Shown here in pieces: positions 1 through 64,000 of a DNA stretch of 64,000 nucleotides. This DNA comes from Fulvia fulva. Lineage: Eukaryota; Ascomycota; Dothideomycetes; Mycosphaerellales; Mycosphaerellaceae. The translations under genes and the position numbers were made by a program. Below the pieces are notes generated by a model that was not told the origin of the DNA, did not search any database, and saw only the letters and a program-made list of their open reading frames with translations. Position 1 is the stretch's first letter. Each line of letters opens with the position of its first letter. Location: NCBI RefSeq assembly GCF_020509005.1, contig NC_063014.1:2356001-2420000 (forward strand), written 5' to 3'.

Positions 1-1121
1 TTATATACGTATAGGTTTAGTGTCTATACTGTTAGTATTTAAAGTATTAGAGGACACGAAAGGATAAGGAGTGCTTTTCTACTATCTTAAGGCTATATTA
101 CTAGATTAGGCCTTATTCTATCGCTAGATCCGCCGCTTTCGCGTCTTATAGCTATACGATTAGCGCCGAGGCCTTCCTACCTTCTCGCTATTTCCTATAG
201 AGCCAAGTCGCCTTCTAGATTAGAGAGTTAAGAGTGACCGGGTTGTCCTCTTAGAGAGTATATAAGTAACCTTAGTTAGTTAGGTCGAACTCCTTAGGTA
301 TATCGTAGACTAGGATCGTAAATTACTTCGTAAAGACCTTCGCTAATACCGTAACCTTAGATACCTACTATAGCTATACCTCTAGGTACCTCCTAGTAGT
401 AGTAGAGCTAGTATAGATCTATAGAGTACCGTTAGACTATTAGTTCACTACGACTACCCCTAGTTAATTAATCCGTTAGGCGAGCTCCTTGTTCGATAGC
501 TTCGTAACTTCGGCCTAGTCTTCCTTTACTATAATACGGATCGTAACTATATCGTACGTTAGGCGGGGGCCTAGTATCGATACCGCGACCGATACCTAGC
601 TATAGGGGTATTAATTCCGGGTGGCCTTACTAATCGCCTAAGACGTCGTCCTTATCTCTTATTACCCTCGGTAATAAGATAGTATAAGCGCCGTACGTAG
701 CTAAGTAATTATTACCTATAGAGACCGGTATAGGAGCTAATCGTTAGTTTCTATACTTTTTACGTCCTTTATAAGTTGCTACTAGTTGTCTTAGAGGAGC
801 TTCGTCTATAGAGCCGTAGGCGCCGGTAGTGCCGTAGCCTAGGCTACTATTACCTAGGAGTGACCTTATATAGCTAGGTACCTCCGCTACGTTTAGAGCT
901 AAAGAAATAGGGTAAAGAGAACTTCGAGCTATCCAAATTAAATAAGGTAGAACTCCCTTAATTCTAGGGGTAGTAGCCTACTTTATAGATCGTTAGAATA
1001 GCCTTAATTAGAGCTTTCGAATGTGTCGTATTTAGCGATATAAGGCGAAAATCGGTTTTCTCGATCCGTAGTTACCCTAAGTTTATAGAGCGTATAGACC
1101 TAAGCGCTAGAAAAGAGGGAG
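1..1121 (-). mobile_element. LINE ORF1 (Gag-like) fragment, Tad1-type, RIP-mutated, cut by window edge
   Basis: The minus strand reads as one frame interrupted only by TAG/TAA codons. Recognisable stretches resemble ORF1 of fungal Tad1-type LINEs: one around 490-180 contains a YDIPKEFDLTN-like motif, the usual conserved patch ahead of the CCHC knuckles, followed by KATWLYRK and a KAADLAIE-like stretch nearer position 100. ORF1 would act as an RNA-binding nucleoprotein for retrotransposition. The knuckles, endonuclease and reverse transcriptase would lie beyond position 1. The 5' end is near 1121, where sequence matching gypsy family C begins, so the LINE probably inserted into that gypsy copy. 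The assignment rests on motif recognition in a decayed frame. Confidence 0.55.
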
Positions 1122-2222
1122 GACTGACTACTCTCTAGCGACTAGATACGCGATTAGCTAAAGCCTTCGTACGCCGGATTTACGACCTTTATAAGTACCT
1201 TTAAGAAAATATACGGATATTATAAGCTCTCTAAGCTAAAGTAGTAAACCGCTACCGAAGCATCCCGCTAGACTATAAAGTAGGCGACTAGGTATACCTA
1301 AGCACTAAGAATATCCGTACGACTCGACTATCTAAGAAGCTCGATAGAAGATACGCTAGCCCGTACTAGATTATAGAAGTTATACTAGCTAAGCTCTTAT
1401 ATAAACTAAGATTATCGGACGCTATAGTAGGACTCGATAACTACTTTTACACCTTATTACTTTAGCGAGCCGATCATCCCGACTTCCTACGACTCGAAGG
1501 CTAGTATCTAGTACTACTACCGCCGATAACTATCGAGCCCGACACTACCGAAGCCGATATAGTCGCTAGTATAGTCGTAACACCTATATATATATAAGGT
1601 AGAGAAGATCTTAGATATATATACCCGTAAGCGAGTAGGCAAAGTAAAGAAGGGGTAGAAGCGTAAAGTAGATACTTAGTATAAGGTAAAATGGCTTAGA
1701 TATTAGAATAAGGAGGATAGTAATACCTAGTAACCGGCTAAGAATATGTTTCAACACGCGGCCGCCGCTATTATAGACTTTTACTATAACCGGCCGGAGT
1801 TATCTACGCCTATAGGCTTCGTAGCTCTATCTAATTAGGTTCCCCTAAGTATTTCTCGAAGGGAGCCGGTCGCGGATAGGCTAGTTATAGATAGACTAGA
1901 TATAGATATATTACTAGATAATAATAAGGTATTAGAGGATAATTAGACTTTCGTACGGTTATAGAGTAGTACGGGCAAGTAGCCGTATAAGATAGATAAC
2001 GCTTAGAGGACTAAGACGCGTTTTAAGAGGAGGGGTACTATTACGGACAGCCCGCGACCCCTTACTATAGCTACGTCGGCCTAGGTAAACCGCGGACCTT
2101 CCGTATCGGGTTAGCTCGGCTTAGCTTTACTTTATAACTTCGCCGCGCCTCGCGCTCCTCTTTCGTAGCTTCGTAGAACAATAACTCTCTTATTCGGACC
2201 CTATAGTACGCGCGCCCTTATA
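1122..2222 (+). mobile_element. Ty3/gypsy family C, 3' fragment (integrase tail, chromodomain region, 3' LTR), RIP-mutated
   Basis: This segment aligns, on the opposite strand, with the pol 3' end of element C (8380-7215): the same sequence order runs from the integrase C-terminal region through the charged linker into the LTR. It keeps a polypurine tract (about 2024-2035) directly before a 184-bp LTR. Everything 5' of the integrase tail is missing; the LINE at 1-1121 abuts the break. It is more heavily mutated and more diverged than C. Coding potential is lost through many TAG/TAA codons. Confidence 0.8.
2039..2222 (+). repeat. 3' LTR of family C fragment
   Basis: 184 bp, the same length as both LTRs of element C and matching their reverse complement. 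Starts TATTACGG (from TGTTACGG/TGTCACGG by a TpG change) and ends CCCTTATA. It has several C-to-T type changes relative to the C LTRs. Confidence 0.9.
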
Positions 2223-2542
2223 ACGGACCTTCTTCTAGGTATATAGTCTCTTCGTAGCGATAGCTACTTCTCTTACGATATTCTCTTATACTTTAGTATA
2301 TAGCTTACTATCGCGGTATTAGTTTAGCTCTATCTTAAGGTAGTAGTTAAAAAGTAGGACTCTATTAAGATAAGACCTAAGTTATCTCTATAGAAAGCGC
2401 CCTTTATTTTCGTTATCTACTATATTAATATCTTATAATTATAATGATCATGACTACGTAAAGAGTTACGACTCGGTAAATAAGGACTATATCTACTACG
2501 AGGGCTCGAATAGTAGTAATAGTAACCGATTATCGTCGTAGT
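2223..2542. other. Unassigned 320-bp spacer between two LTR elements
   Basis: AT-rich, CpA-poor sequence between the family C 3' LTR and the 5' LTR of element A. I see no open frame, no terminal repeats and no match to other parts of the window. It is probably RIP-mutated remnant sequence. Confidence 0.6.
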
Positions 2543-2738
2543 TATTACGGTATAGCCCTACGGCCTACGGCCTTCGGGTCACGTGACTTCGTGAACATAA
2601 CGTAATACCTCGGCTCGGCGAACGTCGCGCTTATCTTCGATACGCGCCTTAGCTAGAACTTCTCTTCTCCGTAGAACTTATTTAATCACTTAGCTACGAC
2701 ACCCTTTTACCTACCGAGAGTAGCCTAGACCCGTATTA
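2543..2738 (+). repeat. 5' LTR of element A
   Basis: 196 bp. Starts TATTACGG (TGTTACGG in the 3' copy) and ends CCCGTATTA. It contains a CACGTGAC motif and a pyrimidine-rich TTCTCTTCTCC block shared with the other three LTRs of this family at 21627, 46978 and 59768. Confidence 0.92.
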
Positions 2739-2899
2739 TTAAGTTCTACTACTCTAAATCCCTCTATAGTAAGTACGCGTATTATCGGCGGGATTACCGA
2801 CCGGTTTACGACACTTTAGTAGGAGTTAGTAAATAAGACCCTAAGTTCGAGGCGGATTATAGTAGTATAATCGGGTGTCCTATATATATAGGAAGTATA

Positions 2900-5060
2900 T
2901 AGAAGAGGAGGATACGATATAGTTAGTCGTAGACACTTTCGTAGGAGTTCGTCGAGATACGTAGGATCAATATTAATATCTACCGAACCGTCGAGGATTT
3001 AAGACAGCCGCGACTATAGCTACCGATAATTACGAACCGTAACCGTAGTAGACCTAATAGAATAATAGAAGTTAGACTATAGTCGATAGCTAAGATCAGA
3101 CCTACTAGATACGATAAGCGACGGCGGGTTAATAGTAGAAGACGGAAATCACGTATACGACTCTTAAGACTAAGTACGACCGGCGTGAGCGTATTTACTA
3201 ATAAGATAGAGGACAGGATGTATCGTCGAGAGCAGATAGGTAGGGAGGCTAGTACGCGCCGCTCGACCTATCGTATACTATACCCCTAGATCCTATAGAA
3301 GATAGTAAAGGCGCTTAGTTCCGATACGATCTATAAGTATTTAAGCTATATACCTACAAAGAGTTAGCGGCGTCAGTTAAGAAGAGACCTAAAGCTTAGC
3401 TTAATGTCCTCGACTTTAGGATATAGATATATACTTATAGTAAGGCCTTACTTAAGAACTCTCGCGACCGAGTTATTAACCTAACGGGTAAGAAAGTCAA
3501 CCTCGAGGCAGCCCTTTAGTAAGAAAAGGAGGACTCGGAAGAAGCGGCGGGCATTATTAAAGGTCTGACCGTTCAGAACGAGGAAAAGGATAGGCGAATC
3601 TAAGAACTAGAAGCTAAGGTATAGACTAAGGACGGCGATACGGAAGATGCTATAGCAGAAATCGAGAGCCTATAAGAGGATAACAACACTTAGCGTAGGT
3701 TAGTCGAGAGTCTAAAGTAGCGTATTAAGGAGCTCGAAGCACTTTAGAAGTAATAGTAATAGCCGAAGAGACTAACGACACTAGCTCGCTAGCCCTCTAA
3801 GCTACGCGCCCTCCTAGATTTACGAAAGAAGGACGTAGGAAACACTCTAGGTGTTCGCGTCAATACGTATATAGAGAAAGTCCTACTACGAGAGCTCGGA
3901 ACTACGCTACTATAACGTACGGCTAGCGCGCTAGGCGGGCGTAGGCAAGAAGTCGAATTTATAGGTATTAATAACTTCGAGACCGCTTACGACAATAGCA
4001 TCCGTAATATACGTACATCGACTCTATACTAGTTGATATTAGGGGGTCTCGGTAGGTTCGGCGACGCTAATAATACGCCTAATCTATACGCGCGTCCTTT
4101 TACCCCTACCCTAACTCTAGGTACGTAGTCTATAAAGTCTATTAACATATCTTAGAAGAACCCTATTAAGGTTCTACCTGTCTTCTACGCCGACCTAAAG
4201 GAAGACAAGGTCAGCTATATTAAGTAGCGTAAGAAGGTTAGCGAGTACCTACTTATAGAACCTAATTAATCGGATACCGAATTATATATTATGTTCTATA
4301 GCCTAGTAGGTACGAACGCTCTCGGCCGTATTCGACCTTATAAGCCCACTATTAAGCATTAGAATAAGGCTCTCGAGATCCTCGACTTATTATATAGCGA
4401 CTACTTCGAGAAGCGTCGTTACCGTAAGGCCTTTTACGAACTCGAATAGAAGTAGGGTAAGAAGTTTAACCTCTTCTATACGAAGTTTTCCGAGTATACG
4501 TACTACCTTAGGAAGTATACTACTAAGGACGGGCGCGAAGAACTAATAGAGAACCTTAAGGAGAAGATTCTTCTACGTCTACGCGCGAAGATCGCGGGTA
4601 TACGGTTTAGGAGCCTAACCGAGATAGAAGATACTCTCCGTAATATCGAGATCGACCTCGACGATATACCGCGCTAGTAGTAGTAACTACCCGGTAAGAA
4701 GCTAAGTAGAGGAGGCTAGACCGGTAGCTAAGGTAATACGCGACTAGGTTCCTCTAGTAGTACTAGAGACGGCGGCGGCGGTCGAGGACCTATAGGTAAG
4801 CCGCGTAGCGAGCGTATAGACGAGAAGGTGTACTAGTAGTACGATATAGTAGCCGCTAAGCGTGCTAGCTTGACATATTGTAAGCTTACGAAGGATAAAG
4901 CGGCGTACTAGAAGGATAAGACGTTCTACTACGTATATAAGAGCCCGGACTATAACTAGTAGTACCGATCTTACGAATAGTTCTAGTTCCGTAAGGGTAA
5001 TACTAGAGGTAACGTAGCTACTACGGTCGACTAGAACCTTATCGACTTCGAACCCTAATA
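2900..5060 (+). pseudogene. Gag region of element A, RIP-inactivated
   Basis: A plus-strand frame interrupted by TAG/TAA runs through the region. About 3500-3760 reads as a Glu/Lys/Leu-rich stretch typical of a coiled coil. About 4170-4680 resembles a retrotransposon Gag core, beginning with a PVFYADLKEDK-like motif. A degraded Cys-rich stretch follows near 4870-4960. Gag would form the virus-like particle. Element A' carries the same region on the minus strand at about 57,450-59,600, with the same order and spacing. Exact limits cannot be set because the ends are mutated. Confidence 0.6.
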
Positions 5061-5299
5061 ATAGAGAAACGGGGTAACTCTAGACTAAGGCGTATAGTTT
5101 AGAGTGTAGCTATTATTGCTATAGCTAACATTACGCCTAGTAAGGATCCTCCTAAGAATATCTACGAGCACCTTACGTTAGAAGAACCGAGTATATATCC
5201 GTTAGACAAAGGCCCGCTAGGGATATTAGAACCTACGCCGATACCCTAGTAACGAAACAAAAAGGTTAACCTACTATAGCGGTAGACTTCGGAGGTAGA

Positions 5300-7030
5300 T
5301 ATGCCTAAGGTTATAGATATCGAGACTATAAAGGTCGGAGTAATCAAAGTCGACATCCCGCTACGTAGTGATCGTCTTATTATATACGGTACCGTTAAAG
5401 GCAAGCCTACTAGATGCCTAGTAGATCTAGGCGTATAGTCGATCTTTTGTAGTACGAAGTTTATAAAGGATTGTGATCGGACAAAGCTACCTACTCTATT
5501 TAAAATCGGTATAGTAGACCCGTCTAAGAAGAACGAAGCTATAGAGTACGTAAAAGCGACTCTAGACCTAAACGGTTACGTCGAAGAATTGAACTACTTT
5601 GTTACCGGCATTAAGTATGACTTTATTCTTAGTATACCGTAGGTATAGAAGCACCTACTAGACTTTGGGAACTAGACGAACACCGTTACGTTCACGTCTT
5701 ACTATAGAGACTATTACGAAAGAATACTAACGACGGTATACTATTAACTAGAAAAACAAGCTCGGTAGTAATAGCGTACCGATCGGATAGACGTAGCGGC
5801 AATTATAGGCATTGACATCTCGTCTATAAGTACTACGGAGGCCGTAGAATGTCTAGAAGATTGGCTTAAAGAGGGCTAATAACTATAAGAAGGCTACCTA
5901 ACTTAGGAGTAGAATGACGACGCGCTACCTATAACTAAGGAGGAGGCTATAGAAGAACTTAGTAAATAGCTCAGCGCTATAGTAGCGTCCGACTTCTAAT
6001 AATATATAAAAGGCAAAGACGAAGTAGACCTAGATATATTGCTTCCGCGTAAATTCAAGTCGCGACGTAAGGCCTTCGTTCTACGTATAGGAGACGATAC
6101 CTTACCTCCTTATCGTAAAGGAGACGACCTCGCTATCGACTTTGACCTAGGTACTAAGCTGCCTTTCGCTCGACTATATCTAATGAGGCTATAGGAGCTC
6201 GAAGTCGTAAAGAAGTATATCGACGACTTAAAGACGAAAGGCAAAATTAGAGAAAGCACCTTACGTATCACATTGCTAGTCATTATTATTAGAAAGCTAG
6301 GTAGTAGACTACGCGTCTACGTAGACTATAGAGTAGTCAACGCTATTACGATCAAGAACTGATACCCTATCCCGTAGGTTCGAGAGACACTATAGCGAAT
6401 AAGCGGGTACTAATACTTTACCGTACTCGATGTCGTTACTACCTTTAATAAACTACGTATCCGAGTAGGCGACGAATAGAAGACTATATTCACCTTACGG
6501 TATAGAACCTTTAAGTACCTAGTAGTGCCCTTCGGATTATATAACGCTCCTAGCGTCTTCTAGGCCTATATTAACAAAGCCCTAAGGCCTTACCTTAACG
6601 ACTTCGTTACCGTATACCTTAATAATACGATCGTCTTTAATAGTATAAGAGAGGAGTATATAGAATATATACTCAAGGTACTAGACTGCTTTATCGATAC
6701 TAAACTACTATTAGACATCGCGAAGAGTAAGTTTTTCTAGAAGGAAGTCAAGTACCTTAGTCTAATTATTACTACCGAAGGTATTAAGATAGACCTAAAG
6801 AAGATTAAGACGATCCTCGAGTAGGAGATACCTAGAAGCGTAAAGGACGTCCTTTCCTTCCTCGGCCTTACGAAGTTCTATCGAAGGTTTATAGAAGGCT
6901 TCTCGAACATCGTACTACCTATAACTACTCTTACGAAGGGGGTCGGTAGTAAGGACAAGTTAAAGCGACCTACGAAATACACTTAGAACTAGACACTAGA
7001 GTGCTAGCAAGCTTTTAATAGGCTTAAGGC
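5300..7030 (+). pseudogene. Pol of element A, first part: protease and reverse transcriptase
   Basis: Around 5400-5450 a LVD-x-G-QS stretch corresponds to the aspartic protease active site (LVDSGAQS in relatives). The reverse transcriptase runs about 6130-6830 with VDYR, the LDV block, and VPFG-YNAPS. The catalytic YxDD box near 6610 reads YLNN, while A' still reads YLDN, so both Asp-to-Asn changes fit TpG-to-TpA mutation. An FLGLTKFYRRFI motif near 6860-6890 marks the start of the connection/RNase H region. The frame is broken by TAG/TAA. Element C interrupts at 7031 and the frame resumes at 13022. Confidence 0.82.
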
Positions 7031-7214
7031 TATAAGGGCGCGCGTACTATAGGGTCCGGGAGAGATAGTTGTTGTTCTACGAAGCTACGAAAGAGGAGCG
7101 CGAGGTGCGGCGAAGTTATAAAGCAAAGCCAAGCCGCGCTAACCCGATGCGGAAGGTCCGCGGCTCAGCCGGGCCGACGTAGCTATAGTGGGGGGTCGCG
7201 GGCTGCCCGTGACA
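7031..7214 (-). repeat. 3' LTR of element C
   Basis: 184 bp, identical to the other LTR except at the second base of its outer end (TATAAG here, TGTAAG there) and near the inner end (GTGACA here, GTAACA there). Confidence 0.95.
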
Positions 7215-7786
7215 GTACCCCCCTTCCCAAAACACGCCTCAGTCCTCTAAGCGTTATCCACCTTATAAGGCCACTTGCCTGTCGAGCTCCATAATCGCGC
7301 GAACGCCTAATCAATCTCTAGTGCCCTGTCGTCATCCGATAACATCGCATTCGCTCTATCAAGACCATCCTCGACCGGCTTCCTTCGAGAAACATGTTGC
7401 CTAGTTAGCTAGCTTACCCTAGACCTAAGTCTGTCTTCGGCTAGCACTCGCGTATGATCCTTATGACCAGAGTTGGGTATCATTATAGGCTCCACAGGCT
7501 CCACTCGAGTATAGAGCATGTGCGGAGCAGATTCTATTAGAGGTAAGGCTCGAGTCGACTTATTCGTAACGGTATCTCTGTTAATCCTGATCGTGTTGAG
7601 TCCGAGCACCTTAGCGTCTAGCGGTGACTAGTCAGATAGAGCTACGAAACCTGCAGGCGTAGACAACTCCGGCCGGTTATAGTGAAAGTCTACAATAGCG
7701 GCGGCTGCCCTCGTAAACAGGTCCTTAGTAGGTTGCCAAGTTTCACCATCCTCTATGTCCTGATATCCGACCTATCGTACCTTGTA

Positions 7787-9930
7787 CTATGTATCGACCT
7801 TGCGCTTATGCCCCTTCTTCACCTTCCTAGCACGCTTCCTCGTGTACATATCTAAGATCTTGTCCACCTCGTACTCGGTCGCCGCGGGTGCTACTATGAT
7901 GTCGGCCTCGGCATTAGCTTCCGTCGTGTTAGGAACTATGACTACGGGTGGCGGTGGTACAAGGTGCTGTCCCTCTAGCGGCGGTAGGTCAGCATCGTCG
8001 GCGCGCTGTAATAGCGACGTATAGAAACAGTTGTCGAGTCTAGCTAACGTATCGGAGAGCTTTAGCTTATAGGAGAGCTTCGAGGGCATGACTTCTACGA
8101 TCTAGTATAGTCTAGTATATCGTCGATCCAGTTTCTTAGAAGGGCGTGTCGTACGGATGTTCTTCGTGCTAAGGAACACCTAATCGCCTACCTTATAGTC
8201 GGGCGAGATACGGCGATATCGGTTAGCGGCCTCAGCTTGTAAGGCTTAGGACATTCTTATGTTCTCTTAGAGGAACTGATGCAGCTCGTAAAGGCGTCGG
8301 GCGAATGCTTCGGCGGATTTGCTATCGAGTCGCTAAAGAGTCGTCATCTAGCGGCGATCCCCGCCTACCTACAAGTCGATACGTTCCGTAAACTCGGGGT
8401 TATATCCAAGGTTTGCGTAGAAAGGTAAAACACCGGTAGTCTCTAACACGTGGTTGTTAATAGCAAACTGAGCTAGGCATAGCCATTCAGCCTAGTCGCT
8501 CTATGCCTCATTGACGTAGGCGCGTAAGTACTGTTCTATATTCTGATTAGTACGCTTAGACTAACCGTCCGTCTCGGGGTGATATAATGAACTTAGCTTA
8601 CGTTGAATCCGTAGCATCTTATATAGCTGCTTCTAGAAAGTTGCGATGAACTGTTTCCCTCTATCCGAGGTGATCGTGTCCGGGAGCCCACGTCGACTGA
8701 ATACGTGCTTCAAGAACAGGCGCGCTGCATTCTTCGCCGTCATAGCTCTAATAGGAATAAGTTCCACTTCTTTCGTCAGGCGGTCCGTAACGGTTATAAT
8801 GTTGTTATAAGTCATGCCGTCGAGTTCGCTGTCTAGCAAGTCTACTATAAAGTCGACTGATATGGTTGGTCAGCGGCGATACGAGTCGCGAGAACGCTTC
8901 GATAAACCGTCTGTAGAAGTTGGCGAAGCCTAGGAACGCCTATACATCCTTTAGGTTGGTTAGAGCCTCCTAGCTTTAGATACATTCCAGCTTGTCGGGG
9001 TCCATTTCAATGCCTTCTGGCGTGATGATTAGGCCTAGGTATTTGACTCTCTGCTGATGAAATTCGCATTTGTTAATATCTACGGTCAACCCGGCATCGC
9101 GTAGTTTTGTCAAAACCTTCGTTACGTGCTCGATATGCTCTTCGAGTATGTCGCTAAAAATCAGCATATCATCTAGGTATGCCGACACGAAGTCGTTAAG
9201 GTGTTCCTATAACACACTGTTAATGTACGACTGAAACGATGCCGGGCCGTTTTATAGACCAAACGGTAAGACTAGACATTCGTACACTCCGTACCGCGTG
9301 GCGAACGCTATTAGCCATTCATGCCCTTCGGCAATGCGAAGCTTATTAAAGGCTGCGACGATGTCTAGCTTCGTGAAGTACCTCTTGCTATACATCCTGT
9401 TAAGGGTTTCCTAGATCAAAGGTATAGGGTACCTGTTCTTGATGGTTTATTACATTCAGCCCTCGATAGTCAATACACACTCGGAGTCCTCCTCCTGGCT
9501 TGCGTACTACTAGAACAGGAGCTGGGGACTGGCTTGTCTTCTGACTAGCTTTGCGGACTTTCCCTTCGCTCTCCTACTCAGTGACCTATTTCTTGACTGC
9601 TTCATTCTCTTGCGGTACAAGCCCATAGGGTTTGCGGTAAGGAGGCTCTTATAGGCCGTCGGGCTTGATGTGGATCTCATAGTCAATGCCCGGCCTATAA
9701 GGCGGGAGCCCTTTATAGTCTTTAGCTAAGAACGCGTCCGCAATATAATAGTACTCGGGCGGAAGCTTCTCCTTCGGGTTGTGGTTGAATTGCTTGTTCA
9801 GGAACTGATCAAGATCGTCAGCTGACATTGCGCTTAGCTTCAACTCGCCGTTACTGTCCGTTTTGCTAGACTCGTTGCCAGTGGGTAGAATGTAGAAGCA
9901 CTCGGCCCTAGGCCGGTGCGTATACATCTC
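7787..9930 (-). pseudogene. Pol of element C: reverse transcriptase, partial integrase, C-terminal region
   Basis: Minus-strand fragments in order: 9927-9649, the pre-RT region with PPEYYYIADAFLAKDYKGLPP; 9188-8976, reverse transcriptase with an intact YLDD box and CEFHQQRVKYLGL; 8839-8633, integrase core with a first Asp in SVDFIVDL just upstream, TDRLTKEVELIPI and a second Asp in TSDRGKQF; 8089-7787, a C-terminal region ahead of the chromodomain-like tail. About 1.2-1.4 kb expected between RT and integrase core (RNase H, H2C2 zinc domain) is absent: FYRRFIEAFSRLVSPLT joins directly to the integrase core near 8862. Remaining stops are mostly TAG. Plainly a non-functional pol. Confidence 0.85.
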
Positions 9931-10599
9931 CTAAGCGTAACGACTGACGCCTTGACAGTCCACTTTCTTATCGTCGTCTATATATAAGGACGAGACGTTC
10001 AACTCCGCCCCTACTACCGTAAATCCTAGCGACTCCCCGGTGAAGGGCTCTAGTCCGTATTTCGTGCGTTGCCGGTGTTAGTAGTTTAGGGACTGAACTG
10101 TTGTCGAAGTCTTCCTACGAAGACAGTGACTAAAGCAGTAGTCTGATCTAAGGGCCACTTCGCCGGTTTCCTAGAAGATGTTAGGGTTGTACTGGCTCAA
10201 CTAAGGCAGGCCGAGGACGATCTCGTATTCGAGGTCGGTCACGTAGCACATCATTTGCTCGTAATAATGACCGCCGATAACAACGTCGACTAAGGCTACG
10301 TGTGTGATACGTCTGGCACTCGCCTTCCTATCGCCTAGTGTCAAGTTCTTGCTCTGAACTAGGGGTATCAGAGGGATGTTATGTTTGCATGTGTATTTCT
10401 AATCGAGAAAGAGAGAGGTTGAAGCAGAATCTAGTAGGCCTCGTGCCTTTCCATTTTGTATCATTACAGGCAGTACTATATAAGGGTGTACATCCGGCAA
10501 CTATAGTTCTAATACACAGGCCGATATCTTAAGTTCTCCGCCATAGTCCGTCTCTTACATTCTGTGCCTCTCGATCTTATGCTCTTTCTGATTCTTGTT

Positions 10600-12635
10600 C
10601 TAACTACTGTCTGCTACACTTAGGCAGTGGCCCCGGCATTTCCCTGCTCGGTAGCGAGGGCGCTCAAGTTCGGAGTTACGTTACGTGGTCGAGGTGGGCG
10701 GTAGTCGCCGTCGTAGCCGTACATCTCGCACTCGGGGTTGCTAGTAACATATAGTCCGGTACGGCAACGGAAGTACTTGCCCTGCTTCTTTAGATCTTCG
10801 CGACCCTCGCGGTTGAGCGGTGGCAGATTCTAAAGGTGTGCTAGCAAGTCTTCCTTCTTCTTAATGCCTAAGTACTGTGGTGGGCGTTATACGATCGTGC
10901 CGGTCGCGCTAGCTACGGTAGCTATAGCAGTCATTACGTTACTAGTAGGGCCTAGGTTCTAGTTACCTCCTCCGCCGCCACCACGAGGGCGGTTGTTATC
11001 CTGCTAAGGGTACAGCTGCTCGGTCTCGTAGAAGGTCTCGTCTAACTCGGTACACTCCTTAATGATATCCTACATACTGTTTAGGCAACGGTTGACCTCT
11101 CGGTCGCCGAATGTCTTAACGAAGTACTTACGGTTCAGGCGGTTACGGAAAAGCATCAGCTCGGTGTCATCCCCCCAGTCTATCTAGGCACGCAACTTCG
11201 AGTAACGTGCGAAGAATGCGACAAAGGATTCCTTCTGCTGCTACTTACAGGTTATAATATCGACTGTAGCCTTTGTAGCTTCGTTCCGGGTGCCGTACTA
11301 TCGCGTTATCTAGTCTAGTAGCTCCTCGCCGGTACTGAACTCGTTATATAACTAATGTCCTAGGATAGGGATGCGTGGCTTAATAGTAGTCTAGACTTCA
11401 CTATTAGTCTATCTATATAGGAAGCGGAGGGCATCCTACTTAGTACGGAAGGTCGCTACTATAAGCTTTAGTAGGATGTTCGTATACTAACTATCGAAAG
11501 ATAGGTCGGCATCGTTCTCGAACTTCTTAGGATCTGGCACTCCCTTGCCGATCTCTATACTACGCTCTAAGGTACGGTCGATGTTGATAAGACGCTCGGT
11601 AAGGTCTACTAGCGGTGTCTATATGCGATTAGTGCGTCCTCCTCTAGTACGCACCGTCTCTTAGCGCTGGTTACGGCGGCGATTGTCGCGGCCTCGATCC
11701 TTGTCCTTGTCGCTACGGCCTAGGCCGTCATCATCATCGTCATCTCTACTACCACCCCTACCGCCCCCGGCAGCGGCTTTACGATATATACGCTGAAGCT
11801 TCTCGAGGGAGGTCTCTCGCGGGTAAGAGCGCGAGCGTGACGGACCACGGCCTCGACGCCTATCACCGTTAGTAGTGTTGTCCTCTATAGCTTAGAGTCG
11901 AGTCTTCAAGTCATTAATCTCCTTCTATAACGCCTAGTTTATGCTCTTAGCATCTTATGCCTTCTTCTTCTCCTTTTCGCTAAGATCGTGAAATTATTTG
12001 CACAGATTATTAGCTTGCTTATACTTGTCCTAGACCTGCTTTATCTTGGCTAGGTCTAGTGCGTTCTTGAGATCCTGTGCTATCTTCTATAAGGCGGACT
12101 TCTCGGTTCTGAGCATCTGACAGATACGGTCGTATTCGGCGTAGAGGTTGCGGTACTAGTCGTTCTAGAGGGCGTTTGCACGTTATAGAACGTCGACTTG
12201 CTCGGTAGCGGTCTACGCGGTGTGGAATCCTCGTAGGATGAAGTCGTACAAAGTCTTAGGATGGTCTCGGACCAACTCGGCGAGGTCGTTCGCGTCGACG
12301 TTCTGGAAATCGCTAGCGGCGATATGTTCGGCTTCGTCGAGGGAGTAGTAAATAGGTAGTGTATCGTCGCTGCCCTTCTCCTAGTACTCCTTTGGCTCGT
12401 AGAGTTCTATGAAGTCAATAGCGCCTCTCTGTTCCCTGTCGAGTGCCTTCTCCTATACTACATCCAACTCCTGCTAAAGAGCGACGCCGGTGTCAATCGT
12501 AACACGCCGGTCGTCATCTTGAGTCTAGGGCTATAGAAAAGATAAGAGATCTGGGAAAAGAGATATGCGCTTGCCTAAGGGCTTTGCCGGTAGTAGCATG
12601 CCGTTCTGGGTCTGTGAGTCCTGCTGACTCGTCAT
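10600..12635 (-). pseudogene. Gag region of element C
   Basis: Begins at an ATG (complement of 12633-12635) about 200 bp inside the 5' LTR. The N-terminus reads MTSQQDSQTQNGMLLPAKP. It continues with stretches such as SLDEAEHIAASDFQNVDAND broken by TAG codons (Q or W positions), a charged coiled-coil-like segment at about 12,200-11,900, and a CCHC-like region near 10,760-10,700 (FRCRTG..CEMYGYDG). The role would be the particle coat. No frameshift or TGA stop was noted; the lesions look like RIP. Confidence 0.7.
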
Positions 12636-12832
12636 AGTGTAGTTGTCAACGCGACCTGTCGCTGTCGCTAAGGTCTTCGCGGCGTTGACTTCCCTAGGCA
12701 TCTACGCACTCAGCGCCTTACCGTGTTCTGCTGCCCGCTCGTAGTCGCGTGTTCTTTGGTTCTATAAGTCTGTTCCTATTGTTACGCGTCCCTTACCTAG
12801 ATCCGTGATCTGGGTAGGCAGGTCGAACAAAC

Positions 12833-13016
12833 TGTAAGGGCGCGCGTACTATAGGGTCCGGGAGAGATAGTTGTTGTTCTACGAAGCTACGAAAGAGGAG
12901 CGCGAGGTGCGGCGAAGTTATAAAGCAAAGCCAAGCCGCGCTAACCCGATGCGGAAGGTCCGCGGCTCAGCCGGGCCGACGTAGCTATAGTGGGGGGTCG
13001 CGGGCTGCCCGTAACA
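12833..13016 (-). repeat. 5' LTR of element C
   Basis: 184 bp. Its outermost end, facing element A, carries the TpG-to-TpA change (GTAACA instead of GTGACA). Confidence 0.95.
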
Positions 13017-13021
13017 AACGC

Positions 13022-15049
13022 GGAGTTCACGAAGCAACTAGTGCTATAGCACTTTGACCTAAGTAAGCCTTACGTTATCGAATACGACGCCTCTAATAGA
13101 TATACCGGTAGCGTTCTTTTATAGATCGGAGAAGACGGACAGCTTTACCTAGTTATATACTACTCGTAGAAGATAGATCTAGCTAAGTATAACTATAAGA
13201 TCTACGACAAGGAGCTTATAGCTATCGTTCGAGCTTTTAAGGAATAGCGGCTAGAGCTAATAGGTAGTAAGACTAGGGTATTATCTAATTACCGCGGTCT
13301 ATAATACTTTATAACTACTAAGTAGCTAAATCGCCAATAAGCACGATAGAGTAAATTCTTGTCTAGGTTCGATTTCTAGATCGAATACCGACTAGGTAAG
13401 CTAGGCGGTAAGCCTAATGCCCTAACACGCCGTACTTAGGATATAGACGCAATAGACGATATTAAGAATAGATAATAAACGGTCTTAAAGGAACGTAACC
13501 TCGCCCCTAAAGTATAGGAGTCTCTTAGAGTATTAGTGATAACAACGTATATAAACGCTCGCGACTAATATCAGCTCGCGCTTACCGTACTTAATACGAA
13601 CGAGGCGTCTATTAAGGAAGAGATCTAGAACGCCTACGATTAGGACGAGCTCGTAGTAGTAATTAAGAAAGGCCTATAAGCTAGCGACAGTCGGCTACCG
13701 TAGAAATTAAACACGTATATTAATCTTAGCGAGTACGAACTAGAGTACGACCTGATTTATATTCAAGGCCGCCTCTACGTGCCTAATAGTAGTAATATCC
13801 GCGAAGAACTTATAGCCGCTTGTTATAATGCCCCTATAGCCGGCTACCCGGGGCGCGAGAAGACATACGAGCTAATAACTCGTACGTACTATTAGCCTAG
13901 TATATAGGCTGACATCGTACGATATGTGAAGAACTGTTATATATATACTAGAACTAAGGCTTTCTATAATACCTACTAGGGTAACCTTAAGCAAATCCTA
14001 ATACCTAACGGTATATTCGAGGAAGTGGCCCTAGACTATATTATAGCACTTCTAGACAGCTTAGCTATAGCCCGGAGGGCGTCAAGTATAACAACATCCT
14101 TACCTTGATATATCGTCTTATAAAGCGCAAGTACCTTATACTAGTCGTCGATATAGAGCCCGAGACAGCTATAGATATAATCATCCGCTACGTTATTAAG
14201 GATTAAGGCCTATTCCGCTCTATCTACTCAGACCGCGGCTCGTAGTAGGTGAGTCGCTTCTAGAAGACGCTTTGCGAACGCCTAGGCATCAAGTATAAGA
14301 TGTCGACGGTATAGTACCCTTAGACCGATAGTTAGTCCGAACGTACGAACTAAGTTATAGAGTAGTACCTACGTATATATATCAATTACGCCTAAGACAA
14401 CTAGTACGACTAGCTACTAATAGCGGAGTTTGCTTTAAATAATATAAAAAGCACTACCGGCGTATTACCGTTCTTCGTAACCTTAGGAAGAAACCTAAGA
14501 ATAGAAGTTCTTAGTAGACCTACCCGTACGGACGTACTACTAGCTACGTAGAAAATTAGCTAGCAAGATATAGACGCTTTCGTAACTTATATAAGCCGTA
14601 TATATACACATTGTATCAACTAGCTTAAGTATATATAAGTATAGCTTAAAGCCGACTATTAGAAACATAGCCGGAGACCTACGCGGTTATATAAGGTAGG
14701 AGACAAGGTTTAGCTCAATTTACGCAATATTCATACTAAACGACTAGCGAAGAAGCTTAATTATAAGAACGTAGGCCCCTTTACGATCATAAAGAAAGTA
14801 GCGACCGATGTCTACAAACTCGACCTGCCTACGAGTATAAGAATATACTACGTGTTCTATACCGACCTACTACGACTATCCGCCGAAGACCCGTTCCCTT
14901 TATAGACGTACGAACCTACGCTTACCGAAGTCGATAGCGAAGTTAAGGAATGGTACGATACCGTAGTAGTAGTAGACAGTCGCTAGACCAGAAAAGTAAA
15001 GAAGAGTATTAGCTATACTGTTAAATAGGTAGATAGGTTATATACTAAA
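13022..15049 (+). pseudogene. Pol of element A, second part: RNase H, integrase, linker
   Basis: Continues the frame interrupted by element C. RNase H lies about 13,060-13,330 (IEYDAS block near 13,080, YDKELIAI near 13,210). The integrase zinc region is near 13,730-13,930 (YELEYDLIYIQGRLYVP) and the catalytic core about 14,030-14,450 (second-Asp SDRGS block near 14,230, partner Glu region near 14,340). A basic linker with LNLRN and KKLNYKNVGPF-like motifs follows. Element B interrupts at 15050 and the chromodomain end resumes at 21187. TAG/TAA codons are scattered throughout. Confidence 0.8.
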
Positions 15050-15487
15050 TGTCATGGTCTCCCCACAGAGTGTACAGAAGGTGGGGACAGAAGAGTCTCA
15101 GAGCGCTCAGAAGTCGTCAAGAAGTGACAGCTTGGTGTGTGAACGCCAAGAATCACATGCCCCGCAACATTCACTACGGGACCCAGCCCTCCAGATTCAC
15201 CCCTCTACCAAACCTTGAAGCACGTGGAAGACTCGGATCGTAGGGCAGGTTGGAATAAGGTTTTGAGCAAAGCTGCTGAGCGCGGCTTCGCACGGGTTAG
15301 CCCTGTTGATGCGGGGACACGCACTCGCGAGGGTCGCGTATAAATATCTGGCCTTCCCCAGGCCTCTCTTGCTTTCTTCGTCTTTTGTTTTGTGTAGCAA
15401 TCATACCATGCCCTTTTGCATCTGCACTTCGCACCTGCATTCTCGCTTTCACCCTTACATCTCACAGGCCAGGCTCTCGCCCTGACA
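15050..15487 (+). repeat. 5' LTR of element B
   Basis: 438 bp, starts TGTCATGG and ends GCCCTGACA. Contains the TATA box at 15339 and supplies the promoter. It lacks 5 bp present in the 3' LTR (after GTGACAG near 15130). Confidence 0.95.
15339..15346 (+). promoter_or_regulatory. LTR promoter TATA box of element B
   Basis: TATAAATA lies inside the 5' LTR, about 190 bp upstream of the Gag ATG. The same motif is at 21033-21040 in the 3' LTR. A pyrimidine-rich stretch (CTTTCTTCGTCTTTTG) 25-40 bp downstream is a plausible start region. Inferred from sequence only. Confidence 0.6.
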
Positions 15488-15529
15488 TCACAAAAGACCA
15501 ACAAACCGTCAACCACTCGAGTCATCCTC

Positions 15530-16690
15530 ATGGGTGACCACGCCACCGATAGAGGTGTCAACCTCGACAACCAAGACACTCCATTCCACTTCAGTGAGTG
15601 GACTGACATCCCCTTCTCGAACGCCGCTGCCTTCGGTGCCTGGGCAAACGCCAACCCCGACACCGCCTACGCTCTCATCAACCGCACCGTCTCCTCTTTC
15701 CGCGAGACCGCCCAGCAGGTCGAGCAAGCAAACAACCAAGCAACATACCTTCAAGGTATTGTGAACACCTTCCAGAACCTCGCCCCGCACGCCGACGACA
15801 ACCGCCGCCAGCACTTCTCCAAGAAGGTCAACGACCCAGACGAGTTCGACGGCAACAAGAGCAAGTTTGAGGCATTTGAGACACAGCTCACCATCAAGCT
15901 GTTGGCTAATGCCGACCACTTTCCGCAAGAGAAGGACAAAGTCACGTACGTCTTCTCCCTCCTTCGGGGAGACGCCGCGGCTCAGGTACAACACTACATC
16001 GACAACGCCACGCAGACTATCGGCTGCCCGGACGTCCTCACCTTGATGCAGGACCTCCGTGCTGCCTTTGGTGATCCAGACCGTAGAGCCACCGCCCAGA
16101 ACGCCATCCACAACCTCCTCCAGAAGAACAAGAGCTTCGCCGAGTACCTCGCGGCCTTCAACCGCGACATCGGGTTCACCGGCTACAACGAAGAGACCAA
16201 GAAGAGCACTCTCCGCCGTGGTTTGTCAGCAGAGCTTCTTCGAGCCCTCGAGGACAAGGACGTTGGTGCTATGAGCTTCCGTGAGCTCGTCGAGACCTGC
16301 CAGCGCCTCGACTCCAACATGAAACACACCGCCTCTCTCCTCGCTTCCCGTTCTCAAGGTCGTCAGCCTCGTGGTCCCGGAAGCCACTTCGCTGCTCCAC
16401 TAGGCGCCGCCGCTCCTACGGCTCTCCCTCCCGTCTCTGTAGGTGACGCTATGGATCTCAGCGCTGGTGCCGCCGTCCCTCGAGTCCAGGGCCTCGTTAA
16501 CGGTAAGCTTACTCCCGAAGAGAAGCTTCGCCGTCGCCAGGCCGGACTCTGCACCTACTGCGGCGGTCCAGGCCACATCGCAGCTAACTGTCCGCAGCTC
16601 GCTGCCCGTAACGCCCGCAACCCGGTTCGCGGCGCTGTCGGCGCTATCGAGCCTGCTACTGCTGCTCCCGCTGAGCAGGAAAAAGCCTAG
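15530..16690 (+). CDS. Gag polyprotein of element B
   Basis: The first ATG after the 5' LTR is at 15530 (MGDHATDRGV), 42 bp inside the element; the frame is open further upstream but without an ATG. The product is about 386 aa. Residues ~95-260 match the retrotransposon Gag core (KVNDPDEFDGNKSKFEAF, LRGDAAAQV, FGDPDRRATAQ, then YLAAFNRDIGFTGYNEETKKSTLRRGLS). A CCHC zinc knuckle follows near the C-terminus (CTYCGGPGHIAANCP). It forms the particle that packages element RNA. The TAG stop is at 16688-16690; pol is in the -1 frame, so Pol probably arises by ribosomal frameshifting. A run of five A lies just before the stop; it is not a canonical slippery heptamer. Confidence 0.93.
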   Translation: MGDHATDRGVNLDNQDTPFHFSEWTDIPFSNAAAFGAWANANPDTAYALINRTVSSFRETAQQVEQANNQATYLQGIVNTFQNLAPHADDNRRQHFSKKVNDPDEFDGNKSKFEAFETQLTIKLLANADHFPQEKDKVTYVFSLLRGDAAAQVQHYIDNATQTIGCPDVLTLMQDLRAAFGDPDRRATAQNAIHNLLQKNKSFAEYLAAFNRDIGFTGYNEETKKSTLRRGLSAELLRALEDKDVGAMSFRELVETCQRLDSNMKHTASLLASRSQGRQPRGPGSHFAAPLGAAAPTALPPVSVGDAMDLSAGAAVPRVQGLVNGKLTPEEKLRRRQAGLCTYCGGPGHIAANCPQLAARNARNPVRGAVGAIEPATAAPAEQEKA

Positions 16691-16737
16691 GTCTTCCTCA
16701 TCGACGCGATGAAGACCAAGAACAACGTTTACCGAAA

Positions 16738-19700
16738 GTGAAGAGAGGAAAGAAGTTGAGGATCAATACAGCACAGCTAGACCTGTACGACGAGACGGGC
16801 AAGGACCACGCTTGCAAACCGTTCGTCACGAATGTAAATATCGGCTCAAAGAAACTCTCTTCTTCCAATCTCACTCTCATGGACACTGGCGCACTAGGCG
16901 AGTCTTTTATGGACTATAAACTCGCGACCTCTCTCAACCTCGAACCCCAGGAACTTAAGTACCCTCGCACCCTTGAACTCTTTGACGGCACGGAGACTAC
17001 CACTGGTAAGATTACTCATGTTGTACACACGTCAATCACCCTCGGAGGCAAGCGTATGTCGATCACCAGCTTCCTTACGTCCCTACCGCATCAGAAGTTT
17101 ATCCTCGGCCTCCCCTGGTTCAGACGACACCGACCTATCATCGACTGGACTTCCCTTACTGTCAGCTTCCCTCCAGAAGTTCCTCCGGCACCTCCGCCTT
17201 CTCCGCCGCCTCAGCGCGGTCCTGAGTATACCAAGATCTTCCAGGTGAACGCCGCTGCCTTCACCACTGCTGCTAAGCAGCCCAAAGCTCAAGTCTTCGC
17301 CGCCTCTCTCCGCGATATCGACATCGCCCTCGAGAAGCTCGACAAGAAGCGTACACCTACCGACCCTGCTACGAAGGTCCCTCCTTGGGCACACCACATC
17401 CTCCACGTATTCGATGCTAAAGCCGCAGACGAGCTGCCTCCTCATCGCCCTCACGACCACAAGATTGAGCTAGAAGAAGGTGCAGAGACACCGTTCGGAC
17501 CGTTATATTCCATGTCCCGAGAAGAGCTTATCGTCCTCAAGAGATACCTCGAAGAGAACCTAAAGAAGGGGTTCATTCGAGCGAGCCGTTCCAGCGCTGG
17601 CAGTCCCGTCATGTTCGTCAAGAAGCCCGGCGGTGGTCTACGCTTCTGCGTAGACTACCGAGGCTTGAACGCTGTTACAAAGAAGAACCGCTACCCAATA
17701 CCGTTGATTCAGGAGACGCTCGAGCGCCTCTCTAAGGCCAAGTACTTCACCAAGCTCGATGTCATCGCTGCGTTCAACAAGTTACGAATGGCAGAAGGAC
17801 ACGAGTATCTCACAGCCTTCCGTACTCGCTACGGGCTGTTCGAGTCGCTCGTTATGCCCTTCGGCGTTTGTAACGGGCCTAGTACCTTCCAGAACTTCAT
17901 TAACGACATCCTTCAGGAGTTCCTCGATCAGTTCTGCACTGCCTACATCGACGACATCCTAGTCTACAGCGAGACCAAGGAGGAGCACCGCGAGCACGTC
18001 TGTAAGGTCCTTCAGAAGCTCGCAGACGCCGGCTTGCAGCTCGATATCGACAAGTGCGAGTTTGAGAAGACCGAAGTCAAGTTCCTTGGTTTGATCATTA
18101 CCGCAGACGGCATCAAGATGGACCAAGAGAAGATCGACGCTATCGTCGAATGGGATGCTCCTACGAACGTCAAAGAGGTCCAGGGTTTCCTAGGCTTTGC
18201 CAACTTCTACCGCCGCTTCATCCACGCATTTTCGGGCGTGGTACGCCCTTTGACGAAGCTCACGCGCAAGGGTGAGAAGTTCGCCTGGACCGACGAATGC
18301 CAGGAGGCTTTTGACTTGCTCAAAGCGAAGTTTGTTGAGAACCCGCTTCTACAGCACTTCGATTTCGAACTGGAGACCCGTGTAGAGACCGACGCATCCG
18401 ACGGCGTGGTGGGCGGTGTCCTGCTACAACGCCGCTCGCCTGAATCCCCCTGGTTACCTGTCGCCTTCCTCTCCAAGAAGTTGACCGCCACGGAGTGTAA
18501 CTACGAGATCTACGACAAGGAGCTTCTCGCCATCGTCAAAGCTTTCGAAGAGTGGCGCCCCGAGCTCGAAGGCTCTGCTATGCCCGTCCAAGTAAGCTCC
18601 GACCATAAGAACCTCGTCTACTTTATGAAGAGCAAGCTGCTCAATCGTCGCCAGGCCCGCTGGAGCGAGTTCCTCTCCCGGTTCAACTTCGTGATCTCGT
18701 ACACGCCCGGCAAGGCCAACTCGATGGCCGACGCCCTTACCCGCCGCCCTGGAGACTCTCCAGTTGATCGAAGAGGGGGCCGGCAAATCGCAGGGCAACA
18801 AGTCATCAAAGAGCACAACCTCTCTTCCGAGCTTCGAGAGTACCTATCGAACGGCCAGCCTACGCTCGCCGCTTCCTTTGCTACTCTCGTGCTCGCTCCT
18901 GCCTACCTTGACGAGAGTGACGATGAATCCGAGCCTGAAGAATACGCCTCGGACGCTGAGGACTTGAACGACGATGAAGAGGGCTCAGTAACGACCGACG
19001 GCTCATCCGAATCAGACTTTGAGGGGTTTGATAATGAGGAGCAGCCCGAAGGCATCATGGCACGAGTACGAACAGCGTACGATGCCGACATAGACGCCCA
19101 AGAGTTAGTTCAGGCCCTTAGATCTGGCGCGAGGACATTCCCGGGCTTCTCGCTGTCCGAGTGCGAGCTCCAGGAAGGTGTCGTCTACTTCCGTAAGAAG
19201 CTTTACGTACCGCAGCCCGAAGGCTCTAATATCCGAGCTGAGATTCTTCAAATCATCCACGACTCCGCCTCTGGGGGTCACCCAGGCGTAGCCAAGACCC
19301 ACAAGCTCCTCGCTAGGTATTACTGGTGGCCGCATTCCTGGAAGGACGTCCGCCGCTACGTGCTGAACTGCGCTACTTGCCGAAGAGCCAAAGCTAACCG
19401 CCACCGTCCCCACGGTCTCTTGCACCCTCTCCCGGCTCCTGATCGTCCGTGGAAGCACATCACTATGGACTTTATCACCGATCTTCCTCACGGCAAGACC
19501 TTCAGCGGCGTGAAAGCAAAGGCCCTTCTAGTGATCGTGGACCGTCACTCCAAGGACCGGTACATGATCCCGTGCTGGAGCATGACCGCAAAGGAGACTG
19601 CTCGCTTGTTCTACGAATTCGTCTGGCGCTTTCAAGGCCTCCCGGATAGCATCACCTCTGACAGAGGCACCCAGTTCATCTCGCACTTCTGGAAGCGTCT

Positions 19701-20937
19701 GTGTGCTATCCTAGGCATCAAGCATAACCTCTCGACCAGTTTTCAGCCACAGACCGACGGCCAGACCGAAATTACGAACGCTATCCTCGAGCAGGTCCTT
19801 CGTTGCTTCGTCGACTACCACCAGAAGGATTGGCCTCAGCATATCCCTGCGGTAGAGTTCGCTACTCGTAACTGGGACTCGGAGACTACTGGCTACTCTC
19901 CCTTCTATACTACGAGAGGTTACCACCCTCGTACAGGCATGGAACCAGAAGAACCTCTCCCGCCTACCGAAGACGCAAACGAGCAAGCAGCAGACGAGTT
20001 CGCTACTATGCTCTCACAGATCCATGAAGAAGTTCACGACGAGATGGTGTACGCACAAGCAATCTACGAGGATCAAGCCAATCGTCGTCGCCAGCCAGCT
20101 CCCGACTACCAAGTAGGCGGTATGGTCTACCTCAACTCCAAGAACATCAAGACAGACCGCCCCTCCAAGAAGCTGAACTGGAAGAACCTAGGTCCTTTTG
20201 AGATCACCGAGGGTATCAGTTCACACGCCTACCGTCTAGCTCTTCCTGCGAACATAAAGATCCACGACGTCTTCCATCCCGTACGCCTTCGGCCGTCGGC
20301 TGAGGACCCATTCCCGAACCAAAACCAAGACATGCCAGGTCCTCCCGATGAAGTAGAAGTCGACGAGCCTGTTAACCTACCTTCTGACGACTATGCCGTC
20401 CGCAAGATCCGGGGAATCCGCGTAGAGCCCAACGACGTTGAAGGACTACCGCCGATCAAGTATGAAGTCGAATGGCAAGGTTGCCCTGAGTGGGATACCT
20501 CATGGGAACCTATCCAACATATCATCTTCAATCGTCAAGCAATCGAAGAATACCACGCCCGCGCAGACGGCCCAGAAGTCAACATCGGCAGGCTCTTCGA
20601 ATCTGAGCTTTTCGACGGGGCTTACCAATGGTGTATCGACCATGACATCAGGCCTAGGCCTGGTACTGAAGCTGAACATCCTCGATATGTGGAACTACTA
20701 CGGCTTCGTAGGAACTCAGCTTTGTTCGGGGGGGCTACTGTCATGGTCTCCCCACAGAGTGTACAGAAGGTGGGGACAGAAGAGTCTCAGAGCGCTCAGA
20801 AGTCGTCAAGAAGTGACAGTCCAGGTTGGTGTGTGAACGCCAAGAATCACATGCCCCGCAACATTCACTACGGGACCCAGCCCTCCAGATTCACCCCTCT
20901 ACCAAACCTTGAAGCACGTGGAAGACTCGGATCGTAG
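16738..20937 (+). CDS. Pol polyprotein of element B (protease-RT-RNase H-integrase-chromodomain)
   Basis: A 1399-codon open frame, -1 relative to gag and open upstream into gag. The first listed codon is GTG and is only a marker, since translation probably comes from a Gag-Pol shift. Numbering from it: protease DTG at 49-51; RT with FCVDYRGLN and YIDD at 403-406; RNase H first Asp at 552 (TDASDG); integrase zinc ligands including H841, C878 and C881; catalytic D911, D975 and E1011 (35 residues between the last two, as in the family); chromodomain from about 1219 (YAVRKIRG) to 1275 (EYHARADG). All catalytic residues seen are intact. The frame runs 66 codons into the 3' LTR before TAG at 20935-20937, so its tail is LTR-encoded. 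Confidence 0.95.
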   Translation: MKRGKKLRINTAQLDLYDETGKDHACKPFVTNVNIGSKKLSSSNLTLMDTGALGESFMDYKLATSLNLEPQELKYPRTLELFDGTETTTGKITHVVHTSITLGGKRMSITSFLTSLPHQKFILGLPWFRRHRPIIDWTSLTVSFPPEVPPAPPPSPPPQRGPEYTKIFQVNAAAFTTAAKQPKAQVFAASLRDIDIALEKLDKKRTPTDPATKVPPWAHHILHVFDAKAADELPPHRPHDHKIELEEGAETPFGPLYSMSREELIVLKRYLEENLKKGFIRASRSSAGSPVMFVKKPGGGLRFCVDYRGLNAVTKKNRYPIPLIQETLERLSKAKYFTKLDVIAAFNKLRMAEGHEYLTAFRTRYGLFESLVMPFGVCNGPSTFQNFINDILQEFLDQFCTAYIDDILVYSETKEEHREHVCKVLQKLADAGLQLDIDKCEFEKTEVKFLGLIITADGIKMDQEKIDAIVEWDAPTNVKEVQGFLGFANFYRRFIHAFSGVVRPLTKLTRKGEKFAWTDECQEAFDLLKAKFVENPLLQHFDFELETRVETDASDGVVGGVLLQRRSPESPWLPVAFLSKKLTATECNYEIYDKELLAIVKAFEEWRPELEGSAMPVQVSSDHKNLVYFMKSKLLNRRQARWSEFLSRFNFVISYTPGKANSMADALTRRPGDSPVDRRGGRQIAGQQVIKEHNLSSELREYLSNGQPTLAASFATLVLAPAYLDESDDESEPEEYASDAEDLNDDEEGSVTTDGSSESDFEGFDNEEQPEGIMARVRTAYDADIDAQELVQALRSGARTFPGFSLSECELQEGVVYFRKKLYVPQPEGSNIRAEILQIIHDSASGGHPGVAKTHKLLARYYWWPHSWKDVRRYVLNCATCRRAKANRHRPHGLLHPLPAPDRPWKHITMDFITDLPHGKTFSGVKAKALLVIVDRHSKDRYMIPCWSMTAKETARLFYEFVWRFQGLPDSITSDRGTQFISHFWKRLCAILGIKHNLSTSFQPQTDGQTEITNAILEQVLRCFVDYHQKDWPQHIPAVEFATRNWDSETTGYSPFYTTRGYHPRTGMEPEEPLPPTEDANEQAADEFATMLSQIHEEVHDEMVYAQAIYEDQANRRRQPAPDYQVGGMVYLNSKNIKTDRPSKKLNWKNLGPFEITEGISSHAYRLALPANIKIHDVFHPVRLRPSAEDPFPNQNQDMPGPPDEVEVDEPVNLPSDDYAVRKIRGIRVEPNDVEGLPPIKYEVEWQGCPEWDTSWEPIQHIIFNRQAIEEYHARADGPEVNIGRLFESELFDGAYQWCIDHDIRPRPGTEAEHPRYVELLRLRRNSALFGGATVMVSPQSVQKVGTEESQSAQKSSRSDSPGWCVNAKNHMPRNIHYGTQPSRFTPLPNLEARGRLGS

Positions 20938-21181
20938 GGCAGGTTGGAATAAGGTTTTGAGCAAAGCTGCTGAGCGCGGCTTCGCACGGGTTAGCCCTGT
21001 TGATGCGGGGACACGCACTCGCGAGGGTCGCGTATAAATATCTGGCCTTCCCCAGGCCTCTCTTGCTTTCTTCGTCTTTTGTTTTGTGTAGCAATCATAC
21101 CATGCCCTTTTGCATCTGCACTTCGCACCTGCATTCTCGCTTTCACCCTTATATCTCATAGGCCAGGCTCTCGCCCTAATA
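20739..21181 (+). repeat. 3' LTR of element B
   Basis: 443 bp. Matches the 5' LTR apart from 5 extra bases and four changes in its last 35 bp (TTACAT to TTATAT, TCACAG to TCATAG, CTGACA to CTAATA), each a CpA or TpG to TpA change. The first 200 bp also encode the end of Pol. Confidence 0.95.
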
Positions 21182-21186
21182 CTAAA

Positions 21187-21626
21187 GAACCTTATATCAA
21201 CTTGAAAGGCACTATAGACGAACTTGTAGCAGACTACTATTATAAGAACCCTCGCGCTCTAGGACCTCTACGCGGATAGTAAGCACTAGAGCCTAATACA
21301 ACCGAGCTAATAGACTCGGCGGACAGTACTAGCGATACTAATAACGACGCGACCGTTACCGCCGACGCTAAGCACTAGTCACGATATAACCTAAGGCGTG
21401 CTAAGGCATAATAAACAGTCACTTTGTTTCTACGATCTACGCCTAGGACTTACTACCGCTAGTAACGTCGCTTTACTCGTAGCTTAGGCTCGTCTATAGT
21501 CGTATCTTTATATATACCGGAGTTTTAGATTATAGAGTTAGATAGATATACCCTTTAGAGCGTTACTTATTTTGAATTAATAGATACCGCCTCGTAGGCG
21601 CTTAAGGCGATTTAAGAAGGGGGTGG
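21187..21626 (+). pseudogene. End of element A pol (chromodomain tail) and 3' internal region
   Basis: Directly after the element B TSD the A frame resumes with KEPYINLKGTIDELVADYYY, the C-terminal helix region of a chromodomain, ending at a TAG near 21279. About 345 bp of non-coding sequence follow up to the polypurine tract and 3' LTR. The A' counterpart is at about 47174-47614. Confidence 0.75.
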
Positions 21627-21822
21627 TGTTACGGTACAGCCCTACGGCCTACGGCCTTCGGGTCACGTGACTTTGTGAATATGACGTAACGCCTCGGCTC
21701 GGCGAACGTCGCGCTTATCTTCGATACGCGCCTTAGCTAGAACTTCTCTTCTCCGTAGAACTTATTCGATTACTTAGCTACGACACTCTTTTACCTACTA
21801 AGAGTAGCCTAGACCCGTATTA
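21627..21822 (+). repeat. 3' LTR of element A
   Basis: 196 bp, starts TGTTACGG and ends CCCGTATTA, preceded by the polypurine tract at about 21614-21623. Confidence 0.92.
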
Positions 21823-21827
21823 GTAGG

Positions 21828-22136
21828 TAGCCTCTAGTAAGAGGTTGTTATAAATAGTACGATTTTAAGAGCGGGTAGAAGTTTAGAACGATATAGCTTC
21901 TTTAGATAAGTCTTATAGCGTTCGAAAGCGCTAATACTACTTATTAATTCTACGTTCGCTACTATATATATATAGTATTATAGTATTACGATACGATAGG
22001 ATCAAAATATTGAAGCTACTATATTACTCTAAGGTAGAGAAAGTCGCAATTCTAGGCTTTAGAAACCCCTAGGATTTTACCTCTAAGGTATCTACTTAAT
22101 CTACCTTCTAAACGCCTATCTCTTAACCGGCGGCTA
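21828..22136. other. Unassigned AT-rich spacer
   Basis: About 310 bp between element A and the MITE. It includes an (AT)n run near 21965-21980. No open frame or repeat ends were found. Confidence 0.6.
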
Positions 22137-22138
22137 TA

Positions 22139-22610
22139 GAACGCTAGTATAAACACCTAGTGCACTCGGCTTTCCCGGTCCGCTGAATCGCGAGTTTTCT
22201 AAAAAAAAAATCAGAAAATAAGATATAACTTCGTAGTATAGCTAGATACGAGAATATAAATTTCTAGAAATATAGAACTAATATAGATCTATCGATAATT
22301 TGAGTTTCGTGATATTAAATACACTATAGTAGGAGTTATAGCTATATATACAAAAGTTTGTCGTAAATTATTGACGTCGATAAGCGCTAAGACTTTGCTA
22401 TTTTTTACTCTTAGGAAAATAGACTCTTAGTATAACTATAGCATTTTAAGGCACGTATTTCGATAACGTATAAGTAGGCGAGCATTTTAGTATATATATT
22501 ACTATATATAAGCGCTTCGTTATTGCCTAATATACTGTTTTGTTTAAAACGTCGCGGTTTAACGCGACGATCGAGGAAGCCGAGTGCACTAGGTGTTTAT
22601 GCTAGCGTTC
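22139..22610. mobile_element. 472-bp MITE with 35-bp terminal inverted repeats and TA target site
   Basis: The left end (22139-22173) and the reverse complement of the right end (22576-22610) share GAACGCTAG.ATAAACACC and continue to CGGCTT, differing at one RIP-type position (T/C). TA flanks both ends (22137-22138 and 22611-22612), as for Tc1/mariner-type insertion. The interior is AT-rich, contains a run of ten A, and has no reading frame, so it is non-autonomous. No autonomous partner with these ends is in the window. Confidence 0.88.
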
Positions 22611-22671
22611 TAGCAACTCGGAAAGGACACTAACACCTACGACACGAGCAGATTAAAGCGACAGTATTATA

Positions 22672-23863
22672 TTGCTAAGCTATAGTATATGGATCTACCT
22701 GCTAATAGTGCCGTTCGAAGCCGTAGTAGTAACACAGACTTGTGGCGACGCGGCAAGACGAAAAGGACAGGGCCTAACAATCATCTACTGGACTGGCGCC
22801 GCTGTCGACTACCTTGGGGTAGACTTACTCCAGCTCACCGAACGGCAGATTCACGCCATCGAGTATGGCTCAAAGACGGAGGTGTTGACATCGTACTCGT
22901 ACATTGCGCTGATGTGAGTGCCAAGGGCTTGGGTAGTTGGTCTCCGGCTGACTGTCAATCTAGTTGGGGCTTGAAGGCTTGCATGCTCTTCTTCTACAAT
23001 CGGCTAACTTTCGGCCTGACGCAACAGGTCTTCGTCAAGGTGCTCGGGGTTGCGTATTTTCTTACTTACCTCGCGATTCCAGACTACCTTCTAAGAGCAC
23101 CGCGGCGGCAGAAAGAACGACATCTGGGACTTCTGGAGGCTCTTCAGGTAGCAAAGCGAAAGGCTTGCTCAAGTTCTTTCGAAGGGTTGATACGGTGGAG
23201 CTGGCCAACGCATCGAACAAGACAGAGACTACAGGCACAGTCACTGAGTACTCCGCGGATGGTAACTTGAAAACGCAACAAGAAGCCAATGGCGACATCG
23301 ATGACAACGCCGGCCATGAATGCATGCTACAGAAGTCTGGAAAAGCAGCGACACCGCCTCAAACCCGCGATCAGATCGACCTCGAGAGTGGTCTTCCGCA
23401 CCCCGGTATGCGAGTGGACTCTGCAGTCACACCACTTCCTGTCGAAGAGGGCGATGACAAGATTGGTGCCATGCGAGAGCCCCCAGTATCGAGACCACAG
23501 CGAGTCTTCAGGAAATCGATTGGAGAAGAGCTCGGCAGCATCAAGGGACTTCCACATCCCGGCACCCGAATACCAACACCCGGCGTCCGAGAAGACAAGC
23601 CGGAGTCATTCATACCAGACGTGCCCTCGCCGCGTGTGCTGACGCCCTGGCCGGAAAATCAACGATTCAGTCCTTGGGGCTATGACGCCGGGCTTACGAA
23701 TATGGACTCATTGGCTAGTGACAGCAGTAAGAGTCGGACACCACAACGAGCAGAATGTACCAGAAATGGTTGTGAACAGACATGGATACGGCGTGGCACT
23801 ACAGCACAACTGGAAACGGGGGAAATGGTTGTACCAAGATCACGACTTGAAAGACTGATGTGA
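22672..23863 (+). pseudogene. Fungal rhodopsin-like integral membrane protein, 5'- and internally truncated
   Basis: Exon 1 (frame from about 22672) encodes a hydrophobic helix (WIYLLIVPFEAVVV), then GSKTEVLTSYSYIAL. An intron at 22914-22963 (GTGAGT..CTAG, 50 bp) joins it to WGLKACMLFFYNRLTFGL and another helix (LGVAYFLTYLAI). The LKACMLFFYNRLT block is typical of the large fungal rhodopsin-domain family of seven-helix membrane proteins. After this helix the frame switches near 23,080 to a 260-residue polar tail ending at TGA 23861-23863, with a duplicated GLPHPG motif, so the last helices appear deleted. No convincing ATG or first helices exist upstream; the MITE ends 60 bp before. Ligand or function is unknown. 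It may be transcribed but cannot make a normal family member. Confidence 0.6.
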
Positions 23864-25862
23864 GACTGCAGGTTCTTGTTTCAAGGATACCAGTTTGTAC
23901 AATTCTCGTTCCACAGGTATACATACACAAGCTGAGCCTATCACAACTCGGCTCCACTACCTCGAGATGTAGAGCCTCAGCCCTCGTCTTCTGAATATGG
24001 TAAATCGCCTCAAGGACTATTTCACGAACGTCAGCAGACATGCTACCAGAAGAGGACACGAATTGACTCACCATATCCAACGAAGACCTTTGGATTCTCG
24101 GTGGCCGGGAAGTGCCCAAGCCCTTTCATGGCTTGATGCTTGGCTCCGGGGATCTTGTCACACGTCTCCTGCGACATTGCCGGGGTATTGGACCAGTCGT
24201 AAAAGACACTTTTGGGCTCACCATGTACACTGGACAGACCTTGGTGTCGATCCCCGCCATACGTGAGCGTCCGTCCCAGCCGCCCTGCCAAACTAGTCAG
24301 TCGGATACATCAGAACCTTCTGCCGCTCAACTCACGAAATAGAAGTCCAAGTCTCCATGGAAAATACCATATGCCTCAGCCGAGTACATGTGCCAGATGA
24401 GCTGACGGTTCTTGAGCGGTGCAGTCGGCGACATCATGCCGTAGATCCACTCCGGATTGAAGAGAGACTGGTTGACGTATGGCGACTTGTCGTTGAACTG
24501 ACGGTCCATATTGAGGTAGTCGCTTCCTTGCAATGCGATCGTACCAACACATCCAACCTCTTTGGCGCGGACAGCGCAAGCCAGCGAGATCTGGCCAGCC
24601 ATCGAAGCACCGCAGACAATTGGCTTGTTCAAGTTGAGTTTCTTGATCATGGCCGCAATGCACGCGACATACGAGTCCTTGGTATTGATGTGAGTTCCGG
24701 ACCAGTATCTGCATTGCCACTTAGCAAACCAGCGACCCCAGGGAAACGATGGAGAAACAATAGCCCTCATAAGGAAAACTCCTCCCATGCGCCGGCAAAT
24801 CAAACGCAACCATTCTACACCTCCTCCTCATCCTCTCATCATTCAGCACCCCATGATACTGCCTACTATCACTCCCCGCGGTGTTGGATTCAGCCGTCGC
24901 TACCCGTACGAGGCTAGGAGGGCGTTGGGAATTCACTATCGATTTAGAGTTTGCTAGCTCGTTCTTTGGCATTCACTTACATTCTATGATCGCGCAAGCA
25001 GCTAAGCACTTACGCAATCACTGACGTGTACATCTTGGCGCAGGTGTATATAGGAGCACGCTCATTCACTTGTAGATAACATCAACACAAGCAATCCTTT
25101 GAAATTCACTGCAACACGCCGTATGCAAAAACACAATGCCCTGTTCACCCTCTCCCGCCATCTCATAGAAGACCTTACCGTCCCCAGATCGGTCCGGCGT
25201 TAATGTAGACGTACCTCCCAACGATATGGTCCTCGTCCACCTCGGATTCGGAGTCGGCGGGGGTCTCGCCGGCGTGGGCGTCGTGGATGAGTTCGAGGAC
25301 GCGGCGCCAGATGTGCGTCCAGTGGGCGAAGGAGACTTGGTCGCCTTGGATTTCGATTCCTTCTTGTTTGATGTCCATGCCGAACATGCCTGGGTTTTTG
25401 GAGTCAGCGAGGGATGTCCTTGGCATTGGTGCGTCTGATTGCTGAAGTGGTGATTTGGTGAGTATGTAGAGATGGGAAATGCAACTAATACATACCCCAG
25501 TAGGACTAATATGGCATAACAGGAGTCTGCTTCGTAAACTCCTGCCATTGTTCCGGCAGGGCAGAGAGCACGAAGAGACAATCTTTCGTTGAGCCGGAGT
25601 GGATGCCGGTTTTCTTGTCCCGAACAGTGACGAGAATAGCATTATCCGGATCACCAGCCTTGATTCCAAAAGTCGCTGGAGCAGTAATCGCTCTCGTATC
25701 AGTGAAAGCGTTCGACTGTGGGTCCTGGTTGGCAAGCTTTGACGCCGTTGGCAAAGCATCAGCGAGTGCTGCCGGAAGGTCTGAGAATGCGTGTGCCATT
25801 ATCGTATTCGGTTGCTCGATTCCGTTACTGGTCTTCTGACGTTTCGATAATCTAGGAGGCAT
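23799..25862 (-). pseudogene. Alpha/beta hydrolase with N-terminal extension, decayed
   Basis: Starts at ATG 25860-25862 (MPPRLSKRQKTSNG). Exon 1 is followed by an intron at 25390-25495 and an acidic domain (SYWG-MFGMDIKQEG...SEVDEDHIVG). The hydrolase fold follows: KVFYEMAGEGEQGIVFLHTA near 25,170-25,120; SDSRQYHGVLNDERM and FDLPAHGRSFPYEGY at 24,880-24,760; the nucleophile elbow GASMAG near 24,600; PAMSQETCDKIPGAKHQAMK and the catalytic-His-like LGHFPATENP near 24,130. Introns at 24285-24335 and 24017-24071 look normal. Lesions: TAG at 25506-25508 (a CAG/TGG position), a frame change near 25,200, about 237 bp of extra sequence between HTA and SDSRQ (24,881-25,118), and further frame changes near 24,760 and 24,220. 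Some could be unusual introns. The substrate is unknown. Its 3' end overlaps the convergent membrane-protein relic. Confidence 0.7.
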
Positions 25863-26168
25863 TTCGAGCAGAGCGAAAGAGGCTACAACCTATATATGCT
25901 GTGCGACAACAAGGTGCTCTAATCTGACCAGATGGGAATAAGCAAAGAGCAGTCTCAAGGATGTGAGAGCGTCAGGCGGTACGTATCGACCACATTTATA
26001 CCTGTCAAATGCGATCCATCCTGATCCTACTGTGGTCCATTGTTGCCATTCGTTGGCAGACCTTGTCCTTCGAGCTTTCCCTCATCCTGCAAAGTTTTGG
26101 GATTCCAAGAGAATGGTGGGGTCTGCGGGGGATTGCTATATGCTTTTTAAGATACAGCCATTGAGGCC
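25863..26168. other. Intergenic region upstream of the hydrolase, left of the MULE
   Basis: About 306 bp of ordinary-composition sequence. Together with 29381-29991 it formed a divergent promoter region of roughly 920 bp before the MULE inserted. No specific regulatory motif could be supported. Confidence 0.6.
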
Positions 26169-26177
26169 GCGCACACA

Positions 26178-26225
26178 CCTCGATACTTCCGTTCCCCCCA
26201 GATCGCCGCCTTCCCCCCAGCAATA
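26178..26225 (+). repeat. MULE left terminal inverted repeat
   Basis: 48 bp, identical in reverse complement to 29324-29371; contains two runs of six C. Confidence 0.95.
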
Positions 26226-26639
26226 ACCGACGATATATAATATACGTAGCACAGCGTATTTGCGCCTATATCGTATGCTTGGCATCATTATCACTTCGCT
26301 ACAAGGAGCATATTAGAATGAGGCTGAGAAAAGGTGTTGTTGCTGCTATCTACTCAGGGCCCATTGGCTTCTGCCCTGCAGCCCTGTATCCACGCGCTAT
26401 ATATGCTGGTTCATACTGATCAAGCTGTCGTTGCTGCTGCTAGATGTAATAGGCCTGTTGTTGCTGTTGCTAATGTTGATACTTACCTAGCCATTGCTAC
26501 GACTGTTAGAAGTGCTGTTACTGGACGACACTATGGTGTAGAGGCCTCACCGGCTGAGTCGATGGATACACTATCCGTTGCTGCTATGACTGCTGTAATT
26601 GGTGTTATTATAGCGTAACCTGTCGACGGTGTTGCTTAG

Positions 26640-28883
26640 CTAATATTGCTTACTGTCGATAGTAGTCAGCCTATAATCTTGCTCGCTCCTCCTTAGTATA
26701 TTGTCGCTGCTGCTTACGAGCCTCCATCTTAGCGAGTCGTTAGCGTAGCACATCGACCTCACTTGGCTACTTCGGCGGAGCTGGTTATAAGGACTCCTGC
26801 CGAAGGTCGTAGCACTCGTATCTAGCAGCGTGACAGGCAGGACCACATGCTCGATTGTCTCGTTAGCAAGGGCATTGCTAAGTACGGCATTGGCTACTCT
26901 TATAGCTACAATTAGGTACTGTCTTCTTCAATTGAGTAAGTGACACTCTAGGCTTAAGAACGAAGGCAGTAGTCGTTACTATAGCCGGCTTCGCTCTCTT
27001 AATAGCAGCCTTATTCAAGTCGTCTAATTCACGAGTAGTGAGTGCTCGCTTCGTCGAATACAACGTTGCACCACCTGTCATAGGCTTGCGGTTGCCAAAG
27101 TAGATGTCAGGCTCTCGTATTCGAGGTAGTAGCTACACCTTCTCAAGTAGCCTTATCTTGTCGAACTCAACGAACCAATAGAGGTCGAAGCGCTATAGCA
27201 GTAGCTTCGCAGATCATCGTCCATTCACCTCAAGAAGCTTCATAATATCATGAACGTATAGCTAGCCTAGAGTCTTAGTAGTGTAGTCGTTGCACTAACA
27301 CTGCTTACAGCCGTAGCTATACGTAGAGTGCTTGATCTCATTACTAGCATCGTCAACCCTATAGTCATTATAGAGCAATGCTTCTACGCGCTTATGAAGC
27401 TTAAGCACTTCGAGCAGTGCGTAGTCACTAATATAGCGAGTTACGCTCTGCTAGAAGTGACCGGTTAACACCTTATAACAACGCTTACGGTTATCAGCGA
27501 GTTCACTACGTCGACGGTCGTAGCCTTAGTTCCACCAATTCAGCAACGACTCGAAGAGTATGAAGATATCGTAGCGGCTGCTGTGGTTGAGCCACTCCTT
27601 AATGCGGCCGTGACATACTTCAACTCGTGATGTTGTCTTCTCGCCGAAGTGCTTGATCTCGTTTGTCCAGTAATAGACAATACGTGTCTTGAAGCGCTAC
27701 TAGTTGACGTGTAAGTACTGCTTAAACATTAGATACACTATATCGAGCTTCGTAACGTTGCTATTAAACTCGTCTTCAGACTGACTCCGTACGGTGTAAG
27801 TGAATAGCTTCAAGAATTGAGCAGTAGATAGACTATCCGTCTAACAGCCGTCTTGCCTAACCTGTCCGAATTCACCTCTCTCCTTCCGCACACGTGTAAG
27901 GATGTCTTGCTATAGATGCCAATCGCACACAATATTCGTGCTTTCTGGAAAGACCTCGTCGACGGCGAATATGAGTGCCTCTTCACGGTCAGTACCGAAG
28001 ACCGTAGGCATTGGACAACTAGTCTGTTCAAGGCCCTTACGAAGAGAGCGTAGCAATTCGACAAAGTGTGACTTGTTAGGCTTAGGTCGAATCAAGCTAA
28101 CGCCCAGCTCGATTGTATCGTTCATAGGACTAGCAGATACAATGTCAACAAGCTCTATATTATATAGGTTTGTACTGTAGGTTGAGTCAATACAGATCGT
28201 ATGCGGCGTATTCTTGAAGGCTTTAAGGCTCTTCGGATGAAGGGCTATTATGCTTCGAATTGAGCCTGTCTCGGAGTCCGTGTAGATGTCATAATATATA
28301 GACTCACTGTTGAGCAGATTGACCATCCTCTCTGCTTGATTATGCTCACGCCGAGCGTTGATATTACGAGCCTAAGTAATGTTGTGAATGTCGTAAGGCT
28401 TCAGAACACACGCCCCCTGAAATAGGCCATAATCTTCGCTGTCGACATACGTGTTTTCTGAAGGCGTTCAAGCTCCTCTAAGAACGTAGCAGTCCTTGAA
28501 CGTTGGCGGTGTATAACAAGCGCTATTACATCGTCCGGCTTATGATCGTGTCGACAGTGTTTAGGCTTGTTCGAATGCCGTATCTCCCACTCCCCTTTAG
28601 GCTCATCTGGCATAGCAGCAACAGCGTAGAAGTAGAAAGGGCAACTACATCGCTTGGACTTCTTCTTCGCCTTGTTCTTATCGGTCTTAGCAAAGCCAGC
28701 ATAGCAACACACTACCTTGTAGCGATACCGCTGTCCAGCACGGTTGCAATCCTTGGAGCCCTTCGGATCTGGTCTGTATTCGAAGCCCTCCTCTTTTCCA
28801 AACGCGTGGTAGTAATCGGTCAATTCCTTCTCGCTGGAGAACGTGTCTTCTCGCGGCATAGGACCATCTGGCACCGGCTTCAT
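26640..28883 (-). pseudogene. MULE transposase (FAR1-like DNA-binding domain, DDE core, SWIM zinc finger), broken
   Basis: The first 160 codons from 28883 (MKPVPDGPMPREDTF) contain a FAR1/WRKY-GCM-type zinc region: KVVCCYAGF, CSCPFYFYAV, HSNKPKHCRHDH. A frame change in a G run near 28,405 leads to MVNLLNSESIYYDIYTD and the MULE catalytic core: ICIDSTYSTNLYN (first Asp), FGTDREEALIF (second Asp) and ...FPESTNIVCDWHL. Downstream, fragments include TSRVEVCHGRIKEWL and a SWIM-like C-x-C...H near 27,300-27,240, then a basic tail (GGATLYSTKRALTTRELDDL). It would bind the TIRs and catalyse excision/insertion. Stops such as the one after CDWHL (TAG) fit RIP. Two long open blocks show the decay is mild. 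Confidence 0.85.
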
Positions 28884-29323
28884 AATGAACGCGTGCTTCT
28901 GAGGCCGTGGTGATACAGAGCGTGTCGAATATTGAGGTCGTATGAAGGTGTGAGAGGTGATAGACCGCGTTCTTCGACGCCCACGCGCATCTGAGTCGGA
29001 GCGGTCAAAAAGGTGTTTCTGGCAGCACAGGCGGTTCGGCGGCGGCGGTGAGGTCGATAGCAGGTGGCTGTGATGCTAACAACACCGTCTCGTAATCGTC
29101 CATGTCGCTATTGAGGTGGTAGTGTTGCAATGGATGAGATTAGGCTTGAGAAAGTGCGAAAAATGAGGTCCTGGGAGGGCGGATTTCGAGATCACCTCCC
29201 AGTGCCGCTGCGAGCCCACAACAACCTAACAACGCGATTAGACGCGATAACATTAGCTTGAATTGATGCGATATTGAATGCCATTTGATACAGGAGCCTA
29301 GATGGCTATATCTGAAGTGTGGG

Positions 29324-29371
29324 TATTGCTGGGGGGAAGGCGGCGATCTGGGGGGAACGGAAGTATCGAGG
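29324..29371 (-). repeat. MULE right terminal inverted repeat
   Basis: 48 bp, reverse complement of 26178-26225, followed by the 9-bp TSD. Confidence 0.95.
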
Positions 29372-29380
29372 GCGCACACA

Positions 29381-29991
29381 AGACCACCACAGCGTCAGTC
29401 GTGCAGGCTGCAGGAACAATTGGTCGATCACGGTTCGCGGCTCGCTCCTAACAGCTCAACGGGGTCAGTACTCGGATCGTATCATTGTCACTCGCAAGAG
29501 GGATTGGCAGAGCTCTGCCATCCAAGCAGAAGTTCATCATCTTGCTGCGAGTGGCAGTTGAAGTGCTCAGCACGGGTCGTCGTCGACACAGGCTGCTCAT
29601 CATTCAAGAGGTGGTGTTGGCTAGTCCATGGCTGTTGCGGGTACGGACAGCCGGAGCAACACGCTAATAGCAGGTCTCGCCTCATGGCGGCAATGCCAGA
29701 ATTATTCCCGGCTACAGTGGTGTTCATGGTTGCCAATTTGACGTATGAGGTCCAGCAAGCAGTGGGGCGTCATCTCAGACCCCGCTCTCACGTTGGCCGC
29801 AGGCCGCTCGGTCAGGTAGACCTAAGCGGGCTGTAGCTCGAGCGATATTGTCATGACGCAGACTTCTGCTTGACTTTCACACATTTGTGCACTGTTTCAT
29901 TGTGAGAAAATCCATTTTCAATCTGGCGAGAGCATCGAAGAGAAGAAAGACTGTTGCAAATAACGGAACAGACACAGCAAAGACAGGCACA
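29381..29991. other. 5' flank and likely promoter of the SSADH gene
   Basis: About 610 bp of non-repetitive sequence between the MULE TSD and the SSADH start codon. Possible short frames here are not supported. The sequence before the ATG (GGCACAATGG) gives a good start context. No clear TATA box. Confidence 0.55.
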
Positions 29992-31833
29992 ATGGCACAG
30001 AATCTTCCTTTCAAGGTAACGCAAGATCGGAGCTTTGGGCTAGCTTGAACAATACTCACATCGTTGGTAGTTGAACAACCCAGAGCTGTTCCGTGACAAG
30101 GCAACAGTGGGCGAAACCCTCATTGAAGCCAAGTCCGGCAAGCGATTCGATGTCGTCGGTATGTAACTCCACTTCGCAGTTAATGGCGATGCTGATGCAT
30201 GATCAGATCCTGGCAATGGCAAGGTGTGGGCTACCGCACCCGATATGGGTCCAGACGACGTCGACAACGCCCTCCAAACCGCACACAACGCCTTCCAGGA
30301 GTACAGGAAAGTCAACCCTCGACAGCGTGCCAAGTGGATGCTGGAATGGGATCGACTGATCCGCGAAAACCGTGACGACCTGGCCCAGATTGTGACCTAC
30401 GAGTGTGGCAAGCCATTGTTCGAGTCGCAAGGAGAGCTGGACTATGCTCTGGGTTTTACATGGTGGTTCGCAGGCGAGGCTGAGAGAGTGCAAGGAACAG
30501 TCCAGACACCGGCAGCGCCTGGCCGACGTGTGTTCACCGTCAAGCAGCCGATTGGTGTTGCTGTCGCTCTGGTGCCATGGAACTTCCCCATTGTGAGTCA
30601 ACGTGAAGGGCAGAAGGCATCGTCCGTCTGAAGTGGTGCTCGGGTATGGCTAACACCCTTCTGTTTAGGCTATGATCCTGCGAAAAGCTGGTGCTGCTCT
30701 TGCTGCCGGATGCACGATGATCGTCAAGCCATCGCCTGAAACTCCATTCTCCGTTGGTGCTCTGGCACACCTTGCTGAGAAGGCCGGCTTTCCAAAGGGT
30801 GTATTCAGCGTCCTGCCGACCAGTCTCGGTACCACTCCAGCACTTAGCGAGGCTCTTATCCGGCATCCATTGACCAAGAAGGTCACCTTCACTGGCAGCA
30901 CACGCGTCGGCAAGCTGGTTGCAAAGCTCTGCTCGGATGGCCTCAAGAAGTGCACGCTCGAGCTGGGTGGAAACTGCCCCTTCCTCGTCTTCGATGATGC
31001 AGACCTCGAACAAGCCGCAACTCGTAAGTGACTGCATCGCCTCTTGTCCACCCAATATGCTGATCTTTCTAAGAACTCCTGGCTCTCAAATGGCGCCACG
31101 CCGGTCAAGCCTGTATCACCGCCAACCGCGTCTTCGTCCAAAAGGGCGTATACGACAAGTTTGCCGAGATGCTCGCAACGAAGACGAAAGAGATAGTAGT
31201 TGGCCACGGTGCAGACAAGAAGACCACAATGGGTCCAGTGACAACAGACCGCAGCATCAGCAAGGCCGAGGCACAAGTGGAGGATGCTACCAAGCAGGGT
31301 GGAAAGGTCATCCTCGGAGGCAAGAAGTTGATGGGCACACCAGGATACGATGGATACTTCTTCGAGCCAACGCTGATTACCGGCGCAACGGACAAGATGC
31401 AGATTGCGCAGGAAGAGACTTTCGCGCCCGTCATGGCTCTGTTCGAGTTTGACACCGAGGAGGAGGCTGTGAAGAGGGCCAATGATACCAGTATGGGTCT
31501 GGCCAGCTACTTCTTCACTAAGAATGTTGACAGGACATGGCGGTTGTTGGAGAACTTGGAGGCTGGCATGATCGGTTCGTGTCCATGGCTTGGAGGTGCA
31601 CGGGAAATTTGGCTAACGCGTATATGTAGGCATGAACACGGGCAACTCGTCAGCAGCAGAGACGCCATTCGGTGGCATCAAGGAGTCTGGGTATGGCAAG
31701 GAGTCTGGAAAGGATGTCGCCGTGGCGGAGTACATGGTGAGTCGCTTGCTTCGGGATCGCGTGGTTGTGGCCGTGCTGACATGTCGTCCAGATGACCAAG
31801 ACTGGTACTCTGACCTTATCCGACCACTACTAG
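29992..31833 (+). CDS. Succinate-semialdehyde dehydrogenase (NAD(P)+), seven exons
   Basis: Oxidises succinic semialdehyde to succinate, the last step of the GABA shunt. Exons: 29992-30015, 30071-30158, 30207-30592, 30669-31023, 31074-31574, 31630-31736, 31792-31833; all introns are GT..AG, 48-76 bp, and the frame closes to 500 aa, the normal length. Landmarks: VPWNFP with the conserved Asn163 in the oxyanion hole, FTGSTRVGK of the cofactor fold, the general-base Glu264 in LELGGNCPF, and the nucleophile Cys298 in GQACITANR, 34 residues after the Glu as usual; then EETFAPV, MNTGNSSAAETPFGGIKESGYG, and a short end MTKTGTLTLSDHY. No stop or missing residue was seen, so it is the one host gene here that looks functional. 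No mitochondrial targeting peptide is evident (MAQNLPFKLNNPELF). It runs divergently from the hydrolase relic. The family member (SSADH versus other semialdehyde dehydrogenases) is inferred from motifs. Confidence 0.92.
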
Positions 31834-32150
31834 GCGGGTCGCAAGGTCGCAAACATATAGACGACGAGGCTAACAATGTTGATGGAAAGTGTCTTGTCGT
31901 GATGAAAGTCGAGCTTGCCTTGTCAAAGTCGCCAACATGTCCGCTCCGTCAGTTGCCGCACTTGGTCTATTCTTTTGGACATAAGGGTCGGGACGATTTG
32001 GACCCTGCCTCACCAAATTAGTTAGTAACTTGATCTTGATAGACCCAGTATCTCTTTTTGACCTTACCGTCGCTGACCTTATAATAAAGCCTTAATATTT
32101 GCTATATAGGCCATTCTAAGGTGTTACTATCTAGCGTAGTAATTAGCGTA
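31834..32150. other. 3' flank of the SSADH gene up to copia element E
   Basis: About 320 bp. The first 150 bp have ordinary composition and probably include the 3' UTR; from about 32,060 the sequence becomes CpA-poor like the repeats. This may be the start of the relic continuing at 44115, interrupted by element E. No gene seen. Confidence 0.5.
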
Positions 32151-32155
32151 TCTAC

Positions 32156-32362
32156 TGTCGCGATCCGAGCGTATATATAGGCAACATCCTATCATTAAAA
32201 CTTGAGGCCACGTACGCTAAGAATCAGGTGACTGATTAGTCACCTACAGCCTCTTTAAGAGCAACACTTGTCCATTCTAGATAGATATATACAATACATA
32301 ACCTGCTTTTAAAACACCCTATATAAGCCCGTATAATAACTTCCTACACTTCTAACGTAATA
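32156..32362 (+). repeat. 5' LTR of element E
   Basis: 207 bp, TGTCGCGATCC...CGTAATA. Contains the internal palindrome-like GTGACTGATTAGTCAC near 32228-32243. Confidence 0.94.
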
Positions 32363-32377
32363 GTTATAAGCCCGGTT
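32363..32377 (+). promoter_or_regulatory. Primer-binding site of element E (initiator Met tRNA half-molecule type)
   Basis: GTTATAAGCCCGG follows the LTR directly. Allowing one TpG-to-TpA change it matches GTTATGAGCCCGG, the complement of the anticodon stem-loop of initiator tRNA-Met (GGGCTCATAAC). This is the copia-type half-tRNA priming site, also seen unmutated in element F. Confidence 0.65.
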
Positions 32378-32419
32378 AGCGCTTACTAACATTCGCTACG
32401 ACAAGGAAGCCCTAAAGTA

Positions 32420-34426
32420 GAGTTTATATCGTTATAGCACTACTACTATAACTAGTACAGTAGTATCCCCTAGGCCTAGTAAACCCGCGTAGAACTTTTA
32501 CTAGCCTATAACCTATTTTATAGTTATAGCTACTACCGAGACGCCGGTAACTACCGGTGCCCTACCTTAGGGTACCGTAGTTCTAAAGAGCTATAACTAA
32601 TAGGACAAGTTTGACCGTTAGCTAGAGCTCTACGTGAGTCTTTAAATGTCTAGAAGTATATAGATCCTTACTAACTAAGTAACGAGCTAATAGAGCCTAC
32701 TGACTTAACGTTTAAGGAAATCTAATAAGCGTATACGGTAGGAGACGCTACATTAAGAGACCTTATTAAGCTACGATAAATAGACGTAGACCAAAGGTAA
32801 CGGATATACGGCATCTTTACTACTACGCGATTAAAGCTTATTACCTACCTTATCCGTACGACGATAGAGCTAGGGTAAGAGCTAATATACGGCTAGAACA
32901 CCCTTAGAGCGAAATACTAGGCTCTTAAGGATCAGTATAGTCTAGACGATATACTACGTAAGCGGTAGCTTACGCTTAAGCTATCTAGGCTTTAGAAGGC
33001 TAGCGTACGTAGAATCGATAACTAGTACTTAGACTAGTTAGTTTTATAGACTAAGATGCTTAAGTATAACTACGCCGAGTACGACGACCTTAGTAGACAC
33101 TTCCTACTTACTATTTAGTAGAAGTAGGCTCTAGCCTACGGTGCTCTATATAACGAGTAGAAGCGTAATAAAATGTTACTATAAAAGCTTACTAAGCGTT
33201 ACCTCGAATAGATACGCGACACCGTACTAGTAATAACTAACGGTCGATTAGTCTTCGTAACCTTCTCCGGAGAAACCTTAGTAGAAGTAGAGGATGAAAC
33301 AGCACCTATAGGTACTAGTTAAAAGGAGGGTGACCGTAGTAGTAGCCGTAGTAATTACCGTAGTAACAGCCGTAGTAATAAGGGTCGTAGTAGTAGCCGC
33401 GGCGATAAGAATAAAGACAAGGATAATAATAGGCTAAGCGGCTACTAGAACATTACCGGCGAGCCTAAGGACACCTATTATAAGGGCCTGTTCTTATACG
33501 ATGTGATCAACCCCGATAAGCGCCTAGTAAAGGATTAGCGCTTAGAGTAGTAGAAGAAGTACTAGAAAAACTTCATTAACTACTACTTAAGCGACGACGG
33601 CGAGCGTCTACTTAGCGTATTGAATCGTAATAATCGTAAGGACTAGGAACGTGACAAGGCTATTACTAATGCGAAGAAGGCATTACTAAGCGATAAGGGC
33701 TTTATTAGCCTTACTGTTCTTTCTAGCTTAATTAGTAAGTTGAGCGTTAACTTTAGGGATTGCTAGGTATATAATAACTGTTTAGACACTTATATAATAA
33801 ATCATTATGACTAGGAGGGTATAGAGTTTATTATGGAGCGCCTTACCACCTTAGAAATCTAGGCTAGAACAACTACCTTTCTAATTATAGCGTTAGGGCG
33901 TATTTATATATTAATTAGGGGCCAATTATTCACCTTACTAGATATGGCTTACTGCCTAGGCTTTTATATAAACGTCATCTTATATATACGTATAGAAACG
34001 GCCGGACTCTAGTAGCACGGACGTAGCAATTCAATGTGGTATAACGATACTAAATTGATAGACCTATACCGCCCTACTAGTATAATCCCTTTCTTTAAGG
34101 TGGTCACACTACCTAAGTCACCTATTATTTACTAATAGCCTATAAAAGAGGGCCTAGTACTATCGAAGGTTACTAAAAAGATACGTAACGCGTACTTTAT
34201 TAGTACTATTAGTAGGGGTATAAACATCGGCGATAAACCTACTAATAGCGTAGTATTACTAACTGCTTAAGAGGATAGTGACCGTACCGTTCTCGTAGTT
34301 ATAAATAGTACTAGGGGTACTTAAGGTGTAGCTACGTCTAGTAGGACCCCTATTAAATACCGAAAGCTCTCTAGCCGCTAGTAGTATCAAATCTTTAGTT
34401 ATATTAGCGCTGAACGTATTAAGTAG
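32420..34426 (+). pseudogene. Gag and protease/pre-integrase region of element E
   Basis: RIP-broken frame. About 32,590-33,280 resembles a copia Gag core. A low-complexity Ser/Arg/Gly region lies at 33,320-33,430 (AGTAGTAGCCGTAGT repeats). A degraded Cys/His region follows near 33,470, and a protease to pre-integrase stretch at 33,780-34,390. The LINE interrupts at 34427. Order and position support the copia assignment; individual domain limits are approximate. Confidence 0.6.
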
Positions 34427-35599
34427 ATAGATAGATAGATAGATATTTCATTAAGCTGTTGTAGTGCCCTTTGGCCTATACAGCTATGCTATCTTGTTTT
34501 TGTATGTATAGAGGGGAAACCGTGTTGGTGAAAACCCCTCCTCCTTCCCGCCTGTCTTTTCCTCCTCGTTGTCGTCTTAAATTTCCCTTGTTAGGGGTAC
34601 GCTAGTGTTATGGGCCTGCCCTAATGACTACCCTATCTGCAACCCCCCTCGCTTCCGCCTCTTGTCTATCCACTCCTCCGTCTCGCTCGCGAGGCTAAAC
34701 TGCTGGAGGTATCCCTGCTATAGTATCCACCGAGAGATTCGGCGAATGTTGCCTTTGTCCCTAATAATTGACTTGTAGTCTCTCCTTCCCGCTTGGTGCC
34801 TCCAATTTCCCCTGCCTCTCGCCTACTGCGGGCATCGTAGTAGCATATGTTCTGGGTTTTGCGATAGGTAGCCACACTAGCAGGCTGGGCTATAGATGTC
34901 TAGTGCGCGTCTCCTGAACAGGTAGGCCCTTAATCCAATGTGTTCGGACCTGATTTAGATCGCTATACTTGCTTCGGCCCTTGTCAGGTCCCTATATAGC
35001 TAGTAATTGTGTCTCTGGAAGGCTCGGAGCGCTATCGGGCCTGTTGTCTTAGGGGGCTTCCTTTTCCAGTCCTGCTCCCATAGGCAGCTCGCTATCTGTT
35101 CCGCTAGGTTTTGGGTCTTAGCCTTGCTCCCGCCGGCCTGGCGAGTCCTACGCTCCTCCTCCTTTCGTGCTAGCCATTCGGTGCTTGTCTGTACGGCCGT
35201 AAAGGTAGTAAGGTCATCCTCTTTTTGGCTTGTCCTATATCCTGCCCCTCTCCGGTAGCGGCTTTCTATCTTATTCTTTGCCTCCTAGATCGTGGTTTGT
35301 GCTAGGTAACCTGTCGTCTTTGCCGCGTATTGAATTCTCATTCCCCGGATGTACTGGCCGATTGGTGGTATTCCTGTCTCCATTTCTACCGTGCTTGTTG
35401 ACGTTGTCTTGTATACGCCTAGTACCCTACGTAGGTTGCCTGCCTATGTCCTGTTTAGGGGTTGCTCTATCCGTTTCGGGATCGGCTTGCCTACGCCTCC
35501 TGTTCCCTAAATCTGTGCCCCGTATAACATAGCTGGTCTGACGATCGCCTTATACATTACTCTTGCCTTGTCGAATGTTGCTCCCTATATAGATGCCGT

Positions 35600-38030
35600 A
35601 AGCCTCTTTATCGAGGCTTCATTGACTTGCGCTCGACTCTAGGCTTTCTTAATCTGTACATTCTAGCTTAGCTTCGGGTCGAGCCAGATCCCTAGTACTC
35701 GTAGCTCCGCTGATAGCTTGGTCTCGTAGCCTTGGATTCTTACCGCCGCCTTTATATTATAGTGTGTTCTCGCTTTACTGAAGTGTATAAGTTGGTACTT
35801 TTCAGGGGCGAACCGGGCACCATGCTTCTTTGCCCACTCCTCGCATTTCTTGTGCCTATCTTTAAGGAGGCGACAGTTCTCTTCTGTCGAGTCTGACTAG
35901 GCTAGGATGTTTGTATCGTCTACGAACCCCGATGCTAAGGTTTGCGGAGAGGTGAGTAGGGGGATTAGATCCGACATAAATATCAGAAACAGGATAGGGG
36001 AGAGAGTAGATCCCTAAGGTATTCCAGTCTCTGCCTTCACCGGGTCGGACGTGTACCTTCCTAGGACTAGGTATGTCGTCCGTTCCTAGAGAAAGGAGAA
36101 GACGAACGACGTTGCCTACTAGGGGATGCCTTTCTACTGTAGGATATGTATTAGCCTTTAGTGTAAGACGTTGTCGAAGGCCCCTACGATGTCGAGGGAT
36201 AGTAAGGACGCCGCTCGGTTCCTGCCGTAGTGCCAGAGGGTCTGGATTTGCTCCGTAATTAGCTCCATTGCTGTTAGTGTCGATCGCTAGCTTCTTCCCC
36301 CCATCTATGTTACTGGGAGTACGTGGTTGTCCTCGGCAAGCTACGTAAGTCTCTAGGCTACTATCTTTTCTAGGACCTTCCCTATCGTATTTAGAAGTGC
36401 TATTAGTCTGTACGACTTGGGCTGAGTATAGTCTTCCTTCTGTGGCTTGCGTAGCACTACTGTCATAGACTCTCTGTACGGCTTCGGGTGATACCCTAGC
36501 CGTAGGCACGCGGTAAATAGGTTTGTAAGGCTCGGCGCGATCTCTTCTCTATACTCTTTTAGCAGTACGTTTGGTATCCTGTCTAGGCCTAGGGCTTTTC
36601 GTCCCTTTAGCTTACTTATGACTCCTGTTACTGTGTTAGAGCTAACCGCCTAATCTATGTCTAGGGGTTCCGGGTATGTGCTCGGGTCGATGTCCGTAAG
36701 GTCTGCCTCTACTTGCGTCGAAAAGAAATGGTCGGCTAACGCTTTTGCCTTGCCCCGGGGCGTAGCCTGGGCAATCCCTTCGCGGTCTACGATTAGGGGG
36801 AAGTAAGGGGCTTGTTGCTCTTCAGGTAGTCGTGCCTATTTAGCAAGTCTCTACATCTGTTCCGGGTTTTCTGTAACGAGCCCGATCGTCGCTCTCTAGT
36901 CCTATAGCTTATCGCGTCTTATCTATGCCTTCTTCTCTTGTGTCGCGTGGCAGTATTGCTCCTACGTCTCTTAGGTGTGCTCCTTCGTCCACTGTCGCCT
37001 TGCCCTTCTAGCCTCCCTTACCTTCGTAGAGCATTCAGGGGTCTAGAAGGCCTTCTGCTACGTTAAGGGCCGGAGTAACGGCGTGTATTGTTCCGCTGCT
37101 TACTATATGACCGAGGTAATCTGTTCCGCTACTTGATCTAGCTGAGCTGTCGTCTCGAGTTCTCTATACTATGGTAGGTTCGCTATTAGGAAGCCTCTTA
37201 TGTCGTCCTAGCGTGCCTTCTTCTAGTTACGGCGTGGTTCGTTTGCTAGCTCCTCTATCGCCTTCACCCCTAGCGTCGTTTGGATAGGGATATAGTCTGA
37301 GGAGGCTTCTAGCGCGTAGTTCGGTCGGCATTAGACTAGTCTCTCTTTAAGTTCTCGTGATAGAAAGCATAGGTCGATCGTACTTGCACTAGTACGGGCC
37401 TTCCACGTCTCTGTTCCCTTTGGTGTTACTAAGGCCATTCCGTAGCGTGCGGTTATGTCTAGTAGCTTCCCCCCTAGAAATGCGTACGGGGGAGTGAATT
37501 CGAGTCCCTACTATAGGTGGTGGAGGTTGAAGTCGCCGAGGAGTACTTGCTTCGTGTCTTAGCTTAGGGTCCGCTCTAGGTGGGCGAGGGTTCCTAGTTC
37601 CCTACTCGTCCGACCCCGCGGTAGCGGGTTATAAACGTTATAGATCTAGATAGGGCCTTGTGTCGTGTCGATCTGGATTGATGTTATGTCTCCTAGGTTG
37701 CCCTGCTACGGTAGTATAACCTTCTACGACTCAAGGTCTATAGTCTTGCTTACGTATATATATGTCCTCGGGATGACGCCTCGTTAGCCCGCGATTACGG
37801 TATAGTATCTCCGGTCATTACAAGTGGCTAGGAGTCCTACGTAGGGGTTGATCTATAGTTCCTATACCGCAATAACGTGGTGCCGTAGCGGGTCTAGCTC
37901 TTGTAGAAAGTGGCGCTGGACCTTGTCCCTACTTTTGTTTACGTTGTACTATACGATAGTGATGTCGTCGTATAGTATCATTCGTTATCCGTGAGGTCTA
38001 TTTCCGTGCTGACCTACTGTGTCTCCTGAG
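35600..38030 (-). pseudogene. LINE endonuclease and reverse transcriptase remnant
   Basis: The endonuclease begins near 37,960 with a TIVWYNVNKSRDKVQ motif, followed by HHVIAVQELWINPY near 37,880; both are standard blocks of APE-type LINE endonucleases that nick the target. Reverse transcriptase motifs lie at 36,080-35,880: GIPQGSTLSPILFLIFMSDL and then GFVDDTNILA with the catalytic Asp pair intact. Stops interrupt, for example after FVDDTNILA (TAG). An RNase H domain, usual in Tad1 elements, would lie at 35,300-34,700 but I could not confirm its residues. Confidence 0.8.
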
Positions 38031-38934
38031 CCTGTATCTCGCTGTCCGGCTAGCCCTAGGGCCGCTAGGGCGCCCTAAAGATTCGCATTTGGCCTAGTTC
38101 GTTAGCTGCCCGGTTAAGGTGTCGAGGCCTACCGGGAGGTGGATGCGTTTACGGTTAGGTTCCCTTGTTCGTCTCTTCTGCCCTCTTCCTTTTGCTCGGC
38201 TCGAAGCCCTTGTACACGGTAGGTCCCTCCTGTTATCGTTAGCAAGGAAGGAATCGTATTTAGTAAGCTAGCTACGAGATAAGGTGACAAGTCTTAACCG
38301 CGCTTTCCTACTCATCTAGTACCACCGTATAGCCTCGTTTCGAGAGGTTAGCCCGGAGCAAAAGCTTCCCTCTACGCCCTCCCTCTCTATTTGCTCCTTA
38401 AGCCAACATCCACCTCTATAGGCCTGAGCCCTTTAGTGCTCTCTATTGACCGACATGCGCATCCGTCCTCTCGGGCTGTACAGACAGTATTAGCCGTCGC
38501 TACCAGTATATACCACGCCCTAGGTTTTGACGCCCTTCGCGTTACCGTAGCCTATCTCTAGAAAGCGGCCGTCTATGCCTCGTAGGTTTGCTCGGGGCAT
38601 ACACCACGCCGGGCAGCGTACTCCTTACGTTTCTACCTACTAACCAATATGAAGTTCCTTATCACCCTGCCCTCGATCCTCCCCGATCATAGAACTAATC
38701 CACTTGCATTGTACGTCTTTTCCCCGTCCTAATAGCCGTCTTTTCCTTGCTTAGGCTATCGTCTTTTCCTCGTCGCAATCTACTATATCAGACTAGATGC
38801 GTTGTGTAGCGGGACAGGCAGTGCCTTAGGCAAAACCCTCGTTCCTATACCGGGTATTTAACAGGCCCTTATAGGCTTCGTCGCGTGTCTACCTACCCAC
38901 CGTATTGCCCGCTAGCAAATACCAGATTGTTTCG

Positions 38935-39017
38935 TAGTCCGCTCGACGCCGTTGTATAGTCCGCTCAGTTGTTGTTCTGTAGTCCGCTCGTCTAATGTTC
39001 GTCGCTTAGCCCGCTCG
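38935..39017 (-). repeat. Four copies of TAGYCCGCTCR in the LINE 5' region
   Basis: On the plus strand, TAGTCCGCTCG, TAGTCCGCTCA, TAGTCCGCTCG and TAGCCCGCTCG start at 38935, 38957, 38980 and 39007. They lie near the LINE 5' end where an internal promoter is expected. Function is unproven. The same core occurs in the ends of element G. Confidence 0.65.
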
Positions 39018-39335
39018 GTTTACGGTCTCCGGAGGTGAAAATTCTGCACTTATACTAGAGGTGTCCTGTCGAGCGTATAGGCCACGGTTCCGCGCCCTTC
39101 TTACACGTAGAAAGAAGAGGGACTCGCTCCCGACACAAGTACACGCTCGTCGGATAGTTTTTATACCCGTTTTGCTAGTAGTCCTCTGTTCGCCGCGGCT
39201 TCGCCTACGCTACGCGCCCGTCGCGCCTACGACGCTCTAGCGTGAGAATACTTGGCTCTCTCGTAGCTAGACGAGAGGTTCGTAGCCGACACTACGTACA
39301 GGTGATTCTCGTCGTCGACCGAACGTATTAAGTAG

Positions 39336-42300
39336 TTACCGCTTAGAGTTAAGGGGGTGATTATTAACGATAGTCTAAGCGTACCCCTTACTATATATTA
39401 TAGAGTATATAGGCTTAGTAAAGCTTATAAGGTGTATAATCGGTCTTAACCTATTAGGGTAATAACTCTATACCGCTATATAGCTATAGACTTAGTTAAA
39501 TTCACTATCGCCTATAACGGTAATAGGTACCTCGTCTACTTCTACGATCTAGATACCTATAGACACTTCTAGTTTACTATTAAGAACAGGGATTAGTAAT
39601 CGGTGTTAGCTTACTTTAATAGCCTACTAAGCTTTATTGACTTTATTAGTCATAGGTTCGTATACTTCTATAGCGATAACGAGCCCGCTATTAGAAAGGT
39701 ATTTTGCTTAGTCATTAATAACAACAAGATTAAATAGTACGTAACCGCGGAATACGCGCCTACGTAGGACCTAGTAGAAAGAGCTAGAGCTCTGATCATT
39801 ACTATAAGTAGAACTATTCGTATCTACGTACGATTACCGGAAAAGCTTTAGCTAGAATATACTATAGTAGCGGTATACATCCTCTAGCGATCCCCTATCT
39901 AGTTAAAGGGCTAGAAGACCCTATTCGAATTAGTAATAGGACGAATTCCGAACGTAGGTCATATAGTAGTATATAGCTCCCTTATATACGTATTTATCTA
40001 TAGACTAGATTAGCCTAGTAAGAGCGAGAAACTCTAAGAGAGAGCGCTAATAGGCTACGTTATAGGATACGACTCTACTAATATCTACCGCGTATAGGAC
40101 CTATTAAAAGATAGGGTTATACGAGTTAAGGACGTCCTCTTCGATAAGACTACGTTCTATAACCTATTACGCCTAATAGTAGGGTATACGACCCCTATCG
40201 AGAACATCGTAATAGCGGAACCGGCTAAAGAGCCTAAATAATACTACGACCTATATATCGCTTATTACGAGTAAGACATAGTATAGGCCGAGGGGGTAGA
40301 AGAATAGGCTTAATAGCCGTATACCTAATAACCTCGAGACGTCTACTAAAAGCTCCTTAGGTAAGAACTATACTAGCCGTAACACCGCGAGTTAGCAATA
40401 TATAACTAAAAAGACCGGCAAATCGAGTACGTAACAGATCACGTGACTCAAGACAATATATAGTAGTTAGTATATAATACTACTAACTACTACGACACCC
40501 TATAGTAGTAGATAATAGATGCCCTTACCGTAGAAGACCGTAAGGAGATTATAGGTAATACGGACCCTAATCGCGAGCTATATCTATTTATATTTATACT
40601 ACTAGAAGACGCGTTAATAAATAACGCGTCTAATATACTACTCTCCCCCCTAGAGCTAGAGCTCTATATACTAGAGGAGTCTAAGTATATAGTTATAGAG
40701 AATAGAAACCGCCTACGAACGGCCTACTTCTACTATATACTATACTAGATTATAGTCGCTAATATAATTATCGGCTAGATATCCGGTATACGACCTAGAA
40801 TACGCGCCTATCGCGATAAGAGCGATCGAAGCCCTATACGAAGAGGTAATAGCCCTCTAAGGCGTATTAATACTACTACCTCTATATACCGCGATAACCT
40901 TCCGCCCGAACCTTCTAACTACCGAGCCGCTATAAAATACCGCTTCTCCTAATAGTGGATTGAAGCTATAACTAAGGAGTTTACTAAAGCCCTAGTAACA
41001 GGCACATTTAGATAGGTAACAAAGGAAGAGAAGGATTAGGATACTTAGTAAGAGGAGGGACTTTAGCTACTACTACCGCTTAAGTAGGTATATAAATACA
41101 AACTAGACGAGTACGGTATACTAAAGAGCTCTAAGGCTAGGCTATACGTAAGAGGCGATTTATAAGGAACACACTTAGACATATACGCCGCTATACTACT
41201 AGTAAGTATGTTCCGCCTCTACTATACTATAGCCGCGAGCTTCGACCTAGAAGCCGAACAATTCGATATTATTAACGCCTTCCTAAACTCGGACCTACTA
41301 TATACTATATATCTATAACCACCTCCTAGAATCGACAGGCCATCCTATAGACACGCCCTTAAGCTAGTTAAGGCCCTCTACGGTCTAAAGGAGTCCCCTT
41401 TATTATAGTATAACTCCCTAACCGAGACGCTAGCCTCCCTTAGACTAGTACCCCTATCGGACTCCGAATATATCTACTATAATAAGAAGGTTATATTCTT
41501 CTTTTACGTTAACGACCTAGTTATACTCTACTACCGTAAGTGTAAGGCCTATACTACTAACATTAAGTAGCGGCTACTTACTAAGTACGAGATATACGAG
41601 CTCGGTGATCTCTCCTAATTCCTAGGAATTAAGGTTACGCGCGATAGAAACAAGCGCTTACTATAGCTCTCTTAAGAAGACTACATTAAGAAGCTAGCCG
41701 CCAAATTTAGTATATCTACAAATGTACGTAAAACGACAGTACTAGTAGATTAACACCTTAATTAGACCGTTCTAGAGGGTTATTAACCCACCTCTATCGC
41801 TATCCTTACGTACTAACAACGTATAGGATCCCTTAACTTCGCTACTATATATACGCGGCCTAATATCGCCTTTTCCTTATCTATACTATCGTAGTATCTA
41901 ACTAAGCTAACTAAGACATACCTTAAGCTTATAGATTAGTACTTACGCTATCTCCTAGAGACTAAGAACCTCTGCCTTATATATAGCGCTAGCAAACATA
42001 TCACTAGCCTTTATAGCTAACTAGAGCACCTCGGTAGTAACTACGAGTTCTTTAGAGTATTAGACGCGTTCTACGGTATAAATAATAATAGGACTAGCTT
42101 AAATAGCTAGGTCTTTATACTGTTCGGTAGACTAGTAGATTATAAGGCATCTAAACAAATTACTATTACTAAGTCCTTAATAGAGGCTAAGCTACTCGGG
42201 CTTTCGTAAGCCGCCTTAGAGCTTATATAGTAGGAACGAGTCTTTACTAAGATACACCTTTAGTTCAATTAGCGTACCTACTTATACTACGATAACACGT

Positions 42301-42540
42301 AGACTATCCGCCTTGTTAACTAATAAGGGCAAAAGCTTAATACGAAGCTACGCTACGTTAATATCTACTACTACTAGCTCCGATAGCGAGACTAGCGCGG
42401 AGACATTAAGATCAAGTATCTTAGTACTAACGACATGCCTATAGACGGGCTGACTAAGCTACTTCTACTATAGAAGCATAAGCACTTCGTTAAGCTGCTT
42501 AATATAGCTAAGGAAGGCGTAGACCAACGCACCTTAGTGC
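39336..42540 (+). pseudogene. Pol of element E: integrase, reverse transcriptase, RNase H
   Basis: The frame resumes after the LINE. The integrase spans about 39,480-40,150 (first-Asp region near 39,490; YSDNEPA with the second Asp near 39,680). RT spans about 40,930-41,650: FDIINAFLNSDLLY near 41,265; LVKALYGLKESP near 41,370; catalytic YVDD changed to YVND near 41,507. RNase H lies about 41,930-42,450, with SKSLIEAKLLGLS near 42,170 and the copia ending motif around NDMPIDGLTK near 42,430. Stops are TAG/TAA. Confidence 0.82.
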
Positions 42541-42559
42541 CCTCTATAGCCGTATTAGG

Positions 42560-43902
42560 AGGTAACGGGCTAATAGACGCCTAAGAAGCCCGTAGTAGCG
42601 GCCTTACCTTATCTCGAAACGAATACCAAACGGCTTTATCTTTACGGACACCTCTCTAGAAGCGCTAGTAGGCGCAAAACACGGCTACTAGTAGCTACTA
42701 ATACTATAGACGATAACGAAGCTAGGGCAAAGTATCTACTATTCACCGGTACGGCCCTAGTACTATTATTAATAGGTATTTCTCGGACTCCTATTAGCTA
42801 ATAGCGTAAGGGCGAGAAACACCCCTGTTACTAGTAGTAGCGTACGCGCGCGATAAAAGTAGCGCGTCTAATTAGAAAGCGAGAAACGCCTCTAACTTAC
42901 TACTAGTAATAATACTACTACCTTATCACTATATTATCCGCTACTTTCGTACCTTACATATAGCACATACTTGCCTAAAACAAAAAGGTGTTACTACCCT
43001 AAGGTAATGACCTTTAAAAGTATAGAAAGTAAGGTACCCTAAAGGTGCCTTTTTAACTTTCCGATACCGTTGCTCCGGTATTACCTATTAGAGCCCTATT
43101 ACACTTTATATAGTACAAGCTCTGTCGTAGACAGCCTAGTGCATTACGCTACTAACTAGTATCTTATACTCCCTAGGGGTAGAGCGAGCTCTCTTACTAT
43201 TCGCCGGAGCGAAATAACTTAGTATAGAGTAATTATCGGACAATTTAATAAGTTAAGCGGACGACAATATATGTTTAAGTATACGATAGGACTAAGGCTA
43301 CCCCTAGATTAAACTTAGGACCTCTAATGTTTGCCGGTAGGTAAGATAATTATATACTTAAGTGAAAGTCCGTGTAACGGGACTATTACCTAAGCTATCT
43401 TACCGGTAATAGTTATATATTCTATACTATTAAATAGGTACGAGTAGCGTAGTAGTAGAAGACGGCGGATTATACGAAAGACGAAGAAGGACCCAATAGG
43501 ATAGCGTGTATCTATATATAGTATCGCCGGTGTTAGTGTTAGTAGATACTAGGTGTCCGGATGTTTGCTAGCCTATAGGCTAGCAAACCCTAGTCACGTG
43601 ATCTAATCACATAACATACCCACACCTACATGCTTGTCCTACGGCCTGTATGTTCTCAACATATACTTTATTATATAGGTAACAATAGTAGTAGTGAAAG
43701 TGAGGAATAAGGGAAGGGGTATAAAGCTTACCTTACTTACCTTAGCTTACTTTACTTAAAACAGCTGACTTACCCTTACTATAGTAGTAGTAACACTAAG
43801 GGCCTAACGTTACTACTATAGGTAGGGGGGGTAGTTATAATAGGGTATACGCGATTATATAGGAATCAGCTCATTCACTCTAGCGTACGAGCTAAGGGGG
43901 TG
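42560..43902 (+). other. Long non-coding 3' region of element E with structured segments
   Basis: About 1.34 kb between the end of pol and the 3' LTR. No frame. It holds a perfect hairpin at 43563-43588 (11-bp arms GTTTGCTAGCC, 4-nt loop) and a longer imperfect fold at about 43,330-43,410 (arms around CCGGTAGGTAAGAT and ATCTTACCGG). It could be a captured sequence or a small unrecognised insertion. Confidence 0.5.
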
Positions 43903-44109
43903 TGTCGCGATCCGAGCGTATATATAGGTAACATCCTATTATCAAAACTTAAGGCTACGTATACTAAGAATTAGGTGACTAATTAGTCACCTATAGCCTC
44001 TTTAAGAGCAACACTTGTCTATTCTAGATAGATATATATAATACATAACCTACTTTTGAAACACCCTATATAAGCCCGTATAATAACTTCCTATACTTCT
44101 AACGTAATA
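43903..44109 (+). repeat. 3' LTR of element E
   Basis: 207 bp, TGTCGCGATCC...CGTAATA, preceded by AAGGGGG at 43894-43900. Confidence 0.94.
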
Positions 44110-44114
44110 TCTAC

Positions 44115-45219
44115 TACCCTAACCGTCGACTCGCGCTATACCGGTCCTTACTACTTCGGACCGTAAGCTTATCTAATTCTTACTCGATAGCGACTAGACC
44201 TTACTAGTAGTAGCTAAGCTACTCCTTAACGATTGCCGAGGCTAGCGTACTACTACTTACGTATATATTAAGAGGTAGAGCGAGTTAGGCTTTATATAGC
44301 CTTTAAATAGTAGATGGCCGTACCTAATCGAGCCGTATATAAGGGACTAGTTATTAGATCTAATAGCGGTTAAGAGTACGTATTAGTATAAAGAGTTAGC
44401 CTACTTTATCTTCTATAAATAGGGTATATTAGTCTATAAGAAGATAGTAGCGCGAGTATTAGCAAATAAGGAGTTCTCGAGGAAGGCGATATCGCGTATT
44501 ACTAAGTAGCGTAATCCGGTCGTACGCGCTATATTCGAAGGCCTATTATACTACTATTTAGAGCGTTAGTTACTATATATAGATAAGACCTATTATAGTA
44601 ATAAGATAGGTTATCGCCGCCGTAGATATTTATCTCGTAGTATACCGGCCTACGACCCTTAGTACCTCTATTATAGCTAGGCCTTTAGCGTCCTTCCGGC
44701 CTATACTATCGACGGCTACCTACCGTACCCTCTAATTAAACCCGGTAGCGTAAAGAAGGTAGACTTTATTAAGTAGTTAGTACTATCGGTACTACCGTAT
44801 TATTAGCTATTCCCTACGGCGCGGTCTATTATCGTAATAGATAACTACGCTACCTACGGCCGTATCGATAATAAAGAGCTATACGCCGCGTATAGCGTAA
44901 GGATACTATTCTTACCGCCGTATTTACCGGACTATAACCCTATTAAGAAGACCTTTAGGTTACTAAAGAGATAGATAAGGATAAACGCTAAGTCAATACC
45001 GGTATATAGTAAAGAAGGGTAGTAGTCGAAGTTTAAGGTATTCTTAGATAAGGCGTATAAGTACTAGAGCTACGGTATTAATTACTCGAACCTATTTTAT
45101 AGCTATTATAGTCTAAAAAATAGATATAAGGATAGCGCTATTAAACTATAACTACTATAAAGGTCTATAGGGCGGAAAAAATAGCTACGAGTCTACTCTA
45201 TAATATAGGATAATATATA
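44115..45219 (+). mobile_element. Tc1/mariner-type transposase relic, RIP-mutated
   Basis: A plus-strand frame with only TAG/TAA stops carries the DDE signature of Tc1-like transposases: a first-Asp block near 44,590 (YIDKTYYSN-like), SIIVIDNYATYGR near 44,830 (second Asp), and RILFLPPYLPDYNPI near 44,920 where the family has LPPYSPDLNPIE; the final acidic residue reads Lys here, which fits RIP. A helix-turn-helix N-terminus is suggested at 44,180-44,480. Terminal repeats were not identified. The left end may be the CpA-poor sequence before 32155, because element E inserted at this position. Confidence 0.75.
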
Positions 45220-45765
45220 ACGTACTTTACTAGCGAGCGGGCTATACTACCGAGTAGGCTACTTTTACTAAGAACTATACTACTTCTACTTTAACTACGA
45301 CGGTATCTTAATACGACGACATCCTATAGAATCGTTACTAGGAGGACAATTTCTCTTTAGATTCTTCGCTATCTAGCGAGTCTACTTAATAGGTACGTAC
45401 GTTATACCCCGACTCGCTATATTACTTATAGCGTCGTAGCCTTAGTACTAGCCGAACACTATCTAGCGACTCTCTACTTACTTTCTACCTCCTAGTATCC
45501 TCTAGAGGTATCAATTACGACGCTTTATCGAAGGTTAGAGACCCTCTAGACTGAATGTACTTACGCTTTCGTACTTTCCGCTATATAAGGGCCTCGTTAG
45601 ACTTACGTAGCTTACTAATCTCGCTTCGTATAAGAGCTATCTAATACGCTATCTCTCTACTCCCTCTCTATTGCCCTATTGAACGACCTTCCTCTTTCTA
45701 CTACGCCTTTCTAAACTCTTAACGACGCTCTAAGACGTAATAATACCTATTATAAACCCTGTCTC

Positions 45766-45960
45766 TATTACGGTTCACCTCGTAAGGCTATACTTAGTCT
45801 TACGTAACCTAGTACGCTAGCGCGCCCGGACCCTAGACCCTGACCTTAACGTTTACTTTATCGCGGCTTCGCGACTTTCTTATCTTCTCTTCTTTATAGA
45901 ACTTATTCGATTCTAAGGTATTAATACGTTTAAGCCCTATCTTACGCCTTGTCCGTATTA
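45766..45960 (+). repeat. 5' LTR of element D
   Basis: 195 bp, TATTACGGTTC...CCGTATTA. It ends as the A LTR does and shares GTAGAACTTATTCGATT-like sequence with it. Confidence 0.9.
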
Positions 45961-46099
45961 TTAAGTTCTACCGCCCTTAGATCGCCGAGCCGTATAATTA
46001 TAGACTACGTATCGCTACTATAACGGTATACGACCGAGACTCGAATAGCCGTAGGTACTAATTTGACTATCGGACTAGACGAATTATCCTTTATCCTAA

Positions 46100-46690
46100 G
46101 ACTTAACCTAAACCCTCTTATAAAGGCGTTCCTCCGAGAAGCCCGATAAAAGCGGAACGGCGTACTTAGCGTAGCGTAGTAAGAGGTAGAAGACGAGTCG
46201 TAGTAGGATCCGGATTTCGACGATACCGTAGGTATAGAACGACTACGTAATATAGCGTAAGAGATATAGAACGAGACTTAGGGTCGCGGAGATACTAAGT
46301 AGGCTCGTTAGTAAGAGGAAGAATGTCGGCGCTAGAAGTACTAAGAGCTACTATATAATAAGTATAACCGACGTTAGTCTAAGAAGGAAACTCGACTCCG
46401 TATAGGTAGAGAGGATAAGACCTTATAATAGGGTATACGTACGCGGAAGGAGGAACATCTTAGCTACCGCTATACGATACCGATTAACTTTACCTAGAAG
46501 GGCGAAGAGGTAGAATATAGGCTACGGTATAACCCTACCGAGTTCTAGATCGCTATAGCCGAGGAGCTTTCTCGCTCGGTTACTAAGAACCTAGAGGCCT
46601 AAAGGTTAGATATTAGACGACCTAGACATCGTTACTAATAGTCGACCCTACGACGCCCGCGTAATATAGATATAACTTAAGGCAAGCTAA
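46100..46690 (+). pseudogene. RIP-broken reading frame of unknown function inside element D
   Basis: One plus-strand frame from about 46,150 to 46,680 is interrupted many times, but every stop is TAA or TAG and none is TGA, which is what RIP makes of a real frame (CAA, CAG and TGG codons). Readable parts are charged and Arg/Glu-rich, for example GRGDTK, YNKYNRR, KKETRLRIGREDKTL, YRYTIPINFT and EEVEYRLRYNPTEF. I recognise no Gag, zinc knuckle or enzyme motif. It could be a Gag-like packaging protein or a passenger protein. The product cannot be assigned. Confidence 0.5.
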
Positions 46691-46899
46691 GGCTTAATAT
46701 ATAGTTAGCTTATCTAAGGTATACTACGGTATAATATAGACTCTCGACTTAAGGCTTACTACGGTAAGATATATAGTCTCTCTATAGTTAACCCGACGTA
46801 AGCTAGCGCTTCCTAATAGTATAGTTCTTTCTTACGGATATATACTACGGCGATATATTTCCGCGTACGAGGGCGTACGGCGGTTTAAGAGGGGGGTAG

Positions 46900-46977
46900 T
46901 ATTACGGTTTACCTCGTAAGGCTATACTTAGTATCACGTGACCTAGTACGCTAGCGCGCCCGGACCCTAGACCCTAA
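46900..46977 (+). repeat. 3' LTR of element D, first 78 bp
   Basis: Starts TATTACGG after the GGGGGG polypurine tract and breaks at the CCTAA target site of element A'; continues at 59969. Confidence 0.9.
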
Positions 46978-47173
46978 TGTTACGGGTCTAGGCTACTCTC
47001 GGTAGGTAAAAGGGTGTCGTAGCTAAGTAATCGAATAAGTTCTACGGAGAAGAGAAGTTCTAGCTAAGGCGCGTATCGAAGATAAGCGCGACGTTCGCCG
47101 AGCCGAGGCGTTACGTTATGTTTACGAAGTTACGTAACCCGTAGGCCGTAGGCCGTAGGGCTATACCGTGACA
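46978..47173 (-). repeat. 3' LTR of element A'
   Basis: 196 bp; reverse complement starts TGTCACGG and ends CCCGTAACA, the least mutated ends of the four LTRs of this family. The polypurine tract is at about 47176-47186 (complement). Confidence 0.93.
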
Positions 47174-47746
47174 CTACTCCCCTTCTCAAATCGGATTAAG
47201 CGCCTACGAGGCGGTATCTATTAATTCAAAATAAGTAACGCTCTATAGGGTATATCTATCTAACTCTATAATCTAAAACTCCGGTATATATAAAGATACG
47301 ACTATAGACGAGCCTAAGCTACGAGCAAAGCGACGTTACTAGCGGTAGCGAGTCCTAGGCGTAGATCGTAGAAACGAAGTAACTGTTTATTATGCCTTAG
47401 TACGCCTTAGGTTGTATCGTGACTAGTACTTAGCGTCGGCGGTAACGGTCGCGTCGTTATTAGTATCGCTAGTACTGTCCGCCGAGTCTATTAGCTCGGT
47501 TGTATTAGGCTCTAGTGCTTACTATCCGCGTAGAGGTCCTAGAGCGCGAGGGTTCTTATAATAGTAGTCTGCTACAAGTTCGTCTATAGTGCCTTTTAAG
47601 TTAATATAAGGTTCTTTAGTATATAACCTATCTACCTATTTAATAGTGTAGCTAATACTCTTCTTTACTTTTCTAGTCTAGCGACTGTCTACTACTACTA
47701 CGGCATCGTGCCATTCCTTAACTTCGCTATCGACTTCGGTAAGCGT

Positions 47747-47953
47747 TATTACGTTAGAAGTGTAGGAAGTTATTATACGGGCTTATATAGGGTGTTTCAA
47801 AAGCAGGTTGTGTATTGCATGTGTCTATCTAGAATGGACAAGTGTTGCTCTTGAAGAGGCTGTAGGTGACTAATCAGTCACCTGATTCTTAGCGTACGTG
47901 GCCTCAAGTTTTGATAATAGGATGTTGCCTATGTGCACGCTCGGATCGCGACA
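47747..47953 (-). mobile_element. Solo LTR of copia family E, nested in element A'
   Basis: 207 bp matching the element E LTRs in reverse, with perfect TSD AGCGT (47742-47746 and 47954-47958). The empty site is in element A at 14918-14922. It retains more CpA/TpG than either LTR of E. A solo LTR arises by recombination between the two LTRs of a full element. Confidence 0.95.
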
Positions 47954-48177
47954 AGCGTAGGTTCGTACGTCTATAAAGAGAACGGGTCTTCGGCGGATAG
48001 TCGTAGTAGGTCGGTATAGAACACGTAGTATATTCTTATGCTCGTAGGTAGGTCGAGTTCGTAGACATCGGTCGCTACTTTCTTTATAATCGTAAAGGGG
48101 CCTACGTTCTTATAATCAAGCTTCTTCGCTAGTCGTTTAGTACGAATATTGCGTAAATTGAGCCAAACCTTGTCTCC

Positions 48178-48412
48178 TGTTAAGATGTAGCATCTTAAAG
48201 GGAGTCAACAATCAGGAAGTGATCTGGCAGCCTGAGGCATCCACGATGACTCAGCTTGTAGGGAGATACCTTCTCTCCCCTTTAGCTTAGATAGACATCC
48301 AACACAATCAACATATTGGTTCCTGATATATTGCTGCATGCTCGTGCTATTAGTCAGTTGAAGATTGATCTCTTACTCCACTCCGCTGCCATCCACCCGT
48401 ACCTGTTCAACA
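48178..48412 (+). repeat. 5' LTR of element F
   Basis: 235 bp, TGTTAAGATG...TTCAACA. One RIP-type change relative to the 3' LTR (CTTAAAGG here, CTCAAAGG there). Confidence 0.95.
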
Positions 48413-48427
48413 GGTTATGAGCCCGGG
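48413..48427 (+). promoter_or_regulatory. Primer-binding site of element F (initiator Met tRNA half-molecule)
   Basis: GGTTATGAGCCCGGG lies immediately after the LTR. It is complementary to the anticodon stem-loop of initiator tRNA-Met (GGGCTCATAACC), the priming mode known from Drosophila copia. No tRNA gene is present here. Confidence 0.75.
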
Positions 48428-48860
48428 TTTGTGCAGGAATAAGAGCAACCTATATCAGTACAGGTTACTTGTATCCCTTGCTATCGTAGCAGAAAACATC
48501 TGGGAATCAGAAGTCTACCCCGTCTATCCTATCAAGGAGCTTAGTTCGATACTAAGTGATAGGTAACCCAGACAAGGACTCTGTGCGGCTTACTCAAAGC
48601 CAATACCTTGAAGATACTCTGTAGGCAGAACTGCATCGAGATACTATCAAGAAGGACTTCAAGTAAGTCATTTGAAGCTCTGCTAGGAGAGACAGACCTG
48701 TGTCCTAGCCCCGAGACCTCACACCGCTCCTTCTTTACTTTACCAAGCAGGCCTTGGTATCCACACCTACGAACTTTCCCATTCTACACCAGAAGCCTCA
48801 GCAGGATCTGAGCCACCACCTTGGAACATACACACCTTGTTTCATTACATCCAATTTATT

Positions 48861-51800
48861 ATGGATTCATACCAAGAGAAGACAGAGGAGAAGGGAGGCA
48901 AAATCCCAATTCTTGGGAGGGACAATTGGAAGAGATGGTTCAACCTTCAGAGATACAAGATGGAGAGCCAATCAGCATTCTTTGCAATTGATGACCTAAT
49001 GGAAGTGTCTTTTGACAACATCAAGGGCAAGACTCTGAAACTCCAAGAAGAGGCTACAACCAAAGAGATCCTCAATACGCCAACATGGACAAGACACAAT
49101 GCAGTATGCAACTTCAGTATCCTTAGTAGGATCACAGAAGAAGATGAATTTGAGCTTGAGGGCTCATGTGAATCTGGAAGAGCTGCTGAGAAGTGGGTGT
49201 ATCTCTGGAACAAGTATAGCCAGGTGCTACCAACCCATGCACATGAGCTCACAAAGCAATTTGTGACCTTTGAGATGAGTGAAGAGTTCACCATCAGATC
49301 CGCATGGACACACCTGGTTTCTCTTGGAAAAAGGATTGCTGATGTTGACCCAGAGGGTCAGCATTACAGGAAAGCTGATGTGAGGATGACCCAGCTCTTA
49401 AGCTCACTGCCACCTGACTACCATGTAGCCAGGGATACTATCATGGCTCAGCCAAAGATGGATCATGAAAGGACCTTAAAGATCCTTGAAGCTCAAGAAG
49501 CCAGGTTGGATCCCTCTAAGGCTGAGTATGGCATGGCAGCCACCTGGGTCAAGCCCTCAGGTCTAGCAAGACCACTCTCCTGCCTTCTCTGTGAGAAGGA
49601 TCATCTGATCAAGGACTGCCCTAGTTTGCCTGAGGCAAGAAAGGTCCTTAGATCTCATTCCCAACCACCATCTTCCCAGAATACAACACATGTCAAGAAG
49701 AAGAGAACTCCACCACCCACTTCAAGGAGGACACCAAGAGAGAAGTCCTCTATGGAAGAACTTAAGAAAATGGTGAAGAAACTCAGCTCTGACATGCTGT
49801 CACTCCAGAAGAACCAGGCCCAGTCTTATACCTCTAAAGCAAAGAAGACTGGAAAAGGTTTCTCCGCCCAAGAGTCACCATGCAGCTCATCCCCAGAGAC
49901 AATGTCTGATGATGATGAGTATGATGAAGTGGCTCACTCAACTGCAGAAGTCCAAGGCAAGTTCCCCTCGTCAGAGTGGTTACTTGACTCCTGTGCTTCA
50001 TCCCATATGACTGACCAAAGCTGCCTCTTTAGATCTATGACTCCCTTGACAAGGAAGAAATGGATCAAAGTGGGAGGTGGGTTTTTATTGGCCACTCATA
50101 TTGGGAATGCAGAGATGAGTGGGAGAGCTGGCAGAAAAGTTGTTTTGGAAGATGTCCTGCTTGTACCCAAGCTAGGAGTGAACCTGGTTTCATGGAACCA
50201 GTTTAGCAAGCAGTTTGGTGTGCAACCTCCATCATTTTCTCTTGTTTCCCCCTCTGGTGAGACTGTTGTCCAGACAAAGCTCCTTGGGGGGGTTCCATTC
50301 ATTGATGAGATTTCTCCTCTCCTACAAGAACGGGCACATTACTCATCATGTGCACCACCAATGGAGAATGCCTTTGTGACTGCTCAATCAGAGACCGACC
50401 TGAAGCAGTGGGAGCTTTGGCATAGAAGATTTGCACACTTTGGGAAGAATTTGCTCCAGAATCTTCACAAGGTAACAGACTTGAAAGAACCCATTCCTAT
50501 CCCTAAGGATGGCTTTCACCAGTGCAGAGTATGCTCAATAGCAAAGATGAAGAAGTACAAAGGCAAAGTTACAGAGAGAAGACCTGAAAGACTTGCCCTT
50601 GTATCTATTGACATATGTGGCCCACTACCAATCTCAAGACTAGGATTCAAATACTGGCTTGAGATTGTTGACAACTTCTCTAGGAAGAAGTGGACCTTTC
50701 CTCTTAGGAAAAGAGAAGATGCTCCAGTTGCTCTCCAGAACTGGAAGATCAAAGCAGAGAGGAAATCATCAGCGCAGCTGAAAGCAGTAAGACTTGACAA
50801 TGCAAAAGAACTTATTGCATTAGTGAAGCAGTGGGAGAAGGATTTGGGGGTTGGGCTCGAGCCGACTGAGGCATACAACTCTCTACAGAATGGACCAGTT
50901 GAGAGGTCAATACAAACCTCAGAGGACTCTATAAGGGCAATGCTTGAAGAGGCTAAAATGCCGGTTGAATTTGGGCCTGAAGCACTAGAGGCCCAAACTT
51001 ATATGAGGAACAAACTGCCAAATGGCCCAGATTACGATGGGTTCAAGGTTTCACCAGATGAGGCTTTTGATGGTATCAAACCGACCATCAACCATTTGAA
51101 AGTTTGGGGATGCAAAGCTGTTGTCTATATGGACACAAGATCCCAACCTCAATGGGCAAGAAGTGACAAGCTAATGAATAGGGGTAAAGAAGCAGTGTTT
51201 ATTGGGTATGTTGAAAACACAGCTAAAGCCTGGCTCTTTTGGGAACCAGACATGAGAGCTGTTAAACAACACACACATGCAGACTTCTTTGAGGACCAGC
51301 CTGGAGGTGATATGGGTCTCAATGTTCCAACATTGAATCTACCAAGCAGTGCACCAGCTAGGAAGCCCTTAGGAAGGCCGAGGAAGAACGTATCCTTAGG
51401 ACAATCTACCTACCATTCAGGCGTCCATCAGAGCCCCCCCGAAATAGATCAGCCAATTGAGAGCCCTAAAGTCGCTCAGCCGAGAAAGCTGTTTGTGCAA
51501 CTTCCCCAGCCTCCGGAGAACGTAGGGGAATTTCAGAAAATCGATCAGCCAATTGAGAGAAGCTCCCTAGATCCCCAGGAAATAGACGTTACTAGGTCAC
51601 AAGTGACGGTCCCTAAATCATCCCTTAGAAAGAGAAAGGCTGACTATGATGTTGAGGGCTATGATATGAAACAGAAAGCCCCAAGATCTATGGTCCCTAA
51701 GCCCGAACTAACCACTGAAGTGGGAGAAGCAATGGACCTCTCAGAGAACCTTGCTGCTTTTCACCAAGCTTTCTTTGCAGCCATGCAATCAGTGGACAGT

Positions 51801-53492
51801 TCAATACCATGGGATAGCGAATTCCTGGAAGAAGTTGAGGAAATGGCCTTTGCAGCAACTGTAGAAGCCATTGCATACAAGCAAGAGGTCCCAATTCCAA
51901 AATCCTACAAGGATGCTGTGAATGACAAGAAATGGGGACATCTTTGGAAGGAAGCAATCCAAAAGGAACTAGATGCTCTACAGAGTAACAACACCTGGGA
52001 AAATTCTGTTCCACCAAAAGGAGCAAATCTGGTTACATCAAGATGGGTCTTTGATATTAAGAGAAGCATTAGTGGAGCTATTGAAAAGTTCAAGGCTAGA
52101 CTAGTTGCAAGGGGCTTCTCACAGAAGTTTGGTGTTGACTTTATGGAGACATTTGCACCTACAGTAAGATAGGACACCCTTAGGGTGTTTATGGCTATTG
52201 TGTGTAAGAAGGATCTTCATCTTCACTAAGTGGATGTGAACAATGCATTCACAGAAAGCACCCTCCATGAAGACATCTTCATGTTACCACCACCAGGAGT
52301 TGAGCTTCCACCAAACATGGTGTTCAAAATCCTCAAAAGCTTGTATGGACTTAAGCAAGCAGCTAGAGATTGGAATCAACTCTGTGTGTCAAAGCTCAGA
52401 GAGATTGGATTCACACAGTCAGAAGTGGATCCATGCCTACTTATCCATAAGAAGAGGGAGATCATAATCCTTATACATGTGGATGACATTCCAATTGCTG
52501 CACCAAAGTTGACAGATGTTCTCTGGTTCAAAAGAGAACTTGGCAAGATCTTCAAGATCAAAGATCTAGGTAAACCTGAAAAGATCCTTGGCATGAGAGT
52601 CACAAGGGACAGGAAGAGAGGAATCCTGAAACTTGACCAAGGACACTTTGTTAGGGACAGCCTAGCCAAGATGGGAATGAACCATGAGAAGGCAGCACCT
52701 ACACACTCACCCATGGACAGCTATGAGGCCCTCAAACCTTCAAGCCACATGGATGAGAGGTGTGACAAGGCAGAGTACCAGAGTATTAATGGTACTTGGA
52801 TGTGGCCAGCAACAATCACAAGGCCAGACATCGCTTTTGCCCTAGGAAGGATGAGCTCATTTGTGAGTGACCCATCCACCTACCACATGAAGGCTTTGAA
52901 GAAGATCACTAGGTACCTAAGATCATACCCTGATCTAGGACTTCAGTTCTCAAAGTCTGGAAAAGGACACCTTATTGGATACTGTGATTCTGATTATGCA
53001 ATGGACAAAGCAGACAGAGTCTCAATCCTTGGGTATGTCTTCTTCCTCTGTGGGGCACCAGTTTCTTGGATGAGCAAGAAGCAAAAGTCTGTAGCAACAT
53101 CCACAATGGAGGCTGAATACATGGCTATGAATGCATGTGCGAAGCAGTCCCAATTCCTAGCTTCACTGCTAAGGGAAATGGATTGTCCAGAGTTAGTGGG
53201 AGACTGTTCCCATCAACCAAGAATCACTGGAAACCAGGAGACTGTATCAAATTTGAGACCAGTCCAATTAAGAGGTGACAATCAAGCTGCCCTCACCCTA
53301 GTGAAAGATGCACATGTTCATGACAAGTCGAAGCACATTGACATTGCCTATAACGCTGTTAGGAAACTTTGGTGGAGGAGGCTTATTGCTGTTGAGTACA
53401 CCCCAACCTCTGAGATGGTTGCAGACGGGTTTACAAAACCAAAGACTGGTCCACACTTCCAGAGGTTTGTAAGCCAGCTGAACCTGTCATAA
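48861..53492 (+). pseudogene. Copia Gag-Pol polyprotein of element F, two nonsense codons
   Basis: Single frame from ATG 48861 (MDSYQEKTEEKG), 1543 codons plus stop; the 24 upstream codons in frame lack an ATG. Domains in order: Gag core; zinc knuckle CLLCEKDHLIKDC (one residue shorter than usual between Cys and His); protease near 49,990 with LLDSCASSHMTD (Cys where relatives usually have Gly); pre-integrase zinc WHRRFAHFG...CRVC; integrase with IDICGP, RLDNAKE and NGPVERS carrying D, D and E; RT with VDVNNAF and IHVDDI near 52,480; RNase H with GYCDSDY and STMEAEYMA. Premature stops TAG 52170-52172 and TAA 52227-52229 both lie inside RT at positions where copia proteins commonly have Gln, so each fits one C-to-T change at CpA. 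Confidence 0.93.
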
Positions 53493-53557
53493 AAAGGTCC
53501 AAGTACTATTGACAGGAAGTGAGCAGACTGTAACCTCCCATACGAGATGAGTGGGAG

Positions 53558-53792
53558 TGTTAAGATGTAGCATCTCAAAGGGAGTCAACAATCAGGAAGT
53601 GATCTGGCAGCCTGAGGCATCCACGATGACTCAGCTTGTAGGGAGATACCTTCTCTCCCCTTTAGCTTAGATAGACATCCAACACAATCAACATATTAGT
53701 TCCTGATATATTGCTGCATGCTCGTGCTATTAGTCAGTTAAAGATTGATCTCTTACTCCACTCCGCTACTATCCACCCGTACCTGTTTAACA
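53558..53792 (+). repeat. 3' LTR of element F
   Basis: 235 bp. Carries TTAGTT, GTTAAAG, GCTACTATCC and TTTAACA where the 5' LTR has TTGGTT, GTTGAAG, GCTGCCATCC and TTCAACA; all are RIP-type changes. Confidence 0.95.
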
Positions 53793-53797
53793 TCTCC

Positions 53798-56700
53798 TAC
53801 CTTATAAGACCGCGTAGGTCTCCGGCTATGTTTCTGATAGTCGGCTTCAAGCTATGCTTATATGTACTTAAGCTAGTTAATGCAATGTGTATATACACGG
53901 CTTATATAAGTTGCGAAAGCGTCTATATCTTATTAGCTAATTTTCTACGTAGCTAGTAGTACGTCCGTACGGGTAGGTCTACTAAGAACTTCTATTCTTA
54001 GGTTTCTTCCTAAGGTTACGAAGAACGGTAACACGCCGGCAGTGCTTTTTGTGTTATTTAAAGCAAACTCCGCTATTAGTAGCTAGTCGTACTAGTTGTC
54101 TTAGGCATAATTGATATATATACGTAGGTACTACTCTATAACTTAGTTCGTACGTTCGGACTGACTATCGGTCTAAGGGTGCTATACCGTCGACATCTTA
54201 TACTTAATGCCTAGGCGTTCGCAAAGCGTCTTCTAGAAGCGACTTACCTACTACGAGCCGCGGTCTAAGTAGATAGAGCGGAATAGGCCTTGATCCTTAA
54301 TAACGTAGCGGATGATTATATCTATAGCTATCTCGGGCTCTATGTCGACGACTAGTATAAGGTACTTGCGCTTTATAAGACGACATATTAAGGTAAGGAT
54401 GTTGTTATACTTGACGCCCTCCGGGCTATAGCTGTCTAGAAGTGCTATAATATAGTCTAGGGCCACTTCCTCGAATATACCGTTAGGTATTAGGATTTGC
54501 TTAAGGTTGCCCTAGTACGTATTATAGAAAGCCTTGGTTCTAGTGTATATATAACAGTTCTTTATATATCGTGCGATGTCAGCCTATATACTAGGCTAAT
54601 AGTACGTACGAGTTATTAGCTCGTATATCTTCTCGCGCCCCGGGTAGCCGGCTATAGGGGCATTATAACAAGCGGCTATAAGTTCTTCGCGGATGTTACT
54701 ACTATTAGGCACGTAGAGGCGGCCTTGAATATAAATCAGGTCGTGCTCTAGTTCGTACTCGCTAAGATTGATATACGTGTTCAATTTCTACGGTAGCCGA
54801 CTATCGCTAGCTTATAGGCCTTTCTTAATTACTACTACGAGCTCGTCCTGATCGTAGGCGTTCTAGATCTCTTCCTTAATAGACGCCTCGTTCGCGTTAA
54901 GTACGGCAAGCGCGAGCTAATATTAGTCGCGAGCGTTCGTATACGTTATTATTACTAATACTCTAAGAGACTCCTATACTTTAGGGGCGAGGTTACGTTC
55001 CTTTAAGACCGTTTGTTATCTGTTCTTAATATCGTCTATTACGTCTATGTCCTAAGTACGGCGTGTTAGGGCATTAGGCTTACCGCCTAGCTTACCTAGT
55101 CGGTATTCGATCTAGAAATCGAACCCGGACAAGAATTCACTCTATCGTACTTATCGGCAATTCAGCTACTTAGTAGTTATAAAGTATTATAGACCGCGGT
55201 AATTAGATAACACCCTAGTCTTACTACCTATTAGCTCTAGCCGCCATTCCTTAAAAGCTCGAACGATGGCTATAAGCTCCTTGTCGTAGATCTTATAGTT
55301 ATACTCGGCTAGATCTATCTTCTACGAATAGTATATAACTAGGTAAAGCTGTCCGTCTTCTCCGATCTATAAAAGAACGCTACCGGTATATCTATTAGAG
55401 GCGTCGTATTCGACAACGTAAGGCTTAGTTAGGTCAAAGTACTATAGTACTAGTTGCTTCGTAAACTCCGCCTTAAGCCTATTAAAAGCTTGCTAGCACT
55501 CTAGTATCTAGTTCCAAGTGTATTTCGTAGGTCGCTTTGACTTGTCCTTACTACCGACCCCCTTCGTAAGAGTAGTTATAGGCAGTACGATGTTCGAGAA
55601 GCCTTCTACGAACCTTCGATAGAAGTTCGCGAGGCCGAGGAAGGAAAGGACGTCCTTTACGCTTCTAGGTGTCTCCTACTCGAGGATCGTCTTGATCTTC
55701 TTTAGGTCTATCTTGATACCTTCGGTAGTAATAATTAGACTAAGGTACTTAACTTCCTTCTAGAAAAACTTGCTCTTCGCGATGTCTAATAGTAGTTTAG
55801 TATCGATGAAGCAGTCTAGCACCTTAAGTATATGTTCTATATACTCCTCTCTTGTACTGCTAAAGACGATCGTATTATCAAGGTATACGGTGACGAAGTC
55901 GTTAAGGTAAGGCCTTAGGGCTTTGTTAATGTAGGCCTAGAAGACGCTAGGAGCGTTATACAATCCGAAGGGCACTACTAGGTACTTAAAGGTCCTATAC
56001 CGTGAGGTGAATATAGTCTTCTATTTATCGCCTACTCGGATACGTAGTTTATTAAAGGTAGTAACGACATCGAGTACGGTAAAGTATTAGTACCCGCTTA
56101 TTCGCTATAGTGTCTCTCGAACCTACGGGATAGGGTATCAGTTCTTGATCGTAATAGCGTTGACTGCTCTATAGTCTACGTAGACGCGTAGTCTACTACC
56201 TAGCTTTCTAATAATAATGACTAGCGATGTAATACGTAAGGTGCTTTCTCTAATTTTGCCTTTCGTCTTCAAGTCGTCGATATACTTCTTTACGACTTCG
56301 AGCTCCTATAGGCTCATTAGATATAGTCGAGCGAAAGGCAGCTTAGTACCTAGGTCAAAGTCGATAGCGAGGTCGTCTCCTTTACGGTAAGGAGGTAAGG
56401 CATCGTCTCCTATACGTAGAACGAAGGCCTTACGTCGCGACTTGAATTTACGCGGAAGCGATATATCTAGGTCTACTTCGTCTTTGCCTTTTATATATTG
56501 TTAGAAGTCGGACGCTACTATAGCGCTAAGCTATATACTAACTTCTTCTATAGCCTCCTCCTTAGTTATAGGTAGCGCGTCGTCATTCTGCTCCTAAATC
56601 AGGTAGCCTTCTTATAGTTATTAGCCCTCTTTAAGCTAATCTTCTAGACATTCTACGGCCTCCGTAGTACTTATAGACGAGATGTCAATACCTATAATTA

Positions 56701-57420
56701 CCGCTACGTCTGTCCGATCGGCACGCTATTACTACTAAGCTTGTGCTTGTTTTTCTAGTTAATAGCGTACCGTTATTAGTATTCTTTCGTAATAGTCTCC
56801 GTAGTAAGACGTGAATATAATAGTGTTCGTCTAGTTCCCGAAGTCTAGCAGGTGTTTCTATACCTACGGTATACTAAGAATGAAGTTATACTTAATGCCG
56901 GTAACAAAGTAGTTTAATTCTTCGACGTAACCGTTTAGGTCTAGAGTCGCTTTTACGTACTCCGTAGCTTCGTTCTTCTTAGACGGGTCTACTATACCGA
57001 TTCTAAATAGAGTAGGTAGCTTTGTCCGATTACAATCCTTTATAAACTTCGTACTACAAAAGATCGACTATACGCCTAGATCTACTAGGCATCTAGTAGG
57101 CTTGCCTTTAACGGTACCGTATATAATGAGACGATTACTACGTAGCGGGATGTCGACTTTAATTACTCCGACCTTTATAGTCTCGATATCTATAACCTTA
57201 GGTATGTCTGCCTCCGAAGTCTACCGCTATAGTGAGTTGACCTTTTTGTTTCGTTACTAGGGCATCGGCGTAGGTTCTAACATCCTTAGCGGGCCTTTGC
57301 CTAACGGATGTATACTCGGTTCTTCTAACGTAAGGTGCTCGTAGATGTTCTTAGGAGGATCTTTGCTAGGCGTAATGTTAGCTATAGTAACAATAGCTAC
57401 ACTCTAAACTATACGCCTTA
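53798..57420 (-). pseudogene. Pol of element A' (protease to integrase)
   Basis: Minus strand, mirror of element A pol. Integrase fragments: 54784-54596 (NLSEYELEHDLIYIQGRLYVP, H2C2 region) and 54466-54251 (ALDYIIALLDSYSPEGVKYNN, ending at SIYLDRGS with the second Asp). RNase H lies about 55,440-55,150. RT lies about 56,340-55,680 with the catalytic box YLDN near 55,880 (first Asp kept, second changed). Protease is near 57,110. The chromodomain end lies beyond element F at about 47,960-47,530. Stops are TAG/TAA. Confidence 0.8.
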
Positions 57421-57439
57421 GTCTAGAGTTACCCCGTTT

Positions 57440-59640
57440 CTCTATTATTAGGGTTCGAAGTCGATAAGGTTCTAGTCGACCGTAGTAGCTACGTTACCTC
57501 TAGTATTACCCTTACGGAACTAGAACTATTCGTAAGATTAGTACTACTAGTTATAGTCCGGGCTCTTATATACGTAGTAGAACGTCTTATCCTTCTAGTA
57601 CGCCGCTTTATCCTTCGTGAGCTTGCGATATGTCAAGCTAGTACGCTTAGCGGCTACTATGTCGTACTGTTAGTATACCTTCTCGTCTATACGCTCGCTA
57701 CGCGGCTTACCTATAGGTCCTCGACCGCCGCCGCCGTCTCTAGTACTACTAGAGGAACCTAGTCGCGTATTACCTTAGCTACCGGTCTAGCCTCCTCTAC
57801 TTAGCTTCTTACCGGGTAGTTACTACTACTAGCGCGGTATATCGTCGAGGTCGATCTCGATATTACGGAGAGTATCTTCTATCTCGGTTAGGCTCCTAAA
57901 CCGTATACCCGCGATCTTCGCGCGTAGACGTAGAAGAATCTTCTCCTTAAGGTTCTCTATTAGTTCTTCGCGCCCGTCCTTAGTAGTATACTTCCTAAGG
58001 TAGTACGTATACTCGGAAAACTTCGTATAGAAGAGGTTAAACTTCTTACCCTACTTCTATTCGAGTTCGTAAAAGGCCTTACGGTAACGACGCTTCTCGA
58101 AGTAGTCGCTATATAATAAGTCGAGGATCTCGAGAGCCTTATTCTAATGCTTAATAGTGGGCTTATAAGGTCGAATACGGCCGAGAGCGTTCGTACCTAC
58201 TAGGCTATAGAACATAATATATAATTCGGTATCCGATTAATTAGGTTCTATAAGTAGGTACTCGCTAACCTTCTTACGCTACTTAATATAGCTGACCTTG
58301 TCTTCCTTTAGGTCGGCGTAGAAGACAGGTAGAACCTTAATAGGGTTCTTCTAAGATATGTTAATAGACTTTATAGACTACGTACCTAGAGTTAGGGTAG
58401 GGGTAAAAGGACGCGCGTATAGATTAGGCGTATTATTAGCGTCGCCGAACCTACCGAGACCCCCTAATATCAACTAGTATAGAGTCGATGTACGTATATT
58501 ACGGATGCTATCGTCGTAAGCGGTCTCGAAGTTATTAATACCTATAAATTCGACTTCTTGCCTACGCCCGCCTAGCGCGCTAGCCGTACGTTATAGTAGC
58601 GTAGTTCCGAGCTCTCGTAGTAGGACTTTCTCTATATACGTATTGACGCGAACACCTAGAGTGTTTCCTACGTCCTTCTTTCGTAAATCTAGGAGGGCGC
58701 GTAGCTTAGAGGGCTAGCGAGCTAGTGTCGTTAGTCTCTTCGGCTATTACTATTACTTCTAAAGTGCTTCGAGCTCCTTAATACGCTACTTTAGACTCTC
58801 GACTAACCTACGCTAAGTGTTGTTATCCTCTTATAGGCTCTCGATTTCTGCTATAGCATCTTCCGTATCGCCGTCCTTAGTCTATACCTTAGCTTCTAGT
58901 TCTTAGATTCGCCTATCCTTTTCCTCGTTCTGAACGGTCAGACCTTTAATAATGCCCGCCGCTTCTTCCGAGTCCTCCTTTTCTTACTAAAGGGCTGCCT
59001 CGAGGTTGACTTTCTTACCCGTTAGGTTAATAACTCGGTCGCGAGAGTTCTTAAGTAAGGCCTTACTATAAGTATATATCTATATCCTAAAGTCGAGGGC
59101 ATTAAGCTAAGCTTTAGGTCTCTTCTTAACTAACGCCGCTAACTCTTCGTAGGTATATAGCTTGAATACTTATAGATCGTATCGGAACTAAGCGCCTTTA
59201 GTATCTTCTATAGGATCTAGGGGTATAGTATACGATAGGTCGAGCGGCGCGTACTAGCCTCCCTACCTATCTGCTCTCGACGATACATCCTGTCCTCTAT
59301 CTTATTAGTAAATACGCTCACGCCGGTCGTACTTAGTCTTAAGAGTCGTATACGTGATTTCCGTCTTCTACTATTAACCCGCCGTCGCTTATCGTATCTA
59401 GTAGGTCTGATCTTAGCTATCGACTATAGTCTAACTTCTGTTATTCTATTAGGTCTACTACGGTTACGATTCGTAATTATCGGTAGCTATAGTCGCGGCT
59501 ATCTCGAATCCTCGACGGTTCGGCGGATATTAATATTAATCCTACGTGTCTCGACGAACTCCTACGAAAGTGTCTACGACTAACTATGTCGTATCCTCCT
59601 CTTCTATACACTTCCTACGTATATAGGACACCCGATTATA
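57440..59640 (-). pseudogene. Gag region of element A'
   Basis: Mirror of 2870-5060 with the same coiled-coil-like stretch (about 59,010-58,750) and Gag core (about 58,340-57,830). Internal distance from LTR to the C insertion point is 4293 bp here and 4292 bp in A, so few indels have accumulated; most differences are RIP transitions. Confidence 0.65.
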
Positions 59641-59767
59641 CTACTATAATCCGCCTCGAACTCGGGGTCTTGTTCGCTAACTCCTACTAAAGTGTCGTAA
59701 ACCGGTCGGTAATGTCGCCGATAATATACGTACTTACTATAGAGGGATTTAGAGTAGTAGAACTTAA

Positions 59768-59963
59768 TATTACGGGTCTAGGCTACTCTCGGTAGGTAAA
59801 AGGGTATCGTAGCTAAGTAATCGAATAAGTTCTACGGAGAAGAGAAGTTCTAGCTAAGGCGCGTATCGAAGATAAGCGCGACGTTCGCCGAGCCGAGGCG
59901 TTACGTTATGTTTACGAAGTCACGTGACCCGTAGGCCGTAGGCCGTAGGGCTATACCGTGACA
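59768..59963 (-). repeat. 5' LTR of element A'
   Basis: 196 bp; its outer end TGTCACGG faces the CCTAA TSD at 59964-59968. Confidence 0.93.
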
Positions 59964-59968
59964 CCTAA

Positions 59969-60085
59969 GCTCGACGTTTACTTTATCGCGGCTTCGCGAC
60001 TTTCTTATCTTCTCTTCTTTATAGAACTTATTAGATTCTAAGGTATTAATACGTTTGCGCCCTATCTTACGCCTTATCCGTATTA
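59969..60085 (+). repeat. 3' LTR of element D, last 117 bp
   Basis: Continues 46900-46977 after removal of A' and one CCTAA; the joined length is 195 bp, equal to the left LTR. Ends CCGTATTA before TSD GTCTC. Confidence 0.9.
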
Positions 60086-60677
60086 GTCTCGTCGAACTTA
60101 TAGGTGTCCTAGTTAAGGATACTCCACTTCTCCTTTATATTACCTATAAGTAAGAACTACTTCTCTATAACGTCTAGATCTTCTATTAGGGCTCGCTAAC
60201 GATCGTATCTACGTATTATACAAACCTTTAGCTCACGATACCGCCTAATAAACCTGTCTATCTAATTGAGACTAGCGGGCTTAAGACCCTTCTCTTATAG
60301 TAAAAAATCGGCTATTGCTCGTATACTAGCCTTTAATAGCGGGAAACCTCTAAGATCTAGCTCGAGTATATACTCAAGTATCACCCTCTCTTCTAGCTTT
60401 ATAAGCTTCTTCGAATTAGGCTCGTAGTCACCCGGAGGAGGTCGTTTATTTAATCAATACCCTAGTATAGTTCGAGACGCGTCGTATACCTTTATAGCAA
60501 GTCAATTCGTGATTATCGCGTCGCGTTTCGTAGCCTAGACAGCTAAGGTCAATTTGGCCTCGTTTGAAGACAATACACGCTATAATAGTAGTTATATAGC
60601 TATATCTATAGAAGTAGTACAGTTCTTAGTAAAAGTAGCCCGCTCGGTAGTATAGCCCGCTTAGTAGTAAAGTACGT

Positions 60678-62106
60678 TATCTACTTTACTATTATAGTAC
60701 TACTATATTCCTACTACGATGTTTCTAGTCCTAATACTACTAGACTAGGACGGATATCGCCGTACTACGCTTATAAGCCCGCTACGGAAAGTCTTAAGAT
60801 AGCTTATATAATATAAAGTACTAGTAAGATAGGAACACTAGTAAGCTAGGAATTTTGTCTTAGTATAACTAACTCGTATTCTTTATTAATCGTTTTCACT
60901 ACTATTAGATAGAGAACTAGTGAACTCAATACTCTTATCCGATTCAGAATTGTTCTCTTTGTCTTCCTAGTATGTTCGTACGTTATAGCTAGTCTAACCG
61001 TAGTTACTATACCGTCGTCTACTTAGCTAGCCCTCTTTTGTACCCTCTGACCTACGACTCTTCTTTAACTGTTCTATAGCCTTTAACGACTCGACGACTA
61101 CCTATAACGAGCCAACTCTATACTCTAAGACCCCGCCGTACTAGAGACGCTTTTGTTTACGAGATTAGCGCTTTATAAGAGTCTTAACTTGTCGTTTAAG
61201 CTTAGAGTTACGAGCTCTAAGAAGCGTATTCTCTTATAGTATTACTTCGCTACCTTTTATAAGCTAATAGAAGCTATTATAAGCTGTTTTAGAGTTACTT
61301 AGTATAGCGTCGTATATAAGCGTAGATTATAACGTAAACTCCTTCGAATTACTTAGAGTTTAAGACTACTATAATGTCGTCTAAGGCGGGGTTAGTCCGA
61401 GCGGGGTTCGTAGGCGTATATTAAGGCGATTAAGTACTACTTACGCGTTAATAGGAACTAACCCTATAGCCTTAAAGGCCTTCTTATAGTTTAACGCGGT
61501 AAACACGTCGAAAAACGCGTCTTTAAACACCGGAAGAAAGGTTTCTTTATTAATATAGAAGACGCGTTATAAGTACTTTAGCTTTAACAGCGTAAACTAA
61601 ACTACGTTAAGAGGCTATAGGATATATAACGAATACGCCGGTATATAGAGCGTAAGGATCTTATAGTCTAGATAGTAGTCCTTAAAACCCTAGTTTAAAT
61701 AGCTCTTATAGCCGTCTAAAATAAGTAATCTATAGCTACCTATAGAACGCGCCTCTATATACGCGTTAAAGTGCTTTAACTACTCGAGGCTAAGCACGTT
61801 ATTTATCTATCTATTCTCGGAGACCGTAAGCTTCTAATTCCGCGGTATATCTACCTCTTTATACTATACTAAAATGTGGACGCGCCCTTTATAGATAATA
61901 AAGGGCGGGGTCGAGTAGCTAGCGGTATAGATGCTCTAAATGATTATAACCTACTCTCTATTACTAGGCTAAGTAGCCGTAGGGCGAGAGCGTCGTTCTG
62001 AGCTAGTATCGACTTTTATAGAGCTAATTACGCCTATCTAAAAGCCCGTCTTATTAAAGTTATAGATATCCTTGTTATATACGCTATACTTAGTAATCGT
62101 CTCTTA
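60678..62106 (-). mobile_element. Fot1/pogo transposase relic H, RIP-mutated, split by a LINE
   Basis: The minus strand from about 62,105 reads DIYNFNKTGF (family DIYNFDETGF: catalytic Asp changed to Asn and the next Glu to Lys), then ISSIKVDTSSERRSRP, TPPFIIYKGRVHILV, SYRLLILDGYKSYLN (second catalytic Asp, LILDGH in relatives), LYIPAYSLYILQPLNVVQF (LLQPLDVG in relatives) and YINKETFLPVFKDAFF. A basic C-terminal tail runs to about 60,850. Pogo/Fot1 transposases move by cut-and-paste into TA sites. The N-terminal part would lie beyond the LINE at 62107. Terminal repeats were not found. Confidence 0.85.
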
Positions 62107-64000
62107 TATAGATAGATAGATATTTTATTAAGCTATTATAGTACCCTCTAGCCTATATAGCTATACTATCTTATTTTCGTATATATAGAGGGGAACCCGT
62201 ATTAGTAAAAACCCCTCCTCTTTCCCGCCTATCTTTTCCCCCTCGTTCTCGTCTTAGGTTTCCCTTATTAAGGGTACACTAGTATTATAGGCCTACCCTA
62301 ATAACTACCCTATCTACAACCCCTCTAGCTTCCGCCTCTGGTCTATCTACTCCTCCGTCTTACTAGCTAGGCTTAACTACTAGAGGTATCCCTACTATAA
62401 GTATCTACCGAGAGATTCGGCGAATATTGCCTTTGTCCCTAACAATTGACTTATAGTCTCTCCTCTCCGCTTAGTACCTCTAATTTCCCCTACTACTCGC
62501 TACTACGGGTATTATAGTAGTATATATTCTAGGTTTTACGATAGGTAGCTATACTAGTAGGCTAGGCTTTAGATATCTAGTACGCGTCTCCTAAATAGGG
62601 AGGCCCTTAATCTAATATATTTAGACCTAATTTGGATCGCTATACTTGCTTCGGCCCTTATTAGGTTCCTATATAGCTAGTAATTATGTCTCTAGAAGGC
62701 TCGGAGTACTATCGGGCCTATTGTCTTAGGGGCTTCCTTTTCTAGTCCTACTCCTATAGGTAGCTCGCTATCTATTCCGCTAGGCTTTAGGTCTTAGCCT
62801 TACTCCCGCCGGCCTAGCGAGCCCTACGCTCCTCCTCTTTTCGTACTAGCTATTCGGTACATATCTATACGGCCGTAAAGGTAGTAAGGTCATCCTTTTT
62901 TTAACTTGTCCTATATCCGGCCCCTCTCCGGTAGCGGCTTTCTATCTTATTCTTTACCTCCTAGATTATAGTTTATACTAGGTAATCTGTCGTCTTTACC
63001 GCGTATTAGATTCTTATTCCCCGGATATATTAGTCGATTAGTAGTGTTTCCGTCTCTATTTCTATCGTACTTATTAACGTTATCTTATATACCCCTAGTA
63101 TACTATATAGATTACCTACCTACGCCTCCTATACCCTAAATCTGTGCCCCGTATAATATAGCTAGTTTAACGATCGCCTTATATATTACCCTTACCTTAT
63201 CGAATATTACTCTCTATATAGACGCCGTAAGCCTCTTTATCGAGGCTTCGTTAACTTACGCTCGACTCTAGGCTTTCTTAATCTTTACGTTCTAGCTTAG
63301 CTTTAGGTCGAGCTAGATCCCTAGTACTCGTAGCTCCGCTAATAGCTTAGTCTCGTAGCCGTAGATTCTTACCGCCGCCTTTGTATTATAGTACGTTCTC
63401 GCTTTACTAAAGTATATAAGCTAGTACTTTTCGGGAGCGAACCGGGTACTATACTTCTTTACCTACTCCTTATATTTCTTATACCTATCTTTAAGGAGGC
63501 GACAGTTCTTCTCTATCGAGTCTAACTAGGCTAGAATGTTTATATTGTCTACGAATCCTAATACTAAGGTTTATAGAGAGGTAAGTAGGGGGACTAGATC
63601 AGACATAAATATTAGAAATAGAGAAGAGGAGAGAGTAGATCCCTAAGGTATTCTAGCCTCTACCTTTACCGGGTCGGACGTATACCTCCCTAGGACTAGG
63701 TATGTCGTCCGTTCCTAGAGAAAGGAGTAGACGAACTTCGTTACCTACTAGGGGATGCCTTTCGATTATAGGATATATATTAGCCTTTAGTATAAGACGT
63801 TATCGAAGGCTCCTATAATGTCGAGGGATAGTAAGGACGCCGCTCGGTTCCTACTATAGTACTAGAGGGTCTAAATTTACTCCGTGATTAGCTCTATTAC
63901 TATTAGTATCGATCGCTAGCTTCTTCCCCCTATCTATATTACTAGGAGTACGTGGTTGTCCTCGGCTAGCTACGTAAGTCTCTAGGCTACTATCTTCTCT
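62107..64000 (-). mobile_element. Second LINE copy (same family as 34427-39320), cut by window end
   Basis: Aligns almost base for base with 34427-36375: the same tail of AGAT units at the left end, then the 3' region and RT. It is far more RIP-mutated (for example TTATTAGGTTCC for TTGTCAGGTCCC). The catalytic box near 63,550 reads FVDN rather than FVDD, through a change at CpG. The 5' half and TSD lie outside the window. It inserted into relic H. Confidence 0.92.

What the first reader, a model, noticed from the sequence alone, without database searches (positions are those of the whole stretch)
45220..60677. Four-level nest of transposons resolved to the base
Fot1-like G contains LTR element D (TSD GTCTC), which contains gypsy A' (TSD CCTAA), which contains copia F (TSD TCTCC) and a solo E LTR (TSD AGCGT). 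D, A', F and the solo LTR all have perfect 5-bp duplications; D's right LTR is split 78 + 117 bp around A'. The order of insertion can be read directly, giving a relative clock for repeat activity and RIP.
Basis: seen in the sequence. Interest (0 to 1): 0.75.

Follow-up and report, generated by a model that had tools for sequence, protein, structure and literature searches.

The report
Five-deep nest of fungal transposons
A stretch of fungal chromosome holds mobile elements that jumped into one another like Russian dolls, five layers deep rather than the four first reported; it is a very clean example of a well-known pattern, and only the nesting itself, not the mutation levels, gives a trustworthy order of events.

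Summary
G (45220-60677), D (45766-60085), A' (46978-59963), F (48178-53792) and the solo E LTR (47747-47953) have the stated boundaries and duplications; D's right LTR is 78 + 117 bp. Uninterrupted copies exist at every level: 7 of 7 G copies fetched, 39 of 39 other D LTRs scored, 34 of 34 A copies at the F site and 37 of 37 at the E site.
The nest is larger than reported. G sits inside K, a Tc1/mariner-like element whose empty site is continuous at five other places. K also holds a full-length E copia (TSD TCTAC), itself split by a LINE-like insert with a 15-bp duplication. G and D are internally deleted, non-autonomous elements.
The clock claim is only partly supported. G, D and A' are all heavily RIPed. 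Solo LTRs are poor RIP clocks. LTR divergence makes F (2.6%) older than its host A' (2.0%), which is impossible. F is the one firm marker: it entered after A' was heavily RIPed and took light RIP-type changes afterwards.
A published fungal table already lists a four-level nest (PMC4522978, Table 4). This is a new example of a known kind; interest is low.

The parts
31970..32155 (+). K, left piece: left end of a Tc1/mariner-like element (TA target), the outermost layer; beside a host aldehyde dehydrogenase-like frame
   Evidence: Matches L065-L067 with a sharp common left end; one-base boundary inferred from sequence; only partly RIPed, O/E 0.62
32156..44109 (-). E, full-length copia element inside K, TSD TCTAC; its LTRs are 32156-32362 and 43903-44109
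   Evidence: Colinear with E copy L071; TSD and uninterrupted site in K copies L065-L067
34427..39320 (-). LINE-like insert inside E: AGAT-repeat tail, no LTR or TIR seen, 15-bp duplication GAACGTATTAAGTAG at 34412-34426 and 39321-39335
   Evidence: E copy L071 aligns on both sides with a 15-bp overlap; sequence; no Pfam domain in 4 open pieces, so the class rests on structure
44115..45219 (+). K, middle piece, carries the DDE transposase region, RIP-saturated
   Evidence: 80-82% to L065-L067; an L066 frame matches DDE_3 PF13358, E 1.9e-24
45220..60677 (-). G, non-autonomous Fot1/pogo-type DNA element (1133 bp in copies without D), about 69-bp inverted ends, TA duplication
   Evidence: tblastn to L083 on both sides of a central deletion
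45766..60085 (+). D, non-autonomous gypsy derivative of about 1.33 kb (without A'), TSD GTCTC; LTRs 45766-45960 and 46900-46977 + 59969-60085
   Evidence: 3 other copies span the internal deletion, one of them with about 30 extra bases
46978..59963 (-). A', gypsy element inside D's right LTR, TSD CCTAA, LTRs of 196 bp
   Evidence: tblastn of another gypsy polymerase of this window to A', E 1.8e-147
47747..47953 (+). Solo LTR of copia family E, TSD AGCGT
48178..53792 (+). F, copia element, LTRs of 235 bp, TSD TCTCC, pol spread over two open frames, lightly RIPed
60680..60810 (+). K, right piece, ends where J begins
   Evidence: end coordinate inferred from sequence
60811..62104 (-). J, DDE_1 (Fot1/pogo-type) element that abuts and probably interrupts K; continues beyond the window
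   Evidence: DDE_1 match at window 61558-61959, minus strand; inverted end found again at L073:3914-4146; exact start inferred
62105..64000 (-). Second copy of the LINE-like element, within J, running off the window
   Evidence: 84.7% to 34428-36371; continuation in L073

Best explanation
This is a transposon cluster built by successive independent insertions in a fungal genome with RIP. Shown: K was entered by G and, separately, by a full-length E copia that was in turn split by a LINE-like insert. G was entered by the non-autonomous gypsy D, D's right LTR by gypsy A', and A' by copia F and by an E element of which only a solo LTR remains. Shown: G and D are internally deleted relatives of larger elements in this genome. 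Inferred: they were moved by proteins of those relatives. Inferred: the E solo LTR arose by recombination between two LTRs. Inferred: A' was heavily RIPed before F entered; F belongs to a recently active family and took only a few RIP-type changes after landing.
For: TSDs and LTR/TIR boundaries. Empty sites at every level. Three junctions of this branch each found exactly once in the assembly. CpA+TpG O/E is 1.2-1.3 in F against 0.28-0.29 in A' on either side. Two other F copies are identical over 5615 bp, each with identical LTRs and its own TSD. Window F differs from them at 20 bases. Of 14 C-to-T or G-to-A changes on the window side, 13 are in CpA/TpG context (36% expected, P 1.4e-5), and 5 of the 13 lie in the last 115 bp. 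Other mini-D copies carry their own perfect TSD in 2 of 3. Four DNA-methylase matches at three loci are present, one with the EQT motif that I recall as typical of RID/Masc1.
Against: K was not seen to resume beyond J in the next 10 kb, so K's full length and the relation of J to K are open. K's left piece is only partly RIPed (0.62). The third other mini-D copy, L057, shows only 4 of 5 TSD bases. D's right LTR has one transversion just beside the A' insertion that none of the 12 D LTRs viewed shows. The two F copies used as yardstick are identical, so they are one comparison, and they are taken to show the earlier state. In three other partial comparisons (L036, L038, L041) the RIP-type differences lie mostly on the other copy's side, 5, 8 and 6 against 2. 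Empty-site counts come from best-scored copies only. RIP level appears to be a family property, so it neither confirms nor contradicts the order among K, G, D and A'.
Confidence: 0.94

Rival explanations
1. Part of the nest is a composite element that moves as a unit (for example G carrying D), so that the layers are not separate events.
For: D and G lie near one another at other places too, for example L029 and L072.
Against: 7 of 7 G copies fetched lack D at this site. In L029 D sits at a different place in G, and in L072 it lies beside an uninterrupted G. The G/D junction was found only once.
Confidence: 0.02
2. Assembly error: reads of several repeats were joined falsely into an apparent nest.
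For: The parts are multi-copy repeats; no reads could be examined.
Against: Five 5-bp duplications and one of 15 bp sit exactly at element ends, which false joins would not produce, and the flanking halves continue one another in uninterrupted copies.
Confidence: 0.03
3. RIP levels give a true relative clock along the nest, with the E solo LTR and F both dated after A' by their lack of RIP.
For: O/E of CpA+TpG is 0.03-0.30 in K's middle piece, G, D and A', then 1.11 in the E solo LTR and 1.19-1.32 in F.
Against: The outer layers are near saturation and D is lower than G around it. The E solo LTR (207 bp) may be too short for RIP, as proposed for Podospora (PMC10787394). Even the LTRs of the RIPed full-length E are partly spared (0.48 and 0.80 against 0.26-0.28 inside). 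LTR divergence contradicts the nest for F and A'.
Confidence: 0.2

Closest known systems
Nested transposon clusters of Mycosphaerella graminicola (PMC4522978; passages on nesting, section 8 with Table 4)
   Same: 78 putative clusters of 7.5-63 kb, RIP-like mutation, LTR elements as the main primary inserts; base-element TSDs verified in 35 of 49 clusters with an LTR base; one entry, 242 (49 (263 (623))), is four levels deep; eight clusters over 20 kb have a DNA or unclassified base
   Different: Here TSDs were read at each inner level, two deleted non-autonomous elements take part, and this branch has five levels
crapaud LTR retrotransposon and RIP in Podospora (PMC10787394; passages, section 11)
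   Same: RIPed and un-RIPed copies of one family, solo or fragment LTRs mostly free of RIP, bursts of copies with different RIP levels
   Different: That study compares species and subfamilies; here there is one locus in one genome
Nested retrotransposons of maize (recalled; mentioned in a passage of PMC4522978)
   Same: Order of insertion read from nesting (recalled)
   Different: No RIP there (recalled), so LTR divergence is a usable clock, unlike here

Membership tests
Copia (Ty1) LTR retrotransposon: F | LTR pair with TG...CA ends and 5-bp TSD | tested here: met
   TGTTAAG...AACA, 235 bp, TCTCC
Copia (Ty1) LTR retrotransposon: F | Integrase before reverse transcriptase, copia-type gag and RVT_2 | tested here: met
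   Retrotran_gag_2, gag_pre-integrs, rve, then RVT_2 over two frames; rve and gag_pre-integrs score under their curated cut-offs
Copia: E | Full-length relatives with two LTRs and copia-type reverse transcriptase | tested here: met
   9 LTR pairs spaced 6.2-6.6 kb among 41 matches; the L071 frame of 1769 codons has RVT_2 at E 1.6e-36, no integrase model reported
Gypsy (Ty3): A' | Gypsy-type RT/RNase H/integrase | tested here: met
   Residues 231-1126 of a gypsy polymerase of this window (Pfam RVT_1, RNase H, rve, Chromo) align to A' in one match, 37% identity, E 1.8e-147; three open A' pieces alone hit no Pfam model
Gypsy derivative: D | LTRs shared with larger elements that carry gypsy pol | tested here: met
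   In L024-L027 and L029 the D LTR and D's internal end are followed by 66-67% similarity to A' pol (5 of 11 other D loci fetched)
Fot1/pogo-type DNA transposon: G | TIRs and TA target duplication | tested here: met
Fot1/pogo-type DNA transposon: G | Complete DDE_1 transposase | tested here: not met
   Central part absent; related to L083 on both sides; no Pfam match in two long frames of G copies L007 and L008. Hence a derivative, not a full member
Tc1/mariner: K | DDE transposase and TA target | tested here: inconclusive
   DDE_3 in L066 and TA at the left end in three copies; right end and TIR pair not settled
Non-LTR retrotransposon: insert in E | Variable-length TSD and repeat tail | tested here: met
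   15-bp TSD, AGAT tail
Non-LTR retrotransposon: insert in E | Reverse transcriptase domain | tested here: inconclusive
   No Pfam match in 4 open pieces

The most novel reading that the evidence does not exclude
The E family was active both before and after the heavy RIP episode at this locus: an old full-length E in K was RIPed, while a younger E entered RIPed A' and collapsed to an un-RIPed solo LTR. RIP then continued weakly, spilling from A' into the near end of F. The nest would thus record a family that outlived RIP and a host whose RIP weakened, allowing the F burst.
Probability: 0.3. Interest if true: 0.35.

Novelty: new member of a known kind. Interest (0 to 1): 0.17.

Why it matters
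It is a clean worked example of how insertion order can be read in a RIP-active fungus, and of why RIP level and LTR divergence must not be used as clocks there: the innermost element looks older than its host by LTR divergence. The contrast between heavily RIPed layers and a very recently active copia family (two copies identical over 5.6 kb) suggests a change in RIP efficiency or in sexual reproduction in this lineage, which comparison of isolates could test.

Tried and rejected
Composite G+D unit: rejected. Nest copied elsewhere by segmental duplication: not seen at the three junctions searched; the A'/E, K/G and K/E junctions were not searched as patterns. A second A'/F junction at C2: chance, no similarity around it. 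Ordering the outer layers by RIP index: rejected, near saturation. Ordering by LTR divergence: contradicted by nesting. A RIP-type base in both copies of the A' TSD as proof that D was RIPed first: not decisive, since 8 of 12 D LTR copies viewed carry the same base (the window's own left LTR, one of the 12, does not). The same holds for the E TSD in K: both copies read TCTAC where un-RIPed K copies L065-L067 read TCCAC, which fits K being RIPed first but also two separate hits. K's right end and its resumption after J: not found in L073. Naming the organism: in the aldehyde dehydrogenase search, 2 of the 120 listed rows (of 509) name an organism, the better being Glarea lozoyensis at 70% identity over 65% of the query; organism left open. 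Pfam on two G frames, three LINE pieces plus one earlier, and three A' pieces gave nothing. A paper search on RIP leakage and one on nested elements and relative age were seen as listings only.
Full report
What was checked. The window is C3:2356001-2420000 of an unnamed 67.2-Mb assembly in 14 contigs. A self-comparison of the window and direct reading of the junctions reproduce every boundary in the finding: G 45220-60677, D 45766-60085, A' 46978-59963, F 48178-53792, E solo LTR 47747-47953. The duplications are GTCTC, CCTAA, TCTCC and AGCGT; G has a TA duplication, which alone is weak. D's right LTR is 46900-46977 plus 59969-60085, i.e. 78 + 117 bp. Four exact 5-mers at boundaries set by homology have a chance probability near 1e-12.

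Empty sites. The G copies L002-L008 run through the D site in 7 of 7 cases, and so do L011, L029, L072 and L073. The 39 other D LTRs among the 40 scored (198 candidates) run from position 5 or earlier to 194 or later, across the A' site. With the in-window A copy as query, 41 matches were listed: the query itself, three pieces of A', and 37 others. Of those 37, 34 reach and cross the F site and all 37 cross the E site (40 of 51 candidates scored). The in-window A copy reads GTCTCC-TACC and AAGCGT-AGGTTC without inserts. Only the best candidates are scored, so these numbers favour uninterrupted copies.

Uniqueness. At up to 3 mismatches the G/D junction was found once, in the window (the reversed control pattern also matched once). 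The A'/F junction was found once, apart from one 3-mismatch match with no similarity around it. The D/A' junction was found exactly once; of 15 further matches with 2-3 mismatches, 14 read like A's own internal-to-LTR boundary and one was not examined. D-in-G in L029 is at another position, and in L072 D lies next to an uninterrupted G. The layers are therefore independent insertions, not one composite.

A fifth level. Joining the two flanks of G gives a sequence that is continuous at five other places (C12, C1 twice, C14, C11). The fetched copies show an element K with a common left end at about 31970 in the window. K is broken in the window by a large insert at 32156-44109, by G, and probably by J. 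The insert 32156-44109 is a full-length E: its LTRs are 32156-32362 and 43903-44109, its TSD is TCTAC, and K copies L065-L067 read through the site. E is itself interrupted by 34427-39320, flanked by the 15-bp duplication GAACGTATTAAGTAG and ending in an AGAT repeat, as expected of a non-LTR retrotransposon. No Pfam domain was found in four open pieces of it. A frame of K copy L066 matches DDE_3 at E 1.9e-24. J, starting near 60811, carries a DDE_1 match at 61558-61959 and holds a second copy of the LINE-like element. The other end of J lies in the next 10 kb, but K was not seen to resume there.

What the members are. F is copia by domain order, its pol spread over two open frames, 48837-52172 and 52230-53492. 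A' is gypsy: the polymerase of the gypsy at 15050-21177 aligns to it at E 1.8e-147. D is a deletion derivative. In 5 of 11 other D loci fetched, D sequence continues into sequence 66-67% similar to A' polymerase. Three other copies span D's internal junction, one of them with about 30 extra bases, and two of the three have their own perfect TSD. G is a deletion derivative of a DDE_1 element: L083 frames match G at 71-78% on both sides of the missing centre. E has full-length relatives: nine LTR pairs spaced 6.2-6.6 kb are visible among 41 matches, and the frame of L071 has a copia-type RVT_2 domain. The solo LTR at 47747-47953 therefore most likely reflects recombination between two LTRs, an inference from established knowledge.

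RIP and time. CpA+TpG observed/expected: K middle piece 0.03; G 0.14 and 0.30; D 0.04-0.21; A' 0.26-0.29 inside and 0.21 in LTRs; E solo 1.11; F 1.19-1.32. K's short left piece is 0.62. Five other G copies are equally low, 0.11-0.21, so the level looks like a property of the family more than of depth. LTR differences are 12 of 195 in D, 4 of 196 in A' and 6 of 235 in F; all 4 in A' and all 6 in F are CpA/TpG-type transitions. Taken at face value F would be older than A', which nesting forbids. The full-length E in K has RIPed interiors (0.26-0.28) but partly spared LTRs (0.48, 0.80), and Podospora solo LTRs mostly lack RIP (PMC10787394, section 11). The E solo LTR is therefore not a date.

F is a usable marker: it is 5.6 kb long, and two other full copies are identical over 5615 bases, each with identical LTRs and its own TSD. 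Being identical, they count as one comparison. Window F differs from them at 20 bases. Thirteen of 14 C-to-T or G-to-A changes on the window side are in CpA/TpG context against 36% expected (P 1.4e-5), and five of the 13 lie in the last 115 bases (P 4e-6, bin chosen after seeing the data). In 11 partial comparisons, three other F copies (L036, L038, L041) carry more RIP-type differences on their own side than the window does, so light RIP is not peculiar to this copy. F therefore entered A' after heavy RIP, and some RIP-like mutation followed, strongest at the edge facing the long arm of A'. Four DNA-methylase matches lie at three loci; one has an EQT motif, which I recall as typical of RID/Masc1, in an open frame. 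Its function is untested.

Known or new. Mycosphaerella graminicola has 78 putative nested clusters, with base-element TSDs verified in 35 of the 49 that have an LTR base, and one listed four-level nest, 242 (49 (263 (623))) (PMC4522978, section 8). The present locus is a well-resolved further example with one more level. Its practical lesson is that nesting order is reliable here while RIP level and LTR divergence are not.

Noticed in passing
window 2539-21829: A second gypsy A copy, itself nested: it is split by an LTR element at 7030-13016 (LTRs 185 bp, 98.9% alike) and by a gypsy element at about 15050-21177 with long open gag (424 aa) and pol (1399 aa, chromodomain) frames; A' shows both empty sites.
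   Followed up: partly
window 45961-46899 and L056, L057, L058: D is a roughly 1.33-kb gypsy-derived non-autonomous element with at least four copies spanning one internal deletion (one with about 30 extra bases), reminiscent of TRIM-type elements.
   Followed up: partly
L081 and L082 (C8 and C7): Two copies of copia F identical over 5615 bases with identical LTRs: very recent activity beside heavily RIPed repeats.
   Followed up: partly
L065, L066, L067: Three K copies share about 1.5 kb of similar sequence beyond the point where I would expect a Tc1-like element to end, while their left flanks differ; K may be part of a larger element.
   Followed up: no
L077-L080 (C9:1870393, C1:10966321-10967269, C9:2207160): Three loci with C5 DNA-methylase matches and open frames; the C1 one has an EQT motif as I recall for RID/Masc1.
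   Followed up: partly
window 31169-31795: Aldehyde dehydrogenase-like reading frame about 170 bases from the left edge of the cluster; K starts close to its 3' side.
   Followed up: no
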